Source of the DNA: Parafrankia sp. EUN1f
GTDB lineage: Bacteria > Actinomycetota > Actinomycetes > Frankiales > Frankiaceae
Reading direction: 5' to 3'
Assembly (NCBI RefSeq): GCF_000177675.1
Contig: NZ_ADGX01000028.1
Coordinates: 1 to 64,000, forward strand
Length of the DNA: 64,000 nt
Shown here: positions 1 to 64,000 of the stretch, one piece after another
Layout: each line of letters starts with the position of its first letter
How positions within the stretch are numbered: position 1 is the first letter of the stretch
Translations under genes and position numbers: made by a program
The notes under the pieces: model-generated
The model's database searches: none
The model's input: the letters and a program-made list of their open reading frames with translations, nothing else
Told to the model about the DNA's origin: nothing

Positions 1-449
1 CGTCCGGGAGAGCTACCGGCTCTCCCCCCCAGGTCGTGCTCTTCGACGGCGTCCGTGACCTGCTCACCGGCCTGCTCGACCGCGGGACACGCCTCGCCGT
101 CGCGACGGGTAAAAGCGGCCCACGGGCCCGTGACCTGCTGACCCAGCTCGGTATCGGTGACTGCTTCGTACGGGTCATCGGTTCCGACGAGGTCACCCAC
201 CCCAAACCGGCACCCGACATCGTCCACCGCGCCCTCGACGCACTCGACGCCGCACCGGACCAGGCCGTGATGGTCGGCGACGCGGTCACCGACATCCGCA
301 GCGCCCGATCAGCCGGGGTCCGTGCCATCGCCGCGATGTGGGGAGAGACCGACCAGGACGAGCTCCTGGCAGCGGCCCCGGACTGGGTGACCCACACCCC
401 GGCACAGCTACTCGGCCTACTCACAACACGCCCCTACCAGCCCGCCTGA
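1..449 (+). CDS. HAD-family phosphatase, C-terminal part (RifM position)
   Basis: Only the C-terminal part is inside the window. It shows the later HAD motifs: AVATGK (motif II, Thr), HPKPAPD (motif III, Lys) and VMVGDAVTDI (motif IV, acidic pair). The nucleophile DxD motif and the cap must lie left of the window. A phosphoglycolate-phosphatase-type fold is clear; the substrate is not. Because the neighbouring genes match the AHBA/kanosamine route, a RifM-like role is inferred. The reading frame is odd at the left edge. Bases 2-28 read naturally as VRESYRLSP in one frame, while the body starting VVLFDGVRDLL is in the next. The switch falls in a run of seven C at 24-30, and removing one C would join the two halves. 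It could be a true frameshift, a sequencing error or slippage. The gene runs towards the ROK kinase gene. Confidence 0.7.
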   Translation, partial: SGRATGSPPQVVLFDGVRDLLTGLLDRGTRLAVATGKSGPRARDLLTQLGIGDCFVRVIGSDEVTHPKPAPDIVHRALDALDAAPDQAVMVGDAVTDIRSARSAGVRAIAAMWGETDQDELLAAAPDWVTHTPAQLLGLLTTRPYQPA

Positions 450-509
450 AGCCCACGATCCCCGCCCGCAATCCGCGGCGTGGCCGTTGCTTCCGGGACC
501 GAGCTTCGG

Positions 510-559
510 GCTGCCGCTGCGGCTGCCGCTGCGGCTGCGGCTGCGGCTGCGGCTGCGGC
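510..559. repeat. CTGCGG/CTGCCG hexanucleotide repeat
   Basis: About eight near-perfect copies of a six-base unit lie in the convergent spacer between the HAD and ROK genes, just before palindromic element A. No coding role is evident. Confidence 0.8.
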
Positions 560-571
560 CAATGCTGCCCA

Positions 572-639
572 GCAAGAAGTGAGGATTTTGGCTGCTCAAG
601 CAACCGGGATCCTCATTTCTTGCGGACTGTCAGGTGCCG
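572..639. repeat. Dispersed palindromic element, copy A
   Basis: Left arm GCAAGAAGTGAGGAT (572-586) pairs with ATCCTCATTTCTTGC (609-623), 14 of 15 positions, around an imperfect inner stem. The sequence after the hairpin, TTGCGGACTGTCAGGTG, recurs almost unchanged after copy E near 57.6 kb, so the unit is longer than a plain terminator. It lies between converging genes and may end transcription in both directions. Confidence 0.8.
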
Positions 640-814
640 TTTGCCTTATTGGGGGGTGAAGTGCTGGCGCTGCGTGGCAGGGCGGGATCCCGCGATGGGG
701 CCGCCGCACGGCAGGTGTGCACGGACCGCCAGTCCACTGTCGGTGGCCCCGGATCCGTCCGCCGGGTCGGGGCTTTCACACCCGGGCGGGACATCGTCCG
801 GCGTGGCCGACCTG

Positions 815-1810
815 TCAGCCGGACGTCGGGTCCAGGGTGCGGGCCAGCAGCAGCGCGCCCGCCAGCGACGACAGGCCGCCGAGCTGGGCGGCCTGGACCG
901 GTACCGGGGGATGACCGGGCCGGGACAAGGCCCGGGTCCGCGCGGCGACCTCGTCGGCGAATCCCGCCAGCCCGTCGGCGAAGCCGCCGCCGATGACCGC
1001 GAGGTCGGGCCGCACCAGCTCGGTCAGACTGGCCACCGCGGCTGCCAGCGCCGCCGCGGTCATCCCGACCGCGGTACGGGCCCAGTCCGAACCCGCTTCC
1101 CAGGCCTCCCGCAGCTCCGGATAGTCCACATCGGAGGCTGCGGTGTCGGCGTCTGTGGTGCCCGAGGCTGCGGTGCCGGTGCCGGTGCCGGTGTCGGTGT
1201 CGGTGTCGTCGGTCGGGTGCCGGTTGTCCGCGCGCAGGTCACCGGCACGGCGCAGCGTGGCGGGTCCGGAGGCGAGGGCCTGCAGGCAGCCGCGGCGTCC
1301 GCATCGGCACAGCGGTCCGTCCAGGGCGATGATCAGATGCCCGATCTCGCAGGAACCGCGGGCCGGCCCGGGGCACAGGCGCCCGTCCAGCACGAGACCG
1401 CCGCCGATGCCCGTGCCGACCCCGAGGTAGACCAGGTTCGCTGCGCCCGCGTGCTCCGCCTCGGCCAGCGCGGCGAGATCGCCGTCGTCGGCGAGGGCCA
1501 CCGCCGCGCCGGGAACGAGGTTCCGCAGAGCCGGCCCGAGGTCCAGGCCGGTCCAGGACGGCCGGCTCGGCCAGGCCGTGACCCGTCCCTCGTGATCGAC
1601 TGTTGCCGGCATCGCCACGCCGATCGCGCCGACTGGCTCGCCCCGTCCGGAGCACAGCCCGGTGACCGCCTCGCCCAGGGCACGCAGGTCCGCTTCGGCG
1701 GTGGCCCCGGCCGCCCAGCGCAACACCGTCTCGCGCGGTGGCTGCCCGGCGACCTCGAGCCGCAGGGCCACCTTGGTGCCACCGACGTCGATGCCAAGCC
1801 GGCCGGTCAC
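815..1810 (-). CDS. ROK-family sugar kinase (kanosamine kinase candidate)
   Basis: A 331-residue ROK kinase. The phosphate-binding DVGGTK is at residues 8-13. The family zinc site appears as EIGH followed by CRCGRRGC (about 166-173); the usual Glu after the last Cys is Gln here. The GTG start at 1810 overlaps the stop of the preceding dehydrogenase gene by four bases (GTGA), so translation is probably coupled. ROK enzymes phosphorylate glucose, N-acetyl sugars or related sugars. In the rifamycin AHBA set the ROK protein RifN phosphorylates kanosamine, and the neighbouring RifG and RifI homologues make that the best inference. An Asp/Thr/Gly repeat of about 25 residues (about 200-228) interrupts the C-terminal half and is probably a surface loop. 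An ordinary glucokinase cannot be excluded. Confidence 0.8.
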   Translation of the reverse strand: MTGRLGIDVGGTKVALRLEVAGQPPRETVLRWAAGATAEADLRALGEAVTGLCSGRGEPVGAIGVAMPATVDHEGRVTAWPSRPSWTGLDLGPALRNLVPGAAVALADDGDLAALAEAEHAGAANLVYLGVGTGIGGGLVLDGRLCPGPARGSCEIGHLIIALDGPLCRCGRRGCLQALASGPATLRRAGDLRADNRHPTDDTDTDTGTGTGTAASGTTDADTAASDVDYPELREAWEAGSDWARTAVGMTAAALAAAVASLTELVRPDLAVIGGGFADGLAGFADEVAARTRALSRPGHPPVPVQAAQLGGLSSLAGALLLARTLDPTSG

Positions 1811-2715
1811 CGGGCACCGGGCAGGTCGAAGAAGGTCCGGTAGAGGTCGACCTGCTCCGCCAGCATGTGGATGCCCGGATGGGTCGGCAGGCCGCGTTCG
1901 TCCGCCGCCTGCAGCAGTCGGGTCCGGGCCGGCTTCATGATGATGTCCGCCACGACACAGCCCGCTGGCAGCGTCGCCGGGTCGAACGGGAGCGGGTCCT
2001 GCGGGCGCAGGCCCAGCGGTGTGGCGTTCACGATCAGATCGATCGTGCTCGCGGCGCCAGGCGCGCCCGGCCCTTCGGGTCGTGCCGCGGTGACCTGACC
2101 GGGCCAGTGCGGCTCGAGCCGGCCCAGCAGCTCGGCGACCCGGGCCTGGTCGGGGTCGACGACGGCCAGGCCGGCGCAGCCGGCTCCGAGCAGCGCGACG
2201 GCGATGGCGCTTCCGGCCCCGCCCGCACCGATCAGGCGCACGTTCGCGCCCGCGACGCGGTGCCCCGCCCGCCGCAGGCCCCGGACGAATCCGGAGCCGT
2301 CGAAGTTGTCGGCGAGCCACCGCCCGTCGGGCTCGCGCCGCAGCACGTTGGCGCTGCCGCTGATCTCGGCCGCGGGGGAGCGCAGGTCCGCCAGTGCCGC
2401 CGCGGCCACCTTGTGCGGAATCGTGATCAGGATGCCGTCCAGGTTGGCCATCGCACGCAGCCCGGCCAGCACGACGGGAAACTCCTCCGGTCGGGCGTGC
2501 ACCGGGACGAGGACGGCGTCCAGACCCACCTCGGCGAAGACGGGGTTCATCAGCATCGGCGCCTGGACCTGGGCGACCGGGTGACCGACGACGACGAACA
2601 GCCGGGTCGCCCCGGTGATCGTCCGCGGGAGCCGGTCGACCGCAGGTGTGTGGGCGGGCTGGGCCACCTGGGCGGGCTGGGCCACGTGGGTGGGCTGGGT
2701 CGTCACGCCGTGCAT
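1807..2715 (-). CDS. rifI: AroE/RifI-type shikimate (aminoquinate) dehydrogenase-like protein
   Basis: A 302-residue member of the shikimate dehydrogenase family. It has the substrate Lys in ITIPHK (about residue 97), NFDGSG (about 137) for the catalytic Asp, and a Rossmann GAGGAGSA motif. The N-terminal GHPVAQVQAP replaces the GxPxxHSxSP of true AroE; the canonical motif is present in the second aroE of this window (35422-36426). Loss of the HS pair fits the RifI-type subgroup of aminoshikimate clusters. The ATG at 2715 overlaps the end of the RifG homologue by 13 bases, and the gene ends inside the kinase start, so the three form one operon. RifI was reported as dispensable for AHBA supply in heterologous hosts, so its true substrate is open. 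The N-terminus has an Ala-Gln-Pro repeat. Confidence 0.75.
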   Translation of the reverse strand: MHGVTTQPTHVAQPAQVAQPAHTPAVDRLPRTITGATRLFVVVGHPVAQVQAPMLMNPVFAEVGLDAVLVPVHARPEEFPVVLAGLRAMANLDGILITIPHKVAAAALADLRSPAAEISGSANVLRREPDGRWLADNFDGSGFVRGLRRAGHRVAGANVRLIGAGGAGSAIAVALLGAGCAGLAVVDPDQARVAELLGRLEPHWPGQVTAARPEGPGAPGAASTIDLIVNATPLGLRPQDPLPFDPATLPAGCVVADIIMKPARTRLLQAADERGLPTHPGIHMLAEQVDLYRTFFDLPGAR

Positions 2716-3821
2716 CGTTCGCTCTCCCCGTCGCGGTCCCCGCCCCTGTCCTCGTGCCTGTCTCTGTCCTCGTGCCTGTCTCTGTCCCCGTCGCGGTCCA
2801 TCGCCTCCAGGGTGCTGACCACCACGTCCGGCGGGACGTCGGGAACCAGCCGGGGCCCGTCCGGCGAGTCCAGGACGAAGGTCAGGCCCGTGTTGGTCGA
2901 CTTCTTGTCGCGCCGCATGACCGTGACGAGATCGGCGATGTCGACATCCGCTGGCAGCGTGGTCGGGAGCCCGTAGTGCGCGACCACGTCCAGGTGCTCG
3001 GCGGCGCGCGCCTCGTCGATCAGGCCGAGTGCGGCGGCCAGCCGGCCGGCGAAGACCGTCCCGACGGCGACGCCCTCGCCGTGCCGCATCTCGAAGCCGG
3101 TGACGATCTCCAGCGCGTGTCCGAGCGTGTGCCCGTAGTTGAGGATGTGGCGCAGCCCGCCGTCGCGTTCGTCGCGGGCGACGATCGAGGCCTTGAGCGC
3201 CACGCTGCGGGCGATCTGCTCCGCGACCGGGAGTCCGCGCAGGTCGCCCGCGCCGATGAAGTGGGCCCGCGCGATCTCGCCGTAGCCGTTGGTCCATTCC
3301 CGGGCGGGCAGCGTGCGCAGGTGGTCGGTGTCGCACAGCACCGCGCTGGGCTGCCAGTAGGCACCCACCAGGTTCTTGCCGGCGGGCAGGTTCACCGCCG
3401 TCTTGCCGCCGACACTCGCGTCGACCTGCGCCAGCAACGACGTCGGCAGGTGGATCACCGCGATCCCGCGGTGGTAAAGGGCAGCCGCGAGGCCCACGAC
3501 ATCAGTGGTCGTGCCGCCGCCGCAGGAGACCACGGCATCTGAGCGGGTAAGGCCGAAGGAGGCGAATCCTTCGCAGAGCTCCTGGACATTGGCGAGAGTC
3601 TTTCCGTGTTCGCCGTCCCGTGCGGTGATCCGCAATGTCGGTACCCCGGGATCGGGAACCGCGTCCTGGTCGGGGCGGGCCGACACGACCGCGACCCGAG
3701 CCGCTCCGATCCGACTCACGGCGTCCGGCAGGAGCCGCCGGACGCCGGGGCCGATCTCGACCGGATATCCGCGCTCACCCAGGTCGACCCAGACCCGATG
3801 GGTCATGGGCGGTTCCGTCAT
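2703..3821 (-). CDS. rifG: Aminodehydroquinate synthase (RifG type)
   Basis: A 372-residue sugar-phosphate cyclase. It keeps GGGTTTD (101-107), SVGGKTAVN (136-144), GKNLVGA (148-154) and the metal-binding HTLGH (231-235). The family catalytic stretch reads GYGEIARAHF (179-188): the Glu is kept, but the Lys of dehydroquinate synthases (EVVK in the AroB of this window) is Arg185. From memory, RifG also has GEIAR here, and the surrounding sequence closely resembles RifG. The expected reaction is cyclisation of aminoDAHP to 5-deoxy-5-amino-3-dehydroquinate. The ATG at 3821 was chosen because GGGAGG lies just upstream; an ATG at 3806 is possible. The last 25 or so residues are an Asp/Arg/His repeat (DRDRHED units). 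It heads a three-gene operon and diverges from the adenylation gene. Confidence 0.82.
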   Translation of the reverse strand: MTEPPMTHRVWVDLGERGYPVEIGPGVRRLLPDAVSRIGAARVAVVSARPDQDAVPDPGVPTLRITARDGEHGKTLANVQELCEGFASFGLTRSDAVVSCGGGTTTDVVGLAAALYHRGIAVIHLPTSLLAQVDASVGGKTAVNLPAGKNLVGAYWQPSAVLCDTDHLRTLPAREWTNGYGEIARAHFIGAGDLRGLPVAEQIARSVALKASIVARDERDGGLRHILNYGHTLGHALEIVTGFEMRHGEGVAVGTVFAGRLAAALGLIDEARAAEHLDVVAHYGLPTTLPADVDIADLVTVMRRDKKSTNTGLTFVLDSPDGPRLVPDVPPDVVVSTLEAMDRDGDRDRHEDRDRHEDRGGDRDGESERCTA

Positions 3822-4025
3822 GGTCGTCCTCCCGATGCTCGATCGTCCAGGCGCGGACTGTCCTGGATCTGACAGGTCCCGGCCGGCCACCGCGAAGATT
3901 CACGAATGGGCCGCGCAGGTGCGTCGATGGTGGCACCAGTGGGTGAACGCGGATGTATCCGGGCCGTACGATCGGCGATGCTTCGAATAGCCGTGAACAG
4001 AGCAGATGGGCGGGGAAGCTGAGAA
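3822..4025. promoter_or_regulatory. Divergent promoter region, rifG operon versus A-T-TE gene
   Basis: A 204-base spacer between two divergent operons must hold both promoters. I see no convincing -35/-10 pair or operator. It is slightly less GC-rich towards the adenylation gene. Confidence 0.5.
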
Positions 4026-6806
4026 ATGGTGGGCACCCAGCCCTTGGTCATCCCGGCAGCCGGTCTCGAGGCGCCCTACCCGTCGATTGTGGCCCGATTC
4101 TCGCGAATCGTCGCGGCCCGTGCGGATGTGCTCGCGATATGTGATGACGAGACTGCGTTGACCTATGCCGACCTGGACTGGCGCTCGTCCGCGTTGGCCC
4201 GGCTGCTGGTCGGCCCCGGTGGTGTCGCGGCTGGCGCGGCTGGCGTGGATGGCGTCGCGAGCCCGGTCGGCATCCTGCTGGAACAGGGTGTTCCCGCGAC
4301 GGTCGCGATGCTCGGTGTGCTGAAGGCCGGCCGGCCGTTCGTCCCGCTGGACCCGGTGCTGCCGCCGGCGCGGCTCGGGCAGATCCTCGAGCTCGCCGGC
4401 GTCACCACCTGTCTGACGGACACCCGGCACCAGGGTCTTCTCGCCGCGGCCGGACCGGTCCAGGCCGTGCTCCTCGACGCCGCCGGAGCCGTCTGCGAGT
4501 GGGGAGCGGCGTCCGGCCCGGAGCCCGCCGCGGGCGACTCGGCGGCGGATTCGGTGGCGGATCCCGAGGCGAATTCGGGGGCGGTGTCGGAGGATCCGCT
4601 GCCGGGGTGGTTCGCACTGCCCGCGGATCCGGCCTTCGTCGTTTTCAGCTCCGGGTCCACCGGTGTCCCCAAAGGGGTCGTCTGGCGGAACCAGACTGTG
4701 CTGCACGAGCTGCGCGCCGGGATCGACGTGGTCGGCATGAACGCCACGGACCAGATCGCCCTGGTCCTGCCGGTCGCGTTCGCGGCCGGCATCACCGTCA
4801 TGTTCTGGGGGCTGCTGGTCGGCGCCACCCTGCACGCGCTCGACCCGCGCACCCGTGGGATCGCGGCGGTGCCCGGATGGCTGCTCGACCGCGGAATCAC
4901 CACACTGCATCTCACCCCGTCACTCATCCGGGCCCTGACCGGCGCCGCGGAGCCCCGGTGCGTCCTGGGCAGCCTGCGCGCGGTGACCAGCTCCGGCGAG
5001 GCCGTCTACGGCCGCGAGGTGGCCGCGCTGCGCGCGCATCTGCCCGCAACGTGCACGTTCTACAACTGGTCCGGCTCGACGGAGACCGCGTCCCTGGCAT
5101 TCTTTCCGGTGCGGTCCGTTGACGAGATTCCCACCGGGCCGCTGCCGGCGGGATGGGCCGTCGACGGCAAGGACATCGACATCGTCGACGAGGCCGGTGA
5201 ATCGCTGCCGGACGGCGCCGCCGGGCAGATGTCGGTCACCTCCCGCTACCTTTCCGGCGGGTACTGGAACGCGGCCGGGATGACCGCCGACCGTTTCCGT
5301 CCCGCCCGTGGCGACCTCGATTCCGGCGCGGCCGGGCCGATGGTCACCTACCGGGCCGGCGATCTCGCGCGGCGACGTTCCGACGGGTGCATCGAGCTGC
5401 TGGGCCGCGCCGACACCGCGGTGAAGATCCGCGGCTACCTGGTCGAGCCGGCCGAGATCGAAGCCGCGCTGCTGACCTCGCCGGACATCGTGGAGGCCGT
5501 GGTCGTGGCCCAGCGCCCGGCGGACCAGCCCCCGCGGCTGGTCGCCTACGTGGTGTGCGCCGGCACGGTCAAGGCGGCCGCGGTCATGGTCCGCGGCCTG
5601 CTGCGGGAGAAGCTGCCCGCATACATGGTGCCCGCCTCGGTGGTGCTGCTCAACGAGCTGCCCCGCAACGAGCGAGGCAAGATCGACCGGACGTCGCTGC
5701 CTGAGCCGCCGCCGCGGGCGCCGGGCCGCGCGCCGAACGACCGCAGCCATTGGGAGACCGCCGTGCGCGACCTGTTCGCGCAGACCCTCAAGGTTGACGA
5801 TGTCGGCCTCGACGACGATTTCGTCGAGCTCGGTGGTGACTCGCTGCTGGCCCAGCAGCTGCTGAGCGAGATCTCGGCCCGGCTGGGAGTGCGCCTGCCG
5901 ACCTCCGCCCTGGCGCAGGCACCCACCGTCGAGGCCCTGGCCGCGCGGGTCGCGGCGGCCCACCGGGCGCTGCCCACCCATCCGACCTGCGTCCCACTGA
6001 GCACCGAGGGGTCCGGGCCGCCGTTGTTCTGTGTCGCTGGTGCCGGGGGCCTCGCCATCAACTTCGTCACGCTCGCCCGCCGTCTCGGCACCGGCCGGCG
6101 CGTCTACGGCTTTCAGGCCCAGGGCCTGGAGAACCGGGCGTTCCCGGACTGGAGCGTCGAGCGTCATGCCCGCCGCCACATCGAGGTGCTCCGGCTGGTC
6201 CAGCCCGAGGGGCCCTACCACATCGTCGGATTCTCCTTCGGTGGCCTCGTCGCGCTGGAGATGGCCCACCTGCTCACGGACGCCGGGGCCGAGGTCGCCC
6301 TGCTGGCGCTGCTCGACAGCCGGCTGCCCCCGGCAGCACGCGGGGCCGGCGCCGATGCTGCCGCCACAGCCGACGCGAACGCGCTCGCGGCCGGTGCCCG
6401 CTCCCTGGCCGGCGCCGCGGTCGGCACCGTGGCCGGCACCGGCAGTCCCGAGGGCTCCCCGGCGCCGTGGAAGCGGCTGGTGCCCAGCGTGTCGAAGGTG
6501 CGCAAGGCAGCCCGCCTGCCGCTCACCGGTCTCGTCCGCTTCCCCGGCCTCTCCCAGTTCGACGCGTTCTTCGACCATGCCCGGGTCGTCAGTCGCTCCT
6601 ACCAGGTGCGCCCCTACGCCGGGCGCACCCTGCTCTACCTCGCCGAGGACAACAACGACACGGCACGGGACGGATGGAGCCGCCACCTGACCGGTGACAC
6701 CACCGTCGTCACGGTCCCCGGTGAGCACCACACGATGCTCAACGAGCCACACGCGGCGGCCCTCGCCGCGGACCTGCGCGCCCGCCTCGCGCCGATGCCG
6801 ACCTGA
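4026..6806 (+). CDS. Stand-alone NRPS-like protein: adenylation, thiolation, thioesterase
   Basis: A 926-residue single module. The adenylation domain (about 20-560) shows A3 FSSGSTGVPKG (about 205), A5 YNWSGSTETAS (about 344), A7 YRAGDLARR (about 441), A8 GRADTAVKIRGY and A10 NERGKIDR (about 547, with the catalytic Lys). The carrier domain has LGGDSL with phosphopantetheine Ser at about 606. The thioesterase has GFSFGG (Ser about 737), LLDSR (Asp) and EHHTM (His about 901). In the A4 region (LPVAFAAGITVMF) I find no Asp where amino-acid-activating domains bind the alpha-amine. This suggests an aryl, keto or hydroxy acid instead of a standard amino acid. There is no condensation domain, so the product is probably released by hydrolysis or by self-condensation or transfer in the TE. 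AHBA or a relative is a guess from context. Residues about 165-195 are a low-complexity loop. Confidence 0.88.
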   Translation: MVGTQPLVIPAAGLEAPYPSIVARFSRIVAARADVLAICDDETALTYADLDWRSSALARLLVGPGGVAAGAAGVDGVASPVGILLEQGVPATVAMLGVLKAGRPFVPLDPVLPPARLGQILELAGVTTCLTDTRHQGLLAAAGPVQAVLLDAAGAVCEWGAASGPEPAAGDSAADSVADPEANSGAVSEDPLPGWFALPADPAFVVFSSGSTGVPKGVVWRNQTVLHELRAGIDVVGMNATDQIALVLPVAFAAGITVMFWGLLVGATLHALDPRTRGIAAVPGWLLDRGITTLHLTPSLIRALTGAAEPRCVLGSLRAVTSSGEAVYGREVAALRAHLPATCTFYNWSGSTETASLAFFPVRSVDEIPTGPLPAGWAVDGKDIDIVDEAGESLPDGAAGQMSVTSRYLSGGYWNAAGMTADRFRPARGDLDSGAAGPMVTYRAGDLARRRSDGCIELLGRADTAVKIRGYLVEPAEIEAALLTSPDIVEAVVVAQRPADQPPRLVAYVVCAGTVKAAAVMVRGLLREKLPAYMVPASVVLLNELPRNERGKIDRTSLPEPPPRAPGRAPNDRSHWETAVRDLFAQTLKVDDVGLDDDFVELGGDSLLAQQLLSEISARLGVRLPTSALAQAPTVEALAARVAAAHRALPTHPTCVPLSTEGSGPPLFCVAGAGGLAINFVTLARRLGTGRRVYGFQAQGLENRAFPDWSVERHARRHIEVLRLVQPEGPYHIVGFSFGGLVALEMAHLLTDAGAEVALLALLDSRLPPAARGAGADAAATADANALAAGARSLAGAAVGTVAGTGSPEGSPAPWKRLVPSVSKVRKAARLPLTGLVRFPGLSQFDAFFDHARVVSRSYQVRPYAGRTLLYLAEDNNDTARDGWSRHLTGDTTVVTVPGEHHTMLNEPHAAALAADLRARLAPMPT

Positions 6807-6845
6807 CCTGATCGCCACCTCCGCCCGGGCTGAGTCGGGGAGCCC

Positions 6846-8936
6846 GTGGACCGGGCCCGGGGGAGGCGGCGATGGGACGGCGTGGGCGGCATAGTGTCTG
6901 GCGTCGTGCTTCCTTCGCAACGGTCCGTTCTGCCCACCCGGGTGACCAGGCTGCACGCCCAGGTGGTCGCGCGGCTGACCGGCGCCGGGGAAGCCGCGCG
7001 GAGCCTGGCGTTCTTCGCCGACCAGGGCCGTGTCGTCACCGCCCTGGTCGGTCTGTCGGTCATCGGCTCGGTGGCGGTCGCGGCGGGCCCGTTCCTGCTG
7101 CGTCATCTGATCGACCGGTCCCTGCCCACCGGCCGGATCGAGGACCTGGTCGCCCCGGTGCTGCTGCTGTGCCTGCTACTGGTGTTCGAATCGGCGGTAC
7201 TGGCGACCCGGATGGCGCTGATCGCCAGGCTCGGCGCGGTGATCACGGTGCGGATGCGGCAGGCTGTCAACGCACGCCTGCAGCACCTTCCGTTCGGCTT
7301 CTTCCCGCGCAGCCAGCAGGGCGAGGTCATGACGGTGATGTCCACCGATGTGGTCTCCGCGCAGTACGCGATCTCGGCGATCGTGCAGGCGGTCGTCTGC
7401 CGGGTGGCGGACATCGCCGTCGGCCTGACCGTCGTGTTCGTGCTCGACTGGCGTCTCAGCCTCGCGGTGATGGTGTTCGCCCCGGCCACGCTGCTGATCA
7501 TGAAGGCGGGCCGGCGGCGTCTCGCGGTGCTGTCCCAGCGCCAGCGTGAGCTCGACGGCCAGCTGATGGCCCAGGTGGCGGACACCTCGTCCGTCTCGGG
7601 TGCCCTGCACGTCCGGCTGTTCGACCGGGCCGACTACGAGTGCGCCCGGTTCGAGGAGGCTGGCGAGGCCCTGCTGGCGGCGGCACGGGAACAGGCCCGG
7701 CTGACCTCCCGGGTACGGCTCGTGGTCAACCTCGGCATCGTCGCGACGATGATCGTCGTCGTCGCCCTGGGTGCCTGGCTGGTGTCGACCGGACGCACCA
7801 CGCTCGGCACCGTCGCGGCGCTCGGTGGTGCCCTGCTGGTCTCCTTCGGGCCGCTGGCGTCGGCGGTCGAGCTGAAGTCGGAGCTGTCGTCGGCCGGAGC
7901 CTCCTTCCGGCGGATCTTCGCCCTGCTCGACCTCCCCACCGACGGCGAGCCCGCCGGCATCGATCACAACGGCAGCAATCACAACAGCAGCAAACACAAC
8001 GGCAGCCTTCACCCTGGCAGTCTTCCCGCCGGCAGCCTTCCCGCGGGCGGAGCGCCCACCGCCCGTGCGGTGCCGCGGGCGGGAACGGTGGCCCGGGTCG
8101 TCGCCCGTGGGCCTGAGCCGGCGCGGCCGCAGACGAGGGCCCAGGCCCTTGACCTCAGCCTGGACGACGTCTGGTTCTCCTACGACCGGGCGACGCCGGA
8201 CCCCGACGGCGCTGCCTCCGGCCGCGCTGTGCCCGGTCAGGCGTCCGAGTATGAAGAGTGGAACCTGCGGGGTGTCACGTTGCGGGCGGCGGCCGGCACG
8301 ACCACGGCCGTCGTCGGCGCGAGCGGTGCCGGCAAGACGACCATCACCTATCTCGCGAGCGGCATCCACCGGTCCCAGCGCGGAAACGTCCGGCTCGGCG
8401 GGCGGGATCTGGCCGAGATGCCCGCCGCCGAGCTGCACGCGCTGGTCGGCGTCGTCCCGCAGGACCCGCACCTGTTCCATGACACCATCGCCGCCAACCT
8501 GCGCTACGGCAGGCTCGACGCCACCGATGACGAGCTGCGCGAGGCACTGGACGCGGCGCATCTCTCGGCACTGCTCGACCGCCTTCCCGACGGCCTGGCG
8601 ACCCGGGTCGGTGCCCGCGGCTACCGGCTTTCCGGAGGGGAGCGGCAACGGCTCGCCATCGCCCGGGTGCTGCTTCAGGCACCGCGGGTGCTGGTGCTCG
8701 ACGAGGCCACCTCCGCGCTGGACACGGTCTCCGAGGCGGCCGTGCGGGCCGCGCTCGACCGGCTTGCCATCGGCCGGACCTGCCTGGTGATCGCGCACCG
8801 CCTCTCCACGGTCCGCGACGCCGACCGCATCTACGTCATGGACCACGGCCGGGTCGTCGAGGAAGGCACCCACGGTGGGCTGCTCGCCGACGGCGGCGCC
8901 TACTCGCGGCTATACGGAGCGGTCGGCGCCGGCTGA
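6846..8936 (+). CDS. ABC exporter, fused membrane and ATPase domains
   Basis: About 696 residues in half-transporter layout: a six-helix membrane domain (about 55-360), then an ATPase domain. The ATPase has Walker A GASGAGKTT (about 490), Q-loop VVPQD, signature LSGGERQR, Walker B VLVLDEATSALD and H-loop IAHRLST. A His/Asn/Ser/Gly and Pro/Gly-rich linker (about 376-405) separates the domains and contains short repeats. It probably acts as a homodimer exporting the product of the adjacent cluster or a lipid-linked intermediate. The GTG at 6846 gives the longest frame; GTG codons at 6897 and 6906 are also plausible because the first 20 residues are Arg-rich and unlike the family. It follows the A-T-TE gene by 39 bases in the same direction, and its last 27 bases overlap the converging regulator gene. 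Confidence 0.88.
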   Translation: MDRARGRRRWDGVGGIVSGVVLPSQRSVLPTRVTRLHAQVVARLTGAGEAARSLAFFADQGRVVTALVGLSVIGSVAVAAGPFLLRHLIDRSLPTGRIEDLVAPVLLLCLLLVFESAVLATRMALIARLGAVITVRMRQAVNARLQHLPFGFFPRSQQGEVMTVMSTDVVSAQYAISAIVQAVVCRVADIAVGLTVVFVLDWRLSLAVMVFAPATLLIMKAGRRRLAVLSQRQRELDGQLMAQVADTSSVSGALHVRLFDRADYECARFEEAGEALLAAAREQARLTSRVRLVVNLGIVATMIVVVALGAWLVSTGRTTLGTVAALGGALLVSFGPLASAVELKSELSSAGASFRRIFALLDLPTDGEPAGIDHNGSNHNSSKHNGSLHPGSLPAGSLPAGGAPTARAVPRAGTVARVVARGPEPARPQTRAQALDLSLDDVWFSYDRATPDPDGAASGRAVPGQASEYEEWNLRGVTLRAAAGTTTAVVGASGAGKTTITYLASGIHRSQRGNVRLGGRDLAEMPAAELHALVGVVPQDPHLFHDTIAANLRYGRLDATDDELREALDAAHLSALLDRLPDGLATRVGARGYRLSGGERQRLAIARVLLQAPRVLVLDEATSALDTVSEAAVRAALDRLAIGRTCLVIAHRLSTVRDADRIYVMDHGRVVEEGTHGGLLADGGAYSRLYGAVGAG

Positions 8937-9647
8937 CTCGCCATGTGCTGGCCTGTCTGACCTGTCCGGGTCTGGCGCACCGTGGGCCGGCGCACCGTGG
9001 GCCGGCTCGCCGCGGGCTGGCTCGCCGTGGGCCGAGGACGCCCTCGCCGGCCGGGCCCGGACGTGCAGGCGCTCGCCCTGCGGCCCGAAGATGCTGATCG
9101 CCTCCACCGGGCCGGGCCCCGGATTGCTGAAAGCGTGCGGGAGGTGGGTGTCGAACTCCGCCACCTCACCGGCCGTCAGCACGACGGTCTGGCTGCCCAG
9201 AGTCAGCCGCAGCCGCCCGGCGAGCACGTAGACCCACTCGTATCCCTCGTGGCTCTGCGGCTCCTCCGCGCAGACGGGCCACCCCGCCGGAATGATCATT
9301 TTGAATGCCTGCAGCCCGCCGGGGCGCCTGGTCAGCGGGACGAAGGCGAGCCCGGCCCGCTCGACCGGCCGGGGCAGCACCCGGGGGTCCGCGCCGGGAC
9401 GAAATCCGATCAGTTCGTCCAGAGGGGTCTGGTAGGCACGGGCAAGCGGAAGCAGCAGTTCCAGTGTGAGCCGGCGCTGGCCGGACTCCAGACGGGACAG
9501 CGTGCTGACCGAGATGCCGGTGCTGCGCGACACCTCGGGGAGTGTCCGGCCGCGCTGCCTGCGCAGCGCGCGCAGGCGTGGCCCCACGGCGGCGAGGACC
9601 AGGTTCACATCCTGTTCCTGTTCCGGTTCCGGGCTCTCGGGGGGCAC
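8910..9647 (-). CDS. XRE-family regulator with C-terminal cupin domain
   Basis: A 245-residue protein. The N-terminal helix-turn-helix (about 20-75) contains RLRALRRQRGRTLPEVSRSTGISVSTLSRLESGQR. The cupin domain (about 105-190) contains SHEGYEWVYVLAGRLRLTLG and the closing HLPHAFSNPG. Such regulators bind a small ligand in the cupin and often control metabolite or transport genes. The last 40 or so residues are a repeat rich in His-Gly-Glu/Ala-Pro that overlaps the end of the ABC gene on the other strand. The GTG at 9647 gives the longest frame; a GTG 14 codons further in is possible. It may control the adenylation/exporter operon, but no operator was identified. Confidence 0.85.
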   Translation of the reverse strand: MPPESPEPEQEQDVNLVLAAVGPRLRALRRQRGRTLPEVSRSTGISVSTLSRLESGQRRLTLELLLPLARAYQTPLDELIGFRPGADPRVLPRPVERAGLAFVPLTRRPGGLQAFKMIIPAGWPVCAEEPQSHEGYEWVYVLAGRLRLTLGSQTVVLTAGEVAEFDTHLPHAFSNPGPGPVEAISIFGPQGERLHVRARPARASSAHGEPARGEPAHGAPAHGAPDPDRSDRPAHGESAGADRSV

Positions 9648-10184
9648 ACCCCATTCTGACCGCGGACGAGGTGCGTGAAGCGGCCGCGATCCCGGCGCGG
9701 TCGGCCCGGTGTTCCTCGGCCGCCGCCGTGGCGCGGATCACGATGCCTGGTGGCGCCCAGGTGCCCCGGCCGGCGCGGCGCGGGCCGGTGGGAGCCAAGG
9801 GTGTGCGACAGGTAGCGGATAGTGTTCTCCGGTGGCGCCGGTGGTGGCCCTGCGGCGGCTGGGGGAATGGTTCCGCCCCCGGTTGGATGCGGCGGTCCCG
9901 GCGGTCAAGTGGGGCCGCCGAACACGGCGCCGCGCTGCGTCGTTCTTCCTTGCGGCGGCGTGTTCGGCCGGCGCCGCAATGGGTGCGTCCAGGCTTGTTT
10001 CGAATACGGAGCGGAGAATTTCCAGGGAAGCCCTCCGGACCTTCTACAAGCGAGTAGATGTACCCGTCCCTAACGTCAGGGTATTGACGTGGGATTGGTG
10101 GTGGGTGCCGATCGATAGCCCAGGCATCGGTACTACCATGAGCCTCCCGGAGATACATGGCCTGACGGTCGCCTGGAGTTGTGC
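9648..10184. other. Spacer without a recognisable gene
   Basis: A spacer of 537 bases between the XRE-cupin regulator and the glycosyltransferase. One plus-strand frame from a GTG near 9832 stays open into the glycosyltransferase gene and would begin with a basic, partly hydrophobic peptide. It matches nothing I know and ends inside the next gene, so I do not call it. GC content drops over the last 200 bases, as expected for a promoter region. Confidence 0.5.
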
Positions 10185-11420
10185 ATGCGGATTGCTTTTT
10201 TGTGCGAGCAGTACCCACCAGTCATCTGGGATGGTGCCGGTGTGTATACGCACGACATCGCGCACGCGTTGGCGCGGCGGGGGCACGAGGTTCATGTGCT
10301 GTGCACGCAGGGGCGCGCTGTTCGTGATGATGTCTTCGACGGCGTGCACGTTCATCGCCGTCCGTTGCTGCGGGCGCCGGTAACGCGCTACCTCGGGCCC
10401 GCCGCAAAACTGATCACCGGTCGGGACCACCCGCGGGATTCGTTGTCGCTGCGGGCCTCACTGGCCGTGTCGTACGGGTTCTGGCTGCGCCAGAGCGGGA
10501 TCAGGCCCGACGTCATCGAGACCCAGGACGGCGAGACACGCGGTCTGTTCACCGCGCTGGGCCGGCGTACCCCGCTGGTGATCCACCTCCACACGCCCAC
10601 GATGATGGACGTCCGGATGCGTGATCCGGAGCTGACCCGCAAGGGTGAGATCGCGGACAGGGTCGACCGGTTCTCGGCGCTGCGCGCCGACGCGCGGACC
10701 TCGCCGTCGCAGCTTCTCGTCGACACACTGCGCGACCTCGACTGGCTGCGGCCGGACACCGACGTCGACGTGATTCCGTACCCGTTCGAGAACGCGTCGT
10801 TCGCCGAGGTTCCGACGGCGGAGCACACCGGGCCCAACCTCGTGGTCGTGGGGCGCCTGGAATGGCGCAAGGGCCTCGACGTGCTGCTCGACGCGGCGTC
10901 CCGCCTGCAGAAGCGGGGAATCGACGCCAAGGTCATCTTCGTCGGGAAGTCGTCCGGCCGGGTCGACGGCGTCGAGACCGGGACCTGGCTGGAGCGCAGG
11001 GCTGCTGAGCTGGGCGTTCCGGTCCGCTTCGACGGCCACGTGGCGCGCACCGATCTCCCCGGCCTCTACGGGGAGGCGCGCGTGGTCGTGGTGCCGAGCC
11101 GGTTCGAGAGCTTCTCCATCGCGGGGCTGGAGGGTATGGCCTCCGCGCGCCCGGTGGTCGCCACCGCGACGACCGGCGTCTCGACCTGGGTGGCCCGCTG
11201 GAACGGCGGCGCCGTCGTGCCGCCGGAGAATCCGGACGCGATGGCCGATGCGTTGGAGCCGTTCCTGACAGACGCAGCTCACGCGGCCACGGTCGGTCTG
11301 CGCGGGCGGGCGGGCACCGCCGAACTCAACCCCGACGTCATCGCGGCACGCCGCGAGGAGGTATACCTCAAGGCAATCGCTCGTCACCAGGTTCACGGTC
11401 CGACCCGAGGCCGCGGCTAG
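10185..11420 (+). CDS. GT4-family glycosyltransferase
   Basis: A 411-residue GT-B enzyme. The N-terminal acceptor domain starts MRIAFLCEQYPP and has the G-rich loop DGAGVYTHDIAHAL. The C-terminal donor domain has VVVGRLEWRKGLDVLL and the GT4 E-x7-E motif in PSRFESFSIAGLEGMA. It uses a nucleotide sugar; donor and acceptor are not visible. The next gene makes UDP-xylose, so xylosyl or another pentosyl transfer is possible. The ATG at 10185 has a GGAG-type ribosome site just upstream. Whether it belongs to the metabolite cluster or to cell-envelope glycan synthesis is undecided. Confidence 0.88.
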   Translation: MRIAFLCEQYPPVIWDGAGVYTHDIAHALARRGHEVHVLCTQGRAVRDDVFDGVHVHRRPLLRAPVTRYLGPAAKLITGRDHPRDSLSLRASLAVSYGFWLRQSGIRPDVIETQDGETRGLFTALGRRTPLVIHLHTPTMMDVRMRDPELTRKGEIADRVDRFSALRADARTSPSQLLVDTLRDLDWLRPDTDVDVIPYPFENASFAEVPTAEHTGPNLVVVGRLEWRKGLDVLLDAASRLQKRGIDAKVIFVGKSSGRVDGVETGTWLERRAAELGVPVRFDGHVARTDLPGLYGEARVVVVPSRFESFSIAGLEGMASARPVVATATTGVSTWVARWNGGAVVPPENPDAMADALEPFLTDAAHAATVGLRGRAGTAELNPDVIAARREEVYLKAIARHQVHGPTRGRG

Positions 11421-11540
11421 AGCGTCTCGTGGTTCGGGCCCACCGGACGCCCCGCTGCTGTGGCTGACTGGTGACTGGCAGTAGGTGCCAGGCAGTCCGT
11501 CGGAATTTGTTTGAGTAGACAGTACTGGGGGTTTTCGGTT

Positions 11541-12524
11541 ATGCGTGTCGTCGTCGCGGGAGGCGCGGGCTTTCTTGGAAGTCATCTGTGTGATCGGCTG
11601 CTTGACGACGGTGAGGAAGTCGTCTGCGTCGACAACTACCTGACCGGCAGGAAGAACAACATCGAGCACCTGCTCGGCCGGCCCGGCTTCGAGCTGCTTG
11701 AGCAGGATGTCTCCGAGCAGATGACCGTGCCGGGTACGGTCGACGCAATCCTGGAGTTCGCGTCGCCGGCGTCGCCGCTCGACTACGCGAGATATCCCAT
11801 CGAGACGCTGAAGGCGGGTTCGCACGGCACCCTCCACGCCCTGGACCTCGCTCGCAGCAAGGGCGCGCGTTTCCTGCTCGCCTCCACCTCGGAGGTCTAC
11901 GGCGACCCGTTGGTGCACCCGCAGGAGGAGTCCTACTGGGGGCACGTCAACCCGATCGGGCCGCGCAGCATGTACGACGAGGCGAAGCGTTTCGCCGAGG
12001 CCCTGACCACCGCGTACCGCAATCGGCACGGGATCGACACGGCGATCATCCGGATTTTCAACACCTACGGCCCGCGGATGCGGACCGATGACGGCCGGGC
12101 CATTCCCGCGTTCGTCTCGCAGGCCCTGCGCGGTGAGCCCGTCACGGTGGCCGGGGACGGTATGCAGACTCGTTCGGTCTGTTACGTCGACGACCTCGTC
12201 GAAGGCATCGTGCGGATGCTGCGCAGCGGTCTGCCCGGTCCCGTGAACCTCGGTAACCCGCATGAGATGTCCATCATCGACACCGCTCGGCTCGTGGTCG
12301 AGCTCATCGGCGCCGACGTGCCCATCAAGTTCATTCCCCGGCCCGGTGACGACCCCATGGTGCGTCGGCCGGACATCACCCTCGCGCGGCGGCAGCTCGA
12401 CTGGGAGCCGGTGATCGACGTGCGTGACGGTCTGCTGCGGACCATCGAATGGTTCGCGAGCGAGCTCGGCGCCGGCCCCGTGCCGGGGGCCGCTGCCGGT
12501 GCCGCTGTGGCGCCCGTGGCCTGA
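11541..12524 (+). CDS. UDP-glucuronate decarboxylase (UDP-xylose synthase)
   Basis: A 327-residue short-chain dehydrogenase-type sugar nucleotide enzyme. It has the NAD-binding [10 protein letters not shown] at the N-terminus, [10 protein letters not shown], and the catalytic YDEAK with RFAEAL. The combination of [16 protein letters not shown], the YxxxK context and a family-sized length matches UXS enzymes, which convert UDP-glucuronate to UDP-xylose via a 4-keto intermediate. A dTDP-glucose 4,6-dehydratase-like role is less likely. The ATG at 11541 has GGGGG about seven bases upstream. It lies 120 bases after the glycosyltransferase, in the same direction. The C-terminal 20 residues are Ala/Gly/Pro-rich. 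Confidence 0.85.
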
Positions 12525-12666
12525 GACGAGGCCTTCGAACGGCGGGCTTGGCGGGGTCGCCGGGGTCGGGCGGGCCGGGGTCGGGCCCGCCGGTGGCGGT
12601 TGCCAGCCAGTGACCGTTGCCACCCGGTCCTGGCGCTGGGGTCGCCTGACCGTGGGGCGGCTGAAC

Positions 12667-12713
12667 GGGTAGGCAGCCGGCCGGTGTCGTCAGCGCGGGC
12701 CTGCTGCCTACCC
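12667..12713. terminator. Hairpin downstream of the UDP-xylose synthase gene
   Basis: Perfect ten-base arms GGGTAGGCAG and CTGCCTACCC are separated by 27 bases, which also contain GGCCGGCC. No T-run follows, as is usual in high-GC actinomycetes. It probably ends the glycosyltransferase/UXS transcript. Confidence 0.5.
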
Positions 12714-12812
12714 GGACCCATCACCCGGCCACCCACCGGGCATCCCGCACCGCCGCGAAGCGCCAGCAATCGTTGCAAGCGGCGCAAAAGGGATGCAGAG
12801 CCGCTTGGCAAT

Positions 12813-12866
12813 CCGCAAGAGTGAAGGATTCTGGTTGTCGGAACGACCAAGATCCTTCACTCTTCG
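12813..12866. repeat. Dispersed palindromic element, copy B
   Basis: Left arm CCGCAAGAGTGAAGGAT and right arm ATCCTTCACTCTTCGG are almost fully complementary, with an inner TGGTTGT/ACGACCA stem. It shares the core layout (G)AGGAT-n-TGG...CGACCA-n-ATCC(T) with copies A, C, D and E. Confidence 0.8.
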
Positions 12867-13375
12867 GCTCGCCCATTCGGGCCGCCGCGTTCGTGGGCCG
12901 AGCCGCGTTCGTGGAGTGCGAGCCGTGTGAACCTCACCCGCACGAACGGCTAACGATCTTTATCGGTGCTGTTCTGCGCTGTTCTGCGACTGTGAGACCG
13001 GCCGCTTCGGCCACGCGCGGCGACGGAGAAAATCGTGGTTGGCCGGTCGGACGAACGTCGGACCCAGCCTCCGGCCCCAGCACGGAAGCAGTCTGACCCA
13101 CCCCACGTAGCCCCGCGGGTCACCATGCCGCCAGGTGACAAGCTCCACGCCGTCGGCCGCCACCGCCGCTCCGAGAGCGCCTCGCCCACGTTACCGCCAC
13201 CGCCCGCGCTCAGTCTCCAGGGCCCGCGCGACAGCCCCGCCACGCGGCCCAGCCGGCCGGCCGGCCATCCAGACCAATCCGACGACCTCCGGGCAAAACG
13301 CGATCATGTAAGGGCCCTGGGCACTCCAGGTGGCGGGTTTTCCACGGTTCTCTTTGCCAAATGTTTTCTACGTCT
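12867..13375. other. Spacer without a recognisable gene
   Basis: About 500 bases between palindromic element B and the end of the Crp/Fnr gene. The 13-base unit GCCGCGTTCGTGG occurs twice near 12890-12915. Open frames here look like GC-rich accidents. Just left of the regulator gene the sequence becomes T-rich on the plus strand (around 13335-13375). Confidence 0.5.
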
Positions 13376-14092
13376 TCAGCTTCCGGACCCACCGGGTCGA
13401 TTGTTGTTTCCGAAAGCCACTCGTTCGAGGCCCTCGAGGTCCAGGACGATGACCCGTCGGTAGCCGACGTCCACGACCTGCATGTTCCGTAGCTCGGCGA
13501 GCGCACGGTTGACCGATCGCTCGTCGGCGGCGACCAGTGCCGCGAGCTCGGGCTGGCTCAGACCGACGGCGAGCTGTACCCCGCGGGCGGCGGGCCGACC
13601 CCAGAGGGTGGCCAGCTCGATGAGCACCCGGGCGAGGCGGCCACGGACGGAGCCGTCGACATGCTCCACCCTGCGCCGGATCGAGTTGCGCAGCTTGTTC
13701 GCGACCAGCTCGGCGACCGCGAAAGCGGCGGGCGGATTCTGTTCGAGGAACGATCGAAAGGCTGCGGCGCTCATCGCCCGACCCACCACGGGGCCGGCTG
13801 CCGTGGCGGTTCCGGTGTGAGTGTCCTGCTCCATCGCGCTGATCTCGCCCAGGATGTCACCCCGTGACCTGATGACCAGGAAGGCGAGCCTGTTCTCCTC
13901 GCCGTTGGCGGTGATCTTCACGAAGCCGTCCAGAATCAGGATGACCTCGCCGTATGGCTCGGCCTCCCGCATCAGCATCTCACCGTGTGGGTAGTGGCGT
14001 ATCCCACCGAGGGCGAGAAGCTGCTGGCGCAGCGCCGGGTTCAGCCGGGCGGGCAGGGTGCCCGGCGGAAAGGGTCGAGAATCCTCAGGCAA
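13376..14092 (-). CDS. Crp/Fnr-family transcription regulator
   Basis: A 238-residue protein. The N-terminal cyclic-nucleotide-type beta-barrel (about 20-130) contains GEVILILDGFVKI and GDILGEISAM. The C-terminal winged helix has GLSQPELAALVAADERSVNRALAEL as the recognition region. I do not see the Cys pattern of an FNR iron-sulfur cluster. The start is a TTG at 14092, supported by a near-consensus ribosome site AAAGGAGG seven bases upstream. It is transcribed away from the copper genes from a shared 318-base spacer, so it could influence them. The signal it senses is unknown. Confidence 0.88.
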   Translation of the reverse strand: MPEDSRPFPPGTLPARLNPALRQQLLALGGIRHYPHGEMLMREAEPYGEVILILDGFVKITANGEENRLAFLVIRSRGDILGEISAMEQDTHTGTATAAGPVVGRAMSAAAFRSFLEQNPPAAFAVAELVANKLRNSIRRRVEHVDGSVRGRLARVLIELATLWGRPAARGVQLAVGLSQPELAALVAADERSVNRALAELRNMQVVDVGYRRVIVLDLEGLERVAFGNNNRPGGSGS

Positions 14093-14346
14093 AGGAATGC
14101 CCTCCTTTGACCCCGGGCCTCCGTGCCCGGAACGTCGGAGGTTCCTATTGTCGTTCGCCGGGGGCCCGGGCGTCCTGTGTTAGTACCGAGCGGGACAGTG
14201 CGTTGTCCTTTCCCTGCCGGCCGGAACCTGCCGCGATGCCGCTTCCGGCGCAGCCCGGCCGCCCGGCGGGCACGGCGGCCGGAGCGCCCGAGGCGCCGTC
14301 CGAAGGTGTGAGAGTGCCGCCACCGATCCGCGCGTATCGTTGACCT

Positions 14347-14363
14347 ATACCCCCTGGGGGTAT
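14347..14363. promoter_or_regulatory. CsoR-type copper operator candidate
   Basis: ATACCCCCTGGGGGTAT is a perfect 8+1+8 inverted repeat. It has the form of operators bound by CsoR/DUF156 repressors (A/T-rich ends flanking C-run and G-run). It lies 47 bases before the start of a His-rich protein gene that precedes a copper ATPase gene. No csoR gene is in the window, so the repressor would act from elsewhere. Confidence 0.7.
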
Positions 14364-14410
14364 GTACCGTACGGACGAGTAGTTCGCTAACCCGCGCGAA
14401 GGGACGCACG

Positions 14411-15433
14411 ATGAACGCTATGACCCGGATCGGCGGGTTCGGCCTCGCGTTGGCTGTGCTCTTCGGTGTCTCCTATGTGGTCGGGACGACGATCGGACCG
14501 TCGCAGGACTCGGCGGGGCCAGCCGGCGGCGCCGGTCAGGGGATCTCCGCCGGGGCGGGGGGCGCCGCGGGCGGCACCGGCGACGGTGCGGCCGCCGCGG
14601 ATGGCCTGGCCATCTCCGCCGGCGGCTACACGCTCGATCCCGATGAGCTCACCTGGCCCGCCGGGCGCTCGAGTGCCTACAAGTTCCGCATCCTCGGTGC
14701 CGACGGCCGACCCGTGACGGCCTTCACCCGCGCCCACGACGCCGACCTCCACCTGATCGTCGTCCGGCGGGATCTCACCGGCTACCAGCACCTGCACCCG
14801 ACCCGTGACGCCGCCGGAACGTGGAGCGTCCCGCTCCGGCTGGCCGCGGCGGGCGTCTACCGGGTGTTCGTGGACTTCGTCCCGGCGTCGACGGGAACCG
14901 GGAGCCACACCGGAGCGACGAACGGGATCACGCTGGGTGCCGACCTCACTGTGGCCGGCGACCTTCGTCCCGCTGTACTCCCCGAGCTGACACGTAATGT
15001 GACGCTGGCGGGCGGTTACAGCGTGACGATGCAGGGGCGGGTGGAGTCGGGTGAATCGAGCACCCTCGCCTTCACGGTCGCGCACAACGGGCGGCCGGTC
15101 ACCGATCTTGAAACGTACCTCGGCGCGCTCGGTCATCTGGTGGTGATCCGCCAGGGTGATCTCGCCTACCTGCACGTACATCCGGGCGACGGAGGCAGCG
15201 AAAACGACGGCGACGGCCATGTCCACGCCGACGGTGCGACGGCCGCGGCGGACGAAAGCCCGGAGCTGTCCTTCGCGACGCGGTTTCCGTCGGCCGGCTC
15301 CTACCGGCTCTACCTCGACTTCAAGCATGGCGGGCAGGTACGTACCGCCGAGATCACGATGGACGTCGCGGCGGGCCGGACCACCAGCCCGACCCGGCCC
15401 GCGGGAACAGCCACGCCAGCGCACGTGCACTGA
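14411..15433 (+). CDS. Membrane-anchored His-rich protein of copper locus
   Basis: A 340-residue protein. The N-terminal hydrophobic segment GGFGLALAVLFGVSYVVGTTIG (about 8-29) looks like an uncleaved anchor; there is no lipobox Cys. A Gly/Ala-rich linker follows, then two similar beta-sandwich-like units. Unit one contains ADLHLIVVRRDLTGYQHLHP and unit two LGHLVVIRQGDLAYLHVHPGD; both are followed by sequence ending YRVFVDF or YRLYLDF. The HLHP/HVHP stretches and a later GHVHADG suggest metal binding, probably copper, outside the membrane. The family resembles uncharacterised actinobacterial proteins next to copper ATPases. GAAGGGA lies ahead of the ATG. It follows the CsoR-type palindrome and precedes copA by 42 bases, so it is likely copper-induced. 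Confidence 0.72.
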   Translation: MNAMTRIGGFGLALAVLFGVSYVVGTTIGPSQDSAGPAGGAGQGISAGAGGAAGGTGDGAAAADGLAISAGGYTLDPDELTWPAGRSSAYKFRILGADGRPVTAFTRAHDADLHLIVVRRDLTGYQHLHPTRDAAGTWSVPLRLAAAGVYRVFVDFVPASTGTGSHTGATNGITLGADLTVAGDLRPAVLPELTRNVTLAGGYSVTMQGRVESGESSTLAFTVAHNGRPVTDLETYLGALGHLVVIRQGDLAYLHVHPGDGGSENDGDGHVHADGATAAADESPELSFATRFPSAGSYRLYLDFKHGGQVRTAEITMDVAAGRTTSPTRPAGTATPAHVH

Positions 15434-15475
15434 CCCTGACCCTGCCCCCCACTCCATGTCCCTTTGGGAGATCCG

Positions 15476-17941
15476 ATGAGCCCACTGGCCACCGAACGAC
15501 GTGAGGTCGACCTGGTGATCGGCGGGATGACCTGTGCATCCTGCGCGGCCCGTGTCGAGCGGAGGCTGAACAAGATCGAGGGCGTCACGGCGACGGTCAA
15601 CTACGCGACGGAGATCGCGAAGGTCAGCTTCCCGGCCGAGTTGCCCGCCGAGCGTCTGGTCGCCCAGGTCGAGGCGGCCGGGTACGCGGCCGCGTTGCCG
15701 CCGGCGCCCGTCCAGCCCCCACCCCCACCCCCGGTGCCACCGCAGGCTGACACCGGATCCACGCCCGGATCGGTCCCGTCGGGGCTCGGAGCAGGATCGG
15801 GCCCGGCCGAAGGCGCGGCGGACGCCGGCGCCGCGCCGGACGCGGGCGGCACGGCGGACACCGGCGGTACTCCTGTCGTCGGTGGGAACGGTGCCCCGCC
15901 GGCTCCGAGCGCCGTCCAGCTGCGGGACAGTGCCGCCGAGGCGCGGGTGCGTGCGCTGCGCGAGCGGCTGATCGTCGTCGCCGCGCTGACCGTGCCGGTG
16001 GTGGCGCTCGCCATGATCCCGGCCCTGCAGTTCGACTACTGGCAGTGGCTGTCGCTGACGCTGGCCGCGCCTGTCGTGGTGTGGGGCGCGTGGCCCTTCC
16101 ACCGCGCCGCCTGGACCAACCTGCGCCATGGCACGACGACGATGGACACGCTCGTGTCGATGGGCACGCTGGCCGCGTTCGGATGGTCGTTGTACGCGCT
16201 GTTCGTCGGAGACGCCGGCGAGCCCGGAATGACCCACGGATTCAGTGTCACCGTGACCCACGGGGGCGGTGGGAGCAACATCTACCTGGAGGTGGCGTCC
16301 GGCGTCACCGCCTTCATCCTCACCGGCCGGTACCTGGAGGCCAGGGCGAAGCGTGCCGCCGGTTCGGCCCTGCGCGCCCTGCTCACGCTCGGGGCCCGTG
16401 ACGTGGCCGTTCTCCGCGACGGCCGGGAGTCACGGGTGGGTATCGACCAGCTCCGGGTGGGTGATCTGTTCGTTGTCCGTCCCGGCGAGAAGATCGCGAC
16501 CGACGGGAATGTGGTCGAAGGCACGTCCGCGGTGGACGCGTCGATGCTCACCGGGGAGTCGGTGCCGGTGGAGGTCGGCCCCGGGGACGCCGTGACCGGC
16601 GCCACGGTGAACGCAGGCGGTCGGCTCGTCGTGCGGGCCACCAGGGTCGGAGCCGACACGCAGCTCGCGCGGATCGGTCGGCTCGTGGAGCAGGCGCAGA
16701 ACGGCAAGGCACCGGTCCAGCGCCTCGCCGACCGGGTCGCGGGTGTGTTCGTCCCCGTGGTGATCGCCCTGGCCATCGCGACCTTCGGCTACTGGGCCGG
16801 CCGGGACAGCGGGCTCACCTACGCCTTCACCGCCGCCGTGGCGGTGCTCATCATCGCCTGCCCCTGCGCGCTGGGGCTCGCGACGCCGACCGCTCTCATG
16901 GTCGGAACGGGCCGCGGCGCGCAGCTCGGCATCCTCATCCGCGGGCCGGAGGTGCTGGAGTCGACCCTGCGGGCCGACACGATCGTCCTGGACAAGACGG
17001 GCACGGTCACCACCGGCGAGATGACTCTGCAGGATGTCGTGACCGTCCCGGGGGAGGACCGCGACGAGGTGCTCCGGCTCGCAGGTGCGCTGGAACAGGC
17101 CTCCGAGCATCCGGTGGCACGTGCGATCGCCAGGGCCGCGGCGGGTGCGGCCGCCCGGCGTGACGAGGAGCTGCCCGCCGTCGACCAGTTCGCCAACCGG
17201 GCGGGCCTCGGGGTCCGGGGCATGGTGGACGGACATGCCGTGCTGGTCGGCCGGCCCAGGCTGCTCAACGGGTGCTCACAGCCGTTGCCGGCCGAGCTGC
17301 TCCAGGTCGCCCGGGACGCCGAGGCCGCCGGGCGTACCGCTGTCGCGGTGTCCTGGGACGGGCGGGCCCGCGGCGTGCTCACGGTCGCCGACGCGGTTCG
17401 ACCGACGTCCGCCGCTGCCGTCCGCGAGCTGCGTGGCCTGGGGCTGCGTCCGATCCTGCTGACGGGTGACAACGCCACGGTGGCGGCGACCGTCGCGGCC
17501 CAGGTCGGGATCGCGCCCGATGACGTGATCGCCGAGGTCCTGCCCGAGGACAAGATCGAGGTCGTGCGACGCCTGCAGGAGAGCAAGCGGGTTGTCGCCA
17601 TGGTGGGGGACGGCGTCAACGACGCCGCCGCGCTCGCGCAGGCGGATCTGGGGCTCGCGATGGGCACCGGCACCGATGTCGCCATCGAGGCGAGCGACCT
17701 GACGCTGGTCAGCGGGGACCTGCTGGCCGCGGCCGACGCGATCCGGCTCGCGCGGCGGACGCTCGCCACCATCCAGGGCAACCTGTTCTGGGCCTTCGCC
17801 TACAACGTCGCAGCACTTCCGCTGGCGGCGGCGGGCCTGCTGAACCCGATGCTGGCCGGTGCGGCGATGGCGGCGAGCTCCCTGTTCGTCGTCGGCAACA
17901 GCCTGCGCCTGCGGCGGTTCACCGTCGACCGGGAGATCTGA
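15476..17941 (+). CDS. copA: Copper-exporting P1B-type ATPase
   Basis: An 821-residue ATPase. One heavy-metal domain carries GGMTCASC near residue 20. A Pro/Gly/Ala-rich linker (about 82-150) is longer than usual. The membrane CPC motif ([10 protein letters not shown], about 463) marks Cu(I) or Ag(I) transport. Other motifs are MLTGESVPV (actuator), DKTGT with the phosphorylated Asp (about 505), SEHPVA (about 542) and GDGVND (about 713). It exports monovalent copper across the cytoplasmic membrane using ATP. The ATG at 15476 has GGGAG close upstream; an in-frame TTG four codons earlier is less likely. It is co-directional with the His-rich protein and ends nine bases before the converging MMPL gene. 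Confidence 0.93.
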
Positions 17942-17949
17942 CCGGGCGC

Positions 17950-20439
17950 TCAGGAGCGGACGAGCTCCTGGGCGGTCTGGCTGGTGTGGTCGCCCTGGCC
18001 GGTGTGGTCGATGCCGCCCGGGTGGCCGGCTGCCTCCGGGACGTCCGAACCTTCGTCGAAGGCGTGGTTCCCTTCGGTCTCCCCGGCTGGCGTCGCCGCC
18101 GGAACCGCCGGAACCGCCGGAACCGCCGAAACTGCTCGCGGAGAATCCGAGGAAGCCGGAGAACCCGGCAGGCCGGGCAGGCGCGGATGCCACCAGGCGC
18201 TGCGCTCGAGCAGGGCAAGCGCGGCCGGAACGGTCACCAGGCGCACCACCAGCGCGTTGACCAGGAGCCCGAAGGCCAGGACGAGACCGGTCGTCCGGAT
18301 GATCGGATCGGCCGACCGGGCGAGCCCGGCGAAGACGACGACGGCGACCGCGGCGACGACCAGGGCGGCCCGGCCTTCCTCCCGGTACCCGGCGGCGACC
18401 GCGTCGTGGGGACGTCCCGACCGTGGGTGCCCTGATCGTGGGTGTCCCGATCGTGGGTGCTCCGCCCGGAGGCGGCACAGCCCGAGCAGCAGGTGGCCGG
18501 TCGCGAGGCCGCTCAGCGGCCCGGCCACGAGGAGCGGCAGGACCGCGGTGAGGGATCCGGCTGGCCTCAGCCCGAGTGGCTCGGCGAGCGGACCCCACCG
18601 GAGCACCGCGACCACGGCACCGTAGGCCGCGGCCGCGGTCGCCAGCGAACCCGCCGCCACCAGCAGCGCCACCGCGACACCGCGCAGCGCCAGCATCAGC
18701 AGGGCGACCGTCAGCCCACCGAGCAGCGCGAGGCACAGCGGGACAGCGGCGGTGAGCCGCTGGGAGACGTCAAGGTCGATCGCGGTCGGGCCGGTGACGG
18801 TGATCGCCGCCCCGGTCGTGACGGCGAGGGCCGCCGCGTGTTCGCGAACGGCGCGCAGCAGGTCCGCGGTGGCCGGGGCGTCCGGGCCGGTCACCGGGAT
18901 CACGGTCATCGTCGCGAGGTCGGTTCCGGGCAGCTCCTGCGGCTCGTCGACCAGGGCGACCGCCGTCAGCGCGGCGATCGTCGGGCGGATCCGGCCGGCC
19001 GCCGCGACGGGGTCGGCCCCGCCCGTCGCCTCGATCACCATGAGCAGCGGGCCGTTGAACCCGGGCCCGAAGGCCGTGCTGATCCGGTCGTGGGCGCGGC
19101 GCTGCGTGCTCGCCGGCCCGGCGGAACCGTCATCGGCCGGGCCCAGCCGCAGTCCGGGCACCGCGAGCGCGAGGGCGGCGAGCACGACCAGGCTGCCCAG
19201 AAGCGCTGGTAGCGGCCGGTGAACGATCACCCGAGCCCTGGCCCGGCCGTGATCGCGGTGGGTGTCGTGGGCCGCCTGGGCGCTCCCGGCGCGGCCTGCC
19301 CTGCCGGCTCCGTGCAGGGCCGTCGGCAGGGTGAGCGCGATGCAGACGGACAGGGCCACCGCGCCGGCCGTCGACAGTGCCAGGGCTGTCAGGACCGGTA
19401 CCCGGGGCAGGATGAGCGTGCTCGAGGTGAGCATCGCGAACAGGCCCACGAGGATCACGTCCGACCCGGCGGTCCGTAGGGTCCGTCCGGCCGCCTCGGC
19501 GCCCGGGTGCCCGGCGGCGAGCTCCTGCCGGAGCCTGGTGTGGACGTACGACGAGCAGCCGACCGAGGTGGCCAGACCGACTGCCAACGCCGGCATGGCG
19601 GCCGTCGGGCCGAGGCCGGCCAGGTCGACTGCCAGCCCGATCCCGCCGAGGCTGACGACGAGGCCGAGCAGGCCCGCGGCCAGCGGAAGCCCGGTGGCCA
19701 GCGCCGCGCCGGTCCGGGCGAATGCGAGGAGAACGCCGGTGAGGAGCAGGAGCACGACCGCCGCTCCGATCAGCCCGGAGGGCCTGGTGTCCAGCAGCGG
19801 ATGGTGCCCTGCCACGGCGGTGCCCGCGACATCGACCGTGATGCCGGCCGCCCGCGCGGGTTCGGCCGCGGCCTGCAGCGCGTCGCGTGCCTGCGCCGTC
19901 AGCTCCGGGCTGGTGACGCGGTAGGTGACGAGGGCGTAGGCGGTCCGGTCATCACCGGAGAGGCCGGCCTGCGCGGCCTCGGCGCTGGTGGCGGCGAACG
20001 GGTCGCCGACGTGTGCCACCAGCGGAGCCCGGTCCAGCGCGGCGACGACCCTGCTGATCGCCGCTCGATAGGGGGAGTCGGTCAGCGCGGCGGCTGCGCC
20101 AGCCTCCGCGCCTGCGCCTGCCCCAGCGGCTGCGTCTGCGTCGGCTCGCTCGTCCAGGCTGAAGACGATCCGGGCGGTCGCGGCGTCGGCCCGGGTCGGG
20201 GCCCGGCGTTGCAGCAGCAGGTCCGCCCCGCGCCGGGAGTCTGTCCCGGGCAGCGCCGCCGCCCCGGTCAGCGCGGCCTGTGTCGCCTGCTCCGTACGCA
20301 GTGGAAAGGACTGGTCGAGCGAGCCGCCGGACACCGCGGTGCCAGCGCCGGCCAGCGCGAGCAGTGCGAGCCACAGCCCCAGAGCGGTCCGGCCATGCCG
20401 GTGGCAGGACCGGCCGAGGCGGTAGAGAACGGTGCCCAC
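17950..20439 (-). CDS. MMPL/RND-family membrane transporter
   Basis: An 829-residue protein in MMPL layout: an N-terminal helix, a large external loop (about 45-215), a bundle of membrane segments (about 220-375), a second external loop and a second bundle. Membrane stretches such as LIGAAVVLLLLTGVLLAFA are clear. Such proteins export lipids or hydrophobic compounds using proton flow; the substrate is not predictable. The GTG at 20439 has GAGGAG upstream. Tandem repeats appear as (SGHPR)3 around DNA 18420-18460 and Val-Pro-Ala units near the C-terminus (18100-18130), both in hydrophilic regions. It diverges from a TetR gene that probably represses it. Confidence 0.87.
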   Translation of the reverse strand: MGTVLYRLGRSCHRHGRTALGLWLALLALAGAGTAVSGGSLDQSFPLRTEQATQAALTGAAALPGTDSRRGADLLLQRRAPTRADAATARIVFSLDERADADAAAGAGAGAEAGAAAALTDSPYRAAISRVVAALDRAPLVAHVGDPFAATSAEAAQAGLSGDDRTAYALVTYRVTSPELTAQARDALQAAAEPARAAGITVDVAGTAVAGHHPLLDTRPSGLIGAAVVLLLLTGVLLAFARTGAALATGLPLAAGLLGLVVSLGGIGLAVDLAGLGPTAAMPALAVGLATSVGCSSYVHTRLRQELAAGHPGAEAAGRTLRTAGSDVILVGLFAMLTSSTLILPRVPVLTALALSTAGAVALSVCIALTLPTALHGAGRAGRAGSAQAAHDTHRDHGRARARVIVHRPLPALLGSLVVLAALALAVPGLRLGPADDGSAGPASTQRRAHDRISTAFGPGFNGPLLMVIEATGGADPVAAAGRIRPTIAALTAVALVDEPQELPGTDLATMTVIPVTGPDAPATADLLRAVREHAAALAVTTGAAITVTGPTAIDLDVSQRLTAAVPLCLALLGGLTVALLMLALRGVAVALLVAAGSLATAAAAYGAVVAVLRWGPLAEPLGLRPAGSLTAVLPLLVAGPLSGLATGHLLLGLCRLRAEHPRSGHPRSGHPRSGRPHDAVAAGYREEGRAALVVAAVAVVVFAGLARSADPIIRTTGLVLAFGLLVNALVVRLVTVPAALALLERSAWWHPRLPGLPGSPASSDSPRAVSAVPAVPAVPAATPAGETEGNHAFDEGSDVPEAAGHPGGIDHTGQGDHTSQTAQELVRS

Positions 20440-20894
20440 AATTCATCTCCTCGCGGCGGATCGCCCGCGTTCGTCGCGGATTTCACGCGGTCGGCCGGCC
20501 GGACCCTCGGATAGGCACCCGCTGATGACCCTCTGGCGGTGCCTGATGGTGGCTTCGGGTGTCCCCGTAATCGGTTCAGGCGCTCGCCAGAACGGGCCGG
20601 AACCGACCTGAAGCGCGTTGAACCAGCCGACCGGTCGGTCAGGTCGATCGGACTGGCCGGCGGGCGCCGCGCATTGTCGATCGATCGGCCCGGATCACGG
20701 CCGGCCGTCCCACGCGGTGCCTGGTCCGGCAATGGGCTCTATCTGCGGGTGTGGCCCCAGAAAGGCAGGTGGTACGCCACAATGGGCCCCGCCGATCTCG
20801 CCCGGACAGGTCCGTGAACTGCGGGATCGGTCTCGGTGCCGGCGGGAGTGGGCCGGGCCGGGCACATTTCCGGATCGGTGGGGAGAGGAAGATC
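20440..20894. promoter_or_regulatory. Divergent MMPL/TetR control region with palindrome
   Basis: A 455-base spacer without a supported gene. The 12-base palindrome CCGACCGGTCGG at 20627-20638, extended by GTCAGG, resembles TetR/AcrR-type operators and sits between the two divergent genes. CGATCGATCGG near 20680 is a second, weaker symmetric site. Confidence 0.6.
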
Positions 20895-21536
20895 ATGGCG
20901 GTCGAGCTGGTGGATCACAGGGACGGAGTGAGCGCCGGTCGGGAGAAGCTGCGCGCCACCGCGTTGGATCTGTTTGCCGACAGAGGCGTCAGCGGAACCT
21001 CGCTCCAGATGATCGCGGACGCGATGGGTGTTACCAAAGCCGCCGTCTACCACCATTTCAGAAGCAAGGACGAGATCGTGCTCGCGGTGGTCCGGCCGGC
21101 GCTCGATCAGCTGGCGGAGGTGGCCGCCGTCGCGGAGAGCAAGCGGTCACGATCCGCACAGGTCGAGGCGGTGATCCTCGGCCTCGCCGATCTGGTCATC
21201 GAAAACCGGCCGTTGTACGGCCTGATACAGGGTGATCCGACCTGCGCGGCAATTCTGCGTGACCGCTCCGATTATCCCGCACTGGCGGAGCGCCTCATGA
21301 CATTACTGACCGGCCCGCGTCCGGACGTCGGCGCGTTGATGGCGGCGGGGATGCTGCTGGCCGGCTTACGCGGCGCGGGGCTCGACCCACGAGTCACCGC
21401 GCTGGACGACGAACAGTTTCATCGCCATCTGGTGGACTGCTCCCACCGCCTCCTCCGGCCTCGGCGCCGGCCCGCGGGCGCCGCACCCTCGCCCGCACAG
21501 CCCGCACAGCCCGCACAGCCCGCACAGCCCGTCTAG
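20895..21536 (+). CDS. TetR-family transcription repressor
   Basis: A 213-residue protein. The N-terminal DNA-binding domain reads REKLRATALDLFADRGVSGTS with recognition segment GVTKAAVYHHFRSKDEI, a classic TetR signature. The C-terminal ligand domain is less conserved. The ATG at 20895 was chosen for the GAGAGGAAG upstream and because the helix-turn-helix then begins near residue 20. The last 15 residues are an Ala-Gln-Pro repeat coded by four nine-base units. It is divergent from the MMPL gene, a common repressor/pump pair. The stop overlaps the stop of the converging LacI gene at CTAG. Confidence 0.9.
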   Translation: MAVELVDHRDGVSAGREKLRATALDLFADRGVSGTSLQMIADAMGVTKAAVYHHFRSKDEIVLAVVRPALDQLAEVAAVAESKRSRSAQVEAVILGLADLVIENRPLYGLIQGDPTCAAILRDRSDYPALAERLMTLLTGPRPDVGALMAAGMLLAGLRGAGLDPRVTALDDEQFHRHLVDCSHRLLRPRRRPAGAAPSPAQPAQPAQPAQPV

Positions 21537-22555
21537 ACCGTCCGGCCGTCCCCGCCGACTCGGCGCGTGCTGTCCCGTTGGACGAGTGAGACGGGCAGCA
21601 TGAGCTCGCGGGCGTGGGCGTCCTCGCCGACCATCTCGATCAGCAACCGCGCGGCCTCGGCTCCCAGCTGGTGCGGGTGGCGGCTCACCGAGGTGATGGA
21701 CGGCTCGGTGAGCTCGGCCCAGGAGATCCCGTCGATGCCGATCACCAGCACGTCCTCGGGTACCCCGCGGCCCGCGTGGCGCATCGCCTGCGCGGCGCCG
21801 ACGGCCTGGAGGTCGTTGGCGCAGAAGATCGCGTCGACCCGCGGATCCGAGGCGAGGATCTGGTCGGCGGCCCAGCGCCCCCCATCGATCGTGTAGTCGC
21901 TCGCGAGGGATCTCCAGGGGGGCAGGGAACGCCCCGCGACCTCCAGCTCGGCCCGGAAGCCGGACCGGCGTGCGCGGGCGGTCTCGAGGTGCTCCGGGCC
22001 GCGGATCATCGCGATGCGGCGCGCTCCCCGGTCGAGGATGTGCCTGGCCGCCGTCCGGCCGGCCTCCTCGTCGTCGGAGAAGACCCCGCCAGCGCCCGTC
22101 ACCGCCAGGCGCTCGTCGCACACCACCACCGCGACACCGCTGTCCACCAGGTGCTGGACCTGATCGGTCTGGCCGGATGTCGAACAGACCAGGACACCGT
22201 CGGCGGCGCCCGCCAGGCGGTCGAGGTAGTCGGCCTCCCGCGCGGAGTCGAGATCGGCGCTGGCGAGGAACACCGCCCAGCCGAAGGTCTGCGCGACCGT
22301 CTCGACTCCGTGCGCGACCTGTGCGAAGAAGGGGTTCCGGGCGTCGGGGACGATGAGGCCGATCGCCTGTCGGGTCTGGGTCCGGGCCGCGCCGGTGGCT
22401 GTGCCCGGCCGATAGCCGAGCCGATGTGCGGCCGCCCGGATCCGTGCGCTGGATTCGCCGCTCACCGACCGGCGGCCCGCCAGGGCGTTGCTGACCGTGG
22501 CGACGCTGACGCCGGCCAGCGCCGCGACCTCCCGGATCGTGGCGGGCCGCTTCAC
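21533..22555 (-). CDS. LacI-family transcription regulator
   Basis: A 340-residue protein. The DNA-binding domain at the N-terminus is VKRPATIREVAALAGVSVATVSNAL, followed by the hinge region. The periplasmic-binding-like core starts at QAIGLIVPDARNPFFAQV and ends with FCANDLQAVGAAQA and VIGIDG. The GTG at 22555 gives the usual family N-terminus and has GGGAGG five bases upstream; ATGs at 22603 and 22612 would add 16-19 residues. It probably senses a sugar or related metabolite. No transport or catabolic operon adjoins it, so its target is unknown. Confidence 0.9.
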   Translation of the reverse strand: MKRPATIREVAALAGVSVATVSNALAGRRSVSGESSARIRAAAHRLGYRPGTATGAARTQTRQAIGLIVPDARNPFFAQVAHGVETVAQTFGWAVFLASADLDSAREADYLDRLAGAADGVLVCSTSGQTDQVQHLVDSGVAVVVCDERLAVTGAGGVFSDDEEAGRTAARHILDRGARRIAMIRGPEHLETARARRSGFRAELEVAGRSLPPWRSLASDYTIDGGRWAADQILASDPRVDAIFCANDLQAVGAAQAMRHAGRGVPEDVLVIGIDGISWAELTEPSITSVSRHPHQLGAEAARLLIEMVGEDAHARELMLPVSLVQRDSTRRVGGDGRTV

Positions 22556-22822
22556 CGTCGCCTCCCGGGACGTAACGCGCTCGATGTAGCGGTCGGTAGA
22601 CATCGACTCCATTAAAGGTCGATGTCGCCCACGCGGAGGGTCGCGTCGGTCACGCTGCTCATCGGCAAGGCCAACAGTGCGTGATGTCCCGCTCGGTCCA
22701 AGGCTCTTTTGACTTGCTCTTAAGGCTCGCTTAGGGCGGCGGTGATGTCCTCGGGGAGTCGGTCCGAGCGGCATCCCCGGCCCACCCGGCGGAGGTATCC
22801 CCCCACCCTCCGGCGGGTTCCC

Positions 22823-22860
22823 GGCCCGGGTCGTGGTCCGTCCCAACCACGACCCGGGCC
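22823..22860. repeat. Perfect 14-base hairpin between divergent regulators
   Basis: Arms GGCCCGGGTCGTGG (22823-22836) and CCACGACCCGGGCC (22847-22860) are perfectly complementary around a ten-base loop. Variants of GGGCCACGACC then recur to about 22890. It lies between divergent LacI and PaaX genes, where no terminator is needed, so an operator, an mRNA leader structure or a mobile-repeat remnant is possible. The rest of 22556-23037 has no gene. Confidence 0.65.
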
Positions 22861-23037
22861 ACGACCGAGCCACAACCGGGCCACGACCGGTGGCGGTGAC
22901 CAGGCGGCTTCTCCAGCCCGTACGTGGTCGCGGAAAGCACCGATCTCCTGCGCTCTCGGTGACCGATGGCATCGAGACCACAGGAGATCCGGACCAAGGG
23001 CACGGAACGCCCCGGAGGGCTCGTAAAATTTGATGAC

Positions 23038-24042
23038 GTGACAGCGCCTACGCGGCTTGCTGGTCGCGACCGCGATCCGGGTCGTGGCCGGCGCTCCGCT
23101 GTCCGAGGGCCCCATCTTCAGCTGGCGAGCGAGAGTCTGGTGCACGTACCACCGGCCGAGCTCGTCGATCTGCCCCGCGTGCAGGCCGGAGCGCAGCCGC
23201 AGCATCTGCTGACAACCCTGCTCGGGGACTACTGGGTCGACCGTCTCGAGCACATCCCGTCCGTCGTGCTCGTCAGCCTGCTCGCGGATTTCGAGGTCAG
23301 CACGGTCGGGGCGAGAGCCGCGCTGAGCCGGCTGTCCCGGCGCGGTCTCCTCGAATCCTCCAGGATCGGGCGGAACACCTACTACGGTCTGGCTCCGGAC
23401 GCCTGCGCGGCCATCCGGGTGTCGATGAACCGGATCCTCACGTTCGGCCTTCGCCACGATCCGTGGGATGGGCGTTGGACGGTGGCGTCCTTCTCGATCC
23501 CCGAGGGGCAGCGGGACGTCCGGCACGCGGTGCGAGCGAGGCTGCGCTGGCTCGGCTTCGCCCCGCTCTATGACGGCATGTGGGTGACACCGCGTCTTGT
23601 CGGCGAGGCGGCGCGCCGGGTGTTCGCGGAGCTGGGCGTCACAGCCTCGACCGTTCTGATCACAACATCGGAGGCCCGCCGCACGGACCCGCGCCCACCC
23701 ATGGCCGCCTGGGACCTCAGTGAGCTGGCCCGCGCCTACGAGGATTTCATCAGCGCCTACGAGCCGCTGCTGGAACGAGTCCGCAGTGGGGACGTCCACG
23801 GTGCCGAGGCGTTGGCCGCCCGTACCGCGGTGATGGAGTCCTGGGCTCGTTTCCCCACCCTCGATCCGGACCTGCCGATCGAGCTCCTTCCCGGCGGCTG
23901 GCCGCGGCGCGAGGCTCGGACTGTCTTCGCCGAGGTCTACGACGGCCTGGCGGCCCCGGCCGCGAGCCGCGTCCGCGAGCTGCTCGCCGCCGTCTCGCCG
24001 GACCTCGCTGATCTGGTGCGCGTGCACCGGGCCGTCGGCTGA
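23038..24042 (+). CDS. PaaX-family transcription regulator
   Basis: About 334 residues. The N-terminal winged helix contains QHLLTTLLGDYW and the recognition-type stretch STVGARAALSRLSRRGLLESSRIGRNTYYGL. The C-terminal part has DPWDGRWTVASFSIPEGQRDVRHAVRARLRWLGFAPLYDGMWVTP, typical of PaaX. PaaX proteins repress phenylacetate catabolism via phenylacetyl-CoA, but no paa genes are nearby, so the ligand is unknown. The GTG at 23038 and a GTG at 23140 (with GAGAG upstream) are both possible starts; the latter trims a basic N-terminal extension. The gene ends in a palindrome-rich spacer. Confidence 0.85.
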   Translation: MTAPTRLAGRDRDPGRGRRSAVRGPHLQLASESLVHVPPAELVDLPRVQAGAQPQHLLTTLLGDYWVDRLEHIPSVVLVSLLADFEVSTVGARAALSRLSRRGLLESSRIGRNTYYGLAPDACAAIRVSMNRILTFGLRHDPWDGRWTVASFSIPEGQRDVRHAVRARLRWLGFAPLYDGMWVTPRLVGEAARRVFAELGVTASTVLITTSEARRTDPRPPMAAWDLSELARAYEDFISAYEPLLERVRSGDVHGAEALAARTAVMESWARFPTLDPDLPIELLPGGWPRREARTVFAEVYDGLAAPAASRVRELLAAVSPDLADLVRVHRAVG

Positions 24043-24110
24043 CCGCCTGGCGCATACGCACTGATCACACCACGGCCGGAACTCGAAGGGCTGAGGCCTT
24101 TCGTCGTTCT

Positions 24111-24300
24111 GCCCCGTCCCGACCCGCGGTTTGCCGTCGGGCAGGACCTGGGGATTCTGGTCGCTGGAACGACCAGAATCCTCGGCTCTTCGGACTCATG
24201 GTCCCGCCCCGTCCCGACCCACGGTTTGCCGTCGGGCAGGACCTGGGGATTCTGGTCGCTGGAACGACCGAAATCCTCGGCTCTTCGGACTCGTAGCCGC
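24111..24300. repeat. Two tandem 95-base units carrying palindromic elements C and D
   Basis: Unit one (24111-24205) and unit two (24206-24300) are near-identical, both starting GCCCCGTCCCGACCC. Each carries one palindromic element. Copy C (24140-24193) has perfect inner arms GGATTCTGGTCG and CGACCAGAATCC. Copy D (24235-24288) has one changed base in the right arm. The core matches elements A, B and E. The location just after the PaaX gene suits a terminator, duplicated locally. Confidence 0.85.
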
Positions 24301-24504
24301 GCCGCCCCGCCCCGCCCCGCCTTGCGATGGCAACCCTGACCATGGGCCCGTGAGATGGAAAAGGCGCACTGCTCGTGAATGCACCGTGGATGCCCGGCAG
24401 CCGGTACCGCCGCCGGGTGACACTGCTGGTCGGAAGAAATAGTCGTCCGAAGGTGTGGCTGTTCGCCGCGACGGCCGCTTCACCGCGGCCAGCACGCCGC
24501 CCGG

Positions 24505-24538
24505 CCACCGATGTCGTCGGTGATTGCGACATCGGTGG
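24505..24538. repeat. Perfect 12-base hairpin
   Basis: Arms CCACCGATGTCG and CGACATCGGTGG are separated by TCGGTGATTG. It sits in the convergent PaaX/GntR spacer. No T-run follows. The sequence differs from the dispersed A-E family. Confidence 0.65.
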
Positions 24539-24628
24539 CGCGTCACGACACACGTGACGCCGAACCAGCCTCCGTGGCGTGAACTACTCGTCGCGGGCCG
24601 GGGCTTCGTTGCGCACCATGGCCGGCTG

Positions 24629-24671
24629 TGCCACCCGTCGTGGTCTGCATTGCCGGCCACGACGGGTGGCA
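24629..24671. repeat. Perfect 15-base hairpin
   Basis: Arms TGCCACCCGTCGTGG and CCACGACGGGTGGCA are separated by 13 bases. It is the longest perfect stem in this spacer and is unrelated in sequence to elements C and D. Between 24301 and 24735 I see no gene. Confidence 0.7.
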
Positions 24672-24735
24672 CGCCTCAGTGCCATCGGAAGACAACTGCT
24701 TTCGGCGTCCGCAAAAACGCCTGTCCGGGAGCGGA

Positions 24736-24754
24736 CCGGTGGCGTGGCCACCGG
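24736..24754 (-). terminator. Hairpin terminator after the GntR/FadR gene
   Basis: Arms CCGGTGGC and GCCACCGG flank a three-base loop, 16 bases beyond the stop codon of the minus-strand regulator gene. Size and position fit an intrinsic terminator without a U-run. Confidence 0.55.
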
Positions 24755-24769
24755 AACCTGACATCGATG

Positions 24770-25771
24770 TCAGTGCCTATGGGCTGTTGCTTCTTCGACA
24801 TGTCGCCGGATGCACGATCGGGCGAGGTGCTCGGCGAGAGCGCCCTCCCCGCGGGTGATCGCGTCGACGATCTCGGCGTGAAGCGGGTGCTGCCACCACT
24901 GCCCGAGCCGCTCGGTCTCGTCATGCGGGTGTGCGAGGTCGGCAAGCACCCGGATGAACAACTCCGCTGCCGGATTGCCGGCGAGCCGGGCGATTTCCAG
25001 GTGCAGCAGTACGGACGCCTCGCCGGGCGTTCCCGCGGTGACCGGACCGGAACGCGCGCCGACCGATCGGGAGCGGGCCCGTGGGCTGGCGGCCCTGGCG
25101 CCGGGTGCCGTGGGCTCCAGCGCGCCACGCAGCCGGGTGAGGCCCGCGGTGTCGATCTGCTCGGAGAGCCGGCGGACGGCGACCGCCTCGAGGGCCGACC
25201 AGGTCTCACAGAGGTGCTCAGGCCGGGCCCGGGCGAAGTCCAGGTAGACCCGGGCGACGTCACGGACACCGTCATGGTCGGGCGCGGTCACGACGAGACC
25301 ACCACCCGGGCCCGGACGGGGCCGCGCGACCCAGCGGCTTTCCAGTAGCCGCACCGCTTCCCGCAGCACGGACCGGCCCACCTGGTAGCGCTCCATGAGC
25401 TGGGCCTCCGAGCCGAGGCCCTCCCCGACCGGCCAGCCGCGTCGGATGATCTCCAGCTCGATGGTGCGGGCCAGCCTGGACGCGAGCGTGCGCTGGCCCA
25501 GTCTGGAGGTGAACTCCCCGGGCCCGCCGACCGCGAGACTGACGGCACTGTCATCGAGGTGGTGGCCGTTGTCCAGGTGCCCGCCGTTGTGATGGCCGCC
25601 GGGGCGATGCCCGGGCATGGGACGACGGTTCGTGGTGGGCCGACCACCGGTGGCGTGCCCACCGATGCCCGTCGCGGATACTGGTGCCCCCCCGCGTGGA
25701 GCGCTTCGTACCGGACCGTGGGGGGCGCCGGGCACAGCATTCCGGCTGATCGGCGATAGACCGTCAGACAC
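24770..25771 (-). CDS. GntR/FadR-family transcription regulator with His-rich N-terminus
   Basis: About 333 residues. The winged helix (about 95-160) includes LASRLARTIELEIIRRGWPVGEGLGSEAQLMERYQVGRSVLREAVRLLESR. The C-terminal FadR-like helical domain includes HLEIARLAGNPAAELFIRVLADLAH and a final HAEIVDAITRGEGALAEHL, with His residues that bind metal in FCD-type domains. The GTG at 25771 was chosen for the strong GGAGGA seven bases upstream; an ATG at 25618 lacks such a site. With the longer start, residues about 52-75 form a His/Gly-rich stretch (HRPGGHHNGGHLDNGHH) ahead of the DNA-binding domain, which is unusual. An Arg/Ala/Pro insert of about 30 residues splits the C-terminal domain near residue 230. 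Target unknown. Confidence 0.85.
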   Translation of the reverse strand: MSDGLSPISRNAVPGAPHGPVRSAPRGGAPVSATGIGGHATGGRPTTNRRPMPGHRPGGHHNGGHLDNGHHLDDSAVSLAVGGPGEFTSRLGQRTLASRLARTIELEIIRRGWPVGEGLGSEAQLMERYQVGRSVLREAVRLLESRWVARPRPGPGGGLVVTAPDHDGVRDVARVYLDFARARPEHLCETWSALEAVAVRRLSEQIDTAGLTRLRGALEPTAPGARAASPRARSRSVGARSGPVTAGTPGEASVLLHLEIARLAGNPAAELFIRVLADLAHPHDETERLGQWWQHPLHAEIVDAITRGEGALAEHLARSCIRRHVEEATAHRH

Positions 25772-25825
25772 TGCTCTTCCTCCGGATGTACTCGTTAGCC
25801 CGCGTGGACATTCCGACGCGGCCAT

Positions 25826-26749
25826 GACTGCTCCGACGGCGGGCTGTCATCCTCGCCGCTGACGCGCTGTCGCGGTCGGGGCCAGGTGACACCCACAGTG
25901 TGATGAGTTTCCTTTCCGGCTGTGTTCCACGCCGCCCCCGGAGAGTTCCCGGTTCCCGGCGCTGGCCTTTGCCCCCCGGCCTCGGCAGCGTGTTCCAGAT
26001 AAGGGCCTCCAGTCAACCGATTGCAGCTACCCGTGTGGGCGCAGCAGGCGACTCATTGGCATCTGCGCAGGTCCTGCGGTCGGTGCCATGGTGGCCCAGA
26101 AGCGTCATCGGACGATGCACGCGCAGCAGGGAATGCATCTACCTCTGCGGTTTCCACTGGCGATGCTGGCTTCTACCAGCACCCGGTGGCCGGCTTGGGG
26201 AGCCGAGGCAGGTCGGCCGGTTCGGTGCGACGTCCTTCTGGACGTGTGTCCCATCCCATCGGCGAACGCGGACGCGGCTGGCACCTCTGGGCCAGGCGCA
26301 TCCCCCATGTCGCTTCATGTCGCAAATCCCGACGGCTCCGCGACGGCCAATACGCGCGACCGGGGGCGCACCCCCACCGCCTGTCGCAGCCAGTCGCGGC
26401 GCATTTCACGCCCGGATTCGGTGGTTGTCGACGGAACGTCGCCCACGGCGCCTCGGGCGGCGCTGAACAATCCTGCTACGAATACCCTGCCCGCGTGCAT
26501 GTGAATAACATTCGACGGCCCCTGGCGGCAGGCGGAATTCAGACCGCATGATGGTCGCGAAGAGTAGTTGATAACTACTTAGGGTGATTGAATTTCCGGG
26601 ATCTTGCCACGGACGATCTCTCCGCAAGGGCCGTCTGGGGTGTCACCGGCAGGACTGAAGTCCCTAATTTGATCATCAGTGTCACGGAAAGTAGTCAGGT
26701 GCACCACTTAGGCATAATCAGATGACTCATTGCCGCTATCTGAGAACTT
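25826..26749. other. Long spacer without a recognisable gene
   Basis: A spacer of 924 bases. Several open frames of 60-190 codons exist on both strands (for example plus 26088-26504 and minus 26173-26409), but none shows family motifs, a good start or consistent codon bias. From about 26550 the DNA becomes clearly richer in A and T, with short inverted repeats such as GGACTGAAGTCC (26652-26663). This fits a promoter and a long leader for the MHYT gene. It could be decayed foreign DNA. Confidence 0.5.
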
Positions 26750-26794
26750 GTGTTAGGAATGGGCGTCTTTTCGCTTGCCCTATGGGGGGAACAA

Positions 26795-28012
26795 TTGATC
26801 ACGGCGCAGGTCGCCCATCAACACGCGAGCCAGGACCCGCTCTTTGTGGCGGTCTCCGTGCTGCTCGCCGCGATCGGCTCGTTCGCCGCGCTGGTCTGCT
26901 CGATGCGTGTGCCCTATGCGGTCGGCCGAGCCCGGCTTACCTGGACCGCGCTGGCGGCGGTGTCGCTCGGCGGCGGCGCGGTGTGGTCCATGCACTTCAT
27001 CGGGATGATCGGTTACCAGGTCGCGGACCGCGACCCACGCTACGACATGCCGCTCACAGGCCTGTCGCTGTTGATCGCGATAGTTTTCTCCGCGGTGGGC
27101 CTTTCCGTGGTCGCCCGGCATCCGGACAGCGTGCTGCGCCTGGTGGCCGGGGGAGTGATCGCGGGTCTCGGCGTTGCCGCCATGCACTACACCGGTATGG
27201 CGGCCATGCACGTCGGCAGCGAGGTCACCTATCGACCCACGCTGGTGGCACTGTCCATCGCCATCGCGATCGTTGCCGCGCTCGCGGCGCTGTGGATCGC
27301 GTTCCAGGTGGTGACCGCCTGGCATGTGGTGGTCGCTTCAGCGATCATGGCCGTGGCGGTGTGCGGAATGCACTACACGGCCATGGCTGCGACGCGGGTT
27401 TCGGCGACAGCCCTTCCCGAACCGGTATCGGGTGCGGACCCGATCACGCTCGCCCTTCTGGTCTGTGTGATCGCTTTTTCGGTGCTCGCGGTCGTAATCT
27501 TCGCGGCGCTCGGCGGGGTGACGTATGCCGACCCCTTCACGCGGGCGCGGGCGGGCCGGGAGAGCCAGCCGTACCGGGAGAGCCAGCATCGCCGTGGTCG
27601 GACCGCTGCCCCGGCGGCACCCGACGCGGCGCCGTCCTGGGCGGGTACCGGCGCACCGCGGTCCGGTCCGGCGGCGTGGTCCGGCTCGGCTGGGCAGCCT
27701 GATCGAGCGGGGCAGCCTGGTCGAACCGAGCCAGCTGGTCGAACCGAGCCAGCTGGTCGAACCGAGCCAGCTGGTCGAACCGAGACGGCTGCCTGGGCTG
27801 AGCGGCCCGGCCCGCCGCAGGTCGCGGTGCCGCCGAGTGCGCCGGTGCCGCCGAGTGCACCGGTACAGCCAAGTGCACCGGTACAGCCGAGTGCACAGGG
27901 GCAGCCGGCCTGGCCGGATTGGCCCGACTGGTCGCAAGGAGTCGATCCGGCCGGTGTGAGGCCGTCGACCGAATGGACCGGCACGGCCGGCGCCTACCCC
28001 TCCGGTTCCTGA
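26795..28012 (+). CDS. MHYT-domain membrane sensor protein
   Basis: About 405 residues. Seven predicted membrane segments (about 15-255) carry the repeated MHYT signature: MHFIGM, MHYTGMAAMH and MHYTAMAA. The domain was proposed to bind copper and sense oxygen, CO or NO. No GGDEF, EAL or kinase domain follows. Instead the cytosolic tail (about 260-405) is a low-complexity segment with a run of Gly-Arg-Thr-Glu-Pro-Ala units and a run of Pro-Ser-Ala-Pro-Val units, coded by tandem DNA repeats at 27700-27900. The TTG at 26795 follows GGGGGGA at good spacing; a GTG at 26750 or ATG at 26759 would add up to 15 residues. Partner and output are unknown. Confidence 0.8.
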   Translation: MITAQVAHQHASQDPLFVAVSVLLAAIGSFAALVCSMRVPYAVGRARLTWTALAAVSLGGGAVWSMHFIGMIGYQVADRDPRYDMPLTGLSLLIAIVFSAVGLSVVARHPDSVLRLVAGGVIAGLGVAAMHYTGMAAMHVGSEVTYRPTLVALSIAIAIVAALAALWIAFQVVTAWHVVVASAIMAVAVCGMHYTAMAATRVSATALPEPVSGADPITLALLVCVIAFSVLAVVIFAALGGVTYADPFTRARAGRESQPYRESQHRRGRTAAPAAPDAAPSWAGTGAPRSGPAAWSGSAGQPDRAGQPGRTEPAGRTEPAGRTEPAGRTETAAWAERPGPPQVAVPPSAPVPPSAPVQPSAPVQPSAQGQPAWPDWPDWSQGVDPAGVRPSTEWTGTAGAYPSGS

Positions 28013-28054
28013 TCGCCGAACCGGCGGCGGGCTGGCGGGCCGTACGGTACGTGA

Positions 28055-29485
28055 GTGAGCCTCTTCGACGCCGACGTGACGGACACGCTGGCCGCGTCGG
28101 GCCCGCTCGCCGCCCGGCTGCGTCCGCGCAGTCTCGACGAGGTCGTCGGGCAGCGCCACCTGCTCGCCGAGGGCAGCCCGCTGCGTCGTCTGGTCGAGGG
28201 TGGTGGCACGACCTCGGTCGTGCTGTGGGGGCCGCCTGGGACGGGCAAGACCACGTTGGCGCACATCGTCTCCCGGGCCACCCGCCGCCGGTTCCGGGAG
28301 CTGTCCGCCGTCACCGCGGGCGTCAAGGATGTCCGGGCCGTGATCGACGAGGCCCGGGACACGTTGTTCATGTCGGGTGTGCGGACCGTCCTGTTCATCG
28401 ACGAGGTGCACCGCTTCACCCGGACCCAGCAGGACGCCCTCCTCCCGTCGGTGGAGAAGGGCTGGGTGACCCTGGTCGCCGCGACAACGGAGAATCCGTT
28501 CTTCAGCGTCGTCGCGCCGCTGCTTTCCCGGTCGCTGCTGCTCACGCTCGAACCGTTGTCCGACGCGGACATCGCGGATCTGGTCGAGCGTGCCGTCGCT
28601 GATCCGCGCGGGTACGGCGGCCGCCTCACGCTCACCGAGGAAGCCCGTGACCACCTGGTGCGGCTGTCGGGCGGTGACGGCCGGCGCGCGCTCACCGCGC
28701 TGGAGGCGGGAGCGGAGGCTGCTCTGGCCGCGGCCCGCGGCGTCGACACCGGCGGTCCTGACGCCGACGCCGACGCGGGCATCGACACAGCCGATGGTGG
28801 TGACAGCGTTGGTGAAGCGGTCCCGCTCCGGTTGGAGCTGTTGGAGCGGGCGGTCGACCGGTCGGCGGTCCGGTACGACCGGGAGGGCGATCAGCACTAC
28901 GACGTGGTGAGTGCGTTCATCAAGTCGATGCGCGGCGGCGACGTCGACGCGGCACTGCACTATCTGGCCAGGATGCTCGAAGCGGGTGAGGATCCGCGGT
29001 TCGTGGCCCGCCGTATGATCATCCTGGCCAGCGAGGACGTCGGTATGGCCGACCCGGGTGCCCTGGGTGTCGCGGTCTCGGCCGCCCAGGCCCTGGAGCT
29101 GGTCGGGCTGCCGGAGGCCCGTCTCGCGCTGGCCCAGGCGGTGATCCACCTGACGCTCGCGCCGAAGTCGAACACGGTCATCACCGCGATCGACGCCGCC
29201 ACGGCTGACGTGCGGGCGGGTCGGCTCGGTCCCGTCCCGTCGCATCTGCGTGACGCCCACTACCGCGGTGCCGCCCGGCTGGGCCACGGCGCGGGCTACC
29301 GGTATCCGCACGATTACCCGGACGGGGTGGTCCGTCAGCAGTACGCACCGGACGTCCTCGCCGGGTCGGACTACTACCGCCCGACCGGGCACGGTTTCGA
29401 GCGGCGGGCCACCGAGCGGGTCGAGTTCCTGCGCGGCGTCCTGCGCGGACGCCCTCCCGAGCCTCCGGCGGACCCGGCGGGCTGA
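28055..29485 (+). CDS. rarA: Replication-associated recombination ATPase RarA (MgsA)
   Basis: A 476-residue clamp-loader-like AAA+ ATPase. It starts MSLFDAD, has the region [14 protein letters not shown], Walker [11 protein letters not shown] (about 60), Walker [11 protein letters not shown] and sensor-1 region AATTENPFF. The C-terminal RarA tetramerisation part contains [40 protein letters not shown] and the typical [19 protein letters not shown]. It acts at stalled replication forks. An acidic Asp/Gly insert (about 232-250) is longer than usual. GTG start at 28055. Confidence 0.93.
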
Positions 29486-29503
29486 ATCGGGGCGTGGCCC
29501 CCG

Positions 29504-29525
29504 CCCGGACCCCGCACGGTCCGGG
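29504..29525 (+). terminator. Hairpin after rarA
   Basis: Arms CCCGGACC and GGTCCGGG flank the loop CCGCAC, 18 bases after the rarA stop codon. A likely intrinsic terminator separating rarA from the next operon. Confidence 0.5.
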
Positions 29526-29765
29526 ACGGACACGGACGGCCCGGGGGTTACCGGAGGTCTGCGCGTCCTGGTCGGTAAGGTCACTGACGAGCAGCATCGG
29601 CACGCCGGTCGGACCCGTTCGGCCGCAGGCGCGCCTGAGGGCGGGTGGGCGGTCACCTCGACGTCACCCGCGAGCGGTGTGATTCGGCGGGGCACGGCCA
29701 GGCGTCATCCAGATGGCGGGTGTCGTCTGGGCAAGGCGTTACCGAAAACAATGGAGGCGAAGCAC

Positions 29766-30263
29766 ATGTCCGGTGGTGCGGTCGCGGGCCTGATCGCCTC
29801 GGGGGCGTTCGCGGTGCTCGTGCTCTTCGCCTGTTATGTCCTGTTCAAGCTCGGCAAGATCTTCGACGAGGCCGCTGCCCGGGTGCGGCAGACCGGTGTC
29901 GTCATCGACGAGGGCACCGCTCGGGTGCGGCAGGCGGGTGCGACCGTTGACGAGGTGAACGTCGCGCTCGCGCACGTGAACAAGGAACTGGAGCGGATCG
30001 ACGCGATCACGGCGAACGTGCAGACGGTGACCACCAACGTCTCGTCCCTGACGTCGATCTTCGCCGCGACGCTGGGCGGCCCCGTCGTGCGGGTGGCCGC
30101 GTTCAGCTACGGCGTGCGCCAGGCGGTCGCCAAGCGGACGAAGGCGGACGTCACGGCTCGGGTCTCCGCTCAGATGAAGGCGGAGAAGGCACAGCGGCGG
30201 TCCGCCCGGCGCGCGCCCGAGACCACCGCGGTCGGCGCTGACGGCCGAGGCGGTGGCCGCTGA
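29766..30263 (+). CDS. DUF948-type small membrane protein
   Basis: A 165-residue protein. One N-terminal membrane helix (GAVAGLIASGAFAVLVLFACYVLFKLG) precedes a long amphipathic helical region (about 35-95) and a basic tail ending GRGGGR. Layout and position just before a small DUF6167-like gene and alaS match the DUF948 protein conserved in actinomycetes. Function unknown. The ATG at 29766 has GGAGG about nine bases upstream. The stop codon overlaps the next ATG by one base. Confidence 0.8.
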   Translation: MSGGAVAGLIASGAFAVLVLFACYVLFKLGKIFDEAAARVRQTGVVIDEGTARVRQAGATVDEVNVALAHVNKELERIDAITANVQTVTTNVSSLTSIFAATLGGPVVRVAAFSYGVRQAVAKRTKADVTARVSAQMKAEKAQRRSARRAPETTAVGADGRGGGR

Positions 30264-30604
30264 TGGTCACCCGGGTCTTCTACGTCGCGCTGGGCGCGGC
30301 CACCGGTGTGCTCGTGGTGCGCCAGGTGGCACGTGCCGTGTCGGCGCTCACGCCGACGAGCCTGGCGGGCTCTCTCGTAGAGTCGATGCGGGAGTTCGCC
30401 GCCGACGTGGCCCAGGCCATGGCCGAACGGGAGGAGGAGATCCGCTCCGCGTTGGGTCTCGACGAGCTTGAGGAGCCCGGGCAGCCGGGTGACCTGGCTG
30501 GTGGCGAGCCGTCCGGAAGCGGTCAGCACCTCGCCGCCCCGGCGCCCGTCGGCTTTGATCCGGAGCAGACGATGCGCCTGGTGCCGGGGGCACGCAGGCC
30601 CTGA
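30263..30604 (+). CDS. DUF6167-like small protein
   Basis: A 113-residue protein. The N-terminal hydrophobic stretch [22 protein letters not shown] is followed by a helical, acidic region ([24 protein letters not shown]) and a flexible tail. It resembles the small actinobacterial protein found between DUF948 and alaS genes. Function unknown; coupled translation with the DUF948 gene suggests a joint role at the membrane. Confidence 0.75.
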
Positions 30605-30698
30605 TCTCCCATCCGGCGGCGGCCGATCCCGGCTGCGGAGCCGGCGCCGGCCGCCCGGCTGGCCGACACATCCCGACAACCCTGGACGACGTGAACCG

Positions 30699-33341
30699 AT
30701 GGACACGGCCGAGATCCGCCGCCGCTTTCTGAACCACTTCTCCGAGCGGGGTCACACCGTGGTCCCGAGCGCGTCCCTGGTGGCGCAGGACCCGACGCTG
30801 CTGCTGGTCAACGCCGGCATGGTGCCGTTCAAGCCCTATTTCGTCGGCGACCTCACCGCGCCGTGGAGCCGCGCGACCAGCGTGCAGAAGTGCGTGCGGA
30901 CCGTGGACATCGAGAACGTCGGGCGCACCGCCCGGCACGCCTCGTTCTTCCAGATGTGCGGGAACTTCTCCTTCGGTGACTACTTCAAGGCCGAGGCGAT
31001 CCCGTTCGCCTTCGAGCTCGTCACCGAGGGGTACGGCTTCAACCCCGACGACCTGTGGGCCACCGTCTACCTCGACGACGACGAGGCCGAGTCGATCTGG
31101 CGCACCCTGCTGCCCGCCGAGCGGATCCAGCGCCGGGGCAAGAAGGACAACTTCTGGTCGATGGGTGTGCCGGGCCCGTGCGGCCCGTGCAGCGAGATCT
31201 ACTTCGACCGCGGGCCCGAATACGGGCGCGACGGCGGCCCGGAGGCGGACGAGGACCGCTACCTGGAGATCTGGAACCTCGTTTTCATGCAGTACGCGCG
31301 AGGCGAGGGCAGCGAGTACGGCTACGAGATCGTCGGGGACCTGCCGGCCCGCAACATCGACACCGGCATGGGTCTCGAGCGGATGGCGACGATCCTGCAG
31401 GGCGTCGAGAACCTCTACGAGATCGACATCTCCCGCCCGGTGCTGGACGCCGCCGGCCGGCTCACCGGCGCCCGCTACGGCGCGGACCCGGCCGCGGACG
31501 TCCGCCTGAGGGTCGTCGCCGACCACACGCGCACCGCCGCGATGCTCATCTCGGACGGGGTCTCCCCGTCCAACGAGGGCCGCGGCTACGTGCTGCGCCG
31601 GATGCTGCGCCGGGCGGTTCGTGACGCCCGCCTGCTGGGGGCCCGCGAGCCGGTGATGGCGGAGCTGCTCGCCGAGGTCCGCCAGGCGATGGGGCCGATC
31701 TACCCGGAGCTGGTCGACCAGGCCGAGGCGATCACCGCAGTCGCGGTCGCGGAGGAGACCGCCTTCCTGGAGACGCTGCGGACCGGGACCACCTTGTTCG
31801 ACACCGCGGTGACCCAGGCCCGCTCCAGCGGGTCGGCGCAGCTCAGCGGCGAGTCCGCGTTCCGGCTGCATGACACCTACGGGTTCCCCATCGACCTGAC
31901 CATCGACATGGCCGCCGACGCGGGGCTCACCGTCGACGAGGCCGGCTTCCGTCGGCTCATGGAACGCCAGCGCCAGGCGGCGAAGGCGGACCGGGCCTCC
32001 CGGCGTATCGGGAACCTGGACCTGTCGGCCTTCCGCCCGATTCTGGCCGCCTCCGGGCCCACCACCTTCACCGGCTACACCGAGCTGACGCGGGAGTCCG
32101 GCGTCGTCGGCATCGTCGGCATCGGCGACGGCAGCAGCCGTGTCGCGGTCGGCGAGGGCGAGGAGGTCGGCATCGTCCTGGACACGACGCCCTTCTACGC
32201 CGAGGGCGGTGGCCAGGAGGCGGACCTCGGTGTGATCCGCTTCGACGGCGGTGAGTGCGAGGTCCTCGACGTCCAGCGGCCGGTGGCCGACCTGGTCATG
32301 CACCGGGTGAAGGTGCTGCGCGGGGAGCTGCGGGTCGGTGCGGACGTCGCCGTCGAGGTCGACGTGGAGCGGCGGCGTGCCGTTTCCCGCTCGCACACCG
32401 CCACGCACCTCGTCCACACCGCGTTCCGCCGCGCGCTGGGCGAGTCGGCGACCCAGGCGGGCTCGCTGAACTCGCCGGGCCGGCTGCGCTTCGACTTCCA
32501 CGCGCTCGGCGCGGTGCCCGACTCGGTCCTCGCCGACGTCGAGGACGAGGTCAACGAGGTCGCGCTGCGCGACCTGGAGGTTCGCTGGTACGTCACCACC
32601 CAGGCGGAGGCCCGCCGGTTGGGGGCGATGGCGCTGTTCGGCGAGAAGTACGGCGACCAGGTCCGGGTGGTGGACGTCGGCGACTACGCCCGCGAACTGT
32701 GCGGTGGTACGCACGTGTCCAGCTCCGCCCAGCTGGGCGCGATCAAGCTCCTGTCCGAGTCGTCCATCTCCGCCGGGACACGCCGGGTGGAGGCGCTGGT
32801 CGGCATCGACGCCTTCCGGTTCCTGGCCCGTGAGCACGTGCTCGTCTCGCAGCTGTCGACCGCGCTGAAGGCCCGCCCGGACGAGCTCACCGACCGGGTC
32901 GCCGACATCGTGGGCCGGCTGCGTGACGCGGAGCGGGAGCTGGAGCGGCTGCGGGCGCAGGCCGTGCTGGCCGGGGCCGCGGCGCTCGCCGCCGGCGCGG
33001 AGGCCGTCGGTGAGGTCGCGCTCGTGACGGCCCAGGTGCCGGCCGGCACACCCGCGGACGACGTCCGGTTGCTGGCGCTGGATATCCGGGGCCGGCTGGC
33101 CGGGCGCCCGGCGGTGGTCGTGGTGACCGAGGCCGAGGGGGCCGCCATCGTGGTCGCGACCGATGACGCCGCCCGTGGGCGCGGGCTGCGCGCCGGCGAC
33201 CTGATCCGCCAGTCCTGGGCCGCGCTCGGGGGCAAGGGCGGCGGCAAGCCCGACGTCGCGCAGGGCGGCCGGGGCGACGCTTCCATGATCCCGAAGGTCT
33301 TCGCCCGGATCCGCGAGCTGGTCGCCGACCAGGGCGCGTGA
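30699..33341 (+). CDS. alaS: Alanyl-tRNA synthetase
   Basis: An 880-residue class II synthetase. The N-terminal catalytic domain begins [24 protein letters not shown], has MVPFKPYF and the Ala-site region [16 protein letters not shown]. The editing domain has SHTATHLVH and later CGGTHV, which supply the zinc-binding His and Cys residues. The C-terminal C-Ala/DHHA1-like part ends with [14 protein letters not shown]. It charges tRNA-Ala and clears mischarged Ser or Gly. The ATG at 30699 begins the conserved N-terminus. Its stop overlaps ruvX by four bases. Confidence 0.97.
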
Positions 33342-33955
33342 GCGACACCCCGGTGCCCGGGCCGGCCCCCGCTGCCGCGCCCGACCCCGGTGCCGGTGCC
33401 GGCGCCGGGGTGGAGGCCGGCGCGGCGAGGGAGGCGGACCAGGTGCCGCCCCGCGCCGAGGAGCCCGGCCGAGGCGTCCGGATCGGCGTCGATGTCGGTT
33501 CCGTGCGGGTAGGGGTCGCGGCGAGTGATCCGGACGGTCTGCTGGCCGTGCCGGTCACCACGCTGCGTCGGGATGCGTCAGGTCGTCGTCACAAGGACGT
33601 CGACGAGCTTGCCGACATCGTTCGGGACAGGCACGCTGTCGAGGTTGTCGTCGGTCTGCCGCGTCAGCTCTCTGGTGAGGAGGGTGAGGCGGTCCGCCGC
33701 GCACGGCAGTACGCCGAGGTGCTGTCGACGCGTGTCGCGCCCGTACCGGTCCGTCTCGTTGACGAGCGGCTCACCACGGTCGTGGCTCATCGCCGCATGG
33801 CTGAGCGCGGACTGCGATCGCGGGCCCGTCGTGAGCTTGTGGATCAGGAGGCAGCGGTGCAGATCCTCCAGCACCACCTGGACATCCGCCGGGCCCGGGA
33901 AGCGGCCAGCCGGGCCGCGTCGGACGGTGCCGCGCGGCCGCAGGATTCGGTGTGA
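33338..33955 (+). CDS. ruvX: RuvX/YqgF-type Holliday junction resolvase-like protein
   Basis: A 205-residue protein. The RNase H-like core starts at about residue 46 with [19 protein letters not shown] (catalytic Asp), then [14 protein letters not shown] and [15 protein letters not shown], and ends with [15 protein letters not shown] (second acidic site). The first 45 residues are a Pro/Ala/Gly-rich extension not needed for the fold. Members process Holliday junctions or pre-16S rRNA ends. GTG start in a GTGA overlap with alaS; it overlaps mltG the same way. Confidence 0.93.
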
Positions 33956-35418
33956 GCCGCGGCGCGGACGGATTCGACGGCCTGTTCGGCGGCGCCGCTG
34001 GCGACGAGTACGACGACTTCGAGGAGCGCCGGCGCCGTGAGGGGCGCCGACGCGCCGGTGCGGCGTCCGGGCCCGGCCGGCGTCGGCCGGCGTCGGGAAC
34101 CGGCCCGCAGGCCGCGTCAGCCGCCGCCGGTGGCCGGGGCGTCCGCGGCGACGGTTCCTACGACGACGCCGACGGCTATGACGACGGGCCCTACGACGCC
34201 TACGACGGCGCTGAGGGCTACGACGGCGACGACTACGACGACGACGGGTCCTACGACGACGGTGAGGACGGCTACGACGACGACCCGTCCGGTGGCGGTG
34301 ACGGTCGCGGCGCCGGCCGCCGCGGTCGCGGTGGGCCGGACGGCGCCCGGGAGCGCCGGTCGGGCAGCGCGCTGCCGCGGCTCATCGGTGTCCTGGTCGT
34401 GGTCGCCGTGCTTCTCGGCGCGGGGATCATCGGTGTCGGCAAGGTCATCGGCCGGATCGGTGGCGAGGCCGCCGCGGACTATGCCGGCGGGGGTGAGGGC
34501 ATCGTCGTCATCCAGATCCCCGCGGGTGCCACCTCGTCCGAAATCGCCGCCACGCTCGTCAAGGCCGATGTCGTGGCGAGCCGGCAGGCCTTCGTGAACG
34601 TGGCGACCCGGGACAGCCGAGCCCTGTCGATCCAGCCGGGCACCTACCGGCTGCGCGAGAAGATGAGCGCGGCCTCGGCGCTGGACGCGCTGCTGGACGA
34701 CGCGTCCTCGGCGCTGTTCCGCTACACCATCAACCCGGGGGACACGGTCCGGAAGGTCCTCCAGGAGCTCTCCGCGCGGACCGGCCGGCCGATGGCCGAG
34801 CTGGAGGCGCTGGCCAAGGATCCCAGCTCGCTGGGGCTGCCCGACTACGCGAGCAACACGTTGGAGGGCTACATCTTTCCGTCCACGTACGACGTGGCCC
34901 CGGGCACCGACCCGACCGACGTGCTCAAGGACGCCGTCGCGCGGTTCAACGCCTACGCGCAGAAGGTCGACCTCGTCGCCCAGGCCAGGGCGCTGGGCCA
35001 GACACCGCACGACATCGTCGTCATCGCCTCCATCATCGAGAAGGAGGTCGCGAACAAGGACGAGGGTCCCAAGGTGGCCCGGGTCATCTACAACCGGCTG
35101 GCGGACGACTCCGGCGGCTTCCGGCGGCTCGACATGGACTCGACCACGCGGTACGCGATGAACGAGTACGAGGGCAGGCTGACCCAGGAGCAGCTGCGCA
35201 GCAACAACCCGTACAACACCCGGGCCGTCGCGGGGCTCCCGCCCGGAGCGATCGCCAGCCCCAGCACGTGGGCGGTGGAGTCGGCGCTCAAGCCGGCGGA
35301 CGGGCCCTGGTTCTACTTCGTCTCCATGCCCCAGACCCACGAGACCAGGTTCGCCGCCACCCAGGCGGAGTTCGACGAGGCGATGGCGGAGTACCACCGC
35401 CAGGGAGGATCGGAGTAG
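33952..35418 (+). CDS. mltG: Endolytic peptidoglycan transglycosylase MltG
   Basis: A 488-residue protein. A long cytosolic N-terminus (1-140) is Arg-rich, then dominated by Tyr-Asp-Asp repeats. One membrane helix (LIGVLVVVAVLLGAGIIGVGKVIG, about 143-166) follows. The YceG-like domain has VASIIEKEVANKDEGPKVARVIYNRL with the catalytic Glu near 362, and later MDSTTRYAMNEYEG and YNTRAVAGLPPGAIASPS. It cuts nascent glycan strands at the outer face of the membrane and sets their length. The GTG start overlaps ruvX; the gene ends three bases before aroE. The acidic repeat tail is longer than in most relatives. Confidence 0.95.
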   Translation: MSRGADGFDGLFGGAAGDEYDDFEERRRREGRRRAGAASGPGRRRPASGTGPQAASAAAGGRGVRGDGSYDDADGYDDGPYDAYDGAEGYDGDDYDDDGSYDDGEDGYDDDPSGGGDGRGAGRRGRGGPDGARERRSGSALPRLIGVLVVVAVLLGAGIIGVGKVIGRIGGEAAADYAGGGEGIVVIQIPAGATSSEIAATLVKADVVASRQAFVNVATRDSRALSIQPGTYRLREKMSAASALDALLDDASSALFRYTINPGDTVRKVLQELSARTGRPMAELEALAKDPSSLGLPDYASNTLEGYIFPSTYDVAPGTDPTDVLKDAVARFNAYAQKVDLVAQARALGQTPHDIVVIASIIEKEVANKDEGPKVARVIYNRLADDSGGFRRLDMDSTTRYAMNEYEGRLTQEQLRSNNPYNTRAVAGLPPGAIASPSTWAVESALKPADGPWFYFVSMPQTHETRFAATQAEFDEAMAEYHRQGGSE

Positions 35419-35421
35419 GCC

Positions 35422-36426
35422 GTGGCGATCAGCTCAGGCGACCGCACGGAGCCCACCGGGGTGGGCCCGGTCGCTCGCCGTGCGGCGGTGCTCGGCGCGC
35501 CGGTGGGGCACTCCCTCTCGCCGACGCTGCACATGGCCGCCTACACCCGCCTCGGTCTCGATCTGACCTATACCGCGATCGAATGTGACGAGGCCGGCCT
35601 GCCGGCCATGCTCGGCCGCCTGCGCGACGAGCCCGGCTGGGCCGGTGTCTCACTGACCATGCCGTTGAAGACCGCGGCGGTCGAGCTGATCGACGAGGTC
35701 GATCCCACCGCCGCGCTTCTGGGCGCGGTCAACACCGTGGTCGTGCGGTCGAACGGTCACCTGGCCGGGTTCAACACCGATGTCGACGGGGTCGGGTACG
35801 CGTTGCGTCGGCTTCTCGGCCGGGCGGTTCCGGTCCAGCCGCTCGTGCTCGGGGCGGGCGGGACCGCCCGTGCGGTCGTCGCCGCGCTCGCGCGGGCGGG
35901 AACACCCCGGGTCGCCATCGTGGCCCGCCGCCCGGGTGCGGTCGCGGAGCTCGTCGGGATCGGTGCCCGGCTCGGAGTCGCGGTGACGCCGCTGCCCTGG
36001 GGAATCCTCTCGGGCGGCGTGCCGCCCGGCCCGGATCTGGTGATCTCGACGACTCCGGCGGGTGTGACCGACACCCTGGCCCGCCAGGCGTGGCCGGTGA
36101 CGTGCCCGCTGCTGGAACTGCTCTACCACCCCTGGCCGACAGCGCTGGCCGCGTCGGCGTACCGCTCCGGGGCCCGGGTCATCGGCGGCCTGGAGGTTCT
36201 GGCCGGTCAGGCGGTCGGCCAGGTGCGCCATTTCACCGGCCGCGCGGTGGATGAGGGTGTCCTGCTCGCCGCCGGCCTCGCTGCCCTGTCCGCGCGCAAC
36301 GCCGGCCCGGCGGCGCGGCCGGACCCGGCTGTGGGAACGGACCTGGCTGCGGGAACGGACCCGGACCGTGCGGCGGCTGGTCCGGCGGGTGATCCGGTGG
36401 CCGCCGGTCCGGGTTCTGGCGGATGA
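35422..36426 (+). CDS. aroE: Shikimate dehydrogenase (housekeeping)
   Basis: A 334-residue protein with canonical VGHSLSPTLHMAAY, VSLTMPLK (substrate Lys), AVNTVV, FNTDVDG (catalytic Asp) and the NADP-binding GAGGTARAV. It reduces 3-dehydroshikimate to shikimate. The intact HS-SP motif distinguishes it from the RifI-type paralogue at 1807-2715. The C-terminal 45 residues are an Ala/Gly/Pro/Asp low-complexity tail. GTG start three bases after mltG; its stop overlaps the next ATG (ATGA). Confidence 0.95.
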   Translation: MAISSGDRTEPTGVGPVARRAAVLGAPVGHSLSPTLHMAAYTRLGLDLTYTAIECDEAGLPAMLGRLRDEPGWAGVSLTMPLKTAAVELIDEVDPTAALLGAVNTVVVRSNGHLAGFNTDVDGVGYALRRLLGRAVPVQPLVLGAGGTARAVVAALARAGTPRVAIVARRPGAVAELVGIGARLGVAVTPLPWGILSGGVPPGPDLVISTTPAGVTDTLARQAWPVTCPLLELLYHPWPTALAASAYRSGARVIGGLEVLAGQAVGQVRHFTGRAVDEGVLLAAGLAALSARNAGPAARPDPAVGTDLAAGTDPDRAAAGPAGDPVAAGPGSGG

Positions 36427-37094
36427 GTGCGATGACGGCCGCGGTGACCGCCGCGGCCGTCGTCTGCGCGGCACTACCGGTGCCCGTGCTGCCGTCGGTC
36501 GTCGGTGCCTTCGGGCCGATGGACGGTGTGCCGCCGCGGCGAGCGGTGCCCAACCGGCTCGTGCTCGGGGCGGTCACCGTCGCGGTGCTCGCGGCGGTCG
36601 CGGCGGCCGTCTATCCGCACACGGGCCGGCTGCCCGCCTATCTGTTCCTGGCGGTCGTCGGCGTCGTGCTGGCCGCGGTCGACCTGCGGGTCCATCGCCT
36701 GCCCGACCGGATCGTCCTGCCGTCGTACGCGGTGCTGGCGGCGCTGCTCGTCGTTCCCACGGTGGGGGAGGGCACCCCGGACCGCCTGTTACGGGCGCTG
36801 CTCGCGGGCTTCGCGGCCTGGCTGGCGTACGGGGTGCTGTACCTGCTGCCGGGAAGCGGGCTCGGTCGCGGGGATGTGAAGACGGCCGGTCTGCTCGGGC
36901 TCGCGCTGGGCTGGCTGGGCTGGCCGGCGGTCGCGCTCTGGCTGGTCGCGGCCACGATGACCGCGGGGATCACCGCGCTGACCCTGCTGATCCTGCGGCG
37001 GGTGTCCAGGCGTGATCCGATTGCCTATGGGCCGTTTCTGCTGATCGGGGCGCTGGTCGCGGTGCTCGGCACCGGCTGGGGCCCGGCAGGCTGA
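36423..37094 (+). CDS. Prepilin peptidase-like A24 family protein
   Basis: A 223-residue polytopic membrane protein with about seven helices. The two aspartates of type IV prepilin peptidases are in AAVDLRVHRLPD and GLGRGDVKTAGLLGL, and the closing motif AYGPFLLIGAL is present. The N-terminal methylase region with its Cys pairs is absent, as in TadV/CpaA-like peptidases. It probably trims Flp/Tad-type prepilins or pseudopilins, none of which are nearby. It is translationally coupled to aroE and 103 bases before aroC. Confidence 0.88.
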   Translation: MSAMTAAVTAAAVVCAALPVPVLPSVVGAFGPMDGVPPRRAVPNRLVLGAVTVAVLAAVAAAVYPHTGRLPAYLFLAVVGVVLAAVDLRVHRLPDRIVLPSYAVLAALLVVPTVGEGTPDRLLRALLAGFAAWLAYGVLYLLPGSGLGRGDVKTAGLLGLALGWLGWPAVALWLVAATMTAGITALTLLILRRVSRRDPIAYGPFLLIGALVAVLGTGWGPAG

Positions 37095-37197
37095 CGGGCT
37101 CCCCGGAGGATTTATCTGTGTGATTTACCTGGTCAGTCCGGCTGGGTGCGGTATCGGGCGGTCGTCCCTCGGCTGAGCGCCGTGAAAGACTGGTCCC

Positions 37198-38382
37198 ATG
37201 GTGCGCTGGTTGACGGCGGGGGAGTCCCACGGCCCCGCTCTGGTCGCGACAGTGGAGGGGCTGCCCGCGGGGATCCGCGTGTCCAGCGCGGAGATCGGAG
37301 ACGAGCTCGCCCGCCGCCGGCTCGGCCACGGCCGTGGCGCGCGGATGAAGTTCGAGCGTGACGTGGTCGAGATGCTCGGTGGCATTCGCCACGGGGTCAG
37401 CCTCGGTGGGCCGGTCAGCATTGTCGTTCGCAACACCGAGTGGCCGAAGTGGCAGCAGGTGATGTCGCCCGACCCGATCGACCCGGCGGAGCTTGCGGGT
37501 CTGGGCCGCAACGCGCCGCTGACCCGCCCGCGGCCGGGTCACGCCGACCTCGCCGGCATGCAGAAGTACGGTTTCGACGACGCGCGGCCGGTCCTGGAGC
37601 GCGCCAGCGCCCGCGAGACCGCGGCGCGGGTGGCGCTGGGCACGGTCGCCAGGGCGCTGCTGCGCCAGGCGTATGGCATCGAGATCGTCTCGCACGTCGT
37701 GGCGATCGGCGCGGTGGAGGTCCCGCCGGGCACGCCACCGCCGGTCTCGCTCGGCGTGGTCGACGCCGACCCGGTGCGCTGCGCGGACCCGGCCACCAGC
37801 GAGCGCATGGTCGCCGAGATCGACGCCGCGCACCGTGACGCGGACACACTCGGCGGCATCGTCGAGGTGCTCGCCTACGGCTGCCCGCCGGGGCTGGGGA
37901 GCTATGTCCACGGTGACCGCCGGCTGGACGCGCGGCTCGCGGCCGAGCTCATGGGCATTCAGGCCATCAAGGGCGTCGAGTTCGGTGACGGGTTCCGCAC
38001 CGCCCGGCGGCGTGGGTCGGTCGCGCACGACGAGATCGAGCCGGTCGACGGGCCCGGCATGCGGGTGCGGCGGGCCAGCGACCGGGCCGGCGGGGTTGAG
38101 GGGGGGATGACGACCGGCGATCCACTGCGGGTCCGCGCGGCGATGAAGCCGATCTCGACGCTGTCGCGGCCACTCGCCACGATCGACGTGGCCACCGGCG
38201 AACCCGCGGTGGCCATCGCCCAGCGGTCCGACGTCTGCGCCGTGCCCGCGGCCGCCGTGGTCGCGGAGGCGATGGTCGCGCTCGTGCTGGCCGACGCGGC
38301 CCTGGAGAAGTTCGGGGGGGACTCCGTGGAGGAGACCCGGCGCAACTGCGAGGGCTACCTGAAGTCGTTGGCGGTGCACTGA
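37198..38382 (+). CDS. aroC: Chorismate synthase
   Basis: A 394-residue protein. It has the signature GESHGPAL near the N-terminus, [51 protein letters not shown] and [12 protein letters not shown]. It converts EPSP to chorismate with reduced FMN. The preceding 103 bases may hold a promoter. It is two bases ahead of aroK. Confidence 0.97.
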
Positions 38383-38384
38383 CG

Positions 38385-39014
38385 ATGCGAACCGGGCACG
38401 AGGCCCCGGCGGCCACGGACAGCGTGGTGGCCGACAGCGGGGCGGTCGGCAGCGGGGCGGTGGCGGGTGTGGCCGTGGGCTCCGGGGAGCAGGTTCGTCC
38501 GGGTCCGCTCGCGGTCCTGGTCGGCGCGCCGGGTGCGGGGAAGAGCACGGTCGGGGTGGCGCTCGCGCGGCGGATCGGCGTGGAGTTCCGTGACACCGAC
38601 CTGGACGTCGAGTCCAACCTCGGGATGAGTGTCTCCGACGTGTTCGTCGAGCACGGCGAGGAGTATTTCCGCGCGGCCGAGCGGTCCGCGGTACTGGCGG
38701 CCCTGGCGGAGCACACCGGCGTGCTGGCGCTCGGCGGCGGGGCGGTGCTCGACGCCGACGTCCGTGCCGAGCTGGCCGGGCACTGGGTCGTCTACCTCGA
38801 TGTCAGCGCCTCCGCCGCGGCCAGGCGGGTGGGGCTCGCCCGTGACCGGCCTCTTCTCGTCGAGGGTCCGCGCACCCGGCTGGCCGCGTTGCTGAAGGCC
38901 CGGCGCCCGCTCTACGAGGAGGTGGCCTCCCTCACGGTCGACACCGGTGCCCTCGAGGTCGAGGACGTCGTCGCGGCGATCCTGGTCGAACTCGCGGGGA
39001 GGATGAGCCGCTGA
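38385..39014 (+). CDS. aroK: Shikimate kinase
   Basis: A 209-residue protein. The first 40 or so residues are an Ala/Gly/Val-rich extension. Then Walker A VGAPGAGKSTVG, the shikimate-binding DTDLD, YFRAAER, GGGAVLD and the lid ARDRPLL with RRPLYEEVA are all present. It phosphorylates shikimate at O3. The stop overlaps aroB by one base (TGATG). Confidence 0.95.
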   Translation: MRTGHEAPAATDSVVADSGAVGSGAVAGVAVGSGEQVRPGPLAVLVGAPGAGKSTVGVALARRIGVEFRDTDLDVESNLGMSVSDVFVEHGEEYFRAAERSAVLAALAEHTGVLALGGGAVLDADVRAELAGHWVVYLDVSASAAARRVGLARDRPLLVEGPRTRLAALLKARRPLYEEVASLTVDTGALEVEDVVAAILVELAGRMSR

Positions 39015-40123
39015 TGCCGGCGACAAAGGTCTCTGATGTGGTCCGGATCGAGGTCGCCCCGGCCGGCGACCGCTCCTACGAGGTGGTGCTCGGCGAAGGG
39101 GTGCTCGGCGAGCTGGATGCGGTCGCCGCGGGGCGGACCAGGGTCGCGGTCATCCACCCACGTGCGTTGCGGGCCACCGCCGCGACCGTTGTCGCCGCGC
39201 TGCGCGCGCAGGCGGGCGCGGAGGCGCACGCGGTGGAGGTGCCCGACGGCGAGGAGGCCAAGCAGCTCCGGATCGCCGGTGAGTGCTGGGACACACTCGG
39301 GCGCCTCGGGTTCACCCGGGACGACCTCGTCGTCGGCCTCGGCGGTGGGGCGACCACGGACCTGGCCGGGTTCGTGGCCGCGGGCTGGCTGCGCGGTGTC
39401 GACGTGGTCCAGGTGCCGACGACGGTGCTCGGGATGGTCGACGCGGCGGTGGGCGGCAAGACCGGCATCGACATCGATGCGGGCAAGAACCTGGTCGGCG
39501 CGTTCCACCAGCCGCTGCGTGTCCTCTGCGATCTCACGACGCTGACGACCCTGCCCGCGGTGGAGGTCCAGGCCGGCCTGGCCGAGGTCGTCAAGTCGGG
39601 TTTCATCGCGGACCCGCGCATCCTCGAGCTGCTGGAGGCTGATCCGACCGGGGCGGCGCATCTGCCCGAGCTGGTGGAGCGTTCGATCCGGGTCAAGGCG
39701 GCGGTGGTGTCCGGTGACCCCCGGGAGGCCGGGGGCAGGGAGATCCTCAACTACGGTCACACCCTCGCGCACGCCATCGAGAAGATCGAGAACTTCACCT
39801 GGCGTCATGGCGCCGCGGTCTCGGTCGGGATGGTGTTCGCCGCGGAGCTCTCCCGGCGGGTCGCGGGCCTTGATGACACCACCGCCGCGCGTCACCGTGA
39901 GCTGCTGCGGGCGATCGGGTTGCCGGTGGAGTACCGCGGGGACCGCTGGCCGAGCCTGCTCGACGCGATGCGGGTCGACAAGAAGGCACGCGGGCGCCGC
40001 CTGCGTTTCGTCGTGCTGGAGGCCCTTGGCCGGGCGCGGTCGTTCGACGATCCGGAGCCGGAGCACCTGATCGCCGCGTATCGGGCCGTCGCCACGGGAG
40101 GCGGGCCCGTGGTGGAGGGCTGA
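39014..40123 (+). CDS. aroB: 3-Dehydroquinate synthase (housekeeping)
   Basis: A 369-residue protein. NAD and metal motifs are [49 protein letters not shown] and [14 protein letters not shown]. The catalytic stretch [10 protein letters not shown] keeps the Lys that is Arg in the RifG-type paralogue at 2703-3821. It makes dehydroquinate from DAHP. Coupled to aroK. Confidence 0.96.
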
Positions 40124-40331
40124 CGGCGAGCGGACTGGGTGCGAGCGGACTGGCGGACAGCCGGCGGGCGAACCGGCCGCCAGCTCTCGGAGCGCCGCCA
40201 GTTGGCCTGTGCGGCAGTGGCGATCCGGATCTGTAGACTTTGCCGCGGCCAGAAACGGTGACGAGCGACAGGCTGGCGATCGAGTACGGATCGATCGACC
40301 GGGCGGCGACCGGAACGGAGAGACACGCGCA

Positions 40332-40895
40332 GTGGCGACAACGAACGACCTGAAGAACGGCATGACGCTCGACATCGACGGGGTGTTGTGGAACGTCGTC
40401 GGATTCCAGCACGTCAAGCCGGGCAAGGGCGGGGCGTTCGTCCGGACGACGCTGAAGAACGTGCTTTCCGGCAAAGTCGTCGACCGGACCTTCAACGCCG
40501 GCGTCAAGGTCGAGGTAGCGACGGTGGATCGTCGCGAGATGACCTATCTGTACCGGGATGGCACCGATTTCGTGTTCATGGACAGTGAGTCCTACGAGCA
40601 GATTCCGGTCCCGCCGGACGTGGTGGGCACCGTCGCGGACTACATGCTCGAGAACATGACGGCGACGGTGGCGCTGCACGACGACGCACCGCTGTATGTG
40701 GAGCTGCCGGCCAGCGTCGAGCTGACCATCTCGGCGACCGACCCGGGTGTCCAGGGTGACCGGTCGACCGGCGGGACCAAGCCCGCGAAGCTCGAGACGG
40801 GTGCGAACATCCAGGTCCCGCTGTTCATCACCACGGGTGAGAAGGTCAAGGTCGACACCCGCGATGGTCGGTACCTCGGTCGGGTGACGAACTGA
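40332..40895 (+). CDS. efp: Translation elongation factor P
   Basis: A 187-residue protein: an N-terminal KOW-like domain with the tip loop [13 protein letters not shown], then two OB domains ending [18 protein letters not shown]. It rescues ribosomes stalled at proline runs. Many proteins here have Pro-rich tails, so the factor should be important. The GTG at 40332 was chosen because the conserved start [11 protein letters not shown] follows and GGAGAG lies upstream. Bases 40124-40331 hold no gene and probably the promoter. Confidence 0.96.
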
Positions 40896-41389
40896 GCGCC
40901 AGGTCCAAGGCGCGAAAGCGCGCGCTCGACATTCTCTACGAGGCGGACATGCGGTCGTTGCGGCCGATGGAGACCCTGGCCGCCCGCCGTGCGCAGTCCG
41001 ACCCCCCGGTGCCTGACTATGCCTCCGACCTGGTCGAGGGCGTAGTCGCGCATCTTGGCGACATCGACCGCCATATCGCCAGCCATGCGCAGGGGTGGGC
41101 GATCGACCGGATGCCTCCGGTCGATCGCAACATCCTGCGGATCGCGGTGCTCGAACTGTTCTGGCGGACCGACGTGCCGGACGGCGTCGTGATCGACGAG
41201 GCGGTGCGGCTGGCGAAGACCATCTCCACCGAGCGGTCGCCCGCGTTCGTGAACGGTCTGCTGGCCAGCCTGCTGCAGGAGAAGCCCCAGCTGCTGCGGG
41301 AGGGCCCTGAACCGGCCGAGCTGGCGGGGGCTGGCGAGGATGCGGCGCGGGCCGAAGGCGCGGCGCGCACGGAGCCGGCCGAGAGCTGA
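40892..41389 (+). CDS. nusB: Transcription antitermination factor NusB, probable CTG start
   Basis: A 165-residue protein if started at CTG 40892. The peptide from there, [19 protein letters not shown], is the conserved NusB N-terminus with its RNA-binding basic patch. The first in-frame ATG (40949) comes 19 codons later and would remove that patch, and no in-frame GTG or TTG precedes it closely. The CTG overlaps the efp stop as CTGA. Later motifs are [32 protein letters not shown] and [17 protein letters not shown]. It binds boxA RNA with S10 for rRNA antitermination. The tail is Ala/Glu-rich. Confidence 0.9.
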
Positions 41390-41492
41390 TCAGCCGACCG
41401 TGAGCTGATCGGAGCGGGAGTCCGCTCGCGGGTGATGGTTTCGAGCCGGGTGACGGTTCGATCGGGCTGTCGGGCCCGGGAAGCCATGGTGT

Positions 41493-41522
41493 CCCGGTAC
41501 GTCACCGCTGTGACGTACCGGG
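41493..41522. terminator. Bidirectional terminator between nusB and bldD
   Basis: Perfect 13-base arms CCCGGTACGTCAC and GTGACGTACCGGG flank the loop CGCT, with TCTTCCCC on the nusB-distal side. It lies in the convergent spacer and could serve both genes. Confidence 0.8.
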
Positions 41523-41692
41523 TCTTCCCCCAGAGAAGATCACTACATGGTGCTGGCGTGCGTGATGCTGGATTGCCCGCTGTTTCGGTGCTGAGCGGCC
41601 GGTACCCCCCGGAACCAGCTGCCCCTCGTGCGATGTTCTGGCGGTGCGATGTTCTGGTGCGCCCGGTCAGGCGTCGGACCTAGGCGTCGGAC

Positions 41693-42190
41693 CTAGGCGT
41701 CGGACGCGGCCGGCTCGCTGCCCTGCTCGGGTGAAAGCACGCCCCACGACACGAGCTGCTCGGTGAGCTTGCTCGGCGAGGTGTCGTAGATCACCGCGAG
41801 GGAGCGCAGGTCCTCGTAACGGATAGAGAGCACACGCCCGTTGTAGTCGCCGCGCTGGCTCTGGATCGTGGCCGCGTACCGGGCCAGCGGACCGCCCTGC
41901 TCCTTGGGAACCTGCGCGAGACGCTCCAGGTCGAGGACGATGCGCGGCGACTGCTCCAGCGGCGCCACGGTCGAGCCCTCGGGGAGAAGCTCGCCGACCG
42001 GAACGCCGTAGAACTCGGCCAGCTCAGAGAGCCGCTGGACGGTTACCGCGCGGTCCCCCCGCTCGTAGGAGCCCACCACGACGGCCTTCCACCGACCGTG
42101 CGACTTCTCCTCGACGCCATGGAGCGAGAGCCCCTGCTGGGTGCGTATCGCGCGCAGCCGAGCACCGAGCGCCTTCGCATAGTCGGACAT
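41693..42190 (-). CDS. bldD: Developmental regulator BldD
   Basis: A 165-residue protein. The N-terminal XRE helix-turn-helix contains LGARLRAIRTQQGLSLHGVEEKS and AVVVGSYERGDRAVTVQRLSELAEFYGVPV. The C-terminal domain carries the c-di-GMP signature RGD-x8-RxxD, seen as RGDYNGRVLSIRYED. BldD with c-di-GMP represses sporulation genes during vegetative growth in Streptomyces. The ATG at 42190 begins MSDYAKALGARL as in relatives; GGAG lies upstream. The stop codon lies in a 13-base tandem repeat (CTAGGCGTCGGAC) at about 41678-41703. The 463-base divergent spacer to pyrR holds its promoter; GTGATTCACGTCAC near 42451 is a possible symmetric site. Confidence 0.94.
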   Translation of the reverse strand: MSDYAKALGARLRAIRTQQGLSLHGVEEKSHGRWKAVVVGSYERGDRAVTVQRLSELAEFYGVPVGELLPEGSTVAPLEQSPRIVLDLERLAQVPKEQGGPLARYAATIQSQRGDYNGRVLSIRYEDLRSLAVIYDTSPSKLTEQLVSWGVLSPEQGSEPAASDA

Positions 42191-42608
42191 CGAAGTGCCC
42201 ACTCCTGTCGTGGTCGATCAGTTGGAACCGAGGGCTCTTGCCGCCGGCGGTTACCGATAGTAGTGCCCGCCGGGTTGAGACTCGACACCCGGGGGGTCGT
42301 GTCGCCTCTTTCTTTGTACCACTTTCTGTAGCCTTCCGGTTGCGGCCGGCATTAGCGCTGTCGGCACTTCCCGGCTACGGTGGGGATCTGTGCTCGTCGT
42401 CTGCCTACGGTGACGTGTAGTGACGATTGAAGTCGTCGGTATACGGAGCATCGTGATTCACGTCACTCTCGGCAACGGCTCGCCAAGGTTTGTGAAGCCG
42501 TGTGCCAGACCCGTCCGTGTGAGGACGACGTGTTCCTCGCCGTCGCCCCCCATGCCGCACTGACCGGCTTCGCTGCTCCTGACCTGGCTGGTACGGTCGC
42601 GGGGACCG

Positions 42609-42653
42609 CTCCTTTAAGGACCGTCCAGTGAGGCGGGGAAGGAGGGACACCTC
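42609..42653 (+). promoter_or_regulatory. PyrR-binding leader hairpin over the pyrR ribosome site
   Basis: CTCCTT (42609-42614) can pair with AAGGAG (42639-42644), enclosing GTCCAGTGAGGCGG (42623-42636). This loop matches the PyrR-binding consensus from memory (UCCAGNGAGGCU-like). The right arm is the Shine-Dalgarno sequence of pyrR. PyrR bound with UMP would therefore hide the ribosome site, as described for mycobacterial pyr operons. No terminator hairpin follows, which favours translational control. Confidence 0.75.
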
Positions 42654-43361
42654 GTGGCTGCGGCCGCGCAAGGCGATCCTGCCCGTAACACACCCGGAAA
42701 CATGCCGGGGGCCACCTCGCGCCCACATGCCGAGGACCCCGACGGCCCGGTGGACGTGGTGGGCCGGACCAGCGACGATGACTCCGTGGCCGGGCCGCGC
42801 GGGCGTGCCGACAGGCCTGGCCTGAGCCGTACTGTGCTCTCCGCCGCCGATATGAACCGGGTTGTGAGCCGGATGGCGCACCAGGTGCTGGAGAAGACCT
42901 CGGGCGGTGACGGTGTACTCCTGCTCGGCATCCCGACTCGTGGTGTTCCGCTCGCGCAGCGGCTGGCGCGCAGAGTGGCCGCGGTCGAAGGCGTGAATCT
43001 GCCGGTCGGTTCGCTCGACCCGACGATGTACCGGGACGACCTGCGACTGCGCGGAGTTCGCCCACTCGAGGTGACCGAGATCCCGGAATGCGGCGTGGAC
43101 GGAATGGTCGTCATTCTCGTGGATGACGTCCTGTACTCGGGCCGCACCGTCCGGGCCGCGCTCGACGCGCTCTCGGCCTACGGCCGGCCGCGTGCGGTCC
43201 AGCTCGCCGTGCTGGTCGATCGAGGCCACCGCGAGCTCCCCATCCGAGCTGACTACGTGGGGAAGAACATGCCCACCTCGCGACGCGAATCGGTCGCCGT
43301 TCGGCTGCGTGAGGTCGACGGCGCGGACGCCGTTCTCATCGTCTCCGCGGACGCGCTGTGA
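42654..43361 (+). CDS. pyrR: Pyrimidine operon regulator PyrR / uracil phosphoribosyltransferase
   Basis: A 235-residue protein. A Pro/Gly-rich N-terminal extension of about 55 residues precedes the conserved core from [18 protein letters not shown]. The core has [24 protein letters not shown] and the PRPP loop [13 protein letters not shown]. It binds pyr mRNA when UMP is high and may also make UMP from uracil. The GTG at 42654 has AAGGAGGG upstream, within the leader hairpin. First gene of the pyr operon. Confidence 0.94.
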
Positions 43362-43404
43362 CCGCGCCCGCGAGCAGGCGCCGCACCGGACCTCGGCGGT
43401 GGGT

Positions 43405-44334
43405 GTGAAACGCCACCTGCTCTCCACCGCTGACCTGCTGCTGGACGACGCGCTGCTCGTGCTGGACACAGCGGACCGGATGGCGCGGGTCGCCGACGCG
43501 CCGGTCCGCAAGCTGCCGACACTTCGCGGCCGGACCGTCGTCAACCTCTTCTTCGAGGATTCCACCCGCACCCGCACCTCCTTCGAGGTCGCCGCCAAGA
43601 GACTGTCGGCCGATGTGATCAATTTTTCGGCGCGAGGGTCAAGCGTGTCGAAGGGCGAGAGCCTGAAGGACACGGCGCAGACCCTGGAGGCCATGGGGGC
43701 GGATGCGGTGGTCTGTCGCCATTCGGCCAGTGGCGCGCCGCACCGGCTCGCCTCCTGGGTGCGCGGCAGCGTGGTGAACGCGGGGGATGGGACGCATGAG
43801 CATCCGACCCAGGCCCTGCTCGACGCTTTCACGATCCGCCGCCGGCTCGGCCGGGTGGACGGGCTCGCCGTCACGATCGTCGGGGACGTCCTGCACTCCC
43901 GGGTCGCGCGGTCGAACATCTGGCTGCTGACGACGCTGGGTGCGCAGGTCACCGTGGTCGCGCCGCCGACCCTGCTCCCGCTGGGCATCGACGGGTGGCC
44001 GGTCGGGGTCTCCTACGACCTCGACGCGGTGCTGCCCAAGAGCGACGTCGTGATGATGTTGCGCGTGCAACGGGAACGGATGTCCGCGGCGTTCTTCCCC
44101 AGCGAGCGGGAGTACAGCCGCCGTTACGGCCTCGACGCGGACCGTGCCGCGCTCATGCCGGAGCACGCGCTGGTGATGCATCCCGGGCCCATGGTCCGGG
44201 GCATGGAGATCGCCTCCTCCGTGGCGGACTCACCGCGGTCGACGGTGGTCGACCAGGTCGCCAACGGGGTGAGTGTCCGGATGGCAGTCCTCTATCTGCT
44301 GCTGGGTGGCGGCACCGACCGGGAGACCACATGA
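43405..44334 (+). CDS. pyrB: Aspartate carbamoyltransferase, catalytic chain
   Basis: A 309-residue protein with the carbamoyl-phosphate loop [31 protein letters not shown] and [10 protein letters not shown]. It joins carbamoyl phosphate and aspartate. The GTG at 43405 begins [11 protein letters not shown]; a GTG two codons earlier (43399) is possible. No regulatory chain gene (pyrI) is present. Its end overlaps pyrC (ATGA). Confidence 0.95.
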
Positions 44335-45686
44335 CATCGGTGATCGTGCTGCGTGGCGTCAGCCCCCTGGGGGGCGACCCCCGAGACCTGGTGATCGCGG
44401 GCGGGCGGATCGCCGCGGTCACCCCGCCCGGCGGCGGTGAGCACACCAGCGTCGTCGCGGAGGCCGCCGACGGTGCGGCCGGCGGAACCCGGCGCGGCCC
44501 ACTGATCGTCGACGGTGCGGGCCTCATCGCACTGCCCGGGTTCGTCGACCTGCACACACATCTGCGCGAGCCCGGGCGCGAGGATGCCGAGACCGTCGAG
44601 TCGGGCACGCGGGCCGCGGCGCTTGGTGGCTACACGGCGGTGTTCGCGATGGCGAACACCGACCCGGTCGCGGACACCGCCGGAGTGGTGGAGCAGGTGT
44701 GGCGGCTCGGCCAGGACGCCGGGCACTGCGAGGTGCGTCCGGTCGGTGCCGTGACCAAGGGGCTCGCCGGCTCGCAGCTCGCCGAGCTGGGAGCCATGGC
44801 GACGTCCGCGGCCGCCGTGCGGATGTTCTCCGACGACGGGCACTGCGTGTCCGACGCACTGCTTATGCGTCGCGCGCTGGAGTACGTCAAGGCGTTCGAC
44901 GGCGTGGTCGCGCAGCACGCGGAGGAGCCCCGGCTCACCGCCGGCGCGCAGATGAACGAGGGCGCGATGGCCGCCTGCCTCGGCCTGCCCGGCTGGCCCG
45001 CGGTCGCCGAGGAGGCGATCATCGCGCGTGACGCGCTGCTCGCCGGCCATGTCGACTCGCGCCTGCACGTCTGTCACGTCTCCACGGCCGGCTCGGTCGA
45101 GATCATCCGGTGGGCGAAGGCGAAGGGGTGGCGGGTCACCGCCGAGGTGACCCCGCACCACCTGCTGCTGACCGAAGATCTGGTGGCCTCGTATGACCCG
45201 GTGTACAAGGTCAATCCGCCTTTGCGTACCAAAGCCGACACAGAGGCACTGCGAGCCGGGCTGGCGGACGGCACGATCGACTGTGTGGCAACTGATCACG
45301 CCCCGCATGCACCAGAGGACAAGGAAACCGAGTGGGCCGCCGCTCGGCCGGGGATGCTCGGGCTTGAGACGGCGCTGTCGGTGGTGATCGAGACGATGGT
45401 CACGACCGGGCATCTCGACTGGGCCGGTGTGGCCGACCGCCTGGCAGCCGCGCCCGCGCGGATCGGCGGGGTGGCCGACACCGTGCTGGACGTCGCGCAG
45501 TTCGCGCAGGTGGGTACGCCCGCGACGCTGACACTGCTCGATACTCAGGCGCAGCGGGTGATCGACCCGGCAGCCTTCGCCAGCCGGAGCACGAACACCC
45601 CGTACCGTGGCCGAACCCTCCCCGGGGTGATCCGCGCGACCTTCCTGCGGGGCCGTCCCACCGTGCTCGACGGGAAGATCGTATGA
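44331..45686 (+). CDS. pyrC: Dihydroorotase
   Basis: A 451-residue class I dihydroorotase. Metal ligands are in [13 protein letters not shown], and later [19 protein letters not shown] and [15 protein letters not shown] (catalytic Asp). It closes carbamoyl aspartate to dihydroorotate. It overlaps both neighbours by four bases. Residues about 33-58 are a small Gly/Ala insert. Confidence 0.95.
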
Positions 45687-47302
45687 GTTCGACGTCCCGC
45701 GGAGCCCCCACTTTGGGGATGGCGCCATTCGCCCTGGCCGGGCCGGTCGTCGCGGTCGGCAGACCGAGTGGCGCGGCCCTGCACCTCCTGCTCGCCTTCG
45801 GGTTGTTGTTGCTCGCGGTGGCCTTCGTCGGCGCGATGCGACGGGCCTGGAGCAGCCGGACGCAGGAGCAGGAGGAGGACCTGCCGGACCTGCCCGAACC
45901 ACCGGAGCAGACCGGGAACGTGCTGGCCGCGCCGCTGCGCGGAAGGTATCTCGGCACCGTCGACGCGGGGCACTGGCGGGAGTGGATCGCGGCCCGCGGG
46001 CTCGCCGGGCACGACGGCGACTACATCGCCGTCTACGAGCAGGGGGTCCGGGTCGACCGGGACGGCCATGCCTTCTGGATTCCCCGCGAGGCCGTGCGTG
46101 GCGCCCGGCTCGAGCGTGGGCATGCGGGGAAGGTCGCCGCGCCGAGCCGGCTCGTGGTCGTCGCCTGGTCCTTTGACGGCCGGGAGCTGGAGACCGGGTT
46201 CCGTGGCGAGGACAGGGCGCGCCAGCCCCGGGTCGTGCGATCCGTCCACGACCTGATCGGGCCGATGCCGACGGCGCCACTGCCCGGCGACATCACCTCG
46301 CCGCATGCGGTGCCGCGGGTTCGCGCCAGGTTGAGACCGCGCGTCACGACGCCGCGTCCTACGCCCCCTCCCGGGGCGGTGAGTCCCTCGGCCGCCGGTG
46401 GCGCCGTTCCCGGTCCCGCCACGATGCCGATTCCGGTGATCGGTCGCCAGCCCCGCCGGCGGAGTGGGAATCCGCTGCCGGGGAACCAGCCGGGGCTGGC
46501 CGCGAACGGCACGGCCGGCCATCCGGTGGGGACACCCCACCTGGGCGGGCCGACGAGCACGTCGCCCGTGCCGACCGGTCCCGTCCCGACTCGTCCGGTC
46601 CCGACGGGCCCTGTCCCGACCCGTCCGGTCCCGACGGGCCCTGTCCCGACCGGCGCGGCTCACCCGGGATCGCACGAGGTGGAGGCCCACACCACCGGCA
46701 TCCGGCGTACGGGGGCCCACGGTGTGGTCTCCTACGGCGGTTCGCTCGCCGGCGGCGGCACCCAGGAGACGGCGGAGTCCGGCACGGGTGGATACCCCAC
46801 AGGTGGCTATCCGACCACCGCGGGCTATCCGACCGGGGGCTACCCCGCGGGTACGCAGACCGGGGGCGTCCCGGTGGCAGGCGGGCATGCGACGGGCGCG
46901 CACGGGTTTGCGGCGGGCGCGCACAGCACGGGCGCGTATGAGACGCAGGGGTACGACACGGGCGGTTACCGCACGGCCGGTTACGACACCGCCGGGTTCG
47001 ACCAGGGCGGGTTTGACACGGGTGCCTATGGAACGGCCGGCCACAGCGCCGTGCCGCCCGGTACCCGCAGCTACGACACCGGTGCCTACGACGTGGGGCA
47101 CCTTCCCGAGCGGGAGCGGCCGGGGCAGTATTCCGGGCCGGGTGCGACCGGCTATCACGGCGGTCAGCCCGCCGACGCCGCGCGCCAGCCGTGGGCCGGC
47201 GCTCCGGCCGCGGGCTGGTCCCCTGACCCGGATCGCGACGCGTTCGCTGTACCCCCGCCGCCGTCGTCGCCGACGGGCGAGCGGGTGCCGGGATGGGAGT
47301 AA
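45683..47302 (+). CDS. PH-like membrane protein of the pyr operon with Gly/Tyr repeat tail
   Basis: A 539-residue protein of unknown function. One membrane helix ([21 protein letters not shown], about 32-52) is followed by a compact domain (about 85-195) with [25 protein letters not shown] and [15 protein letters not shown], resembling the PH-like protein found between pyrC and carA in actinomycetes. The remaining 340 residues are low-complexity: a Pro-Val-Pro-Thr-Gly/Arg repeat (DNA about 46560-46660), then many Gly-Tyr-x-Thr-Gly and Tyr-Asp-Thr-Gly units (about 46780-47120). It starts in the pyrC stop (ATGA), so it is made with the pyrimidine enzymes. A role in membrane or cell-surface tethering is a guess. 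Confidence 0.75.
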
Positions 47303-47375
47303 CGACGATGACCACCAGACGGGTGACAAGCGACATCACCGGCACGAGTGGCAGGAACAGGGCAGAGGTGAGCCG

Positions 47376-48556
47376 GTGAGCGGCTTCGACAGGGAGCCCG
47401 CCCCGCTGGACGGCGGGCGGCCGGGAACGGGCCGGCAGGCGGTGCTCATGCTGGAGGATGGCCGGAGCTTCGCCGGGGAGGCCTTCGGGTCGGTCGGCGA
47501 GGCGTTCGGTGAGGCGGTCTTCTCCACCGGAATGACCGGATACCAGGAGACGCTTACCGATCCGTCATACCACCGGCAGATCGTCATCATGACGGCGCCG
47601 CACATCGGCAACACCGGTGTGAACGACCTGGACTACGAGTCCGAGCGTATCCAGGTCGCGGGCTTCGTGGTGCGGGACCCGAGCCGGCTCGCGTCGAACT
47701 GGCGGGCGCAGCGCACCCTCGACGAGGAGCTCGAGAACGCCGGCGTGGTCGGGATCAGCGGGATCGACACCCGGGCGCTCACCCGCCACCTGCGCGAGCG
47801 GGGCGCGATGCGTTGCGGGATCAGCAGCACCGACACGGATCTCGACTCGCTGCTGGAGCGGGTTCAGGCCTCGCCCGAGATGGTGGGTGCCGACCTCGCA
47901 CCGGAGGTCAGCACCACCACTCCGTATGTCGTCGAGGCGCGGTCGGGCCTGCCGGTCTTCCGGATCGCGGCCCTCGACCTGGGCATCAAGCGCAACACGC
48001 CCGTCTCCATGGCCGCGCTGGGCTGCGAGGTGCACGTCCTGCCGGCCCGCAGCACCGCCCAGGAGCTGCTGGCGCTCTCGCCCGACGGCGTCTTCCTCTC
48101 GAACGGGCCCGGTGACCCGGCCAGCGCCGACTACGCGGTCGAGACGCTCACCGGCGTGCTCGACGCGGGCGTCCCGGTCTTCGGGATCTGCTTCGGCAAC
48201 CAGGTGCTCGCCCGGGCGCTGGGGTTCGAGACGTACAAGCTGACCTACGGCCACCGGGGCGTCAACCAGCCGGTCGCCGACACCCGGACCGGTCGGATCG
48301 CCGTGACCAGCCACAACCACGGCTTCGCGGTGCGCGCACCGCTCACGGAGACCACCGACACGCGCTACGGGCGCGTAGCGGTGAGTCATGTGGCCCTCAA
48401 CGATGACGTGGTCGAGGGCCTGACCTGCCTGGACGTACCGGCATTCAGCGTCCAGTTCCATCCGGAGGCGGCGCCTGGCCCGCACGACGCCCACGGACTG
48501 TTCGACCGGTTCTGCGGCCTCATGGCGGCCGGCAGGCGGAAGCGGGGAGAAGCCTG

Positions 48557-48557
<1 letters not shown>
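47376..48557 (+). CDS. carA: Carbamoyl-phosphate synthase, small (glutaminase) subunit
   Basis: A 393-residue protein. The N-terminal domain has [14 protein letters not shown] and [18 protein letters not shown]. The glutaminase domain has VFGICFGNQ with the nucleophilic Cys, SHNHGFAV, and [10 protein letters not shown] with the His/Glu pair. It supplies ammonia from glutamine to CarB. The GTG at 47376 has AGAGGTGAG upstream. One-base overlap with carB (TGATG). Confidence 0.96.
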
Positions 48558-51832
<3,275 letters not shown>

Positions 51833-51836
51833 CGGC

Positions 51837-51869
51837 GGCGCCCGCACGGGTGTCGCCCGTGCGGGCGCC
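51837..51869 (+). terminator. Strong hairpin between carB and pyrF
   Basis: Perfect 14-base arms GGCGCCCGCACGGG and CCCGTGCGGGCGCC flank the loop TGTCG, starting five bases after the carB stop. No U-run follows. It may reduce read-through into pyrF or stabilise the upstream mRNA. Confidence 0.7.
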
Positions 51870-51923
51870 GGCTCCGATGGGCGCCGGTTCCGAACGGGCG
51901 GCGCTCGAATGGGTGGTGGATGG

Positions 51924-52787
51924 ATGACAGGGGGCCGACCGGTGACGTCACAGAACCGTTCGTGGGTGCCGCCGGCCGGCCGGCCGCCGATCGCGGTCGC
52001 GCTGGACGCCCCGGACGGGGCCACCGCGCTGGACTGGGCTCGCGCGGTCGCTCCGCACTGCGCCGTCCTGAAGATCGGCATGGAGCTCTTCCTTCGGGAG
52101 GGTGGCGTGGTGGTGAATGCGCTGCGTGACGAAGGCCTGCTGGTTCAGGCGGGTTCGGTCGGGTCTGCCGGGGCGTGCAACGCCCTCGGATCCCTGACGG
52201 AGGGTGACCACTCCGCACTGCCGAGCTCGGTCGATCCGGCCGGACCGGTCGGATCGGCACCGGAGCTCTTCCTCGATCTGAAGCTGCACGACATCCCGGC
52301 GACGGTCGCCGGCGGGATGCGTTCGCTGGCCGTCCTGGCGCCTCGGTTCGTGACGGTGCACGCGGCCGGAGGGGCCGCGATGATTCGGGCCGCGGTCGAG
52401 GCGGCGCCCGAGGTTCACGTGACCGCGGTCACGGTTCTCACCTCTCTGGATGCCGCCGCGCTCGCCTCCATCGGCCTGTCGGGACCGCCCCCGGACGCCG
52501 TTCGCAGACTCGCCGTGCTCGCCGTGGAGGCCGGCGCGAGGGCTCTCGTCTGCAGCCCGAAAGAGGTCTCCTTGGTCCGCGGAGAGCTCGGCGAAACTGT
52601 GACTCTCATCACACCTGGGGTCCGTCCGGAGGGCTCGGAGCAGGCCGACCAGGCACGTGTCGCAACCCCGGAACGGGCGCTCGCGGACGGTTCGGACCTT
52701 CTGGTGATCGGTCGTCCGATCACCTCCGCGAGCGATCGGGCCGTGGCCGCCGCCACTCTCGCCGCCAGGGTTACTCCACTCCGGTAG
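51924..52787 (+). CDS. pyrF: Orotidine 5'-phosphate decarboxylase (type 1) with internal insert
   Basis: A 287-residue protein. It has IAVALDAPD, VLKIGMELF, and the catalytic FLDLKLHDIPATV (Asp-Lys-Asp set), then VTVHAAGGAAM and ITPGVRPEG. Between GLLVQA and LFLDLKLHD, which are normally almost adjacent, is an insert of about 38 residues (about 73-112) rich in Gly, Ser, Ala and Pro. It probably loops out, since the flanking motifs are intact. It decarboxylates OMP to UMP. ATG at 51924; a GTG at 51942 is also possible. Confidence 0.92.
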   Translation: MTGGRPVTSQNRSWVPPAGRPPIAVALDAPDGATALDWARAVAPHCAVLKIGMELFLREGGVVVNALRDEGLLVQAGSVGSAGACNALGSLTEGDHSALPSSVDPAGPVGSAPELFLDLKLHDIPATVAGGMRSLAVLAPRFVTVHAAGGAAMIRAAVEAAPEVHVTAVTVLTSLDAAALASIGLSGPPPDAVRRLAVLAVEAGARALVCSPKEVSLVRGELGETVTLITPGVRPEGSEQADQARVATPERALADGSDLLVIGRPITSASDRAVAAATLAARVTPLR

Positions 52788-53032
52788 GTCGTTGACCTGC
52801 GGAAACGCCACTCGGTGCAGGTCGGGGCGCTCCTGGTGTCCGTCGGCCGGTACGGTGGGGCCGCCAAGGTCCGAAAGCGTCCTGCGCATGCGACACAGGG
52901 CATTCATCCGATCAAAGGCTGTGTCTTGTGGGGACAATGCCCGGCGATCGGCGTGATGCAGCTCGGCTGGACCGAGGAGCCTCTTCCTCGCTAGTTTGCG
53001 CGGCGCGATCACCACATTGAGGAGGCGTACCC

Positions 53033-53353
53033 GTGACCCTGCCGCCCCTGACGCCCGAGCAGAGGGCCGCCGCCCTCGAGAAAGCTGCGCTGGCTCGTAA
53101 GCAGCGTGCCGAACTCAAGGAGCGGTTGAAGAAGGGGGAGATCAGTCTTGCCGCGGTTCTCGAGCTCGCGGATGGCGATGAGGTCGTCGGCAAGATGAAG
53201 GTTTCCGCGGTCTTGGAGTCGCTTCCCGGGGTGGGCCGAGTTCGGGCCCAGAAGATCCGGGAGCGACTTGGAATCAGCCCCACCCGCCGCCTGCGCGGGC
53301 TCGGGGCCAAGCAGCGTGCCGCGCTCCTGGAGGAGTTCGGCGCCGGCGCATGA
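53033..53353 (+). CDS. mihF: Actinobacterial integration host factor (mIHF)
   Basis: A 106-residue protein. The helical N-terminus LPPLTPEQRAAALEKAALARKQRAELKERLKKG is followed by VLESLPGVGRVRAQKIRERLGISPTRRLRGLGAKQR, a helix-two-turn-helix DNA-binding motif. It bends DNA and affects nucleoid structure and development. The GTG start at 53033 has a TTGAGGAGG ribosome site. The 245 bases upstream hold the promoter. Confidence 0.93.
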   Translation: MTLPPLTPEQRAAALEKAALARKQRAELKERLKKGEISLAAVLELADGDEVVGKMKVSAVLESLPGVGRVRAQKIRERLGISPTRRLRGLGAKQRAALLEEFGAGA

Positions 53354-53539
53354 GTGACCGTGGCGCGGCGTGATGGACCTGCGTTCCCGGGAACACCGGT
53401 AACGGCCCGTGACGGTCTTCACCTGTTGGTGTTGATGCCGCGAGGCGTCGACACGTTCCGGTGTCACGGCAGTTCATTGCGTTGCGTCAATCGCTTCGGT
53501 TGCTCAATCGCCGGCGGGACGCCGATGCGTTCTCATCGA

Positions 53540-53565
53540 ATGCCGGGGCCCAAAGCCCCCGGCAT
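53540..53565 (+). terminator. Hairpin downstream of mihF
   Basis: Near-perfect arms ATGCCGGGG and CCCCCGGCAT surround CCCAAAG. It lies about 190 bases after the mihF stop. The rest of 53354-53825 contains no gene I can support. Confidence 0.5.
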
Positions 53566-53825
53566 GCTGATGGCGCTCGCATCCGTTAGGCGCGCCGGTC
53601 GGGTGCCATCCGTTGGGCTACCCGACCGGGAACCCTTTGGGCTCGCATACACCTGAGGTGAGTGCGGGAACCCATACTTTGATGGCATCTAGATGACGAT
53701 CCTCCGTCTGCTGACGGCAGGGCGGCGGTGGATGTTCGGGGCGCCGCGTCCCGGCCACGGCCGGGGCGTCGACGTGCCCACCACCGAACCTGCGCCGCCC
53801 CCCGGGCGGGCTCTAAGGTGTCGGA

Positions 53826-54377
53826 ATGGGACTCACCGTGTTGTCGGGGCCGTCGGGAGTGGGCAAGGGCACGATCGTTGCCGCCGTCCGCCGGCTGCAC
53901 CCGGAGGTCTGGGTGTCCGTCAGCGTGACGACGCGCGCGCCGCGCCCGGGTGAGACCGACGGCGTCGAGTACCACTTCGTCGACGCCGAGGAGTTCGCCC
54001 ACATGGTCAAGGTGGGCGAGTTCGTCGAGCACGCGATGTTCGCCGGGCACGCCTACGGCACCCCCCGCGGGCCACTGGAGGAGCGGATCGCGGCCGGTGC
54101 GCCCTGCCTGCTGGAGATCGAGCTGCAGGGCGCACGGCAGGTCCGGTCCGCCATGCCGCAGGCCCGTTTCGTCTTCCTCGCCCCGCCCACGTGGGACGAG
54201 CTCGTCCGTCGCCTCACGGGGCGGGGCACCGAGGGGGCCGACGTCATCAGGCGGCGTCTCGACCGAGCCCGCATCGAGCTCGCCGCCGAGACGGAGTTCG
54301 ACGAGGTCATCGTGAACGACGAGGTCACAGCCGCCGCGGAGCGGTTGGTAGGCTTGATGACCAGCTCGTCACACTAG
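53826..54377 (+). CDS. gmk: Guanylate kinase
   Basis: A 183-residue protein with the P-loop [11 protein letters not shown], the GMP-binding [35 protein letters not shown] and [10 protein letters not shown]. It phosphorylates GMP to GDP. It begins directly at the conserved N-terminus (ATG 53826) with little leader. Its last codons lie inside a 24-base palindrome. Confidence 0.95.
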
Positions 54378-54387
54378 TGTGACGAGC
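54364..54387. promoter_or_regulatory. Perfect 24-base palindrome over the gmk stop codon
   Basis: Arms GCTCGTCACACT and AGTGTGACGAGC meet without a loop. A loopless palindrome is more typical of a protein-binding site than of a terminator. It lies 127 bases before rpoZ and could control it. Confidence 0.6.
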
Positions 54388-54513
54388 GACGCTGTGTACG
54401 TACGGCACCGCGTGCACGCGCGGCACCGCTGTACCCACGGCATCGCTGTACCCAAGGGCCCGGCCCGCGCCCGCCGTGGCGCGGCCTCCCATCGCCCCAC
54501 CCGGAAGGACACC

Positions 54514-54798
54514 GTGTCCGGTACCGTCGCCCAGCCTGAGGGCATCACCAACCCGCCGATCGACGAGCTGCTCGAGGCCACCGACTCCAAGTACAGCCTC
54601 GTGATCTACGCCGCCAAGCGGGCTCGTCAGATCAACGCCTACTACTCCCAGCTCGGTGAGGGCCTCCTGGAGTATGTCGGCCCCCTCGTCGAGACGACGA
54701 GTGCGCAGGAGAAGCCGCTGTCGATCGCGCTTCGCGAGATCAACTCCGGCCTCCTCACCCACGAGACGATCACCGACCCGCTGCCTCCGGTCTCCTGA
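54514..54798 (+). CDS. rpoZ: RNA polymerase omega subunit
   Basis: A 94-residue protein. Conserved parts are [34 protein letters not shown] and [10 protein letters not shown]. It supports RNA polymerase assembly. The GTG at 54514 has GGAAGGA upstream and fits the family length. It follows gmk, as in most actinomycetes. Confidence 0.95.
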
Positions 54799-54860
54799 CC
54801 AGGCGGGCTCGCCGGTGTTCGCCGTGACGATCGAGGCCGTGCGCCGGCCCGCGGCACCCG

Positions 54861-56153
54861 GTGGGTGACACGCCCGTGTCACCCACACCGCCCTCGTCGC
54901 CGCCACCGCCCCCCGGGGAGGTGCCCTCGGGCGACGCCGGCCGGCGGCCCAGGGTGGTCCTCGGTGTGTCTGGTGGGATCGCCTCCTACAAGGCCGTCGA
55001 GGTCCTGCGCCAGCTGACCGAGACCGGGCACCAGGTGCGCGTCGTCCCGACGGCGGCGGCCCTGCGGTTCGTGGGCGAGGTCACCTGGGCGGCGCTGTCC
55101 GGGCAGCCGGTCAGCACCGACCTGTTCACCGATGCCGAGGACGTCGCGCATGTCCGGGTCGGCCGGGAGGCCGACCTCGTGCTGGTCGTGCCGGCCACCG
55201 CCGACCTGATGGCACGTGCCGCGGCCGGCCGCGCCGACGATCTGCTCACCGGCACCCTCCTGACCGCGACCTGCCCGGTGATCTTCGCCCCGGCCATGCA
55301 CACCGAGATGTGGCAGCACCCGGCGACCCGGGCGAACGTGGCGCTCCTGCGGGAGCGGGGCGTCCTGGTGCTGGAGCCGGCGGTCGGTCGGCTGACCGGA
55401 GCCGACTCCGGCCCGGGCCGGCTGCCGGACCCGGTGGAGATCGCCGCGGTCGCCCGGGCGGTCCTCGCCCGTGGTGCCGGCGGGGCCCGGCTCGATCTCG
55501 CCGGCCGGCGCGTTCTCATCAGCGCCGGCGGCACCCGTGAGTACCTCGACCCCGTGCGTTTCCTCGGGAACGCCTCCAGCGGCCGGCAGGGGTACGCGCT
55601 TGCCCGGGCGGCGGTGGCCCGCGGGGCCGAGGTCACCGTCGTCGCGGCGAACGTGGCGCTGTCCGACGTCGCGGGTGCGTCCATCCTGCGGGTCGGTTCG
55701 GCGGAGCAGCTGCGGACCGCGGTGCATGAGCACGCGCCGGGCGCCGACGTGGTGATCATGGCGGCCGCGGTCGCCGACTTCCGGCCCGCGGCGGAGCATC
55801 AGTACAAGATCAAAAAGGATGCCCGGGCGCCGGAGAGCATCGAGCTGACCCGGAATCCCGACGTCCTCGCGGAGCTCGTCCGCGACCGGCGGCCAGGTCA
55901 GGTCCTGGTGGGGTTCGCGGCGGAGACAGGCGGCCCCGACGGCGGGGTGCTGGAGCTCGCCCGGGCCAAGCTCGCCCGCAAACCGGTGGACCTCCTGGTG
56001 GTCAACCAGGTGGGCGCCGGGCTCGGCTTCGAGGTCGAGCACAACAGCGCAGTGCTGCTGGACCGGGCCGGCACAGCGACGGACGTCCCGCTGATGAGTA
56101 AGGACCTCCTCGCGCACCGCATTTTCGATCATGTTGTCGGTATGCTCGGATGA
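54861..56153 (+). CDS. coaBC: Bifunctional phosphopantothenoylcysteine decarboxylase / phosphopantothenate-cysteine ligase
   Basis: A 430-residue protein. The CoaC half has VVLGVSGGIASYKAVEVLRQL, VPATADLMARAAAGRADDLL and FAPAMHTEMWQHPAT. The CoaB half has LISAGGTREYLDPVRFLGNASSGRQGYALA, VIMAAAVADFRP, KIKK and GFAAET. The two activities make 4'-phosphopantetheine for CoA. The Pro/Ser-rich first 30 residues are an extension; a GTG five codons later could also start it. Confidence 0.94.
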   Translation: MGDTPVSPTPPSSPPPPPGEVPSGDAGRRPRVVLGVSGGIASYKAVEVLRQLTETGHQVRVVPTAAALRFVGEVTWAALSGQPVSTDLFTDAEDVAHVRVGREADLVLVVPATADLMARAAAGRADDLLTGTLLTATCPVIFAPAMHTEMWQHPATRANVALLRERGVLVLEPAVGRLTGADSGPGRLPDPVEIAAVARAVLARGAGGARLDLAGRRVLISAGGTREYLDPVRFLGNASSGRQGYALARAAVARGAEVTVVAANVALSDVAGASILRVGSAEQLRTAVHEHAPGADVVIMAAAVADFRPAAEHQYKIKKDARAPESIELTRNPDVLAELVRDRRPGQVLVGFAAETGGPDGGVLELARAKLARKPVDLLVVNQVGAGLGFEVEHNSAVLLDRAGTATDVPLMSKDLLAHRIFDHVVGMLG

Positions 56154-56239
56154 GCCCGCCGTGGGCGGTGCGCCTACTACTGATTCAACCTCGGTAAACT
56201 GCGTCGGTATCAGTCCTGATCTCCCAGGGGGTAATTCCA

Positions 56240-57436
56240 GTGGCGACGCGCCTTTTCACGTCCGAGTCCGTCACGGAGGGGCACCCGGACAAGATCGCTG
56301 ACCAGATCAGCGACTCGATTCTCGATGCCATGCTCAAGGACGACCCGAAGAGCCGGGTCGCCGTGGAGACCCTGATCACCACCGGCCAGGTGCATGTCGC
56401 CGGTGAGGTGACCACCAAGACCTACGTCGACATCGCCTCGGTGGTTCGTGAGCGGATCCTGGAGATCGGCTACGACTCCTCCAAGAAGGGCTTCGACGGC
56501 GCGTCCTGCGGCGTGAGCGTCTCCATCGGCGCCCAGTCGCCCGACATCGCCCAGGGCGTCGACACGGCGCACGAGGCGCGGGTCGGTGGCTCGACCGAGG
56601 ACGACCTCGACCGCCAGGGTGCCGGCGACCAGGGCCTGATGTTCGGCTTCGCCTGCGACGAGACGCCCGAGCTGATGCCGCTGCCGATCGCGCTGGCGCA
56701 CCGCCTGGCCCGTCGGCTGTCGGCGGTCCGCAAGGACGGTCAGGTCGGCTACCTGCGTCCGGACGGCAAGACCCAGGTGACCATCGAGTACGAGGACGGC
56801 AAGCCGGTCCGGCTCGACACGGTCGTCGTCTCCTCGCAGCACGCCGCGGACATCGACCTCGACACGCTGCTCGCGCCCGACGTCGCCGAGTACGTCGTCG
56901 AGCCCGAGCTGGCGCTGCTGGAGATCGCCACCGAGGGCCGCCGGCTGCTGGTGAACCCGACCGGGCGTTTCGAGATCGGTGGCCCGATGGGCGACGCCGG
57001 CCTCACCGGGCGCAAGATCATCGTCGACACGTATGGCGGCTACGCCCGCCACGGCGGCGGCGCGTTCTCCGGCAAGGACCCGTCCAAGGTCGACCGGTCG
57101 GCCGCCTACGCCATGCGCTGGGTCGCCAAGAACGTGGTGGCCGCGGGCCTCGCGAGCCGCTGCGAGGTACAGGTCGCCTACGCGATCGGAAAGGCCCACC
57201 CGGTCGGTCTGTTCGTGGAGACCTTCGGGACGGGCAAGGTGCCGGACGCCCAGATCCAGGACGCCGTCACCTCGGTCTTCGACCTCCGTCCGGCCGCCAT
57301 CGTCCGTGACCTCGACCTGCTCCGCCCGATCTACGCGCAGACGGCGGCCTACGGCCACTTCGGTCGTCCCGAGCTCGACTTCACCTGGGAGTCGACCTCG
57401 CGTGCCGACTCCCTGGCCGCGGCCGTCAAGGGCTGA
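56240..57436 (+). CDS. metK: S-adenosylmethionine synthetase
   Basis: A 398-residue protein with [48 protein letters not shown] and [23 protein letters not shown]. It makes SAM from ATP and methionine. The GTG at 56240 has CAGGGGG upstream. The 86-base spacer before it is too short for a SAM riboswitch, and I see none. Confidence 0.97.
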
Positions 57437-57456
57437 CCGGCACGCCTTCGTAAGTC

Positions 57457-57498
57457 CCCGGGGCGGGGCCTGGGCCAGCCGGCCAGTCCCGCCCCGGG
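57457..57498 (+). terminator. metK terminator hairpin
   Basis: Perfect 11-base arms CCCGGGGCGGG and CCCGCCCCGGG are separated by 20 bases that contain GGCCAGCCGGCC. It begins 20 bases after the metK stop. Confidence 0.7.
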
Positions 57499-57593
57499 TG
57501 TACGTGACCTTTGGTCCGCGGCTACCGGGATGCGGACCGGCGCTCCGGCGTAGCACGGTGGCCTGGGCTGCCCACTGCTACCGCCGCTGCTGA

Positions 57594-57656
57594 GCAGGAC
57601 TTGAGGAATTTGGCTGCGAGAACGACCAAATCCTCAGGTCTTGCGGATTATCAGGT
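57594..57656. repeat. Dispersed palindromic element, copy E
   Basis: GCAGGACTTGAGGAATTTGG pairs with CCAAATCCTCAGGTCTTGC across GAGAACGA. TTGCGGATTATCAGGTG follows, as after copy A, and similarity to A continues to about 57720 (GTTGCGTGGTGGGCGATCCCGCG). A plus-strand frame through this tail reads VDCRRCVVGDPAAFG. Confidence 0.8.
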
Positions 57657-57844
57657 GACTCTGTGCACCTTCTGGGTGGATTGCCGGCGTTGCGTGGTGG
57701 GCGATCCCGCGGCGTTCGGGTGCGCGTGGGTGGTGTTCGACGATGCGTGCGCCCGCTGCGCGATGATCCGTGGCCGTTCGGTGATCCGCCAACGAAGTGG
57801 CCCGGCCGCGCTCTGGTTCCGCGGGGCCCGGCTGGTACGAATGC

Positions 57845-60388
57845 GTGGTGGACGACGGGAGCGCGGTGATCCCGGGCCTCGAGGGCCCGAGCACTGGTGG
57901 CTCCACGGGCGCTCGTGGTTCCTCGAAGGGCACTGCCAGCTCCGCGGGCGCGGATCGTCCCACCAGGCCGACAGGCGCCGGGCGCGGAGCACAAGCGGGC
58001 ACAGGCGGACGAGCGGCCAAAGGTAAGCCGGGCCCCGTCGAGGTGGCTGACGAGCTGCCGGTCGCCCGCATTGTGATCGACACCCCGCTGGTCCATCTCG
58101 ACCGACCGTTCGACTACCTGGTCCCTGCTTCGCTGGCCGCCGCGGTGGTGGCAGGTTCCCGGGTCCGGGTCCGGTTCGGCGGGCGGCTGGTGGACGGCAT
58201 CGTGCTGGAGCGGTGCGCGAGCTCCGACCATGAGGGGCGGCTGGCCCCGATCGCCCGATCGGTTTCCCCGGTGTCCGTGCTGTCGCCGCCGATCGCGAGG
58301 CTGGCTCGGTCCGTCGCCGACCGTTACGCGGGAACGATGGCCGATGTGCTGCGGCTCGCGGTCCCGCCGCGGCACGCCCGGGCCGAGGCGGCGTCGCCGC
58401 CGGGCGGCGGAGCCGTCGCGTCCCGCACCGGCGGTTCGTCCGGAGAAGGGCAACCACCGGCGGCGGCCGGCTCCGTTACCGCGCTCGGCTCCGTTGCCGC
58501 GGCCGGCTCTGGTACCGCGGCCGGCTCGGCTTCCGAGCCCGGCCGGGTGGACTGGTCGATCTGCCCGGACGGCCCCGCCTTCCTGCGCGCGCTCGCGAGC
58601 GGCGCCTCGCCGCGCGCCGTGTGGTGGGCGCCTCCCGGCCCGTCCTGGCCGGCGATGATCGCCTCGGCCGTCGCGGCGACCGCTGCGTCCGGCCGTGGCG
58701 CGCTCGTCGTCGTCCCGGACCATCGGGATGTCGACCGGGTCGCCGCGGCCCTGGCCAGCTCGCTGGCCTCCTCGTCGGTGGCCTCCTCGTCGCCGGCCTC
58801 CTCGTCGGTGGGCTCGGTGTCGGTGGGCTCGGTGTCGACGGGCGTTTCGGCCGTCGACCCGTCACCACCGCTGGTGCTGCGGGCCGACCTCGGTCCCGAG
58901 GAACGGTACCGGCGCTTCCTCGCCGTCCGCCGTGGCCAGGCGCGGGTGGTGGTGGGCACCCGGGCGGCGATCTTCGCGCCGGTGGTGGACCTCGGCCTGC
59001 TGGTGGTGTGGGACGACGGCGATGACCTGCACGCCGAGCCGCGTGCCCCCTACCCGCACACCCGGGACGTCGCGGTCCTGCGGGCCCGGGAGGAAGGCTG
59101 CGCGGTTCTCGTCGGCGGCTTCTCCCCGTCGGTGGAGGCCGAAGCACTGGTCCGGGTCGGCTGGGCGGGCCGGCTCGGACCCGGCCGAGACGCCCTGCGG
59201 CGGCTCGCTCCGCGCGTCGAGCCGGTCGGCTCCGACTTCGAGGCATCGATCGACCCGGCGGCCAGGGCCGCCCGGCTGCCGTCGCTCGCGGTCCGGGCGG
59301 TACGGGCAGCCCTCGTCGCGGGCGTGCCGGCGCTCGTCCAGGTGCCCCGGCGCGGCTACCAGCCGTCGATCGCCTGCGCGCGATGCCGTCGCCCAGCCCG
59401 CTGCCGAGCCTGCTCGGGGCCGCTCGGGCGTACCTCGTCCACGGCCGCGCTGGCGTGCCGCTGGTGCGGCCGGCCGGTTCCTCGGCCGGCCGATCCAACC
59501 CGGGCGGGGCGGGCGGGGCGGCCCACGGGCGGCTGGCGGTGCGGGAACTGCGGCGGCGACCAGCTGCGAGCCTCGGTCGTCGGTGATCGCCGCACGGCGG
59601 AGGAGCTGGGCCGGGCGTTTCCCGGAGTGCCGGTTCGCACCTCGGGGCGGGACACCGTGCTGGCCACAGTGCCGGGGGAGCCGATGCTGGTCATCGCGAC
59701 GCCGGGCGCCGAGCCGGTCGCGGCCGGCGGCTACGGGGCCGTCCTCCTGCTGGACGGCTGGGCGTTGCTGGGCCGGCCCGATCTGCGCGCGGGGGAGGAG
59801 AGCCTGCGCAGATGGCTGGCGGCCGCCGCGCTGGCCCGGCCCGCCGAGGCCGGTGGTCTCGTGGTGGTCGCGGCCGATCTCGGCCTCGGCCCGGTCCAGG
59901 CGCTGGTGCGGTGGGATCCCGCTCAGTTCGTCGGGCGTGAGGCCGACGAACGTGCCGAGCTGGGTTTTCCGCCCGCCAGCCGGGTCGCGGCCGTCGAGGG
60001 CACCCCGGCCGCGCTTGGCGAGCTGCTCGCCGCGGCCAGGCTGCCGGACGGCGCGGACGTGCTCGGCCCGGTACCGGTACCGGGCCCGCGCCGGGTCTCC
60101 GGCGGCACCCGGCCTGCCCGCCCCACGCGTCCCGCGCGTCCCGGCCGCCGGACCGGACCGGATCAGGTGGAAGGCGATGGCGCGGTGGAGGGTGGTGGAG
60201 CCGAGGAACAGCACGGGGTCGCTGCGCACGATCTGGAACCGGGCGAGGAGGTCGAGCGCCTGATCATCCGGGTCCGGCGGCATCAGGGCGCTGAGCTGGC
60301 CCGGGCGTTGCGGGCGGCCCGCGGCACACTTGACGCCCGCCGCGCGGACCGGGTGCGGGTCCATCTCGATCCGCTGATGATCGGCTGA
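57845..60388 (+). CDS. priA: Primosomal protein PriA, probably without helicase activity
   Basis: About 847 residues. The N-terminal PriA DNA-binding domain contains ARIVIDTPLVHLDRPFDYLVPASL and GSRVRVRFGGRLVDGIVLE. The zinc-binding cluster is present: CARCRRPARCRACSGPL, ACRWCGRPV and WRCGNCGG. The helicase motifs are degenerate: where Walker A is expected the sequence reads APPGPSWPAM, and the DEEH box reads WDDGDD. Actinobacterial PriA proteins commonly lack ATPase motifs, so it may only bind forks and recruit partners. Low-complexity inserts lie at about 180-235 and 315-355. The start is uncertain: GTG codons at 57797, 57845 and 57848 are in frame and none has a good ribosome site. Confidence 0.88.
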   Translation: MVDDGSAVIPGLEGPSTGGSTGARGSSKGTASSAGADRPTRPTGAGRGAQAGTGGRAAKGKPGPVEVADELPVARIVIDTPLVHLDRPFDYLVPASLAAAVVAGSRVRVRFGGRLVDGIVLERCASSDHEGRLAPIARSVSPVSVLSPPIARLARSVADRYAGTMADVLRLAVPPRHARAEAASPPGGGAVASRTGGSSGEGQPPAAAGSVTALGSVAAAGSGTAAGSASEPGRVDWSICPDGPAFLRALASGASPRAVWWAPPGPSWPAMIASAVAATAASGRGALVVVPDHRDVDRVAAALASSLASSSVASSSPASSSVGSVSVGSVSTGVSAVDPSPPLVLRADLGPEERYRRFLAVRRGQARVVVGTRAAIFAPVVDLGLLVVWDDGDDLHAEPRAPYPHTRDVAVLRAREEGCAVLVGGFSPSVEAEALVRVGWAGRLGPGRDALRRLAPRVEPVGSDFEASIDPAARAARLPSLAVRAVRAALVAGVPALVQVPRRGYQPSIACARCRRPARCRACSGPLGRTSSTAALACRWCGRPVPRPADPTRAGRAGRPTGGWRCGNCGGDQLRASVVGDRRTAEELGRAFPGVPVRTSGRDTVLATVPGEPMLVIATPGAEPVAAGGYGAVLLLDGWALLGRPDLRAGEESLRRWLAAAALARPAEAGGLVVVAADLGLGPVQALVRWDPAQFVGREADERAELGFPPASRVAAVEGTPAALGELLAAARLPDGADVLGPVPVPGPRRVSGGTRPARPTRPARPGRRTGPDQVEGDGAVEGGGAEEQHGVAAHDLEPGEEVERLIIRVRRHQGAELARALRAARGTLDARRADRVRVHLDPLMIG

Positions 60389-60526
60389 TCCGCGGTCGAT
60401 GGCCGACCCCGTAGCATGAGGCTGTCCGATCTCACTGATCCGGCGGCGATCGCTGGTCCGGTGTCATCCGGGTGAGCCCGGTTCGGGCGCCTGGCGGCGC
60501 CGGTGCCAGGGGCGGTGCCCAGCGAG

Positions 60527-60554
60527 TTGACGACATTCAGTTGACGACATTCAG
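60527..60554 (+). repeat. 14-base tandem duplication ahead of def
   Basis: TTGACGACATTCAG occurs twice without a gap, ending three bases before the def start codon. TTGACG resembles a -35 element but is too close to the start to act for def. GGGAG, the ribosome site, follows directly. Confidence 0.8.
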
Positions 60555-60557
60555 GGA

Positions 60558-61115
60558 GTGGCCGTGTCCGTCCGTGACATCCGCCTGTTGGGGGATCCGG
60601 TGCTGCGCACGGTCGCCGACCCGGTGGCGACCTTCGACCGGGAGCTGCGCCGTCTGGTCGACGACCTGGCCGAGACCATGAACGAGGCCGGTGGCGTCGG
60701 GCTCGCCGCCCCACAGCTCGGGGTTTCCCTGCGTGTCTTCACCTATCTGGACGACTCCGACGAGGTGGGCCACCTGGTCAACCCGGTGCTGGGGCCGTTC
60801 AGCGAGGAAATGATGGACGGTGAGGAGGGATGTCTGTCCCTTCCCGGGCTGTCGTTCGATCTCCGTCGCCCGGAACGCGTCCTCGCGGTGGGGCAGAACG
60901 TTCACGGTGACCCGGTGACGATCGAGGGCAGTGGCATCCTGTCCCGGTGCCTGCAACACGAGACCGATCACCTCGACGGGATCCTCTTCATCGACCGCCT
61001 CGACAAGGAGACGAAGCGGGCGGCGATGAAGGCTATCCGCGAGGCGGAGTGGGCGAACGAGCCGAAGCCCACCGTGAAGGTCTCGCCGCACCCGCTGTTC
61101 GGCCGCGGGCGCTGA
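60558..61115 (+). CDS. def: Peptide deformylase
   Basis: A 185-residue protein with the three family motifs GGVGLAAPQ, EEGCLSLPG (metal Cys) and QHETDHLDG (metal His pair and catalytic Glu). It removes the formyl group from new proteins and works with Fmt just downstream. GTG start at 60558; another GTG two codons later is possible. Confidence 0.95.
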   Translation: MAVSVRDIRLLGDPVLRTVADPVATFDRELRRLVDDLAETMNEAGGVGLAAPQLGVSLRVFTYLDDSDEVGHLVNPVLGPFSEEMMDGEEGCLSLPGLSFDLRRPERVLAVGQNVHGDPVTIEGSGILSRCLQHETDHLDGILFIDRLDKETKRAAMKAIREAEWANEPKPTVKVSPHPLFGRGR

Positions 61116-61288
61116 GCCTCCGTACGAAGATCATAATGGCCGCGCTGCTGGCGGCGACGGCGGGCGGTTCGGTGGTGGGCACGGTGATCGGTTCCACGAT
61201 CGGGTCCACCGCGAGTTCGATGATCGTGATGATGGTGGGGACGATCGGATCGGCGGCTGCTGCGGATCCGCCCCGGGACCGGCGCTGA
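61112..61288 (+). CDS. Small hydrophobic membrane protein between def and fmt
   Basis: 58 residues if started at CTG 61112, which overlaps the def stop as CTGA; 50 residues from ATG 61136. The peptide starts SLRTKIIM and then has two hydrophobic stretches rich in GxxxG-type spacing (GGSVVGTVIGSTIGSTASS, MIVMMVGTIGSAAAA), with a charged end DPPRDRR. Third codon positions are nearly all G or C, as in real genes here, and the frame fills the gap between def and fmt. A one- or two-helix membrane protein is likely. Function unknown. Confidence 0.6.
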   Translation: MSLRTKIIMAALLAATAGGSVVGTVIGSTIGSTASSMIVMMVGTIGSAAAADPPRDRR

Positions 61289-61303
61289 GGAGCTGCTGCG
61301 GTC

Positions 61304-62317
61304 ATGCGTCTTGTCTTCGCCGGCACTCCTGATGTGGCGATCCCGAGCCTGCGCGCGCTGCTGGACAGCCCGCGCCACCAGGTCGTCGCCGTGGTGACGC
61401 GGCCGGACCGCCCGGCGGGCCGTGGCCGGCGTGTCCGGCCGTCGCCCGTGCACGAGCTTGCGGGCGAACGCGGGCTGGAGGTTCTCTCCCCGGCCCGGGC
61501 CGGGGATCCGGAGTTCCTCGGCCGGCTCGGCGAGATCGCCCCGGACTGCTGCCCGGTCGTCGCCTACGGAGCACTGCTGCCCGCCCCGGCACTGGAGATC
61601 CCCAAGCACGGCTGGGTGAACCTGCACTTCTCGCTGCTGCCCGCCTACCGGGGAGCGGCGCCGGTCCAGCGTTCCGTGCTCGCCGGCGACGACCTCACCG
61701 GTGCGAGCGTCTTCCAGATCGAGCCGGCCATGGACTCCGGCCCGGTCTACGGGGTGCTCACCGAGCGCATCCGTCCCAGCGACACCTCCGGTGACCTGCT
61801 GGAGCGGCTGGCGGTCGCCGGCGCCCGGCTGCTGGTGGCAGTGCTCGACGGAATCGAGGACGGTTCGGTCGAGGCACGTGCGCAGCCCGCCGACGGGGTC
61901 TCGCTGGCCCCGAAGCTCACGGTTGACGACGTCCGGGTCGACTGGTCCCAGCCCGCGGTGGCGATCGACCGGCTGGTGCGCGCGGCGACCCCGGCGCCGG
62001 GGGCCTGGACGACGCTGCGGGACCGGCGGGTGAAGCTCGGCCCGGTGCGACTCGGCAGCCCGAACACCGGCACCCCGAACACCGGCAGCCCGAACGGCGG
62101 CAGCCCGAACGGCGGCAGCCCGAACGGCGGCGCCGCGGGCGACGGCGGGTCGTTGCCGCCCGGCCGGATCGTGATGGCCGGAAACGGTGCAGTGCTCGTG
62201 GGCACGGGAACCGTACCGGTGGCTCTCGGCGAGGTCCGTCCCGAAGGGCGGGGCGCGATGCCCGCCGCGGACTGGATCCGCGGCCTGCGCCCCAGCTCGG
62301 AGGAGGCCTTCTCATGA
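61304..62317 (+). CDS. fmt: Methionyl-tRNA formyltransferase
   Basis: A 337-residue protein. The catalytic domain has [32 protein letters not shown] and the hydrolase-like region [17 protein letters not shown]. The C-terminal domain carries an insert of five-residue units (Ser-Pro-Asn-x-Gly, about 247-277), coded by 15-base repeats at about 62050-62130. It formylates initiator Met-tRNA. Overlaps rsmB by four bases (ATGA). Confidence 0.95.
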
Positions 62318-63819
62318 ACACGTCGGCGCCGCGGCGCGGCGGGGCGGCCGATCCGGCCCGCCTGCTCGCCTGGGAGGTGCTGCGCGCCGTCGACGAGCGT
62401 GGCGCCTACGCGAACCTCATGCTGCCCGCGCTGCTGAACCGGCGCCGGCTCTCCCCGCGTGACCGCGGGTTCGCGACCGAGCTGACCTACGGCTCGCTGC
62501 GCGCGCAGGGCACGCTCGACGGCGTGCTCGGCACGGTGACAAGCCGCCCGGTGGACACCGTGGACCCACCGGTGCGGGACGCGCTGCGGCTGGGCACCTA
62601 TCAGCTGCTCTCGACACGGGTGCCGGCCCGGGCGGCTGTCGCGTCGACGGTCGAGCTGGTCCGCGCCACCTGCGGGGAGCGCCCGGTGCGGTTCGCGAAC
62701 GCGGTGCTGCGCCGCGTCGCGGCCCGGGTCGAGGAGACCGCGGGCGACGTGGCGGTACTGCTGTCCGCACCGGACGTCTCCGTGGACCCGGTCGGTCATC
62801 TCTCGGTGGTCTCGGCACATCCGCGGTGGATCGTCGAGGTTGTGCTGGAGGCGCTGGACGGCGACGTGGCCGGCGCCCAGGCGGCGCTGGCGGCCAACGA
62901 CGAGCGGCCAGGGGTCCATCTCGTCGCCCGGCCCGGCCGGATCGGAGCCGACGAGCTGGTGGCACAGGCCGCGGCGGCGGGTCTGCAGGCCCACCGCGGG
63001 GCCTGTTCGCCGTACGCCGTCCACCTCGACGGCGGCGATCCTGGGGCGCTCACCGCTGTCGTGGCGGGCGATGCCGCGGTGCAGGACGAGGGCAGCCAGC
63101 TCATGGCCCTCGCTCTTGCCGCGGTGCCGATGGTAGGCCGGAGCAGCGGGCTGACCGTGGACCTGTGCGCCGGCCCGGGCGGCAAGGCCGCCCTGCTCGC
63201 GGCCGTTCTCGCCACCGAGCAGTCGCCAGGGGCAGGGCTGCTGCCGGGCGGCGGGCCGCCGGCCGGGGCTGCCGAGTCGCTGCCGGGAGGCGGTGCGGCT
63301 GCCGGGGCGCGGCTGCTCGCGCTCGAACCCCGTGCCGCCCGCGCCGGGCTGGTGGCGGCCTCCCTCGCCGGTTTCCCGGCCGCCCACGTCGTGCGTGCGG
63401 ACGGCCGGGTGCCACCGGTGCGCCCGGGTACCGCCGATCGGGTGCTGGTGGACGTCCCCTGCTCCGGCCTGGGTGCGTTGCGGCGCCGGCCCGAGGCCCG
63501 GTGGCGGCGCACCCCCGCGGACATCGCGGTGCTGGCGCCGCTGCAACGACAGCTTCTCGTCAGCGCGCTGGATCTCGTGCGCCCCGGTGGGGTCGTCGCC
63601 TACGTGACCTGCTCACCGCACCGGGAGGAGACGTCCGAGGTGGTCAGCGCCGTCGTCGGGCAGCGGGCGGACGTCGTCACGCTCGACGCGCGTCGCTCGC
63701 CGATCTTCGCCGACCTGCCGGCGGACAGCCTCGGCTCGGGCCCGTTCGTCCAGCTCTGGCCGCATCTGCACGGGACCGACGCGATGTTCCTGGCACTGCT
63801 GCGCCGCCGGAGCGACTGA
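62314..63819 (+). CDS. rsmB: 16S rRNA m5C967 methyltransferase RsmB
   Basis: A 501-residue protein. The N-terminal NusB-like domain (about 12-150) contains [21 protein letters not shown]. The methyltransferase domain has SAM-binding [34 protein letters not shown] (first Cys about 382) and [14 protein letters not shown] (catalytic Cys about 432). A Gly/Pro-rich insert (about 307-330) follows the SAM motif. It methylates C967 of 16S rRNA. Confidence 0.93.
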
Positions 63820-63897
63820 GCCTCTTCCCACGTCGATTCCGACTCGCGGCATCCGGCGACCATGGCGCGCGATGGCAAATGCTCACTGATCCGGCAC

Positions 63898-63919
63898 GAG
63901 GAGGAATCAGGTCCTCCTC
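63898..63919 (+). terminator. Hairpin between rsmB and rpe
   Basis: Arms GAGGAGGA and TCCTCCTC flank ATCAGG. It lies 78 bases after rsmB and may end its transcript. Confidence 0.5.
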
Positions 63920-63964
63920 ACAGCGCTGGTTCAGTGGTGGACCGCAGTGGATACGCTCGCTCGC

Positions 63965-64000
63965 GTGGCAACCGCGCAGATCTATCCCAGCATGCTCGCC
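63965..64000 (+). CDS. rpe: Ribulose-phosphate 3-epimerase, first 12 codons
   Basis: The window ends after MATAQIYPSMLA, which fits the start of ribulose-phosphate 3-epimerase (typically xxIxPSILSAD). In actinomycetes rpe commonly follows rsmB. Only the N-terminus is visible, so the call leans on gene order. Confidence 0.6.
   Translation, partial: MATAQIYPSMLA

What the first reader, a model, noticed from the sequence alone, without database searches (positions are those of the whole stretch)
1..3821. Aminoshikimate (AHBA-type) gene set
Four genes match RifM, RifN, RifI and RifG by family and by grouping, while a full housekeeping aroE-aroC-aroK-aroB set sits at 35-40 kb. Seen: motifs and three overlapping genes. 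Known: these families make kanosamine 6-phosphate and aminodehydroquinate in ansamycin and mitomycin producers. Inferred: the organism makes AHBA or a relative, with RifK, RifH, RifJ and RifL homologues left of the window. The neighbourhood shows no polyketide synthase, so the end product may be new.
Basis: partly seen in the sequence, partly recalled or inferred. Interest (0 to 1): 0.75.

Follow-up and report, generated by a model that had tools for sequence, protein, structure and literature searches.

The report
Lineage-wide PKS-free AHBA pathway in Frankia
These genes belong to a pathway that makes 3-amino-5-hydroxybenzoic acid, the starter of antibiotics such as rifamycin; every examined Frankia and Parafrankia (root-nodule bacterium) genome carries the set without the usual antibiotic assembly line beside it, so what these symbionts use it for is an open and testable question.

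Summary
Window 1-3821 holds the end of a RifM phosphatase, a RifN-type kinase, a RifI-type dehydrogenase and a RifG-type cyclase. The window starts at a contig break inside rifM. In the 97%-identical relative G003, and in all six Parafrankia genomes, the set continues as rifM-rifL-rifK|rifJ. The AHBA synthase is close to the solved RifK (E 3e-128), and the cyclase groups with RifG, not AroB.

RifK and RifG occur in 19/19 Frankia and Parafrankia genomes and in 0/16 other Frankiaceae, with the same gene order in every locus read and no PKS beside it. (2) 13 of the 19 genomes, three of them single-contig, have no AHBA-priming PKS anywhere. Four Parafrankia, including the window's genome, do have one on another contig, which weakens 'no PKS, so a new product' for this strain. 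(3) No dedicated aminoDAHP synthase (RifH) exists; one class II DAHP synthase must serve both pathways. (4) In Parafrankia the neighbour is a single-module A-T-TE enzyme (4026-6806), usually with an ABC exporter; a paralogue lies next to a duplicated rifKLM block. The product is unknown. New variant of a known kind.

The parts
3..449 (+). RifM-type HAD phosphatase (UDP-kanosamine phosphatase), C-terminal 148 aa; 5' part cut by the contig start
   Evidence: TIGR01454 169 bits over 131/205 positions; orthologues full length in relatives
815..1810 (-). RifN-type ROK kinase (kanosamine kinase), GTG start at 1810
   Evidence: PF00480 1.4e-36; start; syntenic in 17 other loci
1807..2715 (-). RifI-type aminoshikimate/aminoquinate dehydrogenase (AroE family)
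   Evidence: PF08501 1.5e-15, all aroE equivalogs below cut-off; start
2703..3821 (-). RifG-type aminodehydroquinate synthase
   Evidence: PF01761/PF24621; tree with RifG of ansamycin loci, AroB separate at 100
4026..6806 (+). Single-module NRPS-like A-T-TE protein (926 aa), divergent from rifG; candidate user or partner of AHBA
   Evidence: PF00501, PF13193, PF00550, PF00975; conserved next to the set in 6/6 Parafrankia; A-domain signature AATHTSWSLK
6846..8936 (+). ABC transporter (fused permease and ATPase), candidate exporter
   Evidence: PF00664, PF00005; present in 5 of 6 Parafrankia loci
8910..9647 (-). XRE-type HTH regulator with cupin domain
   Evidence: PF01381/PF13560 and PF07883; present in 6/6 Parafrankia loci

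Best explanation
The genes are part of a complete aminoshikimate pathway to AHBA that is a lineage trait of Frankia and Parafrankia. Inferred steps: RifL and RifK turn UDP-glucose into UDP-kanosamine, RifM frees kanosamine, RifN phosphorylates it; isomerase and transketolase give iminoerythrose 4-phosphate; the single class II DAHP synthase (no RifH exists) makes aminoDAHP; RifG and RifJ give aminodehydroshikimate; RifK aromatises it to AHBA; RifI handles the aminoshikimate/aminoquinate side branch. No ansamycin PKS is attached. In Parafrankia the most likely direct user is the divergent A-T-TE enzyme, which loads a non-alpha-amino carboxylic acid (AHBA itself, or an acyl group to be joined to AHBA) and releases an AHBA amide, ester or oligomer that the ABC transporter exports; this last part is about even odds. 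In the four Parafrankia that also carry an AHBA-primed PKS with its own rifKLM, that PKS must draw RifG, and probably RifN and RifJ, from this set. Shown here: gene content, order, phylogeny, distribution. Inferred: chemistry and product.
For: RifK: E 3e-128 to AHBA synthase 1b9h over residues 10-256, the PLP-lysine stretch FSFQNGKLMTAGEGG intact. Complete rifJ|rifK-L-M|rifN-I-G in G003 and four further Parafrankia and in 12 Frankia loci. RifK in 13/13 Frankia-genus and 6/6 Parafrankia genomes; RifG in the same 19 and in none of 16 other Frankiaceae. Frankia plus Parafrankia RifG are one clade (99) inside the RifG group, AroB outside (100). No KS or AT motif in the fetched core loci. AHBA-priming A-PKS in only 6 of 35 genomes. 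One DAHP synthase per genome. A-T-TE adjacent in 6/6 Parafrankia with an invariant A-domain signature; a second A-T-TE lies 217 bp from a rifM that matches the window's copy in all 449 aligned bases but one gap. dN/dS 0.15-0.47 for these genes against G003.
Against: In Frankia the set has no A-T-TE neighbour, and related A-T-TE enzymes with similar signatures occur in genus g7, which lacks AHBA genes; so the A-T-TE substrate may not be AHBA. No enzyme was assayed. The core rifL, the 5' part of rifM and the 3' half of rifK are missing from the window's own assembly and are inferred from relatives. Whether a housekeeping DAHP synthase accepts iminoerythrose 4-phosphate is untested here.
Confidence: 0.8

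Rival explanations
1. The set simply supplies starter units for an ansamycin made by the AHBA-priming PKS on another contig; the A-T-TE gene is an unrelated neighbour.
For: C347 carries rifK2-rifL2-rifM2-[A-ACP-KS-AT-DH-KR]. In G002 the PKS ends with an amide-synthase-like NAT gene. These genomes have one RifG each, in the core set. A Frankia sp. EAN1pec NAT was already listed among putative amide synthases (PMC2764864).
Against: G003, G005 and 11 of 13 Frankia genomes keep the complete set and have no AHBA-priming PKS by the same search, three of them single-contig genomes. The PKS-linked RifK belongs to a different clade.
Confidence: 0.3
2. The pathway's valued product is kanosamine, aminoshikimate or aminoquinate rather than AHBA.
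For: RifK, L and M alone suffice for kanosamine (PMC8788734), and the rifKLM block was duplicated on its own next to a second A-T-TE. RifI is conserved in the core loci.
Against: RifG and RifJ, needed only beyond kanosamine, are kept in every core locus read, and RifK is closest to AHBA synthases.
Confidence: 0.15
3. The cyclase set is a second ordinary shikimate or aminocyclitol (EEVS, DOI) gene group.
For: Family-level Pfam hits are shared with AroB and AroE.
Against: AHBA synthase present; tree separates the cyclase from AroB at 100; PDB scores fall from AroB (1e-59) to DOI synthase (3e-34) and a 4p53-type cyclase (7e-28); the equivalog cut-off for AroB is failed.
Confidence: 0.02

Closest known systems
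rif AHBA sub-cluster (rifGHIKLMN and rifJ) of Amycolatopsis mediterranei
   Same: RifG, I, J, K, L, M, N homologues, clustered; RifK close to the solved AHBA synthase
   Different: No RifH anywhere in the genome; no PKS attached; order rifJ|rifK-L-M|rifN-I-G conserved across two genera as a lineage trait
Mitomycin / FR-900482 AHBA pathways
   Same: AHBA made without a modular PKS user (from the literature, PMC8788734)
   Different: No MitE, MmcB or MitB set recognised beside the genes; a fused A-T-TE instead (Parafrankia) or nothing (Frankia)
AHBA-primed ansamycin PKS clusters (second locus in four Parafrankia; Saccharopolyspora hirsuta, Actinoalloteichus and Streptomyces loci)
   Same: RifK, L and M homologues; RifG 66-71% identical
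   Different: Those loci carry A-KS loading modules near rifM; the core set does not, and its RifK is a separate clade from the Parafrankia PKS-linked copies
Single-module A-T-TE synthetases (bacterial and fungal arylpyruvate-dimerising type, from own knowledge)
   Same: Domain order A-T-TE; no Asp at A-domain position 235
   Different: Coupled to an AHBA gene set; substrate unknown

Membership tests
AHBA (aminoshikimate) biosynthetic set | AHBA synthase (RifK) encoded | tested here: met
   E 3e-128 to 1b9h/1b9i; full-length 87-100% orthologues in the genus
AHBA (aminoshikimate) biosynthetic set | RifG-type aminoDHQ synthase distinct from AroB | tested here: met
   Tree; below the AroB equivalog cut-off while own AroB passes
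AHBA (aminoshikimate) biosynthetic set | RifL, RifM, RifN for kanosamine 6-phosphate | tested here: met
   G003 and other relatives; core rifL itself is in an assembly gap of the window's genome
AHBA (aminoshikimate) biosynthetic set | RifJ aminoDHQ dehydratase next to RifK | tested here: met
   C228 (L023:1111-1542), type II DHQ dehydratase; 12 Frankia and 5 Parafrankia loci
AHBA (aminoshikimate) biosynthetic set | Dedicated aminoDAHP synthase (RifH) | tested here: not met
   One class II DAHP synthase per genome, no class I enzyme in the six Parafrankia. Not treated as essential: several ansamycin loci here also lack one within about 10 kb
Ansamycin biosynthetic cluster | AHBA-priming modular PKS in the cluster | tested here: not met
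   No KS or AT motif in the window or the core loci; PKS on another contig in 4 of 6 Parafrankia
Ansamycin biosynthetic cluster | Amide synthase (RifF, NAT family) in the cluster | not tested
   Not searched systematically; seen only at the separate PKS locus of G002
Mitomycin-type cluster | MitE, MmcB and MitB homologues | not tested
   None recognised by Pfam among the genes tested in window 1-9647; no dedicated search
A-T-TE synthetase | A, T and TE domains with intact A3, A10, Ser-T and Ser/His TE motifs | tested here: met
A-T-TE synthetase | Activates AHBA | not testable with these tools
   Signature AATHTSWSLK argues against a typical alpha-amino acid but does not name the acid

The most novel reading that the evidence does not exclude
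AHBA is a conserved non-ansamycin metabolite of actinorhizal symbionts: Frankia lineages 1 and 3 keep a complete PKS-free aminoshikimate pathway that feeds an unknown small molecule, made in Parafrankia by an A-T-TE synthetase, with a possible role in the plant symbiosis; and one DAHP synthase makes both DAHP and aminoDAHP.
Probability: 0.45. Interest if true: 0.8.

Novelty: new variant of a known kind. Interest (0 to 1): 0.62.

Why it matters
AHBA is known as a building block of scattered antibiotics (ansamycins, mitomycins). A complete pathway kept in every examined Frankia and Parafrankia genome, including the 5.4 Mb one, without its usual PKS points to a conserved metabolite nobody appears to have named in the papers held here. 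It is directly testable by metabolite profiling and gene removal. It also gives genomes in which a single DAHP synthase must supply both the shikimate and the aminoshikimate pathway, a clean case for that enzymatic question.

Tried and rejected
GlnR boxes between rifJ and rifK, tried because the Frankia set lies near amtB-glnK-glnD and GlnR activates rifK in Amycolatopsis (PMC8788734): no match in most of the 17 intergenic regions, scattered one-mismatch hits only in the others; rejected. A neighbouring tailoring gene shared by Frankia and Parafrankia: none beyond the set itself. Contamination as source of the second rifKLM-A-T-TE copy: its rifM matches the window's copy in all 449 aligned bases but one gap, while other Parafrankia apart from G003 differ by 22% or more at the protein level, so a true duplication with repeat collapse is preferred, though a chimeric contig is not excluded. 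The key non-open papers (Udwary 2011 on Frankia natural products, Wang 2013 on AHBA genes) are not held, so priority could not be checked. EEVS and DOI synthases were compared by PDB search score only, not in the tree.

Full report
Observation. Window 1-3821 carries the C-terminal part of a RifM-type phosphatase (3-449 +), a ROK kinase (815-1810 -), a shikimate-dehydrogenase-like gene (1807-2715 -) and a DHQ-synthase-like gene (2703-3821 -); the last three overlap. The window begins exactly at the start of contig C369 of a 9.35 Mb, 396-contig draft, which is why rifM is cut. The housekeeping aroE-aroC-aroK-aroB set at 35.4-40.1 kb is real.

Organism. The six genomes of the same genus include Parafrankia soli NRRL B-16219: its contig NZ_MAXA01000047.1 has the same length, 150151, as G004:C47. 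The window is therefore Parafrankia.

The missing left side. In G003, whose RifG is 97% identical, the locus reads A-T-TE | rifG-rifI-rifN | rifM-rifL-rifK | rifJ on one contig, and the other four relatives agree. In the window's own genome rifK and rifJ are on contig C228, and a second rifK N-terminus, 99% identical over 770 bp, starts contig C259. Contig C236 ends in a rifM that matches the window's copy in all 449 aligned bases except one gap, directly followed on the same strand by a second A-T-TE gene. C228, C259, C236 and C369 all end inside rifK or rifM, the pattern of a two-copy rifK-L-M repeat that the assembler could not resolve; the middle of the repeat, including the core rifL, is absent from the assembly. 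Pairing C259 with C236 is an inference.

AHBA synthase and cyclase. The RifK fragment matches the solved AHBA synthase with E 3e-128. RifG-type proteins of Frankia and Parafrankia form one clade (support 99) within RifG proteins of AHBA loci of other actinobacteria; the Parafrankia AroB proteins are separate at 100.

Distribution. RifK (E <= 1e-130) is in 6/6 Parafrankia, 13/13 genomes of genus g2, and 5 of about 360 other genomes sampled from the class. RifG is in exactly the same 19 Frankiaceae and in none of the other 16. G006 (7,497,934 bp) and G008 (5,433,628 bp) have the sizes of F. alni ACN14a and F. casuarinae CcI3 (own knowledge), so g2 is taken to be Frankia. Genus g7, without the set, matches lineage-4 strains by size and contig number: BMG5.36 11.20 Mb/280 contigs and NRRL B-16386 9.43 Mb/174 contigs (PMC5391423) against G032 and G027. 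So lineages 1 and 3 have the set and the non-infective lineage 4 does not. Genus g4, perhaps lineage 2, also lacks it; if so, the set is not a general requirement of nodulation.

PKS. In the 12 Frankia loci read, the set has the same seven genes in the same order and no KS or AT motif in the fetched stretch. A search with the AHBA-priming A domain finds such a PKS in four Parafrankia, including this genome (C347), and two Frankia; 13 of the 19 AHBA genomes have none. The PKS loci of Parafrankia carry their own rifK2-L2-M2 but no rifG was found beside them; G001, G002 and G004 have one RifG each, in the core set, so the core set must serve them. In G002 the PKS is followed by a NAT-family amide-synthase-like gene. 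The PKS-linked RifK proteins are a separate clade from the core. The simplest reading is that the core set is ancestral and the PKS cluster an addition in some strains.

No RifH. All six Parafrankia have one class II DAHP synthase and no class I enzyme, and the same single class II gene holds for the family apart from an extra weak fragment in G022. In C213 it lies beside a phosphofructokinase-like gene (named from its sequence, not by a family scan). Three of the other AHBA loci examined have a class II DAHP synthase close by (L048, L143, L146), others do not.

A-T-TE. The 926-aa protein at 4026-6806 has adenylation, carrier and thioesterase domains with intact motifs. It is next to rifG in all six Parafrankia; the ABC transporter in five, the XRE-cupin regulator in six. 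The second copy (68-72% identical; closest to the G005 protein) adjacent to a duplicated rifKLM block is the strongest argument for a functional link to the pathway. Against it: relatives at 45-48% identity occur in Frankia away from the AHBA set and in genus g7 without any AHBA genes, with signatures AAT(Q/H)TCWSLK in most. The acid activated may therefore be something common to the family, with AHBA (or kanosamine) as the acceptor.

Literature. PMC searches for Frankia with AHBA, ansamycin, 3-amino-5-hydroxybenzo- and kanosamine found no description of this set. One 2008 review lists a Frankia EAN1pec NAT among putative amide synthases. Two likely relevant subscription papers could not be read.

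Verdict. AHBA biosynthesis is supported as strongly as sequence allows. The interest lies in its lineage-wide, PKS-free occurrence and in the A-T-TE partner, not in a new enzyme family.

Noticed in passing
L097 (G000:C347:40000-59496), 7712-19496: Second AHBA locus of this genome: rifK2-rifL2-rifM2 and an AHBA-priming modular PKS running off the contig; homologues in G001, G002, G004. In G002 an amide-synthase-like NAT gene closes the PKS (L155:2013-2864).
   Followed up: partly
L102 (G000:C332:34000-47757), 7970-8326: A 118-codon remnant matching the last 71 residues of RifG (62%), beside a macrolide-type glycosyltransferase-like gene and oxidoreductase genes.
   Followed up: no
L098 7799-11150 (contig C236) and L022 1-781 (contig C259): Duplicated rifK-L-M block with a second A-T-TE gene; repeat collapse explains four contig ends.
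   Followed up: partly
L128-L140 and L147 (Frankia loci): In Frankia the AHBA set lies a few kb from amtB-glnK-glnD, an iron-dependent DtxR-type repressor gene and a MarR gene.
   Followed up: partly
L103, L104 and L081-L094: A-T-TE relatives with signatures close to AAT(Q/H)TCWSLK in Frankia and genus g7, in L103 and L104 near exonuclease-III-like and small heat-shock-protein-like genes; function unknown.
   Followed up: partly
L051, L052, L054 (Streptomyces and Streptosporangium): RifG (68-70%) with more distant RifM and RifL but no RifK in the fetched stretch: perhaps a different aminoshikimate-like pathway.
   Followed up: no
35 Frankiaceae genomes: Essentially one class II DAHP synthase gene per genome across the family (G022 has one extra weak fragment); class I tested absent only in the six Parafrankia.
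   Followed up: partly
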